From Homalodisca vitripennis (lineage: Eukaryota > Arthropoda > Insecta > Hemiptera > Cicadellidae): a stretch of 64,000 bases of DNA. The notes beneath the pieces were generated by a model. It saw nothing but the letters and a program-made list of their open reading frames with translations. It had not been told where the DNA came from and searched no databases. The position numbers and the translations under genes are program-made. The stretch covers positions 126,243,001 to 126,307,000 of the forward strand of contig NC_060211.1 of assembly GCF_021130785.1 (NCBI RefSeq). Direction: 5' to 3'. Below, one piece after another: positions 1 through 64,000 of the stretch; the first letter of the stretch is position 1; each line of letters opens with the position of its first letter.

Positions 1-2
1 TG

Positions 3-182
3 TTCAAGCGAGCGCTCCATTGCGCCGTGACAGAATCGAAAAACAGACTTCATGCAAAGACACGTCCTACCACTCCTACTGCTCGGAGCAAACTGAGAAC
101 GGGTGTCTTTGGAGACGCAGAACCCCCACCACATTGGTCGACCGGTCCGAACGCACTGCGATGGATAGTCACATCACAATAA
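3..182 (+). CDS. Possible 3'-terminal coding exon, partial
   Basis: The first ~185 bases are clearly richer in G+C than the next 2 kb. One plus frame is open from base 3 to a TAA at 180-182, and that stop overlaps an AATAAA signal at 178-183. It would give a 59-residue C-terminal piece with fragments such as KLRTGVFGDAEPPPHW. I recognise no family. A second plus frame and one minus frame are also open here, so strand and coding status are unresolved. It is not the exchanger gene that follows. Confidence 0.25.
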   Translation, partial: FKRALHCAVTESKNRLHAKTRPTTPTARSKLRTGVFGDAEPPPHWSTGPNALRWIVTSQ

Positions 183-215
183 AATCATGCTCATTACTTT
201 CATAATGTACCCTGT

Positions 216-1032
216 ATTAACAAAAACTTTAAGGAAAATAGGTCTTGTAAAAACGTGACAAAGGAATATTCTTCGCAAATCAGTGTCAGTATATTTAACT
301 ATTTAACTTTTCTTGACATTTTTTTCTTATTAAATCTCTTATTCTATTGGTGAATCATAGTTTGATAGTATTTTATTTAATTATTCCTGTCTGTGCTTTG
401 GACAATAATTAAAACATGTCAATTTTATACTATTAATACACCTTTGTTTTGTGTTTTCCATTTAATTTTTGTCAAATTTTGAAGAGTAAGGTCACCTTTA
501 ACATTAACATTCATACATGATAATACTTTGTGTTTACGTTTATAATATTGCACCATCTACAGATAGATTTTATACAGTATAGACAACTAAATAAATTGTT
601 TTGTACATATTGTTGTAATATCTCAGGAAAAATCCTACACACATTCTTACTTCATTAATGACACCTGTTATGCTTATAGACATAAAACATTAATGTGCCA
701 TTTCATTAAAACGTTGTAGTATGTATTTATTAAATTAAATATCATAACAGTAACTATGTAATAACAAATAACTTTATAACACTGATTTAATATTTAGCTG
801 CTATATATTTACTCTCTAGCAATATTTCATCTCCTAACATCTTTTCAAGAGCTAATAAGAAAACATTATTTACAAAAAAGTAACAAACATAAACATAATC
901 ATATAATAATTAAACAGATTTTAGCTTACACACAAGAATTCAAATAATTTAATATTTTAAGTTTTGTTAATTTAAAAGAAAATATTTACAATAAATCAAT
1001 AACCCATACCTTAGATTTAGTCCATCAGGATA
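216..1032. other. AT-rich stretch, nothing recognised
   Basis: Low-complexity AT-rich DNA. No long open frame, RNA gene or transposon end seen. Confidence 0.5.
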
Positions 1033-1337
1033 CAGTCAACTCTCGATTATTTGTGGTAATCAATGGCAAGTCTTCCACACTTCCAAGTAACCCAAAAGCA
1101 CATTTAAACATTATGTCCTCTCTTATCTACAAATGCTGCATGGCAGTTCTTTATCTAATATTTATTATTAGTATTATTATAACACAATTTAAATAAAAAG
1201 GAAATCAAATTGCCAAAAACTTATGCTTGATTGTTTTTAATTTCCATTGACCATAAAATAATGTTTTATTGTTGCTGATTTTTTTACCCCAGTTTGCAAC
1301 ACATTTTATCCGCCCCCGGAAAATTGGGAGTTGACTG
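1033..1337. mobile_element. Tigger/pogo-type MITE (305 bp)
   Basis: The ends are inverted repeats starting CAGTCAACTCTCGATTAT on the left. The right end, read on the minus strand, starts CAGTCAACTCCCAATTTT. Both are flanked by TA (1031-1032 and 1338-1339), the target of Tc1/mariner/pogo elements. There is no coding capacity. The CAGTCAA start matches Tigger-like termini, so this is an internally deleted, non-autonomous copy. Confidence 0.78.
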
Positions 1338-1339
1338 TA

Positions 1340-2314
1340 CTTATTAGAACACTCTGGTGAGCTACTCCTAAGTGGTTGATTTTAAGTTTATGTGAATTTT
1401 GAATTAAGTTAATAGACTTTTAAGAAAAACACTCATCAAATTTTTTGTCATGCTTCATTGTAAGATGACAGAGGGTGAAGAGGGTTAAGCACATAATATT
1501 AAACTGTAATAGATACATGAAAAATCAAAACAATCATTATATGTCATTAAATAATACCCCCACGATAAGACACCTTTACATGAATAGATTTATCTGTAAA
1601 TGTGATCTCTGTACCTAATGTTTGTCTGTCTGTATCTTGTCTAATTGCAAACAGCCAAGGCGGCCTTAAATATCAACCTGATCTAAAAAATAACAAAAAA
1701 GTTCCAAATTGTATTTTCATTCTTGGATTTTTGTAAGTATACTTTCAATTTATGCAGGTTTTATATTATTACTTATAACATTTAACACTGTTATTTTTGT
1801 GCAAATTCTACTTCAATTTTCTTTCTCTACGACTTAATTGAGTTAAATTAAATTCAATTCAGAGTACATTTTTCAAAAGCAAATACAGATGATATTGTAC
1901 CATTCAAGAATTTGTTTCAAATTAATTTCACTTCAATACAGATAATGAAAAGAGAACAAACATCTTTAGTTGTAGTAGTTGTTTTTTAAATTATTGATCT
2001 TATAGTTCAGTCAGTTATTATTGTTAGTGGTAATACTAATACTAGTATTAATTCATACAAATTAACAATGCATCTATTAACTATGTCTTTGTATGTATTA
2101 GTTTCTTAATAATATTTATTATTGTTGTACATGATTATAAAATAGTGATTACCGATATTTATTGAAGTAAAATAGCAAAGTAACAGACTAAGGAATGCTA
2201 TGGAAGGAATATGGTTTTGTCTATTTTTAGAATAAATGGAGTTCAAGAAATTGATTTGTCAAATGTACCAATTAATATGTACTCTTTGATATTTGAAAGA
2301 AAACAATTTCTTAG
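1340..2314. other. AT-rich stretch, nothing recognised
   Basis: AT-rich DNA between the small MITE and the piggyBac element. No supported feature. Confidence 0.5.
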
Positions 2315-3061
2315 TTAACCCTTTTAGTGCTAAGGGGTCTGGCGCATTGCCATAACCAAGAGTGCTAAGCATTTTAGTGCATAAATGCAGAGTTTTAGTA
2401 AATTCCTTACTACTTCCTTATTTGATGTCATATCTTGTTACTTGTTTTTTTGTAGTGAAGATAAATAACCAATAAACGGAAATAAATACAAAAAATACAT
2501 TTTTATATATTTGGATTGTTATAAAATAAATTGTAAATTTTTTGTATAAAAATTTATTTTATTTTTTCACTTTGGATTAAAATTTTAGTATGTAAACAAT
2601 TTTATATTATTTTTCTGATGCTACCATCGGAAAGAGCAACTAAAAGCAAACAAATTCCATATATTTTATTTTATTTTTACAAAACAAATAAGAAGTGTGG
2701 ATGAAATATAAAATATGTGGTCCGCGCCAAATTTTGCCCTACATGTAATGTTTGAAATGCTTAAGAGAAAATTCAATACACTTACTATTATTAGCATAAA
2801 TACTTTACTAACTTTATTATTATTTATAAAAGAAGAAATTCAAGCACAGTTAACAGTTTTTTTACCTAAATAATTGTTTTATTCAGTAATAAAACTATAA
2901 AAAAGTGAAGTAATTTGGCTTACCCTTTCTTATTGAATGACCACTGGATGCATACTGTTGGATTACACTGTGAAGTTACTGTTCATAAACATTAAATTAC
3001 TCAAATAAAAAGTATAATAACGATATTTACATATTTACACTGCACATAATGTGACTCAGGT

Positions 3062-4348
3062 TCATTGTTCACAAGTGTGACGCTGGATACACTTAGGGTG
3101 CAGTCCTTTGTCACACTTCACGCAAACAAACACTGATCGCCGTTTGCTCCTTTCTGTACTGCATGCCTTACATAGTCTTTGCATCCTTCCTGGTAATTTT
3201 TTTATTCCAAATAATGGTCTTGTTGGCTGATTGATAGGACCAGGATTCATCGCACTTTTATGAAGCAGCCACTCATTTCCAAGCTCATGGACAATTGCCT
3301 CGGTATATTTTAGACGCGACATGGGATTTCCTGGTTTCACATTGTCCTTATATAGAATGTAAGAGTTGAGAATCATTCTTCCCATTATACTAAAAACCAC
3401 TTTCTTCCATAGCTTGACTGTTCGACGTTCATCTAAATATGCATAAACCATCATATCAGAAACATCAATTCCTCCCATGTACTTGTTGTACTCAAGTATT
3501 ACATCTGGCTTTTGAATGATTTCCTCTTCTCTCTGGTGTCTCACTTTCCGCCTCACTTCAGTCATGGTTGCTTTTGATGACGTTGAAAGCAATAATACCT
3601 GCTTCTTTTGACTCTTTTTATCTCGGTGTCCACATAAAAGCATGTAACCGTTTTTGAAAAATTTTGTGACACCAACAGGAAATTTTGATTTGAGACCATC
3701 AGGGATCCCTTTCCTATTCATTCTAATGGTTGAGGTGTAATAAATTCCAAGATTATACAGTTTTTCTGCCAATGATATGGATGCGAAAAAGTTGTCTGTA
3801 AAGATATGAAACCCTTTATTCAAATAATTACCTATTGTCATGAGTTTTTTTACAACGACATATCCAAGGCCAAACTCCCGTTGCTCTTGTTTCTCTTCAT
3901 TACTGACACGAGCTCCTTTGTATACATAAAATGCAAGAACATAATTGACAACAGAGTCGCACAACATCCAAACTTTTACACCCCAGTGGTGGTGTTGCTT
4001 TTTTGGCATATACTGCTGTAATACAGTATGGGATTTTGTCCCAATGAGAGACTCATCAATAGATAGCTGCTCATGAGGAGTATAGTAATGCCTAAAGAGA
4101 ATGTTTGCGTGATCAACAAGGGGCTGAAATTTTCCACATGGATCGTTTGGGTTTTGGGCCAATACATCATTATTGACAATGTGGAAAAACCGTAAAATCA
4201 ATTGAAATCTGTCACGTGGAAACATCTGTCTGAACCAAGGTGTTGATGTAGATGGCAAAGTGGACCAGTAAGAAAATATTGTCGGTTTCCTTACAATGCC
4301 CATATTGATAATGCATGCAATAAAAGCTTTCATTTCTTGAAGTGTCAC
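3062..4348 (-). CDS. piggyBac transposase, catalytic and C-terminal part
   Basis: Encodes the DDD catalytic core (DDE_Tnp_1_7 fold) of a piggyBac transposase, which excises and inserts the element at TTAA. Three acidic residues sit in family contexts: EQLSIDESLIGTK, FHIFTDNFFAS and NKYMGGIDVSDMM. The C-terminus is a cysteine-rich zinc-binding domain (RLCKACSTERSK, then VCVKCDKGLHPKC and a final HTC) that binds the element ends. There is no true ATG at this start: the frame is the continuation of the N-terminal ORF across the one-base slip at 4358-4364. Otherwise no stops occur in this part. Confidence 0.93.
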   Translation of the reverse strand: MTLQEMKAFIACIINMGIVRKPTIFSYWSTLPSTSTPWFRQMFPRDRFQLILRFFHIVNNDVLAQNPNDPCGKFQPLVDHANILFRHYYTPHEQLSIDESLIGTKSHTVLQQYMPKKQHHHWGVKVWMLCDSVVNYVLAFYVYKGARVSNEEKQEQREFGLGYVVVKKLMTIGNYLNKGFHIFTDNFFASISLAEKLYNLGIYYTSTIRMNRKGIPDGLKSKFPVGVTKFFKNGYMLLCGHRDKKSQKKQVLLLSTSSKATMTEVRRKVRHQREEEIIQKPDVILEYNKYMGGIDVSDMMVYAYLDERRTVKLWKKVVFSIMGRMILNSYILYKDNVKPGNPMSRLKYTEAIVHELGNEWLLHKSAMNPGPINQPTRPLFGIKKLPGRMQRLCKACSTERSKRRSVFVCVKCDKGLHPKCIQRHTCEQ

Positions 4349-5126
4349 AGGGAGCCATTTTTTTCACTCTTGAATTGTCTTTATATTCAGTGCTGTGTAA
4401 AAGTTGAGTAGCATACCTGTTGGTTTCCCTTACAAAACTGAGCAAGAGTATCTGTGTAAAAAAAAGATTAAAATACGAGATTGGGGGTGAATCAGATGGT
4501 GGCATATGCTTTGGACCTGGCAGTTCTTGAAACCTAACTGGACCAAGGGGGAAATCATCATCAGGTCCAACTTCTACCCAAACATCTTCAGTGTCACTTC
4601 CTTGGTCAGAATAATTGTTTAGGCCTACATTAGGTGGATTATTTATAAACACAGGAGGTCTATTATCTTCAGAAGGAACATTATTTACATTATTATCAAA
4701 TGTATAACTATCATTTGTTTCAAATAGGCTGCTACTTGAACCTTGATCAGTTAGGCCTAAGTCTATTTTATCTGATGGGGTCACATTTCTTTTTTTTAAA
4801 GGCAAGGACTTACCAGATTTCCGTATTTTACGTTTTTGGGGGGTTGATGATACAATACAATCACTTAAAAATTCTGAATCCGATGATTGGGATGGTTCAT
4901 AGTCTTTGTCTTCGTGAGAATCGTCAATTTCACTTGAAGAGGATTTGTGAATATCTTCATCAGATGTTGGGATTTCGTCACTTTCCACATCATTTTGCTC
5001 ATAAAAACTAAATGGTTCACTTATAAATGAAGAATCACTGATAAATCTGCTGCTTTCATTGTCCAGAACATCTTCAAGAACATTCCGTAATAACTCATCA
5101 TCACATGCAATGTTCTTATTAGGCAT
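4212..5126 (-). CDS. piggyBac transposase, N-terminal part (frameshifted)
   Basis: Begins with a proper ATG (MPNKNIACDDELL). It has the acidic, serine-rich N-terminal tail typical of piggyBac transposases, with many D/E/S runs and a basic patch PQKRKIRKSGK that could be a nuclear localisation signal. Similarity to the family continues through NRYATQLLHSTEYK up to the A-run (T-run on plus, 4358-4364). After that the frame reads an unrelated tail to 4212, while the family sequence continues in the next frame. A single-base indel therefore separates two halves of one gene. It could be a real lesion or an assembly slip. Confidence 0.9.
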   Translation of the reverse strand: MPNKNIACDDELLRNVLEDVLDNESSRFISDSSFISEPFSFYEQNDVESDEIPTSDEDIHKSSSSEIDDSHEDKDYEPSQSSDSEFLSDCIVSSTPQKRKIRKSGKSLPLKKRNVTPSDKIDLGLTDQGSSSSLFETNDSYTFDNNVNNVPSEDNRPPVFINNPPNVGLNNYSDQGSDTEDVWVEVGPDDDFPLGPVRFQELPGPKHMPPSDSPPISYFNLFFTQILLLSFVRETNRYATQLLHSTEYKDNSRVKKMAPCDTSRNESFYCMHYQYGHCKETDNIFLLVHFAIYINTLVQTDVST

Positions 5127-5465
5127 AGTTTATAACTTAGTAAAATACAATATACACGGAAAACACAAATGAAAAATGAAGTAATGGAATGATTTGTAAT
5201 AGTAATGAAGTAGTATTTCACAATTAGAACACAAGTTAATGGATAAAATAAGAGAAAACAGAGTACACAAAGCACAGCGTCAGTTCGCTTGCAACGTAAA
5301 CATCCGAACTAACCTCCTTTTTATTTCACGTCAAAGACGTATAAACAGCTGGTTGTCGGCAATCAAATATACAAATATCGTTACTCTATAGCTTTTGGAT
5401 GAACTGTCATCGTTTTCAGCCAATGAATTGCATAAACTGAACCAATATATATATAAAAATATGCT

Positions 5466-5526
5466 GCGTCTACGACGTAGACGCTAGCACTTTTAGACAT
5501 AAACGCAGCGTCTACGATGTAGAAGC
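5466..5526. repeat. Subterminal palindromes of the piggyBac right end
   Basis: GCGTCTACGACGTAGACGC at 5466-5484 is a perfect palindrome. A diverged copy, GCGTCTACGATGTAGAAGC, follows at 5508-5526. Such internal repeats beside the inverted repeats usually serve as transposase binding sites. Confidence 0.7.
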
Positions 5527-6215
5527 TGTAGCACTAAAAGGGTTAATTGAGATCAAACTTTACATAATTTTAAATCCTAAACCAAGAGTTAATTTAAAAT
5601 CACATTATTAAATATTTATTAGTAGCCGATTCTTTGAAATTTTTGAACTATATTACTGGAAACTCAGCTGTTAAATTAGCATGACAATAAGCAATATATT
5701 GATTTATTGATATACTGAAATTCTTATTTTCCAATACTATGCTATTTACCCTCACTCAGCACAATAATTTATAATGAGCAAGACTTTTTAGTTTTACATT
5801 AGTTTTTTTTACATTTTTAGCTGTAAAATAAATAGTTAATATTAAAAAATAACTTACTAAATCGAATACAGTGAAATGGTTATGAATAAAAGAATATCTA
5901 CATTTATGTTTTCTTTGGATCTCACCATTAAACATTGATTATTTGTTATTATATACAGGCTAATAAGAGCCAAAAACAATCCAATGAGTATTATCAAACA
6001 AATTTCAATTTTTTCTTTAGTGAAAAAATATCAATAGATAAAATATAATGAATATGTATAAGTACTTTATAATTCAGAAAATAACAAAACTAGGTTAAAT
6101 TTTTACTTTTGTAACGTTTTCAAAATGAATAATATTAGAGGTGAAATATCTACAAGAGAAATCTATGTCAACTGCCAGTGGCCACATGCTTTATACACTA
6201 CTGTATTGTACTTAC

Positions 6216-6267
6216 ACTACGTGGTCCAGTGTATGGCAGCATCTCCACCTCCTCCTCCACTCCCACT
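6216..6267 (-). CDS. SLC9A6/7/9: NHE6/7/9 exon: start of cytoplasmic tail
   Basis: A 52-nt exon between a TTTTACAG acceptor and a GTAAGT donor. It reads VGVEEEVEMLPYTGPRS in the phase left by the upstream exon at 9120-9273, so the first base completes a split codon. In NHE6/7/9 proteins a VGV motif plus an acidic stretch follows the last membrane helix, which fits. It is short, so confidence rests on the matching phase, the splice sites and the motif. No later exon was found between here and the window start. Confidence 0.8.
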
Positions 6268-6356
6268 CTGTAAAACATTTGCATTAATTTAAACAGTTCA
6301 CACATCTATCAATATAGATGTAGCTTATTTATTATTGTTAATACGGCCATTCAAGA

Positions 6357-6920
6357 TTGCGAATGATGATTTCAGCTCCAATTCACCTTCCACTTAGTGT
6401 AAAATCTGAAATCTGATGCTGTCGCATGCATGACTCCTGAAATCTGAAATTAACGTCCCTCTGAAGAGATAAAAAGTCGGTGATGAAGAAGCTCTACCCA
6501 AACTCTTTGCATTGTTTTGACATCAGAGACACCTTTAGACACTGCAATGAGCGGAAGGTGAATTGGAGCTGAACTTATCATTTGCATTGAATCAACTCTT
6601 CCCAACATAGCTATGTGTAGAAAATACGGTTGCTCCACCGTGCGTTGGGATTGCACTCAAATGTGCACTTAATGAGACAAAAAAATATCCATTCATCTAG
6701 ATTTCACTTGATTTTTTAGTCCAGGTCAGTTAGGTTGGTGCCAAAACAATTTTAAAGATTCCATGTAAAAATGTCATATAGAGCTTCGTTGTCTTCGACT
6801 TTTTGGATCTCTTCAGATGGACGTTGACTCCAGATTCCAGGAGTCAAGTCCATGACAGTGGCAGATTTCAGACACTGCACTAAGCAGAGAGTGAATTGGA
6901 GCTGAATTCATCATTCGCAA
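6357..6920. repeat. Repeat with inverted ~45-bp ends and an extra internal copy
   Basis: The motif around GAATTGGAGCTGAA...TCATTCGCAA occurs three times: inverted at about 6357-6400, then direct at about 6539-6590 and 6874-6920. The outer two are in opposite orientation and would form a stem around ~0.5 kb. This looks like a MITE-like or foldback repeat. It has no recognisable gene. Confidence 0.55.
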
Positions 6921-6926
6921 ATATAA

Positions 6927-6930
<4 letters not shown>

Positions 6931-6957
<27 letters not shown>
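6931..6957. repeat. (AC)n microsatellite
   Basis: Uninterrupted AC dinucleotide run directly beside the Helitron 3' end. Confidence 0.95.
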
Positions 6958-6959
6958 GC

Positions 6960-8819
6960 AGACCCACCCACGCTTCGCTCTAGTTTGGTTATTATACAAC
7001 TAATATTATGTATAAATTATGCATTATTATGTATTATGTATTAAATTCAAGTACAATAAATAATAAGTAAATAATATCAAAATTCTTTATTGCTTACATA
7101 TATATGAATTCAATTTTATCAATCAAATATGAAAAGGTTGATTTTGGTAAACAAACGTGTGCTGTTGCATAGTCTAGGTGGATTCAAATTACGTAAGGGA
7201 ATTATCAGTTTTCAACCGAATACTGTGAGGTGGTATTTCTAGTATATCCATGCAGAAATGGAGGTAACAACTACTGTACCTGGAAGTTAATTTTATCAAC
7301 ATTTTGCAGCAGCTAAAATCGAACACTTACTAAGCCAATTTTGTTTGAAGTAATTATTCAGTATAGCTGGGAAGACCTTTTCGACCAATTCTTGTTTTGT
7401 CTTGACAAAAGTGCAGAAATCATCTGGCAATTCAATGCATAGTGTATTTGGATGTGGTCCTATTCTACCGTTACCAACATCCAGCAATTGTTCAGAAGAT
7501 ATTTTTGCCGATGGATTGTTTTGCAATTGCACTCGCATGTTGATGGTCAACTGAACTGTTTTGACACTTCACCATAAAGATTATTGTTTTAAACATGCAT
7601 TATAATCTCATCGGCAAAAATTAATGACTGGCAATGTCTACCGAAAATCACCAGAGAGTAGTAAAACAGCACGAATAGTTTGTTGTTGATGTTTAAATCT
7701 TGTAAAGCTCTATATAATGCTTCGACTAAATGTTTATGCGTATTCCTCCTAGATAATGATAGAACCATTCACGTTACTGTTGCCATTCTTCTTCTTTTTT
7801 AATGTTACACATGCATTTGGTTTGTTATGAACGTCTAATGGCAGCTTGAATGCTGAATGTGCCATTCGTCCACCATCTAATAGAATAGCAGCAATGCCCA
7901 ACAATTACTCATCACAAATGTAGCGAAGTCATGTGTTCTCGCTGTAAATCACTGTTAACCATGTCGATGGCCAAGCGATTAGGTGATAGCAAACCATAAT
8001 GATGAGTAAGTGATAAATTTGAAATTAGAATACACAAATCCTCAATCAACACTAATGCTCCAATGTACATTTCTGGACTGTAATCTAGGTCTTGATGTAG
8101 ATTTGTCTGTCTAATTCAGTGCTTAATATCTTCAGTCACATAGTTCCTGTATTTCTCCCCTAAATTCGATGATTGAGTTGGATAATGTGTCATCAAAATA
8201 GTTGCAAACAGTTGACAAATGATATTTAGCATGGATGCTAACACTGCATCAGCAAGTGTCAAATCTCAATGGTTGTCGTCTTTCAACAATTTCAATTCAT
8301 GACATGTATCTTGGTATGTATCCAAACACTCGAATTATATAATAACTTTGTCTTTTATACATACATTATAGTACTGACCAAGCACTGCATACTTAATATT
8401 TGCTAAAATGTACAGTTAAAAGTATATTTTTATTAAAACTTTATTTTCTTATTTGAATATTTTCTTACCCTATACTACACAGTTGTTGCATAAAAAGGTT
8501 AATATGAAAAGTGATGTTACTATCAAGCTTACTTTATGCTTTCAGAGATTTTAAATGTAAACAAATTGAAAATAGAGGCCAAATTAATAAAACATACGGT
8601 TGTACTGTCATAAAACTATGTTTACACAGAACGGTTGATTAATATTAAAACTTTAATTTACAAGAAAAAATATTAATTTATTAATGAGATAAAACTATCC
8701 TATCTTCTTAGTTTTAAGACCAAACAATACACAAGTACAAAATGTCATTGAAATCAATTCAGTGGTTTTGGAGATTAGCGTAAACGAGCATCATGACATG
8801 AGGTTTGTATATATAAAGA
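6960..8819 (-). mobile_element. Decayed Helitron with helicase remnants
   Basis: On the minus strand the element starts TCTTTATATATACAAACC, preceded by A (8820), like common insect Helitron 5' ends. It ends in a GC-rich hairpin-like segment, GCGAAGCGTGGGTGGG, near 6975. In between are fragments of a PIF1-type helicase in shifting frames. The exact 3' terminus is blurred by the adjoining AC repeat. It sits in the intron between the 9120-9273 and 6216-6267 exons. Confidence 0.75.
7296..7900 (-). pseudogene. Helitron PIF1-like helicase fragments
   Basis: Three pieces in family order are readable. Near 7790-7900, LLDGGRMAHSAFKLPL resembles the helicase segment just after the Walker A motif. Near 7640-7745, HKHLVEALYRALQDLN resembles the segment after the Walker B motif. 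At 7296-7550, MTINMRVQLQNNPSAK followed by LLDVGNGRIGPHPNT resembles the TNMRVQL...GNG region typical of Helitron helicases. Stops and frame changes separate them, so no functional protein is possible. Further degenerate helicase-like sequence may extend to about 8300. Confidence 0.78.
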
Positions 8820-9119
8820 TAAGATGATAAAATACTTCCTTCATTTGACATCTTATTCGAGAATTAGAATATTTTGGTCAATTCTTTGTTTGAAGGTTAT
8901 TTTTGACGATGGAAGGATTGTGAAGGAAAAATCTTGGTCAACATAATAGCAAAATCTGAATTTAAAGAAAATCCTGCAAGAAAAGTAGTAGAAAAGCCTG
9001 CCACTACTTACTCTCCAACCAAACAAATACTCCATTTAACACTAGAAACTAATGATAATAAATTACCAAATAATAGTGCAAGGATCTTTACAAATGGCAT
9101 CCACTTAAGTGATACTTAC

Positions 9120-9273
9120 GGTATCCTGAACCAAGTGAGGAGTTGCATGGTTGCACCACCCTGTATAATTACAGTGGCTATCACAATTATAGAGGTGGTG
9201 GTCAGCATGGCTTGCCTGGCATCTGATAAAGTGTTGCGGATGGCCAGAGCAAACGACATGGCACCTCTCAAAC
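9120..9273 (-). CDS. SLC9A6/7/9: NHE6/7/9 exon: conserved RGAM helix and last membrane helix
   Basis: A 154-nt exon, acceptor GTGTAG and donor GTAAGT. It encodes [20 protein letters not shown] followed by a hydrophobic helix [12 protein letters not shown] and MQLLTWFRI. The FAG/LRGAM block, split across this and the previous exon, is one of the most conserved parts of cation/proton antiporters. Phase 1 entry and phase 2 exit match the neighbours exactly. Confidence 0.95.
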
Positions 9274-9568
9274 CTACACATCCACAACATAATTGCTATA
9301 ATTCCACACTTAATGACTGATTGATATCTTAACTCAATTTATGAGATTAAATTTTGACATAGAAACAAAATTTTAATTAAAATTGGAGAAAGAGTTCAAG
9401 ATGAATTTTTTTTTCATTGTAAGTTCTAGTCTTCTGCAAACAAATTACATCTTGTGATTCAGGTTTGAATAGAAAAACAGACAATTCTGTGATGTTGTTG
9501 TAAGAAAAAAAAGGAGAAAAATTATTATTATTGTATAATTTAGGCTCAGAACAGGGGTCTTTTCAACT

Positions 9569-10643
9569 GCTACACTTCTTTGCAGGTCTCAACTCAGAAT
9601 CAAAGTATTCTTTTCAGGTCTAAGACACAGAAATGGATCATTTTTAGAGGTTTTAACTAGGGTCATTCCAAAAGTTTTTAGATAGAGACAGACAGTGCAT
9701 ACTGGAATAACCTTATCATTCTTATCTGATTGCCTGAGCACCTATCTGTACCAAACAACAACTTTAGCTCATCAGTGTACTTGTGTTGTGTAATGGAAAA
9801 GATCAAATATTCATAAAGTCGTAGGTTCAATGAGAAAGCATTTTCAGGTAATGATTTTCTACAATTTTACAGTCAGATTGTAATAAGAGAGGATCAAACG
9901 TATAAAAATTGCCTTTGGTTTTGAAGCATCATACTACCATACTACTGTTTTTGGGTAATACTCAGAAATTCAAATGGGCCAATGTTCGATTGAAGAGGAT
10001 GAAAAATCGGAAAGGCCACATTCCATTGATATAGTTTAAGCAGACAGACACTTCAATTATTTAATGATTGAAGCTTTCCTAAGGATTGGATCTGCAACAG
10101 TGTAAATCTTGCATTACTTAAAAAACTTGCTACACTTCTTTGCAGGTCTCAACTCAGAATCAAAGTATTCTTTTCAGGTCTAAGACACAGAAATGGATCA
10201 TTTTTAGAGGTTTTAACTTGGGTCATTCCAAAAGTTTTTAGATAGAGACAGACAGTGCATACTGCAATAACCTTATCATTCTTATCTGATTGCCTGAGCA
10301 CCTATCTGTACCAAACAACAACTTTAGCTCATCAGTGTACTTGTGTTGTGTAATGGAAAAGATCAAATACTCATAAAGTAATAGGTTCAATGAGAAAGCA
10401 TCTTCAGCTAATGATAAACGTATAAAAATTGCCTTTGGTTTTGAAGCATCATACTTCCATACTACTGTTTTTGGGTATTACTCGGAAATTCAAATGAGCC
10501 AATATTCGATTGAAGAGGATGAACAATCGGGAAGGCCACATTCCATTGATATGGTTTAAGAAGACGGACACTTCAATTATTTAATTATTGAAGCTTTCCT
10601 AAGGATTGGATCTGCAGCAGTGCAAATATTCTTGCATTACTTA
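9569..10643 (+). repeat. Tandem duplication, two ~0.55-kb copies
   Basis: Copy 1 starts at 9569 and copy 2 at 10128, a 559-bp offset; both begin GCTACACTTCTTTGCAGGTC. They are nearly identical apart from scattered substitutions and a block of roughly 40 bases, present near 9855-9897, that copy 2 lacks. Each contains the same mariner-derived coding scrap, so the duplication postdates the mariner insertion. Confidence 0.92.
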
Positions 10644-10940
10644 AAAGTCAGGAAAACTGTTTCTTGATGGGTCCCTCACAAATTGACAGATGACCACAAA
10701 GTTGAGCATATTAAAATCAGACCCTACAACTGACTAATGATGGTGTTCTTTGAATTTCCAAAATTAAAGGGACAAAGGACTGTCACAGCAAGTTGGAACA
10801 CTAAACAATGTTTGCCAGAAGTTATTCAGGACTTTTGGAAGTTTTTATACCCTTCTCGTAACTTTGTGGCTTGCGCTAAATATGAACCTACCTTATACTT
10901 TTGCTTAAGTCAAGTGATGAAGTATCAGAAATTTTAATAC
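9970..10940 (+). pseudogene. mariner transposase relic, partly duplicated
   Basis: Both tandem copies contain a degenerate mariner N-terminal segment (SIEEDEQSGRPHSIDMV, then a helix-turn-helix scrap ending RIGSA). Only copy 2 continues into VPHKLTDDHKV at about 10665. It goes on to an open stretch at 10737-10937 resembling the region after the first catalytic aspartate (QRTVTASWNTKQCLPEV). Stops interrupt every part and the downstream catalytic motifs are absent. The closest group is the mariner branch of Tc1/mariner. Confidence 0.7.
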
Positions 10941-12689
10941 CCATTTGGTTATTAAAATGATTAGTTCATTGGGAACATATAGATATTATATTTGTTAAAG
11001 CTCTATATGATAATTTAAATACATCATACATCATAAAAGCTGTGATGACACGACTCAAAATAAGTTGCTGGGCAGTAGGAGGGTTAACTTATCAACATAT
11101 TTACTTACTAATCACCTGATTTCTTGATAACATCTTTACAAACAGACAATACATTTAAAAGATTATCTACATTCTTAATAAGTTTAATCTTTGGTTTGTT
11201 CTTAGCAATGCCTGAGCACAATATAAATTACATTATTATAAGTTTAAAATCTTGCTTAGATGATAAAACAAGAATAGGGATCAGATGAAAACAAGAATAA
11301 AATCATTAATAACAATAAACCAATACAACAGAATATTGAGGAATTCTACAGAAATTATGAAAAGGTTATCACATAAACGCACAGACTTACTGCTCTTTGA
11401 GCTTTTGACCTCAACATTAATAGAGTTTTTTCCTGGATCAAGAGGACCTATATACCAAGTTAGAAGTCTCTCAGACCATTCAATCAAAAGATTTCGCACA
11501 GACAGATGGACATGATTTTAAAAGACCCTATTATTACCCATTATAAACAGACAATTACCTATGAAAATGTAAGCATTAGATAATGTCCAAAGACAGACTG
11601 AGCAAGAATTTAAAGAATTGGTAACATTTTTAGGTAGATAGGAACTACCTCGGTTAGTTTCAGCTATTTACTAGTAGACATTTATTTAAGACATTATTAC
11701 ATTACACATTATTTAAGACAGTTTAGACATTATTATTTAAGTCCAAACTGTACCAACTCTCCACAGTACTGCACATTCAACAGTAGGCTACACTATTATG
11801 TTGATTTAGAACAAAAATATAACAATTAAAAATAAATAAGTAAATGTGTTGCTAATCACAAACATTGAGAATTTCTGGACCGATTTGGTAAATGTTTTTT
11901 TACACATACATTGAAGGCCAAGGAAAGAAATTAATATTTGTTTGGCAATCAAAACTTAAAAAAATAATAATGAGGAGAGAGCAGCACCTGAGAATTCTTT
12001 TATAATCTTTCTGTGTATAATTTAATTATTTCTTATTTAATCACAAGAGACAAGAGTATACCTGTAGTATCATTAGTAATTTAAAAATATATAAGAAATA
12101 GGTGGAAAAAATTAATTCTGTAAGATGTTATGATTAGTATGGAAATAAAACATTTCTCTAAACTCATCATTTAATAATAATTGCTAAATTAAGGTAATAA
12201 GTGTACAATCAGCATTACACACTAGATTAACTAGTTATAAAATTTTCAATGTAATGGTTGTAATATGAAGTCACACGCACACATATACAGAAACGGGATG
12301 TGATGTGTGTAATTCAATTATATAAATGCATGTTATAAGTGAAGTTACAATAATCAGTGTAAACACCGAGGTGTTGAAAGCTAGAGGCAACATCTAGTCT
12401 CAACTGTTACAGTAACAAGGAATACTGCTCAGGTGCAGTAAATCCTATAGAGAGTGATCAATTGTCAGGTATTCCAGTCTATTAAATAAAAGTAACATAA
12501 TATTACTATCATGAATTATATGAGTATTGTAATTAAGGCACAACAAGACTATTGGCAAAAGTCAAAAAATTTACACTCTGTCTCCAAATAGATTTCTTAA
12601 GATTCGTTTATATAGGATAGTAGAAAAGGTACGTATAAGCATTGCAATCCTCACATTAATAATAGGCAAGAACTAAAATAAAAATCGAT
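10941..12689. other. Intron sequence, nothing firmly recognised
   Basis: AT-rich intronic DNA. GGGTTAA at about 11083-11090 looks like one end of a TTAA-type element but has no partner. A more GC-balanced stretch at 12360-12480 resembles no RNA gene or SINE I can name. Confidence 0.5.
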
Positions 12690-13390
12690 CGCTAGAGATC
12701 ATCTTGTTTTATTGCAAGATCATAACAGTAAATCCAACTTTCATCAGCAGTAATAATATTTTTCCACGATGCATCATCATTCTCGACGCACGCACTGTAA
12801 CCAAAGTTGGCAAATTTCAACACAATTTTGTTTCTGAACTAGTGTTAACAGACGTGGTATCCAACGAGCACAGACACATGACATATTAAAATGATCATGC
12901 ATGAGTGTATGGACACTGCCAATTGATATATCGAGCATTATAGCAAGCTGTCTAATAGTCAAATATGGGTCAGTGTGAATCATAACAACCCCAGTGTTGA
13001 TTATTTCTTCGGTAAGGGTAGAAACAGGGGCGCCAGGCCCACCTTCCAAATCACACGATTCCCGTCCATTTTTAAAGTCTTTATGCCACCTAAAACAGGT
13101 TCTTTCACTCATTGCATCAATACCAAAAGCTTTTTTCAAGTCTCTGTACGTATCCGTAGCACTTTTCCCCAGTTTTACACAGAACTTTCTCGCATATCTT
13201 TGCTCACAAAAATCTGCCATAGTAAACTTTAGAGGCAAAAATTTGTAACTGTTTCAAATTATAATGTTAAGAGCTGATTTCGTTGTTGCTAGTATACATC
13301 ATACTAACTTGAAGAAAACGAATTATTGTACTTTGTTTCTTTATATGTACGCTACCGTCAGTCTTTATTGAACACCCTTCGTATAACAAT
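12690..13390 (-). mobile_element. mariner element, 3'-truncated
   Basis: The 5' terminal repeat on the minus strand reads TACGAAGGGTGTTCAATAA near 13390, typical of mariner. It is followed by a short leader and a transposase gene that stops abruptly near 12700, just after the first catalytic motif. The second half and the 3' repeat are missing. Confidence 0.85.
12777..13238 (-). pseudogene. mariner transposase, N-terminal part
   Basis: The frame shows the two helix-turn-helix units of mariner transposases: residues ~10-70 with RTCFRWHKDFKNGRES, then ~85-125 with YLTIRQLAIMLDISIGSV. The linker ARWIPRLLT precedes the catalytic domain. The frame is lost at the end of this ORF. In the next frame the first catalytic motif, TADESWIYCYD, is visible at about 12710-12745, after which the element is cut off. 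This relic could bind DNA at most; it cannot catalyse transposition. Confidence 0.9.
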
Positions 13391-14710
13391 GGTGAGGCTT
13401 GATAGTCGGACGGAGGTAAAACATTTTATATTAATATTACATAATATGCATTATTGTTTCCTATATATGATCATTTTTCAAGGTCTTTTACATCACCCAC
13501 TATATTTCAGAGCCGTGTTTTTAATTTTGTTTAATTAACCAATATTCGTTCACTGACCTTTCAACTCTTGTTTTGTGATGGTTAATAGTTCCAATTATAA
13601 AACAATTAAGATTGGAATTTTTTCATTTTAAATTCGTTGACTATAATATTTTAAAAGCCATTTTAATAAAATCTTAGTGTATTTTGTTGCAACCTGACTT
13701 AACTATTTCGTTGTATCTTCACACCCATACATTTTTAATTCATACAATTCTGAATTTCCAAGAAAACTACGACTGTTTCATCCGAATTTGACTTTTGAAG
13801 AGACAATTTTATATGAATATTGTTATTTAAAATTTCTTAATGTTCCCCACTTTATGAACTAAATTTATAATAAATTTTTAAAATTTGCAGTAATAATCAA
13901 AAACTGTCAGAGTAAGATATTTCTAATCTACATACTAGATGACACATCACAATTGCTTCAACTCAACCTAAATTTAAAATTTTCAATCTCCATATTTCAG
14001 TTTTGCGCCAAATCTTGATGTTAACTTTTTTGATGTAACCAAATTTATTAACTAACTGTCAAAAATAAAATGTATTGCAAAAGAAAACAAGGAGTATCTT
14101 TTTATATATTTCACATAAATATTCCATTAAAGATAAATTAACAGCAAACAAATTAATAACTTAATCTAGCTTTAAACAACTATTGTAAATATATTTCATT
14201 ATAAATGTAATGGCTTGTTTACTACTGTGATTACAGATTTATTATATAATATGCAATGAATGAAAACAGACATTTCCAACAATGTGTCAAAAAGCTACAT
14301 ATTACCTTAGAAACAACAAATGTAAGTGTTAATACTTCAAAATATTAGATGCTCTTGATGTTTGTAACTGAATTTTGATCAATAAGTAGTATGGCAAGAC
14401 AACTACGAGGACCCGAAATGGATGAGTTGCCTTTATTATTTTACTAATCTCATTTACATTCCATCATATCTCTCATTTCCCAAAGTGTACACTTAGTTTT
14501 AAGAATAATTAATCACAGCATGTAACAGTAATTTGAGCAGCTTTCATATCATAAATAAATTATTAGAAGAAAAGATGATGTTAAGATAATTATTTTAAAG
14601 TTATGTTTTTATTCATTATTAAGGTAATTAAACATTTTTTTCTCTTCTGCCAATAAAACCATTAAATTGTTTGTATGGAAGCTGCCAAATGCATGTTTAG
14701 GGCTGTTTTT
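13391..14710. other. Intron sequence, nothing recognised
   Basis: AT-rich intronic DNA with no supported gene or repeat. Confidence 0.5.
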
Positions 14711-14745
14711 AATTCTCTCTGTACCCAAAGTGTACAGAGAGAATT
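14711..14745. other. Perfect 14-bp hairpin
   Basis: AATTCTCTCTGTAC at 14711-14724 and its exact reverse complement at 14732-14745 are separated by 7 bases. No T-tract or gene edge adjoins it. The rest of 14746-15118 holds nothing recognised. Confidence 0.85.
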
Positions 14746-15190
14746 GGTTTGAATGAATGTCAAAAAGATACACACAAGTAACTTAAAATTCCATTCTTAA
14801 TAAACAGAACCTTTATAATTCGTTGCGAAATTAAATTTCTCACTTAAAGCTCACACCACTTCATTCTATACTTTTTAGGCAGTCAATTAATTATAATGAC
14901 TCAAAATGTACAAAAATATTTTAGTCATTCAAACAATTTGCTAAAATAGCTTTAAAATGTATCATTTTTTTAATAAGATATTAGTTTTATTTGAAACAAT
15001 GTTGTTCTTTAATTTAGATATAACTCCATTTGTTACAGAAATTCACACAAGAGTGCTCAACCGTCATTCATAAAATTTATATTACTAACTGTGAAGAAAT
15101 CTTATTTCGTTCACTTATCAAGATTCAAGATCTTTATTCATAAATGCAAAATACATTTTTACATTGCACATCAAATACTAAGAACTATAT

Positions 15191-15745
15191 CTAACCTAAC
15201 AAATCTTTTACACAGTAAAAACATTTATCAAGAAAGAGTGTCTTTAAATTTTGTTTAAATAAACGTAGATTTTGCTCATTTTTAATATTCAATGGCAATG
15301 CATTGAAAGCTTTTGCACCCAAGTGGTATGGACCCCTCCCAAATGCGCTGGTACTATGTGCAGCCATATATAACAGCTCTCTTGATCTGGTCGGATACTG
15401 ATGGTAGTATCCATTGCTTACAAAAAGCTTTGGATTGCCCTTAACAAAAGAGCATAGCTCATACCCCACCAAACCCGCCAGAGTAAGTATTTTCAATTCA
15501 CCGAAAAGAAGTTTACAAGTCTCGAATCTCCTACGTCCTGAGATGATTCGCAAACACCATTTCTGGAGGACAAATACTTTATATGAAATTTTTGGAAGAT
15601 CATTTACATAAATGAAAAATAATACAGGACCAAGAATAGGGCCTTGAGGAACACCACAAGTAATGGCTCTATATGATGAGGAAACTTTATTTTGGCCATC
15701 GTGGATTTGGACGGTTTGATTCCTATCAGACAAATACAACTTCAT
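15191..15745 (-). pseudogene. LINE reverse transcriptase, C-terminal part with deletion
   Basis: The frame includes [20 protein letters not shown] (RT motif 4/5 region). It then jumps directly to [16 protein letters not shown] and [10 protein letters not shown], the C-terminal segment of jockey/CR1-type ORF2 proteins. The palm segment with the metal-binding FADD is missing at the junction, so the enzyme is dead. It ends with a normal stop before the 3' UTR. Confidence 0.9.
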
Positions 15746-16365
15746 GAATTGAAAAGAGAAAAAAACTCTACTCCATATTTTTCTAGTTTTCCAAGGAGAA
15801 TATTATGATCAACAGAATCAAACGCTTTGCTTAAATCACAGAAAACACCAAGGGAATGAAGTCTATTGTCCAAAGAAAGCGATAGTTTGTTTATAAAATT
15901 GAAGATGGCTGATGTAGTGGATTTCCCTTGGCGGAAGCCATGCTGCTGAGTAGAGAGAATGTTGTTGATTTCTAGAAAAGCCAGTTTTTGACAGACTATT
16001 GATTCAAGAATTTTTGAGAAGGACGATAGAATTGAAATCGGTCTATAGTTTTCAGGTAGTTGTTTACTGTGAGATTTGTAGACTGGAATGATTTAACTGA
16101 TTTTTAAGAGGTTTGGAAATATACCTGAAGATAAACTGGAATTACAAATATGAGAGAATACTACACTTATAGGAGGAAAAATTTTCTTTAACACTGTGCA
16201 AGGAATCTCATCCACCCCAGCAGCATTTGTACTCCTCAGCCGCCTCACCGCTGTCTCAACCTCTGAAACTGACACCTCGGAAAGATACATACTATTCAAG
16301 CGAGCGGTGATACCATCCACAGGGTTGTAAGCCCCACTATCAGACACTAGTGTGCTTAAATCCAT
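15746..16365 (-). pseudogene. LINE reverse transcriptase, N-terminal part
   Basis: Readable motifs in order are AAGVDEIPCTVLK, NYRPISILSSFSKILE, QQHGFRQGKSTTSA and [20 protein letters not shown] (the first catalytic Asp region). A TAA at about 16095 interrupts the frame right after NLLKIS, and a further shift follows near 15750. Joins the entry at 15191-15745 as one decayed ORF2. Confidence 0.88.
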
Positions 16366-16429
16366 ACATAATCTCGATTTACTACAACACTGACTATTAA
16401 CATTTCTATTGTATGTCTAGATAAACCAT

Positions 16430-16640
16430 TCTTTATGGAGGTTATGGCAGTGAACTTCCCAAGTTGAGCGACCATCATTTTGAAGACAACCTTTATGTCT
16501 ACTAGAGACCTTATGATGTTTGTGAACGTCTCGTTATGAAGGCTATTGCAGTTTCTGAACTCTCCATCTTGTGTTAGCGGCCATTATGTTGAAGACAAAC
16601 TTACACATCTACTAGGGAGCTTATTTACTGACAAAATTAT
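16430..16640 (+). repeat. Imperfect tandem duplication, ~110-bp unit
   Basis: The sequence around GGTTATGGCAGTGAACTTCC...GACCATCATTTTGAAGACAA...CTACTAGAGACCTTAT is repeated about 110 bases later. The second copy reads GGCTATTGCAGTTTCTGAACT...GGCCATTATGTTGAAGACAA...CTACTAGGGAGCTTAT. No coding content. Confidence 0.7.
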
Positions 16641-17104
16641 AAAAATTCAAATTTTTAATAAACCTATAAACACCACATCAATGATGTCAATTTTCATTTA
16701 TTTTTGTATTCAAGTAGAGTATAAGGAGTGAAGGTCGTTTGCTGTCTCCCTTACAAAAAAAGGGAAAAAATACACAACCAGTTTAAAAATATGCCACGCC
16801 AGGAGCTGTTTGCAGCTGATACCTCTTAACTGTGCCAAATATCAAAACAGCAAAATTGGCCTGGCATTCATCGCATGTCCATTTAAAAAACAGGCTGACA
16901 TTTTTCGTAAGAACTTTGAAAAACTGATTGGCACTAATAGGGTTAAGTGCTGTTATATGGATACAAACTGTATGAAATTTTAGAAAGTGGATGTTGTCTT
17001 TAATTTTTATTCAAACTTAAATCTGATTTATTTTGGAATTTTTACTATGATTATTACTATACAGAGGTTACTTAAAAAAACTTTTACTATAAGAATCCAC
17101 ATAC

Positions 17105-17216
17105 CTGCGAAAAAGAGCATGTGCTGAAAATTCATTTCAATCTTTGGTTTCCTCCCAAGGTTTATGAGAAATGAGAGAGGGTAGATGTTTGCAGCTCGAC
17201 CCAATGCTGCACAAAT
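17105..17216 (-). CDS. SLC9A6/7/9: NHE6/7/9 exon: [10 protein letters not shown] segment
   Basis: A 112-nt exon reading [20 protein letters not shown], then [18 protein letters not shown]. The GRA-x-NIYPL and NFQHMxxFAG blocks separate the NHE6/7/9 class from NHE8 and from the surface exchangers. The donor is GTATGT. The acceptor belongs to a U12-type intron: a TTCCTTAAT branch site 12 bases before the exon, in phase 0. Both flanking joins restore conserved sequence. Confidence 0.96.
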
Positions 17217-17829
17217 CTGCCAATTTATTAAGGAATTATGACAGAGAAACTTATTATGTGATTTCCTGTATTTATTACTTATTAGGAGCTGCTCCAATAT
17301 AAAGCATTGCTTGATCGTATACAACGGCGCGTGTGCTAGCCTGATCTATACTCGGGCTCTGTATTCAATGTGTTAATGTTTGTAAAAGTTGCATTATTCA
17401 TAAGGCAGTGGCGTTAGAAGTAGATGACAACCATCTGCAGTCATTAGTATTGTTGTTCTAATCTTATCTTACTTACTTATACTTTTTTAAAGCTTCTAAA
17501 AAGTGTTTCATTTACTGTAATTTTCTTTTATTTAAGGAAAAGTATTTAAGTGTTGTTTTTCCTAAGTTAATTATAACATAAAACATAAGTTTCCCACATT
17601 TATAACATAAATATTTGATTTAAAAGTGGTTTATTTTCTGTATTATAGCAAGCAGCATTGTATTGACATTCATATTATATTTGAACAAAATAATAATATA
17701 CATTAAAATGATTCATTTAACAACATTTGTATTTTCATGGTAAAAGTCAGTTTTGTTTACAAACAAACACAGAAATCTGTAAATTACTTGTATTATTTTA
17801 TCAATTTTACTCAGGTCTTTCTCAATTAA

Positions 17830-18659
17830 CCCTTCCCGCGCTACGGCAATTTGGGACGCACCATACCTAAACGCTACATATACCTCAAAATTTTTTTTTC
17901 TATAAAGTCAACGCTAATGTTGTATTTGAGATTGTTACCATATAAAAATATTTTTGGGAACGAAAAAAAGTATAATTTTTTTAATACGTTTATTTAAATT
18001 ATAAAACAATATAAATACACCAAATTTAACGAAATGTTGAACGAAATTTTACTATCGTGTATAATATTATATTATAGTATATTATATGTATAGTATGTAT
18101 ATTATACAATTAAAATAAAACATTAATGGGTATAAAAAGATCTTAAATTAGCCATCACGGTGTTCAAGATAACGTCAACGTGTGGTACGTCTTGAAACAC
18201 GTATCCGGGTGCAGCTTCGGCCGGGCGGTGCATGTCTCGCACACGTAAATGGTCTCCTTGCGTAAACCGTTGCGTGTATGCGTGTACACACAACACATCT
18301 TCCCAATATGTCAAAAACCAATTTGACAACGTAAACACAACAGTTCCACTCGCAGTCCGCGAACGAACTAAACCGGCGAGTTAGTTCGTCAGTAGCGCTT
18401 GTGTCTGGCAAAACAGGCAGTGACATGGGTAGTGCGCCGCCATTTTGCAGCTTGGAGAAAAACCGGGAGGCGGGGACAACTATAACTGTGCTTTTCTATT
18501 GAGGGATATATGCTCCAGCAGTTGCTGCACTCCACCGGCAAAACTGGGAACTACTTACTCCCAATAATAACCTCAATGTTTAGAAGCGAATATATTTGTC
18601 AACAGCGTTTTGAGCAAAGTAAATATTGGCGGTTATATTTGTCAACAGCGCGCGAAGGG
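17830..18659 (-). mobile_element. piggyBac-derived non-autonomous element (830 bp)
   Basis: Bounded by TTAA at 17826-17829 and 18660-18663. The terminal repeats begin CCCTTCCCGCGCT on the left and CCCTTCGCGCGCT on the right (minus strand). The inside still holds a transposase C-terminal zinc-binding segment, so it arose by internal deletion of a full element. Confidence 0.9.
18164..18298 (-). pseudogene. piggyBac transposase C-terminal zinc finger remnant
   Basis: One minus frame gives CVVCTR at 18281-18298. After a frame change it gives YVCETCTARPKLHPDTCFKT and a stop at 18164. This is the cysteine/histidine-rich domain that ends piggyBac transposases (paired CxxC plus HPxxCFKxYH). Only this domain survives in the element. 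Confidence 0.85.
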
Positions 18660-19107
18660 TTAAATATATTAAAATCTGACACAGAGGTTTGTAAAGTAAA
18701 AATGTTTTCAGGTATTTATAGAGCTATAAATTTACAAAATAAATATCTACTTTTTACTCTTAATAAAATTTGTTAACCCTTTGCACTCCGACGTCCGAAA
18801 TATCGGACATCGTTGTTTTGGCCAAAACCTCGGACGTCTGAAATGTCGGACGTTTGGTAAATCCTTTATACTGGCTTTATAAATTATCCAAATGCGGTAA
18901 ATTTGCGATATACGCAAGCTGGATAGTTGTTGGATGTATAAACGTAGTAACCTTTATACTCTATGGCGGTGATTTTGCAGTTTTACATTGTGTTGTAGAG
19001 GTTTGTCAACTTCACCATTTTTGTCAGCTGATTTGATCCCAACTTCAACAGCTGATCTCTTCATTGTTTTGTTTAGTCTGATAAGTTATTTCAGTCAATA
19101 AGGTTAT

Positions 19108-19188
19108 GTTGACGATCTGAGTGATATTTTTGTCAGTAACATATCAGATTCGGAATCATCTGACGATGCCAAAAGTGAAAGTGAGGGA
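19108..19188 (+). pseudogene. piggyBac transposase acidic N-terminal remnant
   Basis: A short frame reads YVDDLSDIFVSNISDSESS followed by DDAKSESEGG. This is the acidic, serine-rich composition that precedes the DDD domain in piggyBac transposases. It is broken upstream by a stop and downstream by the nested insertion. Confidence 0.6.
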
Positions 19189-19196
19189 GGTATTAC

Positions 19197-20044
19197 GGTA
19201 CTTTGGGATTATACCGACCACACCCAGACATGAATCGTTATTTGACATTTTGCTTCTACTGATTACTAGATTAGCGTAGAACAATATTTCGTCAATATAA
19301 AACAGGAATTGTCTTATCGCAAACCCCTCCCCATCCTCAGACAGAGGTCAAAGTCGAGCGGTCTAGTAGATAACGTGATTGCAGAGTCTTGCCGCCCGTT
19401 CAGCTGGTGCATCGCTTTGTTGTACTTCCGTGTTTTACCCCTACATTTCTCTAAACACAAAAATTCAACAAAACAAACATTACCAAACAAAAACTAAACT
19501 CTTTATTGAAAAAGCACACAAAACTTGTTTTTATTCTTGATCACACTCCGCCACCCAAAATGCGAGTGCTGATGTCAACAAAAGAAAAACATCCCTCGAG
19601 ATAGTACCTATCAGTAAAATATCAAATTCTAGAGGGGCTGATCAGAAATATAAATTGAATTGTAATGGAAAGGCAATTATGTACCATGCAAAAAACTTAA
19701 ATAATCATGTGATGCCGCGCAGCCTCGTAATCAGGATTCTCGAGAAAGATAAGATAACAGCGACAAAAATAGCGATAACAATACCTGGAAATGCTTGTTG
19801 ATTGATGGAATTGTTATTCAAATGGAATGGTTCTGTTACTCAACTACATCGTTTTATAACGTTCTAAGTTCATTGAAAAAGGTTTAAGCGTTGGGGGCAT
19901 ATAACGGAATCTCCCATTGATAATCGTTGTAAGTTTGTAATTTTGTAATTAAAGAGTTGTTTTTTCGTTCTATCATGTTTGTTTCAATAAATTTATATTT
20001 GTGTGTTCTTCATACTGGTGTGGTCAGTATAATCCCAAAGTACC
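19197..20044. mobile_element. Nested element with 8-bp target duplication (848 bp)
   Basis: The ends are inverted repeats of about 28 bp with one mismatch, starting GGTACTTTGGGATTATAC. They are flanked by the exact duplication GGTATTAC at 19189-19196 and 20045-20052. An 8-bp duplication points to hAT, P or Merlin-type transposition; the GGTACTTTGGG terminus does not match a family I recognise. There is no transposase, so it is non-autonomous. Confidence 0.88.
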
Positions 20045-22206
20045 GGTATTACGGGCATAAAAAGGTATAAAAAAGTAAATATTCAATCATTTGACAAATA
20101 ACTCACTATTTGGGGAAATTGTCGGAAATTACAAAACTGCCTATAACATTTTTGTTTATAGAGGTAAGTTTATGAAATTTTATGTGCATGTTTATAATTA
20201 TGTAAGGAACCTAGAAATAATAATAGTTTATATAATGTCAATGCAATGTTTTTCAGTTATAACAGCTAAAAGTAATTTTTGTAAAAATTTTTGCAAAAAA
20301 TGTTTTTTTTATAAGTGAAAAAAGGTATTAATAATAAGGTAATTACAAATATATATTTTTTTACAATATATAATTGTATGAGAAATAAAACAAAACCAAA
20401 ATTATAACTCTATCTGCTAAAATAAAAAAGTTACAACTTTTTAACAAAACCTTTACAAAATTGATAAAAAGGGCTCCGAGGTTTTCACCGGTACTTGTTC
20501 AATAAAGGCCCGAGTTTTTGGTAGTGACCAAAAATTTTACTCTCGAGTGCAAAGGGTTAAGATCAACATTTCATAAATTCCATTACATGTCATTGTTCTA
20601 TTAACAACAACAGTTAGACCAAAATCATTATTTTATCATAAAAGTTAGCGAAATAAGAACGATTTATGCCTAAGTGTGTCATAACTCATACAATGTATGT
20701 GGTTCTACTGAGATGTACCCAGCGGCTAAGCCGTGGTGCCTAACTGAACACCTCGCTCCAGTAACTCTGGCATTATGTGACATGACCTACCCTATATGCT
20801 TGGCCCTATAAACTAAAATAGTTTAGATAGAGACCTCTAGTTTGCATTATTAGTTTTCGTTTATAAAGGCCTTCAAAGTGAGAGCGTCACTCAATAGGGC
20901 TTATTATTTGAAATTTTTGAGTTACACCCAACATGCCCCATTGTATGTTTTTGAACGAAGTATTAATTATTCCCAAAAAGTACTTCATGACATGAAATAA
21001 AGGTCTGCAGAGTTCAGTTTTTCTAGTGTGAGCCGTTACAATATTAATAAGAGGTCTCCATTCTTTACAATTAAACCTGTATGTATTAGTGATGTACTAT
21101 AATTATTGCTGTCCCAACTGAAAATACAATTTTTAGTTGATTAGCAACAATATGTGTGGTATAATTTTGTTCACAATGAACTAGAATACTTTGATATATG
21201 TATATTTCAATTTATATTTGATCAAAATATAAACCTTTTAAATTGTTTACGTTTTGCAAATTGAAGATTTTTGTAAAAAAAATGGAGTGGGTGTGTTAAA
21301 TAAACACAATATTTAAATAAACAAAGTAAAAATTCTAAGATATCCAAAACATCCTAAATGTAGTCTAGTTTTATGAAATACACATCAGTAGTTTTATATT
21401 TGTTATGTGATAAATGAAATAGTTCTAGTGCATAAACTGAAAGCAGCATATAAAATTAAGTTTTAATAACCACGGTTACATAAAAGTTTTAAAATTTATA
21501 CAATTATTCATAATTATCAAGTCATCAGACGTAAAATAGTTATCTGAAATTGTTAGTTGTGTATGGCTTATACACAGTTGACTAGCCTACAAAATATAAA
21601 TATTTATCTCAACTGTGATATTGCACAAATTACATCACAGCATATTGTTGAGTAATTACTACTTTCACTTCAGCCCATAATAACCAATATTTTAACACAC
21701 TTTACCTTCATAATTGATCACAAAACTGCAAGAAAAACTAGATTCCCTCAAGCTAAAATGGCGTGAACAGGACTGCATTTCAACTACGTTTTGCATTTAA
21801 ATTCTATGTTGTTACAGTTGACATAGAAAAAAGTTTTAAAAGCATTACGATGTTCAGCGTTTCTTCCTGATTCTAACTGTAAATAAATCATATCAGCATT
21901 CACTGATATATGTACTATAATAAGTGACGAGAGTGACCGAAACAAAACAACGGATGTTCAGCAAATTCAAGTGAAATCACGTTGATTGCTGGCTGAAGGG
22001 TTAAACTATAACATACTAAACCAAAATCTTGTAAATTATACTTCTGATTAAAACTTGCTGCCTTATCAAGTTAATTGTTTTTTTTTTAAATAGCAAATTA
22101 AATGTGAACTAGTTTTAAAGTTACAAAATATGTTTGAAAAGAGGTAAATGGAATAAATGCTGTTAAATTCTTCCAAGACATCAAGTTTGGATGTACAAAA
22201 GGATAC

Positions 22207-22409
22207 AAAGCCAGAAAGAATGAATCCTGGGTCAAAATGGTGTTTGGGAAATGTGAACATAGAGACTCCAATATAGCAAAAGATGAAGTTCTCCGCCAGG
22301 AAGTTAAGCAGCTCAAACAGTCTCTTGGTGCGTTTGCGAGAGTCCCTCGAAAGATTGTTGTAAGTGTAGTGCGCCTGACATATCCCACAGAACAGCACAG
22401 CTACCACAC
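22207..22409 (-). CDS. SLC9A6/7/9: NHE6/7/9 exon: AHYTYNNLS and LAENFIF helix
   Basis: A 203-nt exon after a TATACAG acceptor. It reads [20 protein letters not shown], then [20 protein letters not shown] and [16 protein letters not shown]. The HYTYNNLS signature and the FLAENFIF helix are hallmarks of the organellar NHE6/7/9 class. The donor at 22206 is the U12-type GTATCCTTT. Translation can run on past 22207 as an open frame, but that extension is intron and not conserved. Confidence 0.97.
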
Positions 22410-22494
22410 CTGTATAAAAAGAATCATATAGCAACGATAGATCAGAAACCTAATTTACGGTTTTTAATTTATATTAATTATTACTGTAAGGATT

Positions 22495-22978
22495 GGAGGA
22501 TAACCCAGGAGGATTCACTTCTGGCCGGTTTATACCTTCCAGTTAAATCCACACTGGGCACAGCAAAACCAATGAGTCACTTAAATTTGGGCAACCTTAT
22601 GGATGTCCAGGAGCGACACATCACTAACAGCAAATGTTCAGATTCTTGGGTGCAAGGGTAACTCGACAGGTCTAGTCTATTGCAGGAAATGTTGGGAGTT
22701 GGTGGGGTTCATTCCCTAAGAGTCAGAGGTTCTTACTAGTCTAGACATAAGAGTGTGCCACCCCCTGCCTGCTTTGACTGAAGTGGCTAGTTCAGAACTG
22801 GCTTCCCCTTCTTCCAAGAAGGCATGACTTGATATTAGTGCTCTAAATTATTCCCCATGGATCTCGACAGAAGGCGGCCCCTACCCCCAACCTTACCCAC
22901 CCAGAATATCTGTCACCGGAAGCTGTGCAAGTCCTTAGGACTAAGTGCAATTACTAAGCTTCTTGTCCTAACAAAAAA
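22495..22978 (+). mobile_element. GC-richer retroposon-like insert with A-tail
   Basis: A roughly 480-bp block is much richer in G+C than the surrounding intron. It ends in CTAACAAAAAAAA and is flanked by the direct repeat AAGGATT at 22488-22494 and 22979-22985. This fits target-primed insertion of a SINE or a truncated LINE. I see no tRNA-like promoter boxes and no clear protein. Confidence 0.55.
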
Positions 22979-23498
22979 AAGGATTCAAGAATGTTTTGTG
23001 AACTGAAAAATTACCTTTTTTCTGAAAGATATCAACCTAAAAGATTCTTTATTAGCCGAGTTAAAATCAAATTTCAACCCCAACTATTATAAACAAACTT
23101 ACATGAATAAAATATCAATATTTGTAATTTACTATTATATTGAAAAGAACATAAAATAAAGGTTTTTTTAGTAATTATTAATGAAACCAACAAATTTCAC
23201 TGAGGATGAGTAAGAAATTTACAACATCAGAGGTTTTCGTGTATATCTCAATGACTAAAACCTTTAGGAGAAAAGGCTTTCTACACACCTTTTTAAGATC
23301 TTTGACCTCCTATCTGCATCACTTGCATTAATAATATTTAAACAATTTGCCTTTTACCACTTAGAATGAGCCTGTTACTTCTTCCAAGCGGAAAACAAGC
23401 TGAAATAATTATTATTATTACATCTGCATTTTATTCCCTATTTCAAGCAAATGTTCTATCTAATACACAACTTGAAACAACCACACATTGATGAATAC

Positions 23499-23604
23499 CT
23501 GTTAAATCTGAAGCTTCTGCAATGAGAAACGTGCTGTATGACATGAGCACGAACAGAGCTGACTCAAGCAGTGGGAAGTCCTTGACCCTGGTGAACTTGG
23601 TCAT
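23499..23604 (-). CDS. SLC9A6/7/9: NHE6/7/9 exon: [14 protein letters not shown] helix
   Basis: A 106-nt exon starting immediately after an AC dinucleotide (U12-type AT-AC acceptor). It encodes [18 protein letters not shown] and then [17 protein letters not shown]. Joined to the preceding exon it restores the family block TAL(V/M)TKFT. The donor is GTATTC, phase 1, matching the next exon. Confidence 0.96.
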
Positions 23605-24067
23605 GTAAGCAGTGTTAAGAAATGATGATGATTGATTATAAATGGCCTTAGCATGTAATGATGATTCACAATTCAGTCATAGTATGAACTAATAATAAAC
23701 ACTCAATAAAGTAGAACTAATATAATGTTTTGAAAATGAATCTCTAGATTTACAAAATTTATTTTTTAACCCTATTAGGAGTATTAATATCCTACAATGT
23801 CTTTAATTTATGTGTTCCTTATAGTGATGATAAAAGAACAAACAATACAGAAAATTACAAAAAAATTTATTTATGTTTCCAACATCATCTAAACCAATAA
23901 ATATAAGAAATTTCACATGGGAACCTCACAAAGTGATTGATTTTGGCATAGTTGCAGAATGCTGAGAGTATTTTCAATCAGTTTACACTAATCGTATTGT
24001 AAAATAATGTTTAGCTTATCTGTACATGCATACATCTAAATAATGTGAAATTGCATATAAAGGATAT
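23605..24067 (-). other. U12-type AT-AC intron (463 bp)
   Basis: The 5' splice site reads ATATCCTTTATATG, a perfect match to the AT-AC U12 consensus ATATCCTTT. The 3' end reads TTTCTTAACACTGCTTAC: a U12 branch site with the adenosine 11 nt from the exon, ending in AC. No GT or AG alternative gives a conserved join. Phase 0. Confidence 0.95.
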
Positions 24068-24212
24068 GAGAGCCGTAATGCAGCCCATGGTAGCACCGAT
24101 AAACAGAGACAGAGAGAAAATCCCCACAAAATCCTTCATCGCCCGGAAGAACGCATCAATCTCGAAGCCTCCTGCACCTGTTTGGTACCTCTCAGCATAG
24201 TTCTGGATGGCC
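24068..24212 (-). CDS. SLC9A6/7/9: NHE6/7/9 exon: GIFSLSLFIGATMG helix
   Basis: A 145-nt exon, acceptor CTGTTCAG, phase 2 entry. It encodes AIQNYAERYQTGAGGFEID, AFFRAMKDFVGIFSLSLFIG and ATMGCITAL. It corresponds to the loop and helix after the catalytic ND helix in NHE6/7/9. Its 3' boundary is the AT-AC splice site at 24067. Confidence 0.95.
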
Positions 24213-24320
24213 CTGAACAGTTCACATCAACAATTGCTGGAGAACACAGTACTAAACCATAATATGATGGTAAGTATATCTATCAGACAACCACAATTAA
24301 AATTATTCACAACTGTTTAA

Positions 24321-25061
24321 CCCTTTTACTAATAATCCTGAAACAAATTCGGGAGCGCCTGAAGTGCCACTCGCAGTACTCCCGATAGCCCCACGGGAAG
24401 TTCCTATGGTTTTAAACAGTTTTCACAATAACTTTTCGTGATGAATAATCTCTTTTCTGAGTACATAGGCCATCTAGTAGAATAAATAAGAAACACTTTC
24501 AAGCAGTTTTCATCATTCATCGCAGTTGCTCTTTTATTTATTTCTTTCAGACCCAATTTACTGTCATATGACGGTATTCAATCACTTGTTCCAAGTAATC
24601 AGCTGATTCTATTTCTGTTTGTGTATTGAGTACAGGTTGTAGCCTCACTTTTACGTTACCGGTTGACTTGATTGTAAACGTTTTGTTGTGTTTACCACAA
24701 GTAAATAAACATGGATGTGGTGATTGCGACGTTTTGCTTTGTGTGTCCAACTGCTTTCATACCATCGAAGAATTCTGAGGAGACTTGTGTACTGTTACTA
24801 ACTTGTACCAAACATATACCTTAGTATGTTTATGAAAAATAACTGAGTTTTTTTATCTTGTATACATTTTTTGTAAATATAATAACATTTGTGCATAATT
24901 AGATTAATATGTGTATAAATACACGCAAAACAAAAAAAATTAACTAAGAGTTTTTCATAACACTACAGCAATAAACCCAAATCCCTTAAAAAAAAAAATA
25001 AAACAAAATCTAAAATTAAACAACTTACTTTTTAGGGCAAAAAGAACCACCATTCAAAAGG
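24321..25061. mobile_element. Candidate TTAA-type (piggyBac-like) MITE
   Basis: The left edge reads TTAA-CCCTTTTACTAATAATCC. The right edge on the minus strand reads TTAA-CCTTTTGAATGG. Only about seven terminal bases pair well. A 67-codon minus ORF inside is not recognisable. The TTAA flanks and size fit a decayed piggyBac derivative, but the call is tentative. Confidence 0.4.
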
Positions 25062-25065
25062 TTAA

Positions 25066-25799
25066 AATATAATTAAGCTAAACCAATTGAGATAAGATAA
25101 AGCTAATTTCCTTATTATTAAAATAATAACATTTATTTACACTAACTAATCGAAGGTTCAGTTATGTTAAGTGTTTTGTTTAGAAAAATTATAGTCAAGA
25201 ACAAATTTTTTGTTACAACTTCACCCAATGAGTTCTGGTGTAGGTACCAATAAACTACAGTCATTAATTTGGACATAGAGAACCTTAAACGATTTTTTAA
25301 ATCTTTTTGTGTTACAAACACTAAAAAAAAAATGATTCAGTGTAGACAGTTGTTTGGTTATTTCTTTATTCTTACATCTGGCACATGCATTGTAATTTTA
25401 TGCCTATACCACAGACAAAAGAAATTACAGATTACACTTTCTTGTGTAAAAGCCGAAATGCCAGAACACTGAGAATCTGGAGTACCTTAATTTCCCACAT
25501 GTGCATCATGGCATAAGGTAGGAATGAGCAAAAGAAATGGAACAATGGATAGTACATCATGGAAGGTATAGGTTAACGAATGCAAACCTAGTAAAATTGT
25601 TGACAAGGTCACTAAGAATCACTGCTTCCTACTGTATTTAATACAATGGGTCTACAATTCAACATCTACGAGTATAATATTATTATACATTATTATTCAT
25701 TTAGTGTCTATTCTTCGTTAATTTAGTGACCTAGAGACTGTTTTTGGAATGTATATATTATTATTTGTAATTATTTCTATTTAAGAGAGCGCAGCAAGT
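25066..25799. other. Intron sequence, nothing recognised
   Basis: AT-rich. Small open frames only, none with family features. Confidence 0.45.
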
Positions 25800-26880
25800 T
25801 GAGTGCATTCAAGAATTTTTAACTCTTTGGTTGATTTCTTGATCTTCCCAAACTTTCTTCATACGTTCACAGTGCTCTTTCTTCCATTCTTCTTTCCATT
25901 TAGTTCCTCTTTCTTTACTGTAAACAATTTTTTGAATTTGTGTGTTTTAATGGTGTTTCTATAATTTTCCTATCTTGTACATCATTCTCTGTGAAGTTAA
26001 ACTGTCTGAGATCTTCTTCCATTTTGGTTATCCACTCTATCTTATTTTTACTGGTTACTGCAATATTGAAAATTCTTCTTGTAATTCTGATCAGATCCAT
26101 TTTCTCTATGACCATAAAACTTTGCTCTTCGTTTTCTGAAGGCATTTGTGACTGTCTGTGTGTCCTTGTATAGTTCTGACAATGGTCATTTAATCCATAA
26201 TCCATTCCTCTTAACTGGTCCAAATATTTTTCTGAGTGTTTGCCTGTTTTTCAATACCTTTTATTTTTTTCTGACCATGAATTATTGTTATTTCTGCTGC
26301 ATATAATGCTTTAGGGAGTACAACAGTTTTATAGTGTTTAACTTTTGCATTGATGGATATTGATTTTTTTATTATATTGATTCCCGGTCAGTTTGTAAGC
26401 TTTCTGCGACTTTGTAATCTGTGTTTGATTTGCTATCAAGTACAGATTGTTCTTGTTTGATTTCTCCCAAATATTAAAAGTGGGGGACTTGTGATATTTT
26501 CCCATAGCTCGTGTTAATGGGGAGATTGTTTGGTGGTAACTTTTCTATTAATTGTGTTTTCTCTTGAATGCCGGTTTTCAGTTATTTTGTGTAGTTTTTT
26601 TGTATTGCGAGTTTTGCTTCTAAAACTGCTAGATCCTCTGCAAAAGCTAAGCATTTAATGTCGATTCTATGTTATTTTTTCTGTATCAATCTGTATTCCC
26701 TCAATCTACATTTCCCATTTTCTAATAAAATTTTCCAGAATTATATTGAAAAGGAATGATGGCAGGCACCTGTGAGTATCTTAAGTGGTTCAGACATTTC
26801 TCTCATGAATTAAACCCTTGCAGTAGTGTTAGTGAGTGTCTGTTGAATAATATATCTGGTTTTCTTGTCAATCCCAAAAT
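25800..26880 (-). mobile_element. Decayed LINE, reverse-transcriptase C-terminal region
   Basis: Minus-strand relic of an insect endonuclease-reverse transcriptase. At 25915-26223, IEWITKMEEDLRQFNFTEND resembles the C-terminal domain. Just downstream, at 25800-25915, KERGTKWKEEWKKEHCERMK is the typical lysine/glutamate-rich end. Upstream pieces (to about 26880) match the segment after the catalytic box (ANQTQITKSQKAYKLTGNQY). Many stops; non-functional. Confidence 0.75.
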
Positions 26881-27818
26881 CTCCCAGCGTGCTGGAATCT
26901 TATGCAATATAGATTACATATAAAACAGTTGCAACTATTTTTTTTTTTATATCAAGCTATTACAATAAACAGGTTTGATTACTTGTCACTTGTCAATACT
27001 TCCAAGGACATAAGTAAGCACCATTAACTTCCTAGAACAGCTGATAATAATTGTCAATGGATGGGTGGTTGGGATTGATGAGTGGAGCCTCTGTAACTGG
27101 ATCTGCCCATAGAATTTGAACCTTATTTTGTTAATTTTTAATTACTCAGATAATTACTTGTAAATTGTTTGCAAGCACATTTTTAAGTTTAAATAGTTTC
27201 ATGATTGTGAACTATTTTATTTGAACTTATAATTAAATAAAGCTCTGCTAGGCTTGGCTGTTTTCATTTCAAATTTTTTTTTCCAATCAGGCATAACCTT
27301 AGAGGTTTTACCAATTATTTTTTCTTGACCAAGTAACTTAAATTGGCTTGCTTTCCACAGTCTTACTGGCAATTGTTATTGTGAAATATTTTGTGGAGTA
27401 AATAAAATAAAATATGTAAAACAAAGAAGAAATAAAGATTACTACTATTATATAATTATGTAAATAAAAAGGATAGTAATGTTACTACTAAAAATAAGGA
27501 AAGTAGACCATCCAGCTCAGTTGGAAAAAGCAGGTATATTTTGTGACACCAGAAACATTAATTTATTCTCATGGGATTTAGATAAACTCAGTATCTTGAA
27601 AACCATTTGAGATACAGAAACCATTTTAGATAACAAAAAGTTTAGGAAATTTTATAAGCATTCCAAAACAGTTATAGTTTTTTCTCAAGGTTCATAAATG
27701 TGAGTTATGAATTTTTTTAAAGTTTACACTGCCACCATAATAAAAAAATGGCGTACCAAGTTGGCCAAAACATTTATAAAACCATTTTTTAACTTGTTTG
27801 GGTTTATATATATATACA

Positions 27819-27870
<52 letters not shown>

Positions 27871-28008
27871 ATGAAGGTGATTGCAATAGGCTGATTTTGT
27901 ATACAAAATCTTTAGGTAATTATACTTAGTGTGATATAACTAACTTTGACAAATACATTTTTCTACTTTTTTGATCTTACTTAAATTTTAATGTGTATTA
28001 AAGTATAA
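26881..28008. other. Intron sequence with a (TA)n run
   Basis: AT-rich, no gene. A TA dinucleotide microsatellite runs through about 27804-27868. Confidence 0.7.
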
Positions 28009-28010
28009 TA

Positions 28011-29931
28011 CAGTCAAACCTCAATATAGCGAACCTCAATATAACAAATTCCTTGGTATAACGATTTTTTTTTAAATCCCCTAGAAGTCTCCATAAGAAT
28101 CAATGCAAATTTCACCTCTACATAATGAATAAAGCATACTCACAACCTCGATATAACGAATTTATATCGACTAAAATATTGCAATAAGTGGACCTATACT
28201 TTGCTTTACAACTTGGGACATGAGAACTTCCCGAGCTAGCAATGGATGGTTGTAAAACTTTAAAAAACGAAATGAACTATTTTTTGAAAAGTGTGCGGTG
28301 ATAGTGCAAAAGTCGATGATGGTGTTTGTAATGAGTAGAAAGATAAACTTCCCGAGATAACTGGGGGATGAACCAGAAAACATCTATAATGTTTACCTGA
28401 CAAAACAAAAACATTGTCATTTAAGGGTGATAAATGCCATGGCGGAAACAGTAATAAACATTGTTTAATAGTTATGTTGAGAGCAAACTGCACAGGGACT
28501 CATAAATTAAAACCTTTAGTAATTGGAAAAGCGAAAAAACCACGTTGTTTTAAAAACGTGAATGAACTTCCTACAGAAGTAGTACATGGCGAATACAAAG
28601 GCTTCGATGAATTGTGACGCTTTCAGTGCATGGCTTCAAAGTGTTAACAAAGATATGGATAAGAAAAAGAAGAAAATTCTCATCTTCATTGATAATTGCA
28701 CGGCTCATGGAGACATTCCTAGGCTGAGTAACATTAAGGTCAAGTACCTTCCTCCAAACACAACCTCCAAAGTGCAACCGCTTGACCAGGGCATTATCTG
28801 AAGTTTTAAAGTAAATTATAGAAAAGAGGTCGTACAACAGTTCCTTAGAGACATGGAAAACCGTTTACCTACAAATATCAATGTCTTGGACGCCATGTGT
28901 ATGATCTCAAAAGCGTGGAGTAAAGTTACAGAAACTACAATTTGTAATTGTATCAAGAGGAGTGGACTCACTGTCACAACTCAGGAGAACAATTTAGACC
29001 AGCCTCCTACACAAGAAATCGACACTGTGGAGGGTTGGGAAATGGTCAAAGAAGCATTAGAGCTAGAGAAGGATGCAAAGTTCGAAAACTTTGTTACTTT
29101 TGATGACGACTTGGCTGTGTTTAGGGAGTTGACGGATGCTGACATCATTTCTTCTGTGACCTCTGGTCCGAACGAAAATGTGGCTGCCGAAGATGACGAT
29201 GACGATGACCAGATTGTGTAATGCCCGACCCGAATTTAAAAGAGGTTCGTGAAGCCATTGGTGTTCTAAAGTGTTTTTTTTTCTTAAAAAGGGTGGTTTG
29301 AGTGAAAGTGTGGTAAAATCTATAACTGAATTGGATTGCTCATTGGATATTATCAACGTCACATCACGTAAGCAGACTACTTTTACTGACTTTTTCTCTA
29401 ATAAACAGGGTGAAAACGGCATCAATAATGATGCCAGTGAAACACAAAACGTAGATTAGGCCATTTAACCTTTAACAATTCGTAATTTTCAGTTTAGTAA
29501 TACAGTACAGTACGAGTACTGTATTTTATTTTATTGTACTTTTTACTATCTGTTGCGTAAGATTTTTAAGTTTTCTTCAGGTCATGTTTGATTTTCAACT
29601 TTCTTTTAATGTGCTTTCAAAGTACATAGCTACTGTATTACAGTTTTTCTGTTTTACATACTGTATTATTAATTGAAAGAACAAAATAAAAATAAAGTTT
29701 CATTGTTCCAAATTAAATGCATTTTTATTTAGTTTTACACACTATTTAAATACAGTACAGCATACAATTTCACAACGTTTTAACATGACCAAGCAGATCG
29801 TCTGTGAACCTCGATGTAGCGAAACTGTACCTAACCTAACCGCAATATAACGAACCTCATTATAACAAAATACTCGATATAACGAACTTTCTGTTCTGTC
29901 CCTTGAGGTTTGTTATATTGAGGTTTGACTG
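28011..29931 (+). mobile_element. Tigger (pogo-type) element, 1.9 kb, 5'-deleted gene
   Basis: Terminal repeats start CAGTCAAACCTCAATATA at both ends and are flanked by TA (28009-28010 and 29932-29933). The inside carries a Tigger/CENP-B-like transposase that lost its N-terminal DNA-binding domains and the first catalytic Asp. The unit sits in the intron between exons 31326-31535 and 24068-24212. Confidence 0.94.
28300..29459 (+). pseudogene. Tigger transposase, internally deleted
   Basis: Motifs in order are FKGDKCHGG (28417), LKPLVIGKAKKPRCFKNV (28509-28562), the second catalytic block LIFIDNCTAHGD (28680-28715) and the third PPNTTSKVQPLDQGI (28753-28797). An acidic tail EDDDDDDQIV ends at 29221 and a C-terminal KQTTFTDFF lies near 29370. 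Lesions: a frameshift near 28600, TGA at 28799-28801, another break after 29221, and a deletion removing the first catalytic Asp (ADE-G in the family) and the N-terminal HTH domains. No activity expected. Confidence 0.9.
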
Positions 29932-29933
29932 TA

Positions 29934-31325
29934 CAAAACAATTTGAAAAGTGCTGATGTAAAGTCAATGACCTTTTAATATCTTAAGTAGCTTTTATTTT
30001 TTCACACAATATGACTCTTTTACATAACGTATATCCATGTAGATACATCATAGTGACTATGACTACTCTCATTTATGTGTCTCCCTCACTACGTACAATC
30101 AAGAAAAGTTTTATATACATACATTATGGATACATAATGAAACTTCTTGTTTAGTTGTAAGTACTTTTAACAGTTTGTATTGAGGAAGACAAAAGAATGT
30201 AGGTCTACTCAAAAAATCAAGGAGTGTACCCATTGTTCCACTCACATGAGTCACATCGACTGAAAATCAGGTTGCCACTACAAAAAACAGTGAAATCACC
30301 TGATTGCTACTAGCAGAGTTAAGTTTTGTAATGGGTGTGCTGTTAATTAGCCTGTCAATGACCTTATCTTTTTCTTACTAAACTTATCTATCTCAGATTA
30401 TATTATATATCATATTACTATTTCTTTTTACTTGTTTGTTTGGTTTTACCAAAATCAATATTCAAAAGGTCTTTTTTCCTTTAAACTTATTGAACACTAT
30501 TTCTTTTCAAGATCTATTGTGAGTATAGTAGTATAATTCAATGGGATTTCCAGTGTTTGGTTTCTTATCCGGAAATGAAAAATTATATAACTTACTCGTA
30601 AACTTAATGTCACACTGCCTATCCCTAAATATCTAACACTACTAATTTTTTTAATATAACCTCATATTAGCTAAGGATGTCCATATCAACCACTGAAAAT
30701 TTGTCCACCTTATAGGAATGTATACTCACTTACTGTGAATATATAAGAAATAATCTATTAGGAACAAATTCAATCGTACCACTGAGAATGTAGTAGTTAA
30801 CCTGGTGAGAATGTTAACACAAACATTGGTTGGCTGAACATTAGCGAAGCCTATCACTCAGAGACTGATATAATTTTTTTCTATGTTTGTCTGTCAGTCT
30901 AGCTGCAGGATATCTTGAGAACATATTGAACTATGCACTTGAAATTTTGGATGAAACTTCATTTATGTATAGGCATAAATGACATCAAAGTCTTCTGGTT
31001 CGCACCACCACACCAAAACATTGCTTAAACAATTAAGTAATTGAAATATTTCCAAATTATGAAAATTATATGTCAAAATATACCATATTTAGATCAAAGT
31101 CAAAATAGAGAACGTTCAAAACTAGTATTTAATCAAAACACCAGCCGCGTAAACCTAAGAACTAGGACTATATAGGCATGATCGAGTTCTAAGATGATAC
31201 ATGTTCTTCCAAGGGATGTCTCTTATCTATCCGTAGCAAAACCTTGTTATATGACACGTTGTCTGATGTACTCCTACCTTGTATAAATGTTCACATCTTA
31301 CATGCTAGGAATATAAACTACTCAC
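29934..31325. other. Intron sequence with a chromosomal repeat
   Basis: Mostly AT-rich. About 30800-31140 includes TGTTTGTCTGTCAGTCTAGC and GATATCTTGAGAACA-like sequence. Similar wording occurs at 44760-44860 and 45395-45600, so this looks like a dispersed repeat family of unknown type. Confidence 0.45.
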
Positions 31326-31535
31326 CCACTGAGAACTATGGCCACTGCGTCGTTGAGCACACTCTCACCAAACACAAGAGAATAGAGAGTGACGTCCACT
31401 CGCAGATCATTGAAGATGGCTAGGATTGTAAGAGGGTCGGTGGGAGAGATCAGGGCACCAAAATACAGACTATCCAAGTATGTGAAACTGCTCTTGAGGT
31501 GTGGAATCAGCTGGAGAAAGCCATACATCAGTGAC
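31326..31535 (-). CDS. SLC9A6/7/9: NHE6/7/9 exon: TDP and [12 protein letters not shown] catalytic helices
   Basis: A 210-nt exon encoding [36 protein letters not shown] and [16 protein letters not shown]. The TDP motif and the ND pair in the GESxLNDA helix are the ion-binding and transport residues conserved across the exchangers. They are intact. Acceptor TCCTGTAG, donor GTGAGT, phase 2 at both ends, consistent with both neighbours. Confidence 0.97.
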
Positions 31536-32334
31536 CTACAGGAAAATAATTGACATTACTCATAAAAATAACCCTCTAAAAAAAGTCAAATGTTTTGGAT
31601 TTTATAACCCTACTTTCTGACTGAAAATAAGCAAAGTATCTACCACAAGCTGGCCAGAAAATTTGGCGTTATTTATTCCTATGTCTAGATAATAGAGACT
31701 GAATAATTAAAACTATTACTTAATTTTTTTTCTTCTCCATAACATAAAATAAAACATATGTATCTATATTAAGATTCTTCAAAGCAAAGGATGGTGGTGA
31801 TTTACTACTGAAATAATATAAGCTATCACACTGTTCAGATAGCTGATCTGATTAGAGATGTTTCCCTTAGATGCAGTGTAGACTGTCACACTGGATTCTA
31901 ATGTTTTTCTCAATTTGAGAGGCTTAGGGTTTGGGATTTTGGTTGTTATAAATCTCAAGCAACCATTTATTTATGACTATAACCTACAGAAAGGAGAGCC
32001 TCATTACTATCATTTAAAATTCATTGATCAGCAATTTTCATTGATTTTAAAATCATTAAAAGTCACATCTTCCAACCAACTCCCGTCTCCACATGCCCCT
32101 ATACACAACAATCGTTACATAGCTATGGAAGCATAGGTACAAATCCCATACAACTATTCACCACCTGAGCAAGACAGGGACGGCCATGAACATCCAAACA
32201 AGCATTTATTAGACTGGCATCTTGTGAAAATCAGCAGTTTCAAACAAAGGTACAAAACCAAGATTTTTACAAACTCGCTTCATCCAGGAAACAGGCTTTA
32301 AAGTTACAAAAAGACAAATAGTTAACAATAACAC

Positions 32335-32890
32335 ACCAAAATATCAATGGCCTTGCAATCAAAACTGAAAATTTTTGCCACTTTCTTTTCTACATCACAG
32401 ATGTATTAGTTTTAAGAAGAAATGGCCTAAATAAGGAAAACATAACTTTCTGCAGGATACCAGGATATGAAGCGTTGGGAGGCTTCATTAGAGAACGACA
32501 GAAAAGGTTGTGTGATAAGCATGTCAAACAAGAGGTGGAAGATAATGTTTCTCTGGTAAGAACATCTGACCAGGTATCAGAACTTATATATGACATAAGT
32601 AATTACAAACTGACAACTAAGAAAGGCCATCTTCTAATTCTGGGTGTGTATAGACCACCAAGTAGCAAATTAGATATGCCACTGAAATATTGACAGCTAA
32701 ACTGGACGAGCCTATGACATCAAACCAGGCAATCATCATCATGGGTGACACTAAATTTGATAGTTTCAGGAATGATAATCGACAAAAGAAACTAGAAGAA
32801 GCTTTGCTAGCTTGTGGTGTAGTAAGGTTTTGACTACAGGTCTGTTGGATCGTACCGCTCAAGTCTGTAGTATCAACATACAACCTTTGG
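32335..32890 (+). pseudogene. LINE endonuclease domain remnant
   Basis: Plus-strand remnant of an exonuclease-endonuclease-phosphatase domain from a jockey/CR1-type LINE. Readable parts are QNINGLAIKT near 32340, KGHLLILGVYRPPSSKLDM at 32622-32680 (the GVYRPP core) and AIIIMGDTKFDSF near 32730-32765 (the catalytic GDxN box, with N changed to K). Stops and shifts separate them, and no reverse transcriptase follows. Confidence 0.75.
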
Positions 32891-34254
32891 CAAAGTAGTC
32901 AAAACAATCTAGAAATTTAAAAAGTATTGAATCAGTGCTTTTTCAATTACAATTATACAGTTGGAGAGGTTTTCAATGATAATCTTACTAAGTAATGACA
33001 AGTATCTTTTTATCTTTTTTAGTGTGCCTGGGAAAATTCTTTAATACAAATTCGAACTAGAACAACCAATTCATTAGATAGATCAATAAATTATAGATCA
33101 TCAATAGATTCTTTATCACATATGACTGACAGATCAAAGACAAGTTTTTAGTTTATACAAATTTCACCACATGGTACTGCTGATTTGATACATTTTACAG
33201 CATCATGTTATTTTATTTCCAACCTCTCATGTAACTATGAAACTGTAATCCTCCCTATTATTACACTAATCAGAGTGTTATATAATTTACTTTTCAAATA
33301 AATTAAAACAAATTATTCCCTTTACTAAGTAACAAAAATGTTTAAGTTTAATAAGAATATTATTGGTTATGATAACTTTATAAATAATGAGAACATATAC
33401 AATATTGTTTTATAACTTCTTAACAAAATAAAATCTATACATAATCATTACAAAACATTAAGTTACAGTGTAAATCATTTAGAAATGTATTGACAATTAT
33501 CTCTTATATTTTTCACGATTTTTCTCAATGAAATTACACTACCGATAAAATAAACCCAGTTAACCTCAGTACACATTGTTTCTTATAAATTCAAGAAAAA
33601 AACCATTAAAAGCTGCAAATTTCATCTAAAATGTTATTTTCCTGCTAGTTCCTTAAAAAAACAGGTTCTCCTCATGACCACTAATATACAGTACAATATG
33701 AAAACTTAACAAAATAAAGTAGGTGTGTGTCATAAGAAGTAAAAAGTAAAAAGGTGCAGTAAGAAATATGACACACATGATGAAATACTCATCTGCTGAT
33801 CTAATAAAAGCATGACCTTGATCTGTCACTTTTAAATGAGTCAATAGTCAATCATTGTCAGCGCATACGGTAATGCCAGTGACACATCTTAAGAAATGCA
33901 TTCAGGATTTTCCAATTTATATCAAATGTAAAATTATAGATAAAAATAATACTTTTTTTTATTTCAACTCAACACATTTAATATACAGAAAAATAGTGAG
34001 TCACATAATTTGTAATATGGCTGCACAATTAATTAACCTGGTGCAACTATCAGGTTTACTTTTGAATATTTTACTACAGAGACTTTTACTATGGGGGAAG
34101 TGTAATAACTGCTAACCACACAACAATAAAGAAAACCATACAGAGTAATTATTTATATTGTCTAAGATAAGGTAACTTGTGTTCACTTTGTATAATTTAA
34201 TGCCATAAACTTATTGATATTAAAAATACTTTTCTTTCAAATTTACTCACTATA

Positions 34255-34258
<4 letters not shown>
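32891..34258. other. Intron sequence, nothing recognised
   Basis: AT-rich DNA up to a TA microsatellite that received the mariner-like element. Small ORFs show no family features. Confidence 0.5.

Positions 34259-34312
<54 letters not shown>
34259..34312. repeat. (TA)n microsatellite, left of insertion
   Basis: A TA run interrupted by the element at 34313-36684. The same run continues at 36685-36728. The element therefore inserted into a microsatellite, which offers many TA targets. Confidence 0.95.
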
Positions 34313-34315
<3 letters not shown>

Positions 34316-34760
34316 GGTGTATATTATGTCTGGAAACACCCAAATATATCCTTTAATAATTTAAATATAAATTTGAAACCTCTTACAATCGTGATAGAGA
34401 TTGGGCATCTACTTTTTGGAACAATGTTTTGTTATGTCACACCAACGGGGGACGTCCTGCCGAGGGTATCGTGAATATTCTTAATGGAAGCCTATACCTT
34501 GTGATACATAATTTTAAAGGTAATAGCTTACTGAATTGAATGCCACAAACCGCATCTCAAAGGAATTATTCTATCAGAAAATAGAGCATTTTTAGTATTG
34601 AAAATTTACTGATGTTCAACAATGTAATTTTAACATGGTTCTTGCCACAAAATGTGTTACACTAATTTTTTAGCATTTTTTAAATGTTCAATTAAAATAA
34701 AATAAACAATTTATTTTTAAGCTGGTTTCATTAGTACAAATTTACCAGTTTTTATTACAA
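34313..34760 (+). repeat. Left long terminal inverted repeat
   Basis: About 447 bp, matching the right arm in inverted orientation with only a few substitutions over the outer 390 bp and slightly more in the innermost 60 bp. Confidence 0.95.
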
Positions 34761-34958
34761 TGAATAAAACTTATGAGTCACTTTCTCTGATTACTTATGA
34801 ATCTGTACTTGGTGTTTTCCAGTCAGCAGGAAGGTTTAAAGAGACAAAGGTCACTAGCCTATGAGAAACATTATTGTGTTATTAATCATCTGGTCTACAG
34901 GTTTCAGTTTGTTGAGCATGGAGCTTTCACTAGACAGGTCTAAGCTTGGGAATTACAA

Positions 34959-36134
34959 ATGGACAAAGGTCATATCATTCCTGTCGAGTTAATCAGTGTC
35001 TCTGAAGCATTGCTGTCAACAAGTTATCTAATTACAGTAGTTCAGTTTTTATTTGGCATTTTAATGGAATTGTCTGAAAGAGAACGAATTACTCTGTTGA
35101 TGATGCGAGGATATGGCGATCGTCAAAGATCTTATCGGGAAGTTTGTAATTTGTTTAATGACACTTTCCCAGAAAGGAATCCCATAAGTGTTTCAACAAT
35201 ATCAAAAACTATTGAGCGTTTTGAAATGACAGGGAGTGTACGTAATTGGCCAAAGTCGGGTAGGATACAATCTGCAACAGATGAAGAACATGCACTAGAT
35301 GTTTTGCAAACATTTATTGAAGACCCACATACATCGCTCAGAAAAGCTGCACAGCAACATGATATGCACCCTATGTCTGTGAGTAAGATTTTGAAAATTA
35401 ATAAATACAAACCATTTAAAGTTCATTTAGTCCAACAGTTAAGTGAGGATGATTACGACAGAAGAGTTGAGTTTTGTGAACTTGTGATGCGCAAATGTGA
35501 TGACAATAGAGATTTTCTGACCAACATACTATTTTCTGATGAGGCAACTTTTTTCCTAAATGGCAATGTTAACAGGCACAATTGCCGTTACTGGGCTAGT
35601 GAAAACCCACATTGGATTACTGAGTCCCATTCACAGCAACCACAAAAACTGAACGTATGGTGTGGAATTTTAGGTAACAAAATTGTTGGACCCTTTTTCA
35701 TCAATGGAAATTTAAATGCCGAACTTTACTACAATATGCTCCAAAATGAAATAATCCCAGCTATTCAAATTGCATCAGGAGAATACTTTGATAATGTATG
35801 GTTTCAGCAGGATGGTGCTCCACCCCATTATGGGAGACAGGTAAGAGAGTATTTGGATTTAAGGTTTCCTCATAAATGGATTGGCCGAAGAGGAGAAATC
35901 GAATGGCCTCCAAGATCTCCGGATTTGTCACCAATCGATTATTTCCTATGGGGTCATTTAAAATCCAATGTTTATAGAAGAAAGCCTCATAATTTGGAAG
36001 ACCTAAGAAACAGGATTATAGAGGAGATTGCTTTGATAACTGAAGAAATGTTAGGCAACTCTGTCGAATCATTTTACACAAGATTGGCTCATTGTCAAAC
36101 CGTAGAAGGAACACAGTTCGAACAATTGCTTTGA
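34959..36134 (+). CDS. DD41D mariner-like transposase, intact
   Basis: An IS630/Tc1/mariner-superfamily transposase that cuts and pastes the surrounding element at TA. The N-terminal HTH region is ELSERERITLLMMRGYGDRQ to SVSTISKTIERF, followed by a GSVRNWPKSGR linker. Catalytic blocks are NILFSDEATFFLNG, FQQDGAPPHYGRQ and WPPRSPDLSPIDYFLWG. 41 residues separate the second and third Asp, giving DD41D. The ORF allows 391 aa, but the family-like start is the Met at 35064 (MELSERER), giving 356 aa; the extra 35 residues look like leader sequence. No stops or shifts. Confidence 0.95.
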   Translation: MDKGHIIPVELISVSEALLSTSYLITVVQFLFGILMELSERERITLLMMRGYGDRQRSYREVCNLFNDTFPERNPISVSTISKTIERFEMTGSVRNWPKSGRIQSATDEEHALDVLQTFIEDPHTSLRKAAQQHDMHPMSVSKILKINKYKPFKVHLVQQLSEDDYDRRVEFCELVMRKCDDNRDFLTNILFSDEATFFLNGNVNRHNCRYWASENPHWITESHSQQPQKLNVWCGILGNKIVGPFFINGNLNAELYYNMLQNEIIPAIQIASGEYFDNVWFQQDGAPPHYGRQVREYLDLRFPHKWIGRRGEIEWPPRSPDLSPIDYFLWGHLKSNVYRRKPHNLEDLRNRIIEEIALITEEMLGNSVESFYTRLAHCQTVEGTQFEQLL

Positions 36135-36237
36135 CACCAAATGCAGGTAAAACGTTTGTTGTAAGACTTTTCTAACAGCATACATTATTTTTTATTTGTA
36201 ATAAGAAATCAATAACATAAGTATTTCCATAATTGTA

Positions 36238-36681
36238 CTGTAATAAAAACTGGCAAATTTGTGCTAATAGAACCAGCTTAAAATGAAATTTTGGTTTTAT
36301 TTAATTGAACATTTAAAAAAATGCTAAAAAATTAGTGTAACACATTTTGTGGCAAGAACCATGTTAAAATTACATTGTTGAACATCAGTAAATTTTCAAT
36401 ACTAAAAATGCTCTATTTTCTGATAGAATAATTCCCTTGAGATGCGGTTTGTGGCATTCAATTCAGTAAGCTATTACCTTTAAAATTATGTATCACAAGG
36501 TATAGGCTTCCATTAAGAATATTCACGATACCCTCGGCAGGACGTCCCCCGTTGGTGTGACATAACAAAACATTGTTCCATAAAGTAGATGCCCAATCTC
36601 TATCACGATTGTAAGAGGTTTCAAATTTATATTTAAATTATTAAAGGATATATTTGGGTGTTTCCAGACATAATATACACC

Positions 36682-36684
<3 letters not shown>
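36238..36684 (-). repeat. Right long terminal inverted repeat
   Basis: Inverted partner of 34313-34760. Ends in the same GGGTGTATATTATGTCTGG read on the minus strand, followed by TA and the resumed TA microsatellite. Confidence 0.95.
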
Positions 36685-36728
<44 letters not shown>

Positions 36729-36737
<9 letters not shown>

Positions 36738-39229
36738 ACAACTTCACTTAAAAATTAATAAATTAAAAATACATAGAAACTAAAGCTGGTATGGCGCCTA
36801 ACAGTTACTGAAATTTGTCTGTGTACATGAACTATTGTTAATGACTCTTTCTGCAGCTCAGTTAATCTATTACTGAAATGTGTCATCTCACAGATTGCTT
36901 TCTAATATAGAAGGACTAAGCAGAGCACTTGTAATCATTATGTCCATCATAATATTTTCATGTCCCTAAACTGTACTAGGTGGAAAAATTAAGGTTATAA
37001 CTCACCCAACAACAAAAGATGAGATTGTTGTTCCAATCAATGCGTAGGTCAGGATCGCACCCAAATTGCGGAAAAAATATTTCTGTAACAAATATACCCC
37101 CAACTTACACTTATACCAAAACAATAATTTTTATATAAACATAATTTTTTTATTATTTCTACAATACAGAGCTAAACATTAACTTCTAATCTGTTAATTG
37201 GCCTCATAAATGTTTCTCTTTATCATGTCATAAAACTCGTATACTAATTATAACAATTACAACAATGTGACTTACTGTACTCAGCAAATATAAAAATTTT
37301 ACAACACACTATGTTGTGGCTTACATCACAGATAAACTCAGAAAATAATACCATATAGTTTACAGTTTTTATCTTAACGTGTTCAAGTATAACAATGGAA
37401 AGAATCTTTTTCATCATTTAAAGTATAATGTATATTTAAACATGAATATGCATTAAATATATACTGTAATATTATAATTAAAATACACATAAACCTACTG
37501 TGGTAAGATTTTTGAAACAAGAAATTCAATTTAATATTGATTAATATCTATAGTTGGCAAAACAAAAAGATTATAGCAATGATTTGGTGAACTTTTTTCT
37601 AGTCTGAAAACCTAAATTTTCATCAACTCAGAACAACGATTAAAAAACTTTCACTTTTACTTAAAACAAAAAATTATGTTCATGTCATAATAAATTAGTT
37701 GACTTATTTTGTAAAAATTTCAAAATAAACCAATTACTAAGAGGAGCAGGAAAGCGGTACGCCATCTTTGGTAGTAGTTTGAACAAGGGTGACGAATTTC
37801 TCCAGGAGGACCTGATCGGCTGTTTTCGGCGGTTTTTTTTTGAACTGCTGAAACTGTAGACTGGTCGGCATCATGGTGTGTTTCTGGGGTGCGCAAAAGG
37901 CCCTTGAGTGCATGGCAATAGGCCGTTCCATAGAAGAAGATGAGGAGTCTTGAAATTTAAACACAAATACTCTCTAACAAGTGGTTAGGTTGATCAATTA
38001 AATGTGACAAGGGACGACTGAGCGTAGGTCATTCATTCCTTTCCTGCTTGGTTGGATATATCAAGCTTTATTGTACTCATGTAGTGGTGGTTTTTAGATA
38101 TTTCCCTGACATAAACCATGCTGTTGAGCAACCAGCAAATGATTTGATTCTGAAAAATTATATAGCTATATAATACAGATTATCCTATCATAAATTTTGG
38201 AGAACTCTCCTATAACAAGATTCACTTCTGTTACATACAGTTTTGTATAATACTGACATACAGGTTCTTATCGTTAACCATTATCAGGCAAGGTACTGAA
38301 GTGAGAGTAGCACCACACTATGAGTAAATATTGTATATACTGATGTGTCTGCATGGCACCAATACACTGTTAAACATTACACATTTTTTATATTGGTGAG
38401 CTTTTTGCTATCAATGATAACACAACTAAATGTTTTAAGTATCAACAATTGGTTGTTATTATTATTGTTGTTGTTGTTGTTACAGTTTTATGTATCATTA
38501 ATTGCACAGACCTGCTATTCTTTCAATAAATAAGAATTAAAATGATGTATGGGTGCATTGAATCTTATAGATTCAAATAAGGAATAACATAAATACAAGA
38601 AATGGTTGTCCAGGTAAATATACTATTTTTATTTGTTCCCAGCTAGGTTTTTTGTTTTGTTATTTCACAGTAATAAAATAAACATCAGGTACTCAGATGT
38701 TCCGTTACATTATTTTTGTTTGTGAATGGCAGTCAGTTGTGTTTTTGTTCACTTCAGAGCTTGAAATAAATGTTAATAAAATATTTTTATTATTTATTAG
38801 TTTAGATTTATTTATCTAAGAAATGTACCAATAATGTATGAAAATATATTTCAGAATAACAATTAGTGTAATAATGAACTGCACACAGGACTGCCTGACG
38901 CTATATATAACTCCAGCCACCGGATGTAAGCGCTGAACTTTTTTGCCACCCACAATGTGTCAACCTTTTCAGTGACGTTTAAAAGTGTCCATGTCATCTC
39001 TGGATGGTAAAGAGATGGGATTCGGTACTGGAAGCTGGACTTCAGCAGTGTACCAAAATAGCTGAGCCCAGAGTTCTCATGGCTGAATTCGTCATAAGAC
39101 TTCTTTCTTAGATATTGATTAATGGGCTGCTAACCAATGACACTTGGCTAAAAATATTCGATCTCAGTTAATGACAAGGCAACAGTTCACTCACGCTCAC
39201 TTACTCTTATCTCACTAATTGTCCATTCA
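36729..39229. other. Intron sequence around the 37006-37082 exon; one unexplained ORF
   Basis: Apart from the exon, this is AT-rich. At 37737-37964 (minus) a G+C-richer 75-codon frame reads SLQFQQFKKKPPKTADQVLL near its C-terminal end. It may be a scrap of a processed gene or of a retroelement gag, but I cannot place it. A more GC-balanced stretch at 38880-39110 is also unidentified. Confidence 0.35.
37006..37082 (-). CDS. SLC9A6/7/9: NHE6/7/9 exon: YFFRNLGAILTYALIGTTIS
   Basis: A 77-nt exon between TTGTTACAG and GTGAGT. It encodes KYFFRNLGAILTYAL and IGTTISSFVV, one helix of the exchanger core; the family form is [20 protein letters not shown]. Phase 0 entry and phase 2 exit fit the flanking exons. 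Confidence 0.95.
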
Positions 39230-39259
39230 TAGTACCCTTAAAAACACTTAAATATGTCA

Positions 39260-39562
39260 TCACTTCAAGTAAAGTCGATAGCTGATAAATGGTGGATGAC
39301 TGTATCGAATGCACATGAATATTGCAACATCCTTAGAAAGGCAAATGTCACATAAACGAGATACATGACTGTTATCAAATACCAGTAAATTTTCAATATG
39401 TGTATTATTGGATGCACTACTCCAGTGAGTAAATTCATATTTCATAAAATGTATTAGCGTCATGTGACCTTTACCAGCTTCCTCTTGACAATTTAGAATA
39501 ACTGTATTCAAACTTCCAATAAGTAAGGAATCTAAGAAAAATGCTTCAAAAACCCTAAACAC
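39260..39562 (-). pseudogene. Possible pogo/Tigger-like DDE fragment
   Basis: A 100-codon minus frame includes HIENLLVFDNSHVSRLCDI and then SHPPFISYRL. This resembles the LLxxDNHxSHxS....PPHxSHxLQPLD stretch of pogo-type DDE domains, with the central motif eroded. No ends or target duplication found. Confidence 0.4.
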
Positions 39563-41564
39563 GATTTAACTCAAAACTATTTTCAATTATTCTATAATTA
39601 TTTTCAAATTTCATGGACATGTGTGCTCCTCTAATTTAAATATCATACAGAAAATTTAATTACTATCAAAAAGTGTTTATTGGAATGAATCTTAACTAAT
39701 TGCCACGTTGCTATAAACACCATCGACAGTCATAATGAAACATCATCCACATGAAATAAAACTTTTGAGTACAGTGATATTTTTGTGACATTACACTAGA
39801 AATATATTTTTAGTTCATCATTTTAAGGAAAATACCTTCGTTAATAACAAGATAGAATACAATGTAAACCACTGTACTCAAGTGTCACAACTTTCAATGA
39901 TGTATAAAAAATAAATATATCATCATAAACATTTTCGCTACCACCATTTTTACACTTTTACTTCACTTATTACATTCTCATAATACACTCACAAAGCTAA
40001 ATGATAATACAACAAATATTATCAACACAATGAGCAAAAAAACTTAAAAGGACCTATCAAACCTTCACCATTGATTCATTGATGACTAGTCCCAAGAATG
40101 CAGGATCGCCAGTAACATGTTACTCCACTGTTCATGCTACTAATTTGCCCTGATTGCTCAAACTTGCATTGAAACAATTGAAAACACGTGGTCTTCACAT
40201 ATACTTACACATGGGAAGGCAGGCAAAGGCATAATTTACCTGTGCATGTCAATTACAGCCAATTACTACATTATCACTATTGCTTTTTCGTGTGGTTACA
40301 TGCCTTAAGAATAATTACTTATAGAAACCAGGCAAACAATTATTAGTACTTCTCTGACTGGAAGGTCAAAGAGGCAAACAAAAAAGTATCCAATGTTTGA
40401 AACATTTATGTGAAAATAAACACTATAAAAACCTTATTCAATACACAACACAGCAGGAATATCACAGTAAACAATGGTGTTTGGCTTCGGGAAAACAAAA
40501 TATGTACCTAACAACTAGAACATTTTCGCTTTATACCATAGTTATTTGTACATGATTATATTTACAACCTTTTTGAATTTATTTCATTAATACAACCTAA
40601 AATTGTAATTTGTAAGGAAACAATTTAACAATTTTAATAAAATCTTACATTTAATTAGAGAACCGTTATTAAGTTATCTAAAGTAAACTATTGTGGAATG
40701 GCTTTAAAACATTATTAAAATCTAGTAACTTCAAAGACTGAAACTATATTACTTATATTATATAATTTGCCAACTCTAAATATAATGCTATCCAATTTCA
40801 TGGACCAACTGTTCCCAAGTAGAGGTCACAATAATTTTCACAGAATTTGTCACTTAAAAAGTAGGACATGGTAAGATTGTTTACAACCCTCTTTTTCTAT
40901 TTAGGTCAACAATATTTTTTCCAAGAATTCTCCAAAATTCAAACATAACATAGTGACATCAGTGCAACCCTACAATCAACACTTACAAAGGTAGAATTGT
41001 TCTGAAATTAGATAATATTTTGTCATAAGCGACTTAACTTGAACCACAGATCAATTACAAAACTTTGAGAACCACCCCTTTTATACTAATGATCTAACCT
41101 CCTATTCCAACCACAGCAAATTTCAAGAAATGATTAGATGGGCTGAAAACCATTTAAAATGCCTGTTTTTATCACGGAATTAAGAATGACAAACTAGTAC
41201 AAAAATGGTGTGAAGGTTGAGGTGGAAAAATTGTCTGAAACAGAGGATAAAATATGGGTACAAGGGACTTTATTTAGGGATAAATAGCCAGGGATGAATT
41301 ATTGAATGTTGGAGAGATGAAGTAAACAAATATAGACTCATGTAATTATTGTGATCAAAAACTTGCATTGAAACATATATATATATATATATATATAATA
41401 TATTTATATATATATATATATATATACATATATATTTTTATTGTACCAAAGGGTTTATCAGCTAGGGCCAAAAAATTATGTACTGATAGTGCAGATTATC
41501 AAAATTAATCTAGAAAAACTTGGAAATGCATTCGTCAAAAGAAAATATCCTTCAAAATTAATAG
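39563..41564. other. Intron sequence with a (TA)n run
   Basis: AT-rich with nothing coding. TA microsatellite at about 41374-41437. Confidence 0.6.
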
Positions 41565-42640
41565 ACATAGACATAGACATAGACCCATAGACATAGATAT
41601 TTTATTTGTACAAAACGTTCTTTACATGTTTTTTTTTACAATAGTGAACTGGGTACATTGTCAGAATATTTATACAATACATACTAAAGCCTTATAGTAA
41701 TTTTATTATGTTACAATAAAATTTAGTCAGAAAAATAAACAAACACTTGATTTTTATTTAGAATTAACTAAGGAGGTTTAGCTGTAGTTCATATCTATTT
41801 CATATATCAGCTTTGTCAATAAGAATACAGTACCAACCTTTAATTCATTTTAAATTTTTCTATGGTCATTGACTTAAATGTTAAGGGTAGGTTATTGTAC
41901 AATACCAACCCCGAATACAAGGGCTTTTTTCATAGAATGGTTGAGCGATGGAGGGGTATTCTAAAATTAGCGTTATTTCGAGTGCTTGTTATAATTATTG
42001 TTGAAATCTTTAGATCTTCTATTAGTTGGTCCTTTGCTTAAATGGATATAAACCAACAACTCATATATGTACAAACTGGTTAAAGTTAATATTTTTTTAT
42101 TTCTAAACAATGATTTCGCGAAAGGTGCTCGAAATGAGAATTTGTCATTATTCGGTAATTCTTTTTTTGTAATCTGAAAACTGCTTTAATGCCAGGACGC
42201 TAGACCCCATAACACAATCCCATAACTAAGAATTGATTCCACATAACCATGGTAAACAGATTTTAGAACGTCAAATGAAACATTTTCTCTTAGTGCAAAA
42301 ATATAAAAGAAATGGATCTTAGTTTTGACAGAAGGTCATTTAGATGAGCTTTCCATTTAAAATTACTATCAATTTTAATTCCCAAAGAATTTATGTGAGT
42401 CAACTAAATTTGGGAAGTTAAAATTGCCATTTTTATTATTTCTAATACCAAATTTTATTACTTGGGTTTTATCTATATTAAGTTTTAAACCATTGGAATG
42501 AAACCAAGAATCCAAATCATCCATCACTTCTGAAAGAGGTGATTATTAGTTCTTCACTAGTAGAGCTTTTGATAATAGCTGTTGTGTCATCAGCAAGATA
42601 ATATTAAATCTTTGGGTAATAGATCTAGGAAGATCGTTTA
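41565..42640 (-). mobile_element. Decayed jockey/CR1-type LINE, 3' part
   Basis: Minus-strand remnants in order: SEVMDDLDSWFHSNGLKLNI and DKTQVIKFG (about 42440-42530), then YHGYVESILSYGIVLWG (about 42205-42260), then LASWH and KKILTLTSLYIYELL (about 42025-42110). These follow the catalytic box in non-LTR reverse transcriptases. The 3' end carries a short tandem tail, (TCTATG)n, at about 41565-41600. Multiple stops. Confidence 0.8.
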
Positions 42641-42789
42641 TAAAGATTAAAAGAATATAAAATAATCAAATTAAAACCCTAAAATTAAAAAATGTTCATT
42701 AAAATCCAAAAATAATGATGATGTAAAAATTTATAAAACAAAATATTTTCCTGGTTTTATATAAAAACAAACAATATTCTAAGGAACGG

Positions 42790-43390
42790 ACACAAAAAAT
42801 TTTCTTGAATCTTCACCAATTACTAAAAACTTATTTTCAAAAAACCAACCCAGGCTCTTGACTAGTGTTATTTCGTATAGAAATACCAACCTGAAAAATC
42901 TTCTGGTACGGCCCAAATTGCCACTACTGACATTCAAAATTCAGAAAAGAAGAAAAGTTTTAAGTGTCAACCCTGTTAAAGACAAACGATGTAAGACTTG
43001 CAAAAATTATAAAATCGTCTCATCAAATTTTTTTACCAGTTAGTAAAACAAAGAAAATTTACCCTATTAGAGGAGAAATTAATTGCAAAAGCAAAAAATG
43101 TAATTTATCAATTAAAATGTAAAAATTGGGTGCAATGGATTATGTTGGATTGACAACCAATCCATTGCACATAAGAATGAATAAATCATCGTTGTTCGTC
43201 TAAAACAGGATGAAAAATTGGGTTTCACAACACGCATTAGGCCACAAAACAAAATTTTGAACAATGTCTATCATTGAAAGGTATTTGCAAAGTACCAGAA
43301 GATGGAAAAACAAAATTTACTTAGAAAATTTAGAACAGGCACATCAGTTAATATTTTAAAATCAAAAGTACCCCTTTGGTCTGAATAAAA
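42790..43390 (+). pseudogene. Penelope-like element, GIY-YIG endonuclease end
   Basis: Plus-strand fragments are SVISYRNTNLKNLLVRPKLP and KRCKTCKNYKIVSSNFF (42858-43043), then IYPIRGEINCKSKN and MDYVGLTTNPLHIRMN (about 43065-43180), then WVSQHALGHKTKF (about 43215-43255). The CxxC knuckle followed by a GIY-YIG-type YVG core and a conserved RMN(N)H-like helix is the C-terminal endonuclease of Penelope-like retroelements. Frameshifts make it inactive. No reverse-transcriptase part was seen. Confidence 0.75.
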
Positions 43391-43669
43391 GATGAAATGA
43401 TCAATTGTTTTTTGTTATTATAAATTTTTTCTAAATTATTTTTCTAAATCTTTCTCTGTTCATGATATTTCTCTTTGGTGTTAATCACATCTTCAAAAAT
43501 TCCTGTTTATTTATTTATTTATGCAAATGTTTGTTTATTTACTTGTGTAAATTTTGTTGCTGTGTTATTTTTGTTTTATACTTTTTATTATACCTTTTAT
43601 ATACCTTTTTGAAAACGGCAAAGCCAGAAATATTAAAGGAAATTTAAACTAAGAAGTCTAATTTGTTAT

Positions 43670-43672
<3 letters not shown>

Positions 43673-43732
<60 letters not shown>

Positions 43733-43838
43733 GCTATTACTTACTCCATATTATAGGGTCATCTTTATGTTAGAATAATTAATAGTGAACTAAAACCCTT
43801 TTCTTTTTAAAAAAAGTTTTAGTTCACTATTAATTATT
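43673..43838. repeat. (TA)n run and 23-bp perfect hairpin
   Basis: A TA microsatellite runs to about 43731. At 43774-43796 a 23-base arm containing AATAGTGAACTAAAAC pairs perfectly with 43816-43838 across a 19-base loop. It lies just past the Penelope-like remnant. Confidence 0.9.
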
Positions 43839-44108
43839 ATTATATTATATATATATATGAACATTATATTATCAGTAGAGGCATCTTTTGTTGGTCATTT
43901 GCTTTCATTTACATGTACTAAAACGTTGAACATATAAATTTAAACACTGTCATATTTTGTATCATATAGTTTTTAGTTTTAAATCAAACATAACATTTTT
44001 ACGAACTTTATTATTGATATATTTTCCATGTTGTCTAGAACTTCCAGCATAGTAAAGATATGCAAAGAGAATAAAGAATATATGATAAATATATTAAAAT
44101 GTACTAAC

Positions 44109-44186
44109 CCTTTTCAAAGAGTAGCCTGCATGAAAGATTATTGGTGGGAGTATAATGTTAAAGAAGATTTCTGGATCAAATGTTGC
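44109..44186 (-). CDS. SLC9A6/7/9: NHE6/7/9 exon: [18 protein letters not shown]
   Basis: A 78-nt exon, acceptor TTGTTACAG, donor GTTAGT. It encodes [20 protein letters not shown] and GYSLKR, the helix that in surface exchangers forms part of the amiloride-sensitive transport path (FFxxLLPPI). Phase 0 at both ends. It is the most N-terminal exon I could find; about 130-150 upstream residues are expected, and no exon for them is visible between 44.2 and 51 kb. Confidence 0.95.
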
Positions 44187-45807
44187 CTGTAACAAAAAAA
44201 AAACAAACAATGAGTTACTGAAATTAAATGTTTGCGATGATACACACACTACAATAAAAATAAAACCTTATTAAATCATCTACATAAAAATATCTAATTA
44301 CTAATGTATTACAATAAAATTAAAAGTAACCTGTAATAAAACTGTTTAGAGATTTTATTTACTATTTTTGAATTCAGTAAAACACTCTGAACCACTTAAA
44401 CATTAGTTACATACATTAGTATAACATTAGTTAAATGTAACAAGTTACTAACATTAGTTAGTAATGTATTATTAGCTAGCAGTACAAGTTAGGTTCCATA
44501 TCAAGTACAGTTGAATGAGTGTGTAGATAGTATAAACTACAACAATCTACATGTCACTGGTACATTATCAAGTGAAAGTAATGTCAGGTCATTGATCTCT
44601 GACTCATTAGTATAAAGAAGATCTATTTTCTTCTATCATCACTACTGTGCTGGTCATGTTATATACCTTTAATTTTCATTTAAGAAAATACACTCTCATT
44701 TTCAAATTTATATACAGGTTTCACTTGCTGAGTGTTGGTGAAACTTATCACTTGTGGGGCTAGAAAAATTACATTTCTGTCCGTCCGTCTATAATTTTGT
44801 AAAGGTTTCATGTTAACTCGATAGCTCTGTCACATTAAATTATGATACATAGCATTGTTAAGTTGTGATTATAGTAGTTAATTTCCATGCATACACACAC
44901 ATGCGCACACAGGCTCACGCATATTCTTATTTTAAAAAGTGTAATTTGGGATGTAAAATACCCAAGTATTAATGACTCAGTGTAAATACTCAATTTTCAT
45001 AAAAACCCGAGTATTTTCAATTTTAATTTAAAATCTACTTTTGAGTAAGTTCAACCTTGGGACTTTGTACAGAAACTCTTTATCTGAGTTGTTATCAAGT
45101 TATTAAAAATTAACAGAAATAATAATTGGAACAGCAGTTAGGTTAAAAGATTGGGAAATAGAAAAAAATACTTTTAGAAATGAACAATGCACTTTGATTA
45201 TTTATATGAAAATTCATAAATTCAATTTGCTCTATAATTAAAAACGCTGAAACATCTTCCACGTGTATTTAAACTATAATTAAGCCTATCCTTACTATGG
45301 AAGTAGCAGACACCCTCTCCTCTCACATCTTAGTTGCTATTTTCAAATTTGAAGCTTTAATTTAAGTATTATAACCTAGTTGAACTCGTGTTAGCATTGT
45401 CTACCACTCAAGGAGCTGGAAAGTTTCATTTCTGTCTCTCTGTCTGTCCACATAATATCTCAAAAACGAACTGATCTATAGACTTGAAATTGCAAGAAGC
45501 TTCTTTTATATATTAGCAACAATGAGTTTGATGATGGTGCATGCCACTCCATGGGATTTGGTTGAGCGTTAGCTAATATTTTTACATTGGTCTAATGGGT
45601 TTTCATGATAGCAATGAGAAAATAGCAGAATAAATAAATTTGTAAACAACTCAGAACAAGTATATGAGATTTTAATATGTTACATTTTATTCAAAGAGTA
45701 AAGAGAGAAAAATAATAGAATGAAAAGTCAATGTTCAAAGTCAGTGATAAGCATTCATTTCAGAGCTTTCTTGTTTTGTAGTAACCTTCCTAGCTCACCA
45801 AAATTTT
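44187..45807. other. Intron or upstream sequence with dispersed repeats
   Basis: AT-rich. Segments at 44760-44860 (TTCTGTCCGTCCGTCT) and 45395-45600 (GTCTCTCTGTCTGTCCAC followed by ATATCTCAAAAACGA) resemble each other and 30800-31140. No gene. Confidence 0.45.
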
Positions 45808-45896
45808 TATTATTTTAACACTACTATGAAATCTACTTATTATTTTAACACTACTATGAAAGTACTTATTATTTTAACACTACTATGAAACCTACT
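45808..45896 (+). repeat. Three tandem copies of a ~30-bp unit
   Basis: TATTTTAACACTACTATGAA occurs at 45811, 45841 and 45870, with unit lengths of 30 and 29 bp and few differences. A G+C-richer segment follows at 45900-46330. Confidence 0.9.
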
Positions 45897-46137
45897 TTAA
45901 CGAATCCACTGCTGCTGTTGCCTTTCGACGTTAGTGCAATTCGTTTGCGTTAGGTTTTCCCGTCGCATATGTCTGAGAGCTTCGTTTTAAGCTGTAGCAT
46001 GTAGGGCAAGTTTGTTATTTACTGTTCATCCTGTAGACGTTACTTGCCATTTCAGTTGGTATTATTATATTGCGAGTGAAGTGTTGTTTTGTGTATTCCA
46101 ACCTTTGCTTGCAATTTTATTTTTTCTGTTATTGTGA

Positions 46138-46320
46138 TGGAGGGTGTTCCTGGAATATGGAATATCTAGAGGCATCTGTTAGTAGAGGACTATTATGATG
46201 AAAAAGCTGAGTCAGAGGGTAGCAGTGGCGATTATGACAGTGACATGAACGAAGCCTAAATGGATGGAGACAGTGATCCAAGCAACCAATCCAGTGATGA
46301 TGCTGATGTGAATGTATATG
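46138..46320 (+). pseudogene. Acidic ORF remnant, possibly transposase N-terminus
   Basis: After an apparent leader, a frame starts MEGVPGIWNI. It is interrupted by TAG, then by a TAA after an acidic, serine-rich stretch EKAESEGSSGDYDSDMNEA, and it ends DSDPSNQSSDDADVNV. Composition resembles piggyBac N-terminal tails. No catalytic domain or TTAA ends were found, so assignment is weak. Confidence 0.3.
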
Positions 46321-46764
46321 TATGTATATATTCATTAAATTTGTATAAACGGTAATAGTCTAATTTAATTTCAATTGTTCTGCCTGGATCTTTATTGAAA
46401 TTATATATATATATATATATTATGCTATATTATAGCATTCCATTAAAAGAATGTGCTGATTGATGTTTCAATGTTATATTATTTTTAATTTTTTTAAATG
46501 AATTAAAAAATGTCTTTATTAGAGTCTTTATTACCCTAAAAAAAATAAAAATTTTAAAAATAATAATAACTTTTTTTAATAAATAATATATTACTAGGAA
46601 AGGCATGAAAAATGTACCAAACAAATGTAGACCAGTTAAAAGGCTACAGCAGCAGTGTTATCAAGCACAAAACATGTGAATAATAAATAAAATGTGTTAC
46701 ATTTAACTAAAATTATTTCACATTGAAAAAAATTTAATTTATTGTTTTATGTACACTGTTTTAG

Positions 46765-46873
46765 GAAATGCAATCAAAGGAAATAATTTAACTGCGAAAC
46801 ATTTACAAAGAGAGGATATAAATGTGAGGACAATCAATAAAGTCAGCAAATACCAGCTTGACCTGGTAAAGAG
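46765..46873 (+). CDS. Exon-like segment, unassigned
   Basis: Lies between a TTTTAG acceptor-like site and a GAG/GTGAGT donor-like site. It is open in one frame (KGNNLTAKHLQREDINVRTI). I recognise no family. Could be an exon of an unknown gene or transposon, or chance. Confidence 0.2.
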
Positions 46874-49119
46874 GTGAGTAATCAACAATAAATAATTTAT
46901 TTCTTTCCCTACAGTACTTCCAACTGAATACATTCATGTTCTTTAATAACTGCTGACTTCTTTTAAAACCTCTCAACCTTTACAAAAAATAAAAAAAATG
47001 TTCTAACCATTCACTTTTTGTTAAGTGTATTTGTCAATATGAATTCAGAAATAACAAATAAAAACAAATTATAATTAAATTACTCTAACTACCTTTAAAA
47101 ATCTAAAAACTGTAAAGTAACACATACTATATTAGGTCTCATTATTTGAAATAAATTACTCTTCTCTTATGTAACTCTAATAAATTAAATTGTTTGCCTA
47201 TATTTCATTAGTCGGACAAAGATGTTTCAAAGCTTACCACATCACCTGAACACTACAAATCCTTTAAGGAAGTGCCTGTAAGGCAAGGCTTTCTATACTA
47301 TTTCTCTTAGAGGGATCATAAAGAACAATAAAGCTATTGTTAACTTTTATTACTTGAATATTATCTGAAAATGTAATATTTATGAATGAAATAATTGTTA
47401 TTAACTCTTTGACTGTAGCATATTGTGCGGCTGGCATGACCAATAGCACTGACTTTTCCCGATGAAGTCATGCATAAAGTTATTATAAAATATAAACCTC
47501 GTTACAGCATACTTTTTGGAAAACAATCCCAGAAGTTTTTTAGTTCAACAATATTTTTTTTCAATCAATAAGAAAACTTAAGACAGCTCCACGACTTGAA
47601 TTGGAATAGAGCAAGAAAATGTTATGCTCTGAAAAGTAGTTGATACGACTGGCAATTGACATTAATAATGAGGTACAATAATAAATAACATGCACATAAA
47701 AATAGGACAATAATTATAATTATTTGCTAACATAAAGAAGTAAATAAATGTATAAATCAAAAATCAAAATTATGATCTCAAGTCAAAAAAGCAGCATGAT
47801 CTCCAGATTTTATACTATTTAATTATGGAAAATGGTGACAAAACATGAATCAATAACATTTAAAATCATTTGTATTATTCGTAAATAATAAAAAAAATTT
47901 TATTATTATTTAAATGCAGTTACATTGACCAACATAGGAAGTCTGAAGCTGAGCTCATTGTAATGTATATAGTTGTATAATCATATATAAAATCACATAC
48001 TTTAACTTTATGATAAGCCTCTGTATGAAGAACATATAGGCCTGTATATGTATTGAGAACTCTATATTAATGAATTATTTATGATAAATTCTAAAAACAA
48101 TTGCCAAAAATAATGAATGAGGCATAAAAGGTTGCTAACTAAAAGGTTTATTGATAATATTTGGCAAAATAGTCAAAAATATAGGGTTAGTATATTTCTT
48201 ATTAATTCAGTATTGGGACTGAATGCTACTAATATAAGTTAATATAGTAGTATAAGTCACTACAGACAAAAATTAAGTTATTGAAATTGCAGTTTAAAAA
48301 TATTTATTATTTTAAAACTAAGAAAGCAAAAAGCTTATGTGGTGTTTTTACTTGTTTTGTTTGAAAATAATAACTGATAACTAAATTTGTTCTTATACTG
48401 TTTCTTATACTGTATTCTTATATGTTTTCATGAAAAAGAATACAAAAGATTTATTGATTACTAAATTATTCTAGTACGATTTTATGTAAAATTTTGTTTT
48501 TTATGAGAACAATAATGATCCAATAATACTAGTTGTGATATACAATGCTGAAGTAAGTAGTAAATAAAATTTTTGTCTTTACTTCATATTCTTTCAATAC
48601 TGAAAACAGCCATTTTCAAGTAACAGAGGTTACAATTGACTGCTAAAACTGATTAATATTTCCGTACTGATGTCATTACTTTAAAATTACAATAAATAAT
48701 TCATTGTAAACTCTTTTTAAATAATCTCAAATATTTACTATATTTTAATTCTTTACTAGTCAGAATATTTTCAATATTAAGAGATGGTAACGTTGTTACA
48801 CAGACAAACATAGTTATTGATCAAGATAGTGCTACACTATACAGTCTGTGTGTGTGGTGATTCTGTGGTGTGAGTGTGGTATATTCATTTCTTACCATAC
48901 TCATACTGATATGCTTAGCTACTTCATTATTTGACAGAAAACCCTTGTTACAGATCATTTTTCAACATGATTCATACCACCACTGCTAAATTGGCAACAA
49001 ATTTCAAATAAGATATATTTTAAAGGTAACAATAATAAAAAAATATATTTTACAATTTCAACTAATGGCACTTTTATGGCCAACAAAGCCAAGAAAATTA
49101 ACACACACACATATATATG

Positions 49120-49172
<53 letters not shown>

Positions 49173-49178
49173 TATATG

Positions 49179-49220
<42 letters not shown>

Positions 49221-49655
49221 AATATAAAAATAAATGTTTAAGAAAAGAATTACTTTCATCAATAAGTGTAATTATAATCTGTAAATAAATAATACTTTCA
49301 TATAACCTGTTGCAATAAAAGAGGTTACCCATTTGGCTATGGCTGATTTTTTTATTAGATTTACAAAGTTACTGGGTATTAACTCAACTAAGTTTGAAAC
49401 ACAAAAATCACATTAGGCTAATAGTAACTGCTATAATTTCAACAAACTATATATATTTTTACATTTCACAAATTTCTCCAACTTTTCAAGGAACACAAAC
49501 AAGATATGGTTGCTCACAACATTAATTGCTAGGGGTTTCAATATTTTTCTAATTTATTTAAAACTTTTATTTTATTGTATGTTCATATTCATCAATTTTA
49601 AAAACATTTTTTACATTTTCATACACATAATTTGTACTTCACCCATTTCTCCATA
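46874..49655. other. AT-rich stretch; (TA)n/(CA)n runs
   Basis: No gene. TTAACTCTTTGACTGTAGC at 47403 resembles one end of a TTAA-type element without a partner. Mixed TA and CA dinucleotide repeats run through about 49100-49216. Confidence 0.5.
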
Positions 49656-50445
49656 CACAACGGAACCTCAATAAATCAAATCTGAACAAGGGGAAATACA
49701 AAATGTTGATACATTGAGAATTAAGATACATTTATGTTTTTATATATTGAGGCTATTTCAGGCAGAATTCGATATATAGAAGTTTACAACAACTACAGTA
49801 ATAATGTAGGCATGATTGTGAATACTTTATCGGAAAACAAGTAATAAGAAATTACAAGTTTTGTATATAAATTTAAATTTATTAATTTAAATGAAACATA
49901 TAGTAGTACAATATAAATGGGAATATGAAATAATAATAACTGGAAAAGTTATATTAATACAATATGTTTGCCATTGCACTTATACAAAATACTGTCACAG
50001 TTTAAAATCTTACCCGTACAATTCATTAAGGTAACTTAAATTCGCTCGAATCTTGGTAACATCCTAATTGATCTTTGGCCAAGGGTGGATTGGTGATTTG
50101 GTGACTGGCGATAACAAAAAACAAAGGAGTGTTGATGGTAGGGGTTTCAAGTTTCTACATGAAAAGTACGGTACTGTACTTCAGTTTGTTGAGCTGATAT
50201 ACTGAAAACTTTGATATATAGAGATTAACAGTAAGCAAAATTAAGAACAAAAATTCAACAAATATACAACAACAAACATATTACAGAGAACAAAAATATT
50301 GAGGATTTTAAGTTCTTAAGTTAAACCTTCGATAAATAGAGGTAAAATTGGCATTGAAGTAAACAACACATTCAAGGGGAATGACAAAACTTTGATTTAT
50401 CAAGGAATTCGATACATTGAGGTTCGATATATCAAGGTTCCACTG
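49656..50445. mobile_element. pogo/Tigger-type non-autonomous element (~790 bp)
   Basis: The right end on the minus strand starts CAGTGGAACCTTGATATA, flanked by TA at 50446-50447. The left end has GGAACCTCAATAAATC after a slightly eroded terminus and TA at 49654-49655. Internal motifs such as GATACATTGAG and GATATAT repeat near both ends. No transposase. Confidence 0.7.
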
Positions 50446-50557
50446 TACAACACTTTGGCAAACACCAACATTGTAAAAAATTCATTTTTTTTATTTGAGT
50501 TAGTATATAAGTGTCTAGTTGGATGTTAAGAGCTGGTAGTTCATAGGGTGATACACT

Positions 50558-50800
50558 TCACAGATCCAGTACATAATCATCATGATCACTGTCTGAACTG
50601 TACACATCAGAGTAGCTCATACATTTATGTAGCACAGATTCTTGACAATTATCTTCACTGTCACTGTGTTCAAACACATCAATATCATAAATGTCTGAGT
50701 GAGTAGCAAAAATATTGTTTCTGTCACTTTTTTCAAAGTTATAAAATGCTAGTTTAAACCTAAACAGTACTGGGTAATTCAAGCTCAATGAAAGTGACAA
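50558..50800 (-). CDS. Hypothetical acidic ORF (80 aa)
   Basis: The C-terminal half is acidic and serine-rich (YDIDVFEHSDSEDNCQES, then SSDSDHDDYVLDL). Not recognised. May be the N-terminal tail of a lost transposase or non-coding. Confidence 0.2.
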   Translation of the reverse strand: MSLSLSLNYPVLFRFKLAFYNFEKSDRNNIFATHSDIYDIDVFEHSDSEDNCQESVLHKCMSYSDVYSSDSDHDDYVLDL

Positions 50801-51447
50801 CCTAAGTAATTACAAATAATTTTTGTATAGACTGAAAATCAGTGGCAGTGACTTTTGTTACTCCTTTGTTACCACTTTGAGTATTTTTATTAACATTAAA
50901 AATATGATAAAAATAATATTATAACCTCAATTAAACTGTACCTTTTTTTGAAAAGAGAATGTTTTGGCTTTGGCTCACTAGTGGAGACTATAAAAAATTA
51001 AAGAAAATTAATAAAAACAGCTTACCTTCAATAAAAGATGTAAGCTATAACAATTGAAATGTTGGCTATAAAGTACTATCAGCTGTTTATATATATATAT
51101 ATATTATATATATAAGTAGATATGAATATGGGGTTCCTAGCGCACTTTTGGAGCCGACGAAAATCAATAGAAATTCCTGTTTAAACGACAATAAACGAAT
51201 CTGTAAAATCAAACAGTAACTCACGAATGAAAAATTACCGAATCTATAGCTGTTTGCTTATACTTTCTTGAGCTGTCAAATCAATCTATTTGAAATGTAT
51301 GCTACGAATAAACTATAAATTAAAACTTATAAACGGAAATGATGGAATTTGCTAAACAATCACTCGAGAAGTCGGGGAGAATGTGAGGTAAAACCACATT
51401 CTTTTGACGAGGTTCTTCATTTAATTTCTCCAAAATGTACTATAAAA

Positions 51448-51840
51448 TCATTCAAAGATTTTAGGCTTAAAATCGTAATCAAATTCAATATTCAAATAGT
51501 GAAAGATTATAGGTAAAATCTTCTCATAATAAACATGTGTATCGATACCTACAAACCTAATGTATTCTTTGAAAAAGGAAAAATAATTTTTTTCAACGGT
51601 TATAAGAGATAAGTAAAAATTTTTATTCTGTTTTCTAAATTCTGTAACAAATTTTGTTTTGTTTTTACCTCCATATTGCAATTTTGTAAGCAGATTATTC
51701 AAATGTGTTAGTTTATTTCGAAATTTCTTAGGTTTAGGTCTTTCGTACAAAATTAAATTACAATCTCTACAAACTAAATATTCTTTTATCAATAATTTCT
51801 CCTCTATTATAACACTTGTAACAGTTGGCATTATACTCAT
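51448..51840 (-). CDS. Hypothetical protein of the virus-like region
   Basis: Open from an ATG at 51840 (MSIMPTVTSVII); the open frame extends slightly further to 51852 without an ATG. Contains one CxxC (LVCRDCNLILY), a basic stretch RPKPKKFRNKL and an acidic/aromatic C-terminus ending FDYDFKPKIFE. A T-run followed by GTTAAATGG lies just upstream, like other gene starts in this element. No family recognised. Confidence 0.45.
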   Translation of the reverse strand: MSIMPTVTSVIIEEKLLIKEYLVCRDCNLILYERPKPKKFRNKLTHLNNLLTKLQYGGKNKTKFVTEFRKQNKNFYLSLITVEKNYFSFFKEYIRFVGIDTHVYYEKILPIIFHYLNIEFDYDFKPKIFE

Positions 51841-51959
51841 TCCATTTAACAAAAAAGATTTTTTGTTATAATGGAGATTATGGAACTAACTCTGCCGAGA
51901 TATAAATTTTTTCAACGCAAATGTTTATGTTTATATTTCAACTACCGAGATAAAAAGAA

Positions 51960-52815
51960 ATGATTTTATTTTATTATTCAACTTATTTAGGATATTTTGT
52001 CTATGATTACAAAGATTATTCCGGAAGAAATCGAGATTTTTCATCAGCGAAAGAGTATATTTTTGAAGTTTTAGAAGGAATGAAAGAGAATAATATGAAT
52101 TTACCAAATTATTTTTCTTAAATAAAAAATCTATTCTAGTAAATAGTCATCAAACAACATGAATCTCCAAAATCACTTCAGTTTCTAGCATTTAAAGAAC
52201 TTACCACAGGAAATAGTTATAAAGACTTCTTTGAATTACCTAAATATGTTAAACAAATGTTGATATTTTCCTTAAGTGAAAACGAATCCTTAAATGAAAA
52301 CGAAATTCAGAGAACTTTTAAGTACTAAAAAGTGTTCAATGCAATTTGTTACAGACAACTTAGATAGTATAAATATGTTAAATGTAATAGGAGATTTTAA
52401 ATTAAATAATAGAAAAATAAGAAAAATATTCCGATTTTTACAAAATAAACTAAAACACAACAATCTGACATTTTTCATCGCCTTTTATGCTAAATTTCAT
52501 TGTTTATTTGTTGAAATGTTGAGAAGACAATATCCATACTGGCCAAGAAATATGCATACAGCTAGTTTTTTAACAAGTCTTTGTAAACAACAAGATTTAT
52601 CAAAGGAATTTATAAGAGATCACGCTTTTGTTGTAGATTGGGATAAATTATATGGAAAAAAAACATTTACGAAACAGATATATTGTGTGTGTGTGATTCT
52701 GACGAAGAAAAGAGAAACCTTTGCCATTCAGCAATTCCATTTCGATATAATGAAAGACATACAAAATGAGTTGTTGTTAGTGTGCGTGTTTTTGCGATAT
52801 CTACTTAACTTCTAA
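51960..52815 (+). pseudogene. Hypothetical gene, frameshifted
   Basis: The second half (52294-52815) is open for 173 codons, with MKTKFRELLSTKKCSMQFVT near the start and WDKLYGKKTFTKQIYCVCV near residue 130. The first half is open in pieces (SSAKEYIFEVLEGMKENN near 52045; YKDFFELPKYVKQMLIFS near 52225) with stops between. Its position, at the end opposite the integrase, is where a polymerase or other replication gene would be expected. However, none of the polymerase motifs (YGDTDS, KxxxNSxYG) is present, so I leave it unnamed. Confidence 0.4.
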
Positions 52816-52898
52816 GAAATTGGGAATGGGGGAGAAGAAGAAAGGTATCACATATTTTATTTCAATCAACTCTAGATTTGTGACGTCGGCGTTCCACG

Positions 52899-52972
52899 AT
52901 GACCTTGGTTTGCTCACGCCGTGAACAATGACCTTGCTTTGCTCACACCAAATGACCTTGCTTTGCTCACGC
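52899..52972 (+). repeat. Three tandem copies of a ~23-bp unit
   Basis: ATGACCTTGCTTTGCTCAC recurs at about 52899 (one T/G change), 52928 and 52951, separated by a few bases. Confidence 0.85.
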
Positions 52973-53165
52973 TTGTGTGCGACAATGAAATCACGGTAAA
53001 AACACTTAATTCTGTATTACAATTGAACACTATTTTCACACAATGTTTTTATCACAGTTTTAGAATGTCTACACAAATTCACAATCTTCTTGCAATTTTC
53101 TCCTTTCTTCGAGTCCCAAATATAAAAGTAACTTATCTTAAAAGAAACACAGATCTTCACAGCAA

Positions 53166-54260
53166 TCTATATATATAAAAATGAAAACTGTTCGTGTGTA
53201 ACAGCATCACTCACAAACGGCTGGACGGATTCGCCTAATTTTTTTTTAAAATTTGTTCGTCTTGATCTGTAGAAGGTTATAGGATACTTTTTATCCCTTT
53301 CCCGATTATCAGGATTCCGCCCCACTGGTTACAGAAATACCCGTAAGAAATGCATTGCAGCAAACATATGTTATTAAGTGAAAGAGTCTTTATCAAATTT
53401 TTAATCAGCTGTTCTTTGTAAACATATATAATGCGACAAAAAATTGTTGTTATTTTTGAACAGTAACTAAGTAAACATAAATATTTTTGACGTTTCTATG
53501 TAAACAAACATTTTTTTGACATTTACAACGTGTCACAAATGTCAAATTTTTGATAAACGTGATTTGATATCTTTTTTACCAATTTCAAGAACAGTGTTAT
53601 TTTCCATCAGTAAAACGTTTAAAAAAAATAGGCAAGTATTTTTGTTTTTTTCTCATGTAAATATTCTTTGAAGAATGTTTTTCTCAACATTTTTTTTTAA
53701 AGAATTCCTTTGAGCAGTTTTTTGACGAATTTTATTGGAAAATAACATAATGCCGCCAAGAAAAAAAAAGTGCTTTAAGCCGTCACAGCGCACGTGCGAT
53801 AGCAACAAAACGAATTCGTAATAGATGTCTTCATCCCTCGCATCCCCTTAATTCCATCCGACTTGCCATTTGAATTTAAGAGACTTCAGTTCCCCGTTCG
53901 AACCTTGCGGTTCGCAATGACGATTAATAAGGCACAAGGACAATCACTTAACGTCGCAGGAATCCATCTGGAACCCTCATGTTTCTCGCACGGTCAATTA
54001 TACGTCGCTTGCTCAAGAGTCGGAAACCCGAAGAACCTTTATATTTATGCTCCAAATAATACAACTAATAACGTTGTTTACCAAAACGCATTAAAATAAA
54101 CAAAAAACTTTTATAATAGATTTTATGATATGCTACGATGTATTAGTAGAGCAATTAAATTAATTGGAAAAACGTATAATAAAATTAGTATTTCTTTTCG
54201 ATGCTTGATTGATGTAGCCCTCTCTACTGCCACGCGAGCGGAGCCGCGGGTTTAGGCTAG
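53166..54260 (+). mobile_element. Helitron inserted in the virus-like element (1,095 bp)
   Basis: Starts TCTATATATATAAAAATG after a host A and ends CTAG before a host T, the A/T insertion rule and CTRR end of Helitrons. A GC-rich hairpin, GCGAGCGGAGCCGCGGG, lies about 10 bp from the 3' end. It carries only the tail of a helicase gene. Removing it makes the flanking virus-like sequence contiguous without duplication, as expected. Confidence 0.9.
53863..54099 (+). pseudogene. Helitron PIF1-like helicase, C-terminal fragment
   Basis: Reads RFAMTINKAQGQSLNVAGI, then GQLYVACSRVGNPKNLYIYA. These are helicase motifs V (AMTINKxQGQ) and VI (LYVACSRV) of Helitron PIF1-type helicases, followed by the usual short C-terminus (NVVYQNAL). 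The Rep domain and motifs I-IV are missing, so the element depends on another copy. Confidence 0.92.
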
Positions 54261-54379
54261 TCTTCTTACATTATAAAGTCCATATCTTCTTTCTCCAACT
54301 CACAAATAAATACATTAGAATCTTCTAAATAATGATATATCTTGTTAAATTTCGTTATAAATAGAGGAGGGATCATACA

Positions 54380-55050
54380 TGGGCTAACTATGAGTGGCCA
54401 ACGCCCATGATGAAAATTTTTTCCGTGTGTGTTAAACGATTATGAATATCGAAGTTTTATCGATTAATAAAATCGATGGTTGCAATCGATATTAGAAATG
54501 TTATAGTTTCCAATGTATATTAAATAAAGTGAATATCAATATTTATTTCAAACCTTGTTGTTCAAAAACTACTTAACCGATTTTAATGAAATTTGGTACA
54601 CATATAGTAAAATACTTAATCTCTTCGACTTAACTTATCCATAAGGGTGAAATCATCCCCTATTTCTTAATATTCATAAAAAAATATAAAAAATTATCAG
54701 AAAAATCTGAAACTTCAAAAACAAGCGAGTTCAACTTAAAATTTCATGAAAATAACAAAATGTTCAAAATCTACCACCATCATCCCTTATCTTTTAAACT
54801 CTTATATCTAGAGAACTATTATTGGAGCTTTTTTGATGAAATTTGGTTATATAGGATCAGTAAAATATTAAAGTATTTTTTAAAATCACCACTTCCGGGT
54901 CCATGACCTTGAAATAGTTTTTTTCCTAATATCATCCCTATTTTTCAAAATTTTTTAATGCAATTTAAAATGTATTCTTTTATCAATGTCTTTAACAATT
55001 CTGTAAAGTTTTAAAATTGTTTCCCGATGAATAATAGTGAAAATAACGCG
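54380..55050. repeat. Probable inserted repeat, unclassified
   Basis: Contains TTAACCGATTTTAATGAAAT plus TTTGGTACAC near 54575 and a related TTTTTTGATGAAATTTGG near 54830. This wording is common in dispersed insect repeats (Helitron or RTE-like tails). No ends or gene identified. Confidence 0.35.
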
Positions 55051-55059
55051 ATTTTTACT

Positions 55060-56262
55060 GAATTTCTCTAATATCGTTCTTAATCACATCATAGGCTAAA
55101 AATTTCTCAGAAACCCACAAACCACATAACATGTTGAGTTTGTAACAGCATTTTGAAAATCCATATTGATAATTATATCGTTCTTTGAACCAGAAATATT
55201 TGTCAAAATCTTTGTTGTATCAATGACATAAATAGGTCTATTCGCTAAAAATTCTTTAGGATTGTAATACATTTCCTTATTATTACAGTAAAACTTTCTT
55301 AAAATCTTGATACATCTGATACATGATTCTGAAAAGACCTCCTGAAATGTTTAAATTTTTTGTAATTCATATCTGGATAATAAGAACCGTTCAATTTTAC
55401 TCTGATATTTTTTACATCAAACTATCAAACTTTGAAGGATTTTTTTCTTGATTATTCTGTCTATCTGTTTGAAAAACCTATGATAACGAACTTGGGATTG
55501 AAGATATTTCTATAAATATTTGTAATATCGAACGAATTAAGTTGTTCCAGAAAATACCTTTTTGTTCAATACATTGCCAATCTAGAAAAATTAAACATAA
55601 TGTTTTGACTTTTTGTAATTTCATCAATCAACCTAATTTTACTCGTGGTTTTATAATCAATCATTGGAACTCTAATAAACAAATCTGTAATTGTTATTTT
55701 TCCATCAACAGGCATAACATTTCCAGTTGCAGTCTTCAGGAATCACATCATCGTCTTCTGCTCTTGTAAAACTTAGATAAAATCCTCCTTTATAGATCGG
55801 AATAGTAACATTTTCAAAAAAATCCTAATCCAAAATGAGATAAATTTCCAGCTGCTTCAAAAACACCAAATTTAAAAATCTGATTCAAAGCCATTAGAAG
55901 TTGAGAAATAACATCACTTTTTGAATACGAAATAGTTCCTTTTAATTGTGCTTAATTGGCCACAGTTTTCGACTTCTTCTATCAATTTATTGTGTTTTCT
56001 TACTTCCAATCTTAGAAAATAAAAACGGTATAAAAATTATCGATTAATCTAACATTATCAGTTCCAAGATATGCTTGACCATCTTGACCATAGTTCCAGA
56101 AATATAAAACTGGAAGTTAGACGAGCAAAAGTTATCTCCAAAATCAATATTAAACTCAGTTCTTTTATTCGGTTCATTCAAAATGTTGTTTACTAATTGG
56201 ATAAGAAATTTTTTAAACTCCGCCTTCAATATCACTAGCATATTTTTCTGTAGGTCCGCCAT
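55060..56262 (-). pseudogene. Polinton major capsid protein (double jelly roll), decayed
   Basis: Starts at an ATG (MADLQKNMLVILKAEF) directly on the TTATTAAATGG motif. Fragments in family order are NFQFYISGT near 56100, IYKGGFYLSFTRAEDDDVIP near 55750-55795, GKITITDLFIRVPMIDY near 55650-55705, KFVIIGFQTDRQNNQEK near 55440-55490, VKLNGSYYPDMNY near 55365-55400, FLANRPIYVIDTTKILTN near 55195-55245 and NAVTNSTCYVVCGF near 55110-55150. These match the hexon-like capsid proteins of Polintons, including the GFQTxRxxN and LNxxYYP blocks. At least six frame changes. It would form the hexameric capsomers of a virion. Confidence 0.87.
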
Positions 56263-56349
56263 TTAATAAGAGAAAATTTAGAAATTTTAAAACATCATGT
56301 ATAAGAAAGATATCATTTTTTCATCGATCTAATGTACGTTTTTATAGAA

Positions 56350-56788
56350 AAGTTATAAATTAGAGTCATTTTTTAATGATCTACTTCGTCATATTCAGGA
56401 TTCTCTTCCTTAAATTTTGCGATCTCGGTCACATATTTCAATAAAAATTTGCACAGGATAGTAACCGCTATCTATAATATTGTTCCAATCAACTGTATCT
56501 TTATTTTCATCCAAAAAACTTTATACTCAAGTGTTGATAGAGGACAAAGAAAGAATAGACATAATAGACATATGATCTTTTAATTGATAATGTATATTTT
56601 CTTGAATGAACTCTGTTGATAAAGTTTGATATTTAGCAATGTTATACCAATTCAATTTGTTTACGTATAATCTCCATCATATCTTCGGATAATTCATATT
56701 TTTGAGAAATATCATCCCAATGTTCTTTTTTCAAATCTCTTTCGTGTTGCATTATAAAAAGATCGAAAGCACTGTAATGTCCCGCCAT
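56350..56788 (-). pseudogene. Small viral protein with repeat-like units, frameshifted
   Basis: Starts MAGHYSAFDLFIMQHERDLK; the first 49 codons are intact. A shifted continuation reads YQTLSTEFIQENIHYQLKD and later KDTVDWNNIIDSGYYPVQIF. The spacing of LSxxFI and W-xx-I resembles short repeat proteins found in large DNA viruses, but this is a weak resemblance. The TTTTTTCTTAATAAATAGAG motif precedes the start. Confidence 0.4.
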
Positions 56789-56792
56789 CTCT

Positions 56793-56956
56793 ATTTATTA
56801 AGAAAAAATTTCAAGTTTTTATAAATTGGCTCTTTTTTAGCGTTACATTCAGCACATTTTCCAGAAAACTCTTTTAACTCCATTGATATTTGCATAGTAT
56901 TTTATATCATTTGTTTCAGTTTTTTCCTTACATCTCACACAGTATATGAGCGCCAT
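56793..56956 (-). pseudogene. Small zinc-ribbon protein (DUF5679-like)
   Basis: ATG at 56956 on a TTATATAAATGG motif. The frame gives MALIYCVRCKEKTETNDI and then NINGVKR. After a one-base slip near 56850 the second knuckle CAECNAKK is visible, with a stop near 56795. Two CxxC knuckles ~25 residues apart, a KxxT/NG-x-KR middle and ~50 aa total match the small DUF5679 zinc ribbons of Polintons and large DNA viruses. Its 3' end overlaps the promoter-like motif of the next gene. Confidence 0.6.
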
Positions 56957-56971
56957 TTATATAAGGAAATT

Positions 56972-57891
56972 TTATCATGCATAAAACCCTACGTGAATAC
57001 CTATTTCAGTAAGATCTTCCTCGAACTTATTAATTTTTTTTTTCTAATTTTTGAAATTTGACAGCATAAGAATCATTGTATTCAACAAATTTATGACCAA
57101 TATTCTCAAAAGTTTCCGTAGCATCTAAACTAAACTTATCAAAAGACTCTTTAAATTTAGTAAGTTTTTTCATTAATTTCACCAACATCGTCTACTGATC
57201 TTTTACTTCTTTCATCAAGTTTTTCATAGACTTCTGTTGTAAAATCTTTAACATGCTGTTTATGATTCTCATAATTTTTGTTTAGTTCATTAAACATTTT
57301 AATATGATCTTCTAATTGAATCATTACAACAACATCAAATGGATTAATTCCTTTACTAACACTGCTAATTCTTTTTCCTTTAAAATCTAAGGCATTTTTA
57401 AACATTCGGATCATGTAAATCAACAATATCGATGTTTTCTGATAATTTTAGAGGTTTTAAAATTTGTTCTTTAACAACAACATCATGTTTGTCAATTACC
57501 AGGTCGAACACCGACAATTCTTTTTTTATTAGCCAAACTATAACATAATTCTTTTCAACTTTGATCGCTTCAGTAATTTTATCAGCTTTTTCGATATGAG
57601 ACATTAAATTGGTAATATTTTTTTTGCCACCATCTTCAAATTTCTTTTTTCAATGTTTTTATTTTATCAGCAACTTCACTTGAACTCATGAAATTTGCAA
57701 GTTTGTTATCATATTCTGCTTTAAAATCTTCAATCTCGGACAGCAAACATATCTGAATCTGGAAGGTTTTGTAATAAATTTTCTAACTTGTTTTCAAACT
57801 CATTTTCTCAAACTATCAAAATTGAAACTATTATCTACATTTTGAATAATTTGTGTTCCAAAATACCGTCAAAAATATTTTGTGAATCCAT
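56972..57891 (-). pseudogene. Coiled-coil structural protein, frameshifted
   Basis: ATG at 57891 (MDSQNIFDGILE), on a motif that overlaps the protease stop. Readable pieces are KNYVIVWLIKKELSVFDL and KHDVVVKEQILKPLKLSE (57398-57604), SSVSKGINPFDVVVMIQLED and NENHKQH-type charged helix followed by YEKLDERSKRSVDDVGEINE (57157-57426), then FKESFDKFSLDATETFENI near 57100. The GINPFDVV phrase followed by long charged heptads is typical of fibre- or tail-like proteins in Polintons. Role in the virion is inferred only. Confidence 0.5.
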
Positions 57892-57897
57892 ATTTAT

Positions 57898-58280
57898 TAA
57901 GCAATAATTTGGTTAACAACTTCTTTAAAATCTTTACCATTACTCAGTTCATTCAACACAAAAACACATAAATGACCACAAATTGGGGGATCTTTATAGT
58001 CTTGAATCTGAGAATCATTGTAGTAGACGCTTGATTTTTTTCAAATATTTAATCAATTCTATAGGTGGTTTGTCCTCAATTCTTCCATACGAATCAAAAT
58101 AACATGCATTCTTATCATTTTTATAATAACAAATCCAATGCGTTCCACTTCCCATAATCGAGTCTAAATTCACAATTCCACATTCAAATTTCTTAACTTT
58201 TTCAGGTAATGTATCTCTCATGAAGATTCCTCTAAAATGTTTAATATTTTTGCAGATTTCTTCCAATTCCCCGAATGTTA
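57898..58280 (-). pseudogene. Adenain-like cysteine protease (maturation protease)
   Basis: One open stretch contains NFRG-like KHFRGIFMRDTLPEKVKKF, ECGIVNLDSIMGSGTHWICY and YFDSYG; the His of GTHW and the Asp of FDSYG belong to the catalytic triad. After a shift near 58020, ICGHLCVFVLNELSNG supplies the nucleophilic Cys. The gene ends in a TAA at 57898-57900. This is the adenovirus-type C5/Ulp1-like protease that processes capsid precursors in Polintons. The N-terminus is blurred near 58280. Confidence 0.87.
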
Positions 58281-58289
58281 AAGGTTTTA

Positions 58290-58743
58290 AATTTTTTTTT
58301 CAATGTTTGATTTCACGTAATTCAAAGTTTTTTCATCTAATCCAGATCCTGTAACATCTTCCAACTCTTTATCTAACCAATTTAAAATGTTTCGAACAAT
58401 AGGAATCACATCTTTTTTAACGAGTTGGAGCAGCTTTACGAACATTAAGGAACAACATTTTTAACAACTGGAATATTTTCTCCAAAATCTAATAAATCTT
58501 TCAAAAGTCCACCATTTTTTTAAGTTCTTTCAACTGATTATAAGAAAATTCTATTCTGGTTCCTTTATTGTTTTTCTTATTGTTTTTCGAGTTTATTGTA
58601 TTGTCTATTTGTTAAAATAATCTTATCTTCACCATTTTTTAGTTGATCTATTTTAAATTGAATACTAACGGGTATTTTTTTTCTTAAAAGCGGATTTTTA
58701 TTTTTTCTTTCTGATTTTTGCTGAAATTTACATTCACCTCCAT
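58290..58743 (-). pseudogene. Small basic minor capsid/core-like protein
   Basis: ATG at 58743 (MEVNVNFSKNQKEKIKI) on the ACTATATAAATGG motif. Later pieces include NGEDKIILTNRQYNKLEK near 58625 and LEDVTGSGLDEKTLNYVKSN near 58310-58370. Lysine-rich, with a hydrophobic middle, like the small adenovirus pX/pVI-type proteins encoded beside the protease in many Polintons. Several frame breaks. Confidence 0.42.
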
Positions 58744-58759
58744 TTATATAGTTAAAATT

Positions 58760-60082
58760 TCAAGTTCTCTTCGATTCCCATTCCTAGTTTTCTCTTCATA
58801 AAACATTGCTCCAGCTGTTGGAAGCGCAACAAATTCTTTCACCTAAACTAGCATCTTTTGATATAAAATCTATCCATTGCTTTATCTTGCAAAAATTTTA
58901 TCTGCTATATGTCTGGAATTTGTGTCTCTATGTTTTGCATAAAAAATATCGTGTTCCATAGCAGCTTGATCTAATTTATTTATACCAGGATCTCCTCTTT
59001 TTAGTCTTTTTTCGAGTTTTTGTGCCAGGCCCCAGATACTGATAAGTTGGTTACGTGTAATTCAAAAAGGTAAATTGTTAATCATTCAAAAGTCGCTACC
59101 TTCAATCATTAGATGAACTTATTGCCGGCAAAACTCGTTTTAAATATTTAATTCCATCAGGTTTTTCAATCATTTCATCAAGTTTGTTCCGAAATAAAAT
59201 CTTTATTCGCTTTCTTTTCGTTCAAAAAAAATTGTTGTTTCCAGCCTTTTCTTGAGCATTAAATATAATTTATAATTCCATCGAGTTTTGTCAAATCGTC
59301 GACAATCTTATTATCATTGTTATTTTCTTTACACCTGATCCTTCGATTCGTTTTTCCCAAATTGGTTTAATTAATTTAATATATTTTTTACCTCTACTTG
59401 GACTTAGGCTTCTTAGTTAGATGGATCATTATTTTTGTAAATTGAGTCAGATTCCCATAAAATTTCTGTATACTTTTTCAAATCTTCTTCAGAATATAAA
59501 TTATCTTTTGGAGCGTCATAGTCTGTTAATAATCTCCATAAAACCTTGAGTTCCTTCATATGTTTTTTCATTAATAATGATATCATTATGTTCAAAATTC
59601 ACGGGCAAATTTCCAATCATAAAAACTTTTCTTTTTTTTATCCCAATACAAACCAAATTTATCATCTTTTTACTCTAGGAAGGAATTTTTTACCAATTTC
59701 ACCAATTATTATATCCGTTGTTCCAGGACTTATTGGTTCAACTATGGTAGAGTCTTCAATGATTCGAGGTCTAAATGGTGTTGAGATGGTAATTTTGGCA
59801 ATTCAAACTCTTCTACTTCAGATTCTGGAATCGAAATATCAGCAAAATTGTCGTACAAACTGGAACACAATTTCAATTCATCAAATTGTGATTATCGCTT
59901 AAAACGTTTTCAATTTTACCTTCAACACCTTTTTTAATTGCAGAAGTTACAGGTTGATTAATTTTTTTTGAATAAATTCTTGTTTCTTTTTCATCAATTC
60001 GAATCTGTTCTTTAAATTCTTTGATTAATTTCTTTTCGATTTGATCAAGTTTTTTCACTTCTTCAGAAGTTACGTTCACCAT
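58760..60082 (-). pseudogene. Polinton conserved protein with PLA2-like motif
   Basis: ATG at 60082 (MVNVTSEEVKKLDQIEKKLI) on TTTTTTCTAATTAAATGG. A lysine-rich N-terminal helix is followed by pieces familiar from Polintons: FEHNDIIINEKTYEGTQG near 59550-59600, LYSEEDLKKYTEILWESDS near 59440-59500 and SRGKKYIKLIKPIWEKR near 59350-59400. Near 58905-59040, in two frames, are QYLGPGT and AAMEHDIFYAKHRDT. The GPG loop plus HDxxY is the calcium loop and catalytic His-Asp of secreted-type phospholipase A2, as in parvoviral VP1 capsid N-termini. In this virus-like setting it would aid membrane passage. Broken by many stops. Confidence 0.6.
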
Positions 60083-60098
60083 TTAATTAGAAAAAATT

Positions 60099-60365
60099 TT
60101 GAATAACGTGGAACGTAAAAAACGTGAACGTGGAACGTAAAAAACGTGAACGTGGAACGTAAATAACCAGTGAAAGTGGAACGTAAGTGTGTGAACGTGG
60201 TGGAACGTAAAATTAAAAACCGTGACCGTGGAACGTAAAAAACGTGAACGGTTGGAACGTAAAACGTGAACGTGGAACAGTGAACGTGGAACGTGAAACG
60301 TGGAACGTGAACGTGGAACGTAAAAACGTGAACGTGGAAGTTTGTTTTAAAACGTGAACGCGAGA
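60099..60365. repeat. GAACGTGGAACGTAAAAAACGT minisatellite
   Basis: Irregular tandem array built from GTGAACGTGGAACGTAAAAA-type units, with variable A-runs and partial units. It fills the gap between the PLA2-like gene start and the ATPase end. Confidence 0.93.
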
Positions 60366-60409
60366 TTATTACACGTTTATATTAGAAAATTTATTCAAAT
60401 ATTTACCAT

Positions 60410-61037
60410 TTTTAGGCTTCAAAAGTTAAATTAATAGTTAAAAAATCCATAGTCTTCTTTCCAATTTTATCACATAATTCATTAAAGTGGTTAAAACTCA
60501 TATCAGATCCCACATAATTGTTGTAAATCTTTCTCGAATAGTGATCGTCTTGCTTAAAAACACACAACATATTCAAATTATTTCTAATAACTTGTTTATC
60601 AACCTTTGAAAAGCATTGGGAAAGATAGATACAAGATATGTATTTTTGTGACGAGACATTTCGAAATATTCCTTAATAACGTCCTGATTTTCCAAAAATA
60701 CAATCATCAAAACGATTTGATTGGGGTTTACATTCGCTTAAACGGAACTATGTCCTCAGAAGCATTGTAAAAATGTGATATTTCTTTGCTTAAGTTCTTC
60801 TCAATATTTTTGAATCTTTGTTGTAATTTTTTGTATGCGTTTCTTGTTCTAAAGATGTACTAAAAACATAACAAATTGGAATAAGGAATCAAACCTATTG
60901 TAGATAAAATTCAATAATAAAGTTGTTTTTCCACATCCACTTGAACCAACAATTAACAATCTGATTGGTTGATCTTTCTTATTTTCTTCAAACGTTTGAA
61001 GTTTTATCTGATCTTTTTGCTTTAAAAATTTCTCCAT
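60410..61037 (-). pseudogene. FtsK/HerA-type DNA packaging ATPase
   Basis: ATG at 61037 (MEKFLKQKDQIKLQTF). Walker A is LLIVGSSGCGKTTLLLNFIY. Downstream pieces in shifted frames are FLENQDVIKEYFEMSRHKN near 60655-60700 (segment after Walker B), then LSQ-like FPMLFKG, and a C-terminal segment ending near 60410. This is the A32-like genome-packaging motor of Polintons and NCLDV relatives. It is divergently arranged with the plus-strand gene at 61051, only 13 bp between the two ATGs. Confidence 0.88.
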
Positions 61038-61050
61038 TTAAATAGCGAAA

Positions 61051-61793
61051 ATGAAGCTGTTCAAGTTGACTTCAGAAAGCTCTAAATTAGTTTTAAACTT
61101 GGAACATCCTATTCATTTAGAGGAAGAATCAAATTATTTTATCGGTTTAAGCGGTTTTTATTCTGACAATTTTGTAATAAATATTAGTGAAAGTTCTCCT
61201 TATTGTATAGGATTTAGTGAGAAGAACTTAACAATATATTTATGGTTTAAACAAAGGATATTATACTTTCGATCAAATAAAAAATTCCCTTAAAAAATTA
61301 TCTGAAAACATTTCAAACAATCAGAAAAAATCTTTAAACTTTGACGAAAACAAGTTTGAAATGCAAAAAAATTATCTCTCTAATAAAATTCAAATAAAAT
61401 CACCAGTAAGAATAATGTTTTTCAGCAATTATTGTAGATTTGTTTAGGGTTTGTTCAAGAAAACTATTGAGCCAAATCAGGTATATTTAGGAAATAAAAC
61501 GCCAAAAATTTAGACCGTTCGATGTAATTAAAGTGCACTGCAATCTCGTTGAACCTAGTTTGAAAATCATACCGAACATTTACACAAAAGAATCTGAAAT
61601 TTTGTACACTTTTTTCCCAAATGTTGCTTATGGATCAAAAATCAGTGAAAAAACCGAATGAAATCGATTATATTCCAATTAGAAAAAATATTAAAAGAAT
61701 TCAAAAAATCGTTCTAACTATACAAGACTCTGTGGGAAATTCATTAAATAATGAGAGTAAAACAACAATATATTTAAGATTGTCGAAAGAATG
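61051..61793 (+). pseudogene. Probable Polinton minor capsid (penton-like) protein
   Basis: The first 80 codons are open: MKLFKLTSESSKLVLNLEHP, then NYFIGLSGFYSDNFVINISE. Polinton minor capsid proteins begin with this pattern (MKLLKI...YLIGLxSFYSxNxIPNI). Later fragments in other frames are ILYTFFPNVAYGSKISEKP-like sequence near 61600-61650 and KIVLTIQDSVGNSLNNES near 61705-61760, ending TTIYLRLSKE with a stop near 61791. Several frame changes. It would form capsid vertices; the role is inferred from family pattern. Confidence 0.65.
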
Positions 61794-61900
61794 ATGAATC
61801 AAGGGGGGGAACGAATCGTTCTTACCTTCAAACTTTCAAAAACAACACTATTTTCATTAATGAATCCGGACTTTATTCTCAAATAAAAATTGCTTGTTAA
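61794..61900 (+). pseudogene. BRO fragment, extra partial copy
   Basis: About 85 bases (GGGGGGAACGAATCGTT...TTTTCATTAATGAA) duplicate the segment at 62117-62200 inside the next gene. It encodes the same FINESG-type piece of a BRO-N domain. A leftover of a second bro copy between the minor capsid gene and the longer copy. Confidence 0.75.
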
Positions 61901-61917
61901 ATTTTTTTTCTATCTAA

Positions 61918-62745
61918 ATGGAGTCAGTTGTTAGACCTACTCAATAATCAACTTAGATTTGAAAACAAACATATCTTTACAATTGTGGATGATAATAATG
62001 AATTTTGGTTTAAAGCAAAAGATATTGCAGAAATATTGGGAATTAAAAAATACGATGAAAGCGATTAGAGATCACGTTTAAAGACAAATATAAAAAAAGC
62101 TTCGATAACATAGATTCAGAAGGGGGGAACGAATCGTTTTTACTTCAAACTTTCAAAAAAACACTATTTTCATTAATGAACCGGGCATATATTCTCTTTA
62201 ATACTGAAATCAAAAACGGAAGATAGCAGAAATGTTTCAAGATTGGGTTTTAGAAGAAGTTTTACCAAGTATTCGTAAATTTGGTGTGTACAAACTTTGA
62301 AAACAAGATTAAATATTTAGAGGACGAAAGTTAAACACTTGCAAATTAAAGATGAAATAAAAACGGAAATAATCGCAAAACAAAGTGTAAAAAATTGACT
62401 TAATGAAACCAGAAACTTGTTTGTAAAAAATTTTGATAAGAAAAAACACCATGTTTTTGTATTAATTAAGAAGAATCACATGTGGGAATATCCTTATTAC
62501 GTTATCAGAGCTCAAAAGAGAGAAATACCGAAAAGATTGAAAGAACATGAAATTGATTACCAGAAATGGAAATTTTATTAAGACATGGAGATCCAAAATA
62601 GTATAAATCTCTACAACCAAATGAAAGAATCTTTGAATATTTTATACAACGGAAATTCATTTTACTACAAATATGGGCAGAATCTCGACTGATTTATAGA
62701 ATATCTAAATTACACGATGAAAATGATTCTAAATTTTACTAAAAA
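61918..62745 (+). pseudogene. BRO-like gene (BRO-N domain plus viral C-terminal domain)
   Basis: ATG at 61918 on TTTTTTTTCTATCTAAATGG. The frame shifts within a few codons, then reads FTIVDDNNEFWFKAKDIAEI, the start of a BRO-N domain. After further breaks, MFQDWVLEEVLPSIRKFGVY (about 62233-62292) is its conserved end. A C-terminal part, KKHHVFVLIKKNHMWEYPYY followed by VIRAQKREIPKRLKE and NSINLYNQMKESLNILYNG, matches the domain that follows BRO-N/MSV199 regions in insect DNA viruses. BRO proteins bind nucleic acid; here the gene is dead. Confidence 0.78.
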
Positions 62746-62759
62746 CTCTCGATTTATTA

Positions 62760-63085
62760 TATTTTGTTTGTAAATGTTTAGATATAACTAGGTAACCATT
62801 GTAAAATCTTTTTTTCATATTCACAAGGCATTTCGTTTTTTATAACTTTCGCTGAACATTTTTTTAGCACAAATCTTTGCAAAAAGCATCTTTTCTATCT
62901 TTACTATACTGCCAGTTATTTTAAATTCAGAAATATTTTTAATTTCTTTACAAAAGTAACAATTTTTTTTTCTTCTAAAGTTAATTTGTCCATTTTAACG
63001 TTTAATTCCTTACAATAACAGTCTTTTCTATTCTTTTCCTTATAAAATTCTTGACACTTTGTACATTTCTTTTGAGACTCATTTT
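62760..63085 (-). pseudogene. Small zinc-finger gene, copy A
   Basis: Start region with TTTTTTTTTCTATAAAATGAG. Pieces are KCTKCQEFYKEKNRKDCYC, then MDKLTLEEKKNCYFCKEIKN and ISEF. Repeated CxxC knuckles with a K-x(3)-FY/EF spacer are the pattern of small viral zinc-finger (endonuclease-VII-adjacent) proteins. One or more shifts. Tandem paralogue of the next entry. Confidence 0.6.
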
Positions 63086-63104
63086 ATAGAAAAAAAAATT
63101 ATTA

Positions 63105-63515
63105 CACGATGAAAATGTTTTAAACTCTCGAATTATGATATTTGGTTTGTAAATGTTTAGCATAAACTAGGTAAACCATTGAAGAACTCTTCCACATTCG
63201 CAATGAGTCGGTTTTATTTTGACTTTCTCGGAAAATTTCTTCTAGCACAATCCTTACAAAAAGCTTGTTTTTTATCTTTACTATAATGCCAGTTGTGAAA
63301 TTCTGAAATATTCTTAATTTCTTTACAAATACAACATTCTTTCTCTTCTAAAGTTAATTTTTCTATTTTTTTCGTATAATTCTCTCTCATATTTACTACG
63401 GACAATCCTTACACATAGACCCTAATCCTTCTTTTTTATTCCTATTTTTATAAAAAACTTCAAAATCTTTTAAATTCTTGACACTTTGTACATTTCTTTT
63501 GAGACTCCAATTTAT
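63105..63515 (-). pseudogene. Small zinc-finger gene, copy B
   Basis: Longest intact part is 63214-63405: NYTKKIEKLTLEEKECCICK, EIKNISEFHNWHYSKDKKQA and FCKDCARRNFPRKSK. It shares LTLEEK-x-C-x-x-CKEIKNISEF with copy A. Its 3' flank (AAACTCTCGA...TTGTAAATGTTTAG) is also duplicated beside copy A, so the whole unit was duplicated. The start motif is TTTTTTCTATATAAATTGG, with one extra T at the ATG. Confidence 0.62.
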
Positions 63516-63524
63516 ATAGAAAAA

Positions 63525-64000
63525 ATTATAGCTTTGACTTTCTCCAATTCATATTCATAAACTTTCCGGTTATTTCTTCATTATTTAAATCTTTTATACT
63601 ATAGTTACAGGATCTGTGTTATTAATTTGATAAATCACAAAGATTTCTCTTGACCAATTGTTCTTATATTTGGTGAAAATGTTTGTTTTTTACTACAATT
63701 CTTACATGATCATTGACTTTAAATTTAGTCTTCATGTGAATTTTCTGGTGGATACTATACTTGAAAACGGTCTCTAATAACTCCTTTTCTGCATCCCCCC
63801 CCTTATCTACGTCTTTGGGCTTCATTTTGATTGTGCTGTGAACTGTATCGTTATAATTGTTTACGATTTTTTGAAGGAATATCGATCCATTTAAAGTTTT
63901 TTTATTAATCTCAAAAATTACTTTCATTCTCTCATTTTGAGTTCTGTTATATCTCTCTACATACTTGATTTCTCTTCGTTTTTCAGTATGATAAATCTTA
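63525..64000 (-). pseudogene. Retroviral-type integrase of the Polinton, C-terminal part
   Basis: Open from the window edge to 63664: KIYHTEKRREIKYVERYNRT and NERMKVIFEINKKT, then VNNYNDTVHSTIKMKPKDV and KFKVNDHVRI. The Glu of VERYNRT is the third catalytic residue of the rve fold. After the stop at 63664 a shifted frame continues with YKNNWSREIFVIYQINNTDP, the chromodomain-like C-terminus, to about 63525. The first two catalytic Asp lie beyond the edge. The gene inserts the element and generates its 6-bp target duplications. Confidence 0.9.

What the first reader, a model, noticed from the sequence alone, without database searches (positions are those of the whole stretch)
51115..64000. Endogenous Polinton/adintovirus-like element upstream of the exchanger exons
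Integrase, packaging ATPase, adenain-like protease, major and minor capsid genes and accessory BRO and zinc-finger genes occur together. This is a virion-forming gene set fixed in an animal genome. Accessory content (bro copies, a PLA2-like protein, duplicated zinc fingers) differs from textbook Polintons and may define an undescribed lineage.
Basis: partly seen in the sequence, partly recalled or inferred. Interest (0 to 1): 0.8.

Follow-up and report, generated by a model that had tools for sequence, protein, structure and literature searches.

The report
Maverick virus remnant in leafhopper DNA
Part of a virus-like Maverick (Polinton) element with capsid, protease and integrase genes sits in insect DNA, probably from a sharpshooter leafhopper; it is a further member of a known kind, and its many broken reading frames look more like assembly errors than like old decay.

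Summary
The gene set is largely real. From about 55,058 to the window edge lies a Maverick/Polinton-type element: rve integrase, Bro-N/DUF3627 gene, P-loop ATPase, PLA2 domain, adenain-like protease, DUF5679 zinc ribbon, and a double-jelly-roll capsid protein collinear with all 391 residues of a relative. Named relatives come from sharpshooters (Cuerna arida, Homalodisca vitripennis) and a record labelled Baumannia. A minor capsid gene was not confirmed. The left limit is not supported: a Helitron tail lies at 53,803-54,096, and three ORF pieces left of it matched nothing. PLA2 and Bro-N are already reported in Mavericks/Polintons. The integrase lacks the C-terminal chromodomain given as an adintovirus feature. 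Against three relatives, 27 frameshifts, 22 of them insertions, go with no stop in 608 codons, while transposase frames of 433 and 396 codons are open elsewhere: patchy assembly error explains this better than decay. Polymerase, terminal repeats and the right end are outside the window; the genome search did not complete. New member of a known kind, moderate to low interest.

The parts
63529..63999 (-). Integrase, C-terminal part (runs off the window edge); ends without a chromodomain, in more than one frame
63122..63549 (-). Zinc-finger gene copy A; fingers seen by eye
   Evidence: direct repeats, alignment, frames; no Pfam family above cut-off
62743..63121 (-). Zinc-finger gene copy B, diverged tandem copy of A
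61901..62578 (+). BRO gene: Bro-N start at 61901-62065 and DUF3627 at 62399-62578, in more than one frame
   Evidence: (1.5e-7 and 1.7e-8)
61804..61880 (+). Repeat of 62122-62196; read by eye as a partial second copy of the later part of Bro-N
   Evidence: repeats D9 and D10; frames
61042..61791 (+). Coding-like pieces of unknown kind; my candidate for a minor capsid gene, not confirmed
   Evidence: nothing above cut-off
60415..61037 (-). P-loop ATPase, probably packaging; Walker A in 60852-61037
   Evidence: (Pox_A32 7.7e-5, just below cut-off); later pieces matched nothing credible
60105..60339 (.). Minisatellite, 22-base unit, about 10 copies
59416..60082 (-). Coding-like pieces between ATPase and PLA2, position like ORF2 of Spodoptera Mavericks
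   Evidence: frames; no match above cut-off
58885..59061 (-). Parvovirus-type phospholipase A2 domain with HD pair
   Evidence: PF08398 2.8e-4, below cut-off; P0040
57872..58221 (-). Adenain-like cysteine protease core; more than one frame; conserved H, D, Q and C present
   Evidence: fold of relative P0002
57033..57842 (-). Coding-like pieces after the protease, position like ORF6 of Spodoptera Mavericks
   Evidence: frames; no match above cut-off
56858..56950 (-). DUF5679 zinc ribbon
   Evidence: 2e-6, 28.3 bits, cut-off 27
56530..56794 (-). Coding-like pieces before the capsid gene
   Evidence: frames; no Pfam family
55058..56262 (-). Major capsid protein, double jelly roll, collinear with P0044 residues 1-391, many frameshifts

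Best explanation
An endogenous Maverick/Polinton-type virus integrated in leafhopper nuclear DNA, seen in part. Inferred working by analogy with the family: the integrase inserts the linear DNA; a protein-primed polymerase (outside the window, not seen) copies it; the ATPase packs it into a double-jelly-roll capsid that the adenain-like protease matures; the PLA2 domain helps escape from the endosome, as in parvoviruses; Bro-N, zinc-finger and DUF5679 proteins probably act on DNA. Shown here are domains and their order; every step of function is inferred. The window's copy is probably younger than its broken frames suggest, because the damage is mostly insertions with hardly any stops (my probability for assembly error as the main cause: about 0.65).
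For: Domains. Protease fold: the model of P0002 (mean pLDDT 86.7) matches adenain of Terrapene box turtle adintovirus (TM 0.77 by query, E 4.5e-5) and, at E 0.004-0.015, SseL, pS273R, adenain and Ulp1 in the PDB. Host: Na+/H+ exchanger 6-like exon (E 5.7e-20) and transposases in the same window; relatives named for Homalodisca vitripennis, on a 1.2 Mb contig, and Cuerna arida. Similar gene lengths in Spodoptera Mavericks: ORF7 391/404 aa, PRO 120/133 aa, a PLA2-bearing CAP (Table 2 of PMC5803895). Frameshift statistics.
Against: No polymerase, terminal inverted repeat, target-site duplication or second end seen. The ATPase is only a generic P-loop by score. The model of the capsid relative failed (mean pLDDT 38.4). 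Integration is read from one contig, which could be a chimeric join. Seven scans of viral contigs gave no relative, the eighth only P-loop matches; genome contigs, which is prokaryotic, gave none.
Confidence: 0.85

Rival explanations
1. An old, truly decayed Maverick relic.
For: Genes lie in several frames; partial Bro-N repeat and diverged tandem zinc-finger copies; the piggyBac gene at 3065-5129 also seems split between two frames, so not all other coding sequence is clean. Homopolymers near frameshifts (8 of 27 against 4.6 expected) do not decide.
Against: 0 stops in 608 aligned codons, where 3.0, 6.1 and 12.1 are expected at 2, 4 and 8 substitutions per indel; 113 of 114 in-frame codons identical to P0002; 22 of 27 frameshifts are insertions. 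With harsher penalties: 1 stop with 23 frameshifts (2.6 to 10.2 expected), 0 with 16 (1.8 to 7.1 expected). The true ratio of substitutions to indels is recalled as high in insects, not measured here; at 2 per indel the lack of stops is weak evidence.
Confidence: 0.3
2. A member of Adintoviridae in the strict sense.
For: Protease fold nearest by named viral hit to an adintovirus adenain; shared core genes.
Against: No C-terminal chromodomain on the window's integrase nor on 6 of 6 full-length close relatives, which PMC11071296 gives as a feature of the group (passage). That passage defines the group by PolB and hexon, which could not be tested; on rechecking this I raised the figure from 0.15 to 0.2.
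Confidence: 0.2
3. A non-integrated virus joined to host DNA by mis-assembly.
For: Patchy sequence quality; a hybrid long-read assembly is suspected.
Against: The integrase relative of H. vitripennis lies on a 1.2 Mb contig; Helitron and exchanger exons share the window.
Confidence: 0.07
4. Unrelated fragments brought together by chance.
For: Short open pieces only.
Against: Capsid match collinear over its whole length, and ATPase, PLA2, protease, DUF5679 and capsid on one strand in a row.
Confidence: 0.01

Closest known systems
Spodoptera frugiperda Mavericks 1 and 2 (PMC5803895)
   Same: ATP, INT, PRO, a PLA2-bearing CAP and an ORF7 of 391/404 aa, the size of the capsid protein here (that ORF7 is the capsid protein is my inference from size). 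If the order of its Table 2 is gene order, ATP, CAP, PRO and ORF7 follow one another as here; its figure was not seen
   Different: Their INT carries a chromodomain and in Table 2 stands between ORF2 and CAP; here INT lies beyond a BRO gene and zinc-finger genes and has no chromodomain. No sequence comparison was made: their sequences were not at hand
Adintoviruses
   Same: Integrase, adenain, double-jelly-roll capsid; protease fold
   Different: No chromodomain on the integrase; polymerase not seen
Proteins P0044 (Cuerna arida), P0047 (Homalodisca vitripennis), P0002 (record named Baumannia)
   Same: 326 of 369, 112 of 125 and 113 of 114 in-frame codons identical to the window
   Different: They are predicted in single open frames; P0047 covers only the end of the integrase

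Membership tests
Maverick/Polinton | retrovirus-type (rve) integrase | tested here: met
   the window holds the C-terminal part only, rve itself is seen in relatives
Maverick/Polinton | adenain/Ulp1-like protease | tested here: met
   Peptidase_C5 on the window's own piece is below cut-off (0.022)
Maverick/Polinton | double-jelly-roll major capsid protein | tested here: met
   the family match is to the relatives
Maverick/Polinton | A32-type packaging ATPase | tested here: inconclusive
   Pox_A32 just below cut-off, other P-loop families as high
Maverick/Polinton | minor capsid protein | tested here: inconclusive
   nothing above cut-off for two pieces of the candidate gene
Maverick/Polinton | protein-primed PolB | not testable with these tools
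   outside the window; the genome search did not answer in 14 tries
Maverick/Polinton | terminal inverted repeats and target-site duplication | not testable with these tools
   right end lies outside the window
Adintovirus (as described in PMC11071296) | integrase with C-terminal chromodomain (stated as a feature beside the definition) | tested here: not met
Adintovirus (as described in PMC11071296) | PolB with N-terminal OTU-like domain | not testable with these tools
   outside the window
Adintovirus (as described in PMC11071296) | hexon recognisable by BLASTp against adintovirus hexons | not tested
   no adintovirus hexon sequence at hand

The most novel reading that the evidence does not exclude
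A leafhopper Maverick lineage, recently or still active, whose integrase has no chromodomain but an N-terminal DUF5679-like zinc ribbon akin to the free DUF5679 protein of the same element, which would change how the element chooses insertion sites.
Probability: 0.3. Interest if true: 0.45.

Novelty: new member of a known kind. Interest (0 to 1): 0.3.

Why it matters
It documents a Maverick in what is probably sharpshooter DNA (these insects carry Xylella, PMC8496328) and warns that insect virus-like DNA, perhaps binned with a bacterial symbiont, can look more decayed than it is. An integrase with a zinc ribbon and no chromodomain, if it holds across the lineage, would make target-site choice of Mavericks testable.

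Tried and rejected
The five viral-contig hits of the ATPase piece (L001-L005) match around the P-loop only. I read the ORFs of three of the five (L001-L003); by eye the hit there is a clamp-loader-like protein of phage contigs. L004 and L005 were not read. All five were set aside. Seven other scans of viral contigs and one of genome contigs gave no relative. tblastn of the integrase piece against phages: none. The integrase piece found only unrelated chains at E above 3 in the PDB, the PLA2 piece none. By sequence the protease piece matches pS273R at 0.0046, but serum albumin follows at 0.05 and adenain only at 0.56 and above. NCBIfam gave nothing for the pieces but P-loop noise. The model of the capsid relative had mean pLDDT 38 and was not searched. 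Homopolymer spectra by region and homopolymers near frameshifts (8 of 27 against 4.6 expected) do not decide between error and decay. A shared repeat motif between the ORF at 52294-52812 and the piece at 56530-56676 was suspected by eye and not supported. Pam16, PHAT, SCAF11 and like matches are below their cut-offs and were ignored. Rows left out: the protease alignment used 26 of the 42 proteins found; the integrase alignment 9 of 14 (P0047, P0053, P0055, P0057 and P0058 left out as short; P0047 was scanned).
Full report
What was checked. The finding names a Polinton/adintovirus-like element at 51,115-64,000. Open frames there are short, so I scanned pieces one by one. Pfam on ten pieces gave Bro-N (1.5e-7), DUF3627 (1.7e-8), PLA2 (2.8e-4, below cut-off), a P-loop with Pox_A32 at 7.7e-5 (below cut-off by 0.1 bit; Ras slightly higher) and Peptidase_C5 at 0.022 (below cut-off). 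Of ten further pieces only the Helitron piece scored (Herpes_Helicase 1.1e-5, below cut-off); ten more gave nothing above cut-off. A DUF5679 zinc ribbon at 56,858-56,950 scores 28.3 bits against a cut-off of 27.

Relatives. The protease piece finds 42 proteins at E<=1e-3 among 70 candidates. The best, P0002, is named for Candidatus Baumannia cicadellinicola. The capsid piece finds 2 of 6 candidates: P0044 of Cuerna arida and P0045, both double jelly roll. The integrase piece finds 14 of 28 candidates, among them P0047 of Homalodisca vitripennis. tblastn places P0044 along 56,262-55,058 from residue 1 to 391, in several frames.

Protease. In 26 aligned relatives (of 42) H28 and D43 are invariant, and Q73 and C81 are at 90% or more. 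All four lie in the window's two pieces. That these are the catalytic residues of adenain is recalled. The model of P0002 (mean pLDDT 86.7) has as its best named viral match the adenain of Terrapene box turtle adintovirus (the first hit, F2Y212, has no name there). In the PDB its best matches are SseL, pS273R, adenain and Ulp1 at E 0.004-0.015, with none at E<=0.001.

Integrase. All 6 full-length close relatives (P0046, P0048-P0052) carry rve, no chromodomain, and an N-terminal stretch resembling DUF5679. That stretch is below the Pfam cut-off in all six (18.2-24.1 bits against 27). P0054, P0056 and P0059 carry the chromodomain, the last just under its cut-off. The window's integrase stops at the same place as the close relatives. 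Its N-terminus is outside the window, so the zinc ribbon is shown for relatives only. [quoted passage not shown] PMC5803895 reports chromodomains in Spodoptera Maverick integrases and says that they are not present in earlier described Maverick integrases (passage). Lack of a chromodomain is therefore not new among Mavericks.

Limits of the element. A Helitron helicase tail at 53,803-54,096 matches Helraiser at 1e-15. Three ORF pieces at 51.4-52.8 kb match no Pfam family; one of them, 52,294-52,812, also matches nothing in viral contigs or the PDB. I place the supported left limit at the capsid gene's end, 55,058; the true end is unknown, and an element interrupted by the Helitron is not excluded.

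Host and origin. Exchanger exons at 31,325-31,555 (NHE6, E 5.7e-20) and 22,069-22,449, with several transposases, show animal-type nuclear DNA. PMC8496328 describes a Nanopore plus Illumina MaSuRCA assembly of H. vitripennis. No polishing step is named in its assembly section. A Baumannia bin there aligns to the reference over only 66.40% (sections 6, 7 and 14). Its main text does not mention Maverick or Polinton. That the window comes from that or a like bin is my inference; no call names the source.

Broken frames. Against P0002, P0044 and P0047 the window shows 551 of 608 in-frame codons identical, no stops and 27 frameshifts, 22 of them insertions. At harsher penalties there are 23 frameshifts with 1 stop, and 16 with none. 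Random substitutions would make stops at 0.056 each, so 3.0, 6.1 and 12.1 stops are expected at 2, 4 and 8 substitutions per indel. Transposase frames of 433 and 396 codons are open elsewhere in the window, though the first belongs to a gene that seems split once. I read this as patchy assembly error with probability about 0.65. Insertion excess is, from memory, not typical of Nanopore reads, which speaks against that detail of the origin.

Novelty. PLA2 is known in Spodoptera Mavericks (passages and section 11 part 1 of PMC5803895) and is named in a figure key of PMC3671162 (passage). Bro-N is said to occur in some polintons (passage of PMC12721341). A search for Polinton with leafhopper gave one paper, unrelated by its title. 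One for at least two of sharpshooter, Maverick, Polinton and Homalodisca gave 500, of which 20 were listed and none by title describes such an element. Only the library's open papers were searched. PMC11071296 was seen in passages, PMC11071308 in passages, PMC9302190 in part 1 of 2 of its text. The adintovirus paper itself was not held.

Noticed in passing
   Followed up: yes
3065-5129 (-): piggyBac-type transposase (PF13843 1e-66 on 3065-4363); by eye its start continues in another frame
   Followed up: partly
34944-36131 (+): Open transposase frame of 396 codons with DDE_3 just below cut-off and DUF4817
   Followed up: partly
12780-13253 (-), 15745-16092 (-), 28802-29218 (+): Mos1-type mariner HTH, reverse transcriptase and DDE_1 pieces
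   Followed up: no
22069-22449 (-) and 31325-31555 (-): Na+/H+ exchanger exons, the second closest to NHE6
   Followed up: partly
60105-60339: Minisatellite with 22-base unit inside the element, between ATPase and the next gene
   Followed up: no
51451-51885 (-) and 52294-52812 (+): ORFs of 145 and 173 codons with no Pfam match; the second also none in viral contigs or the PDB
   Followed up: partly
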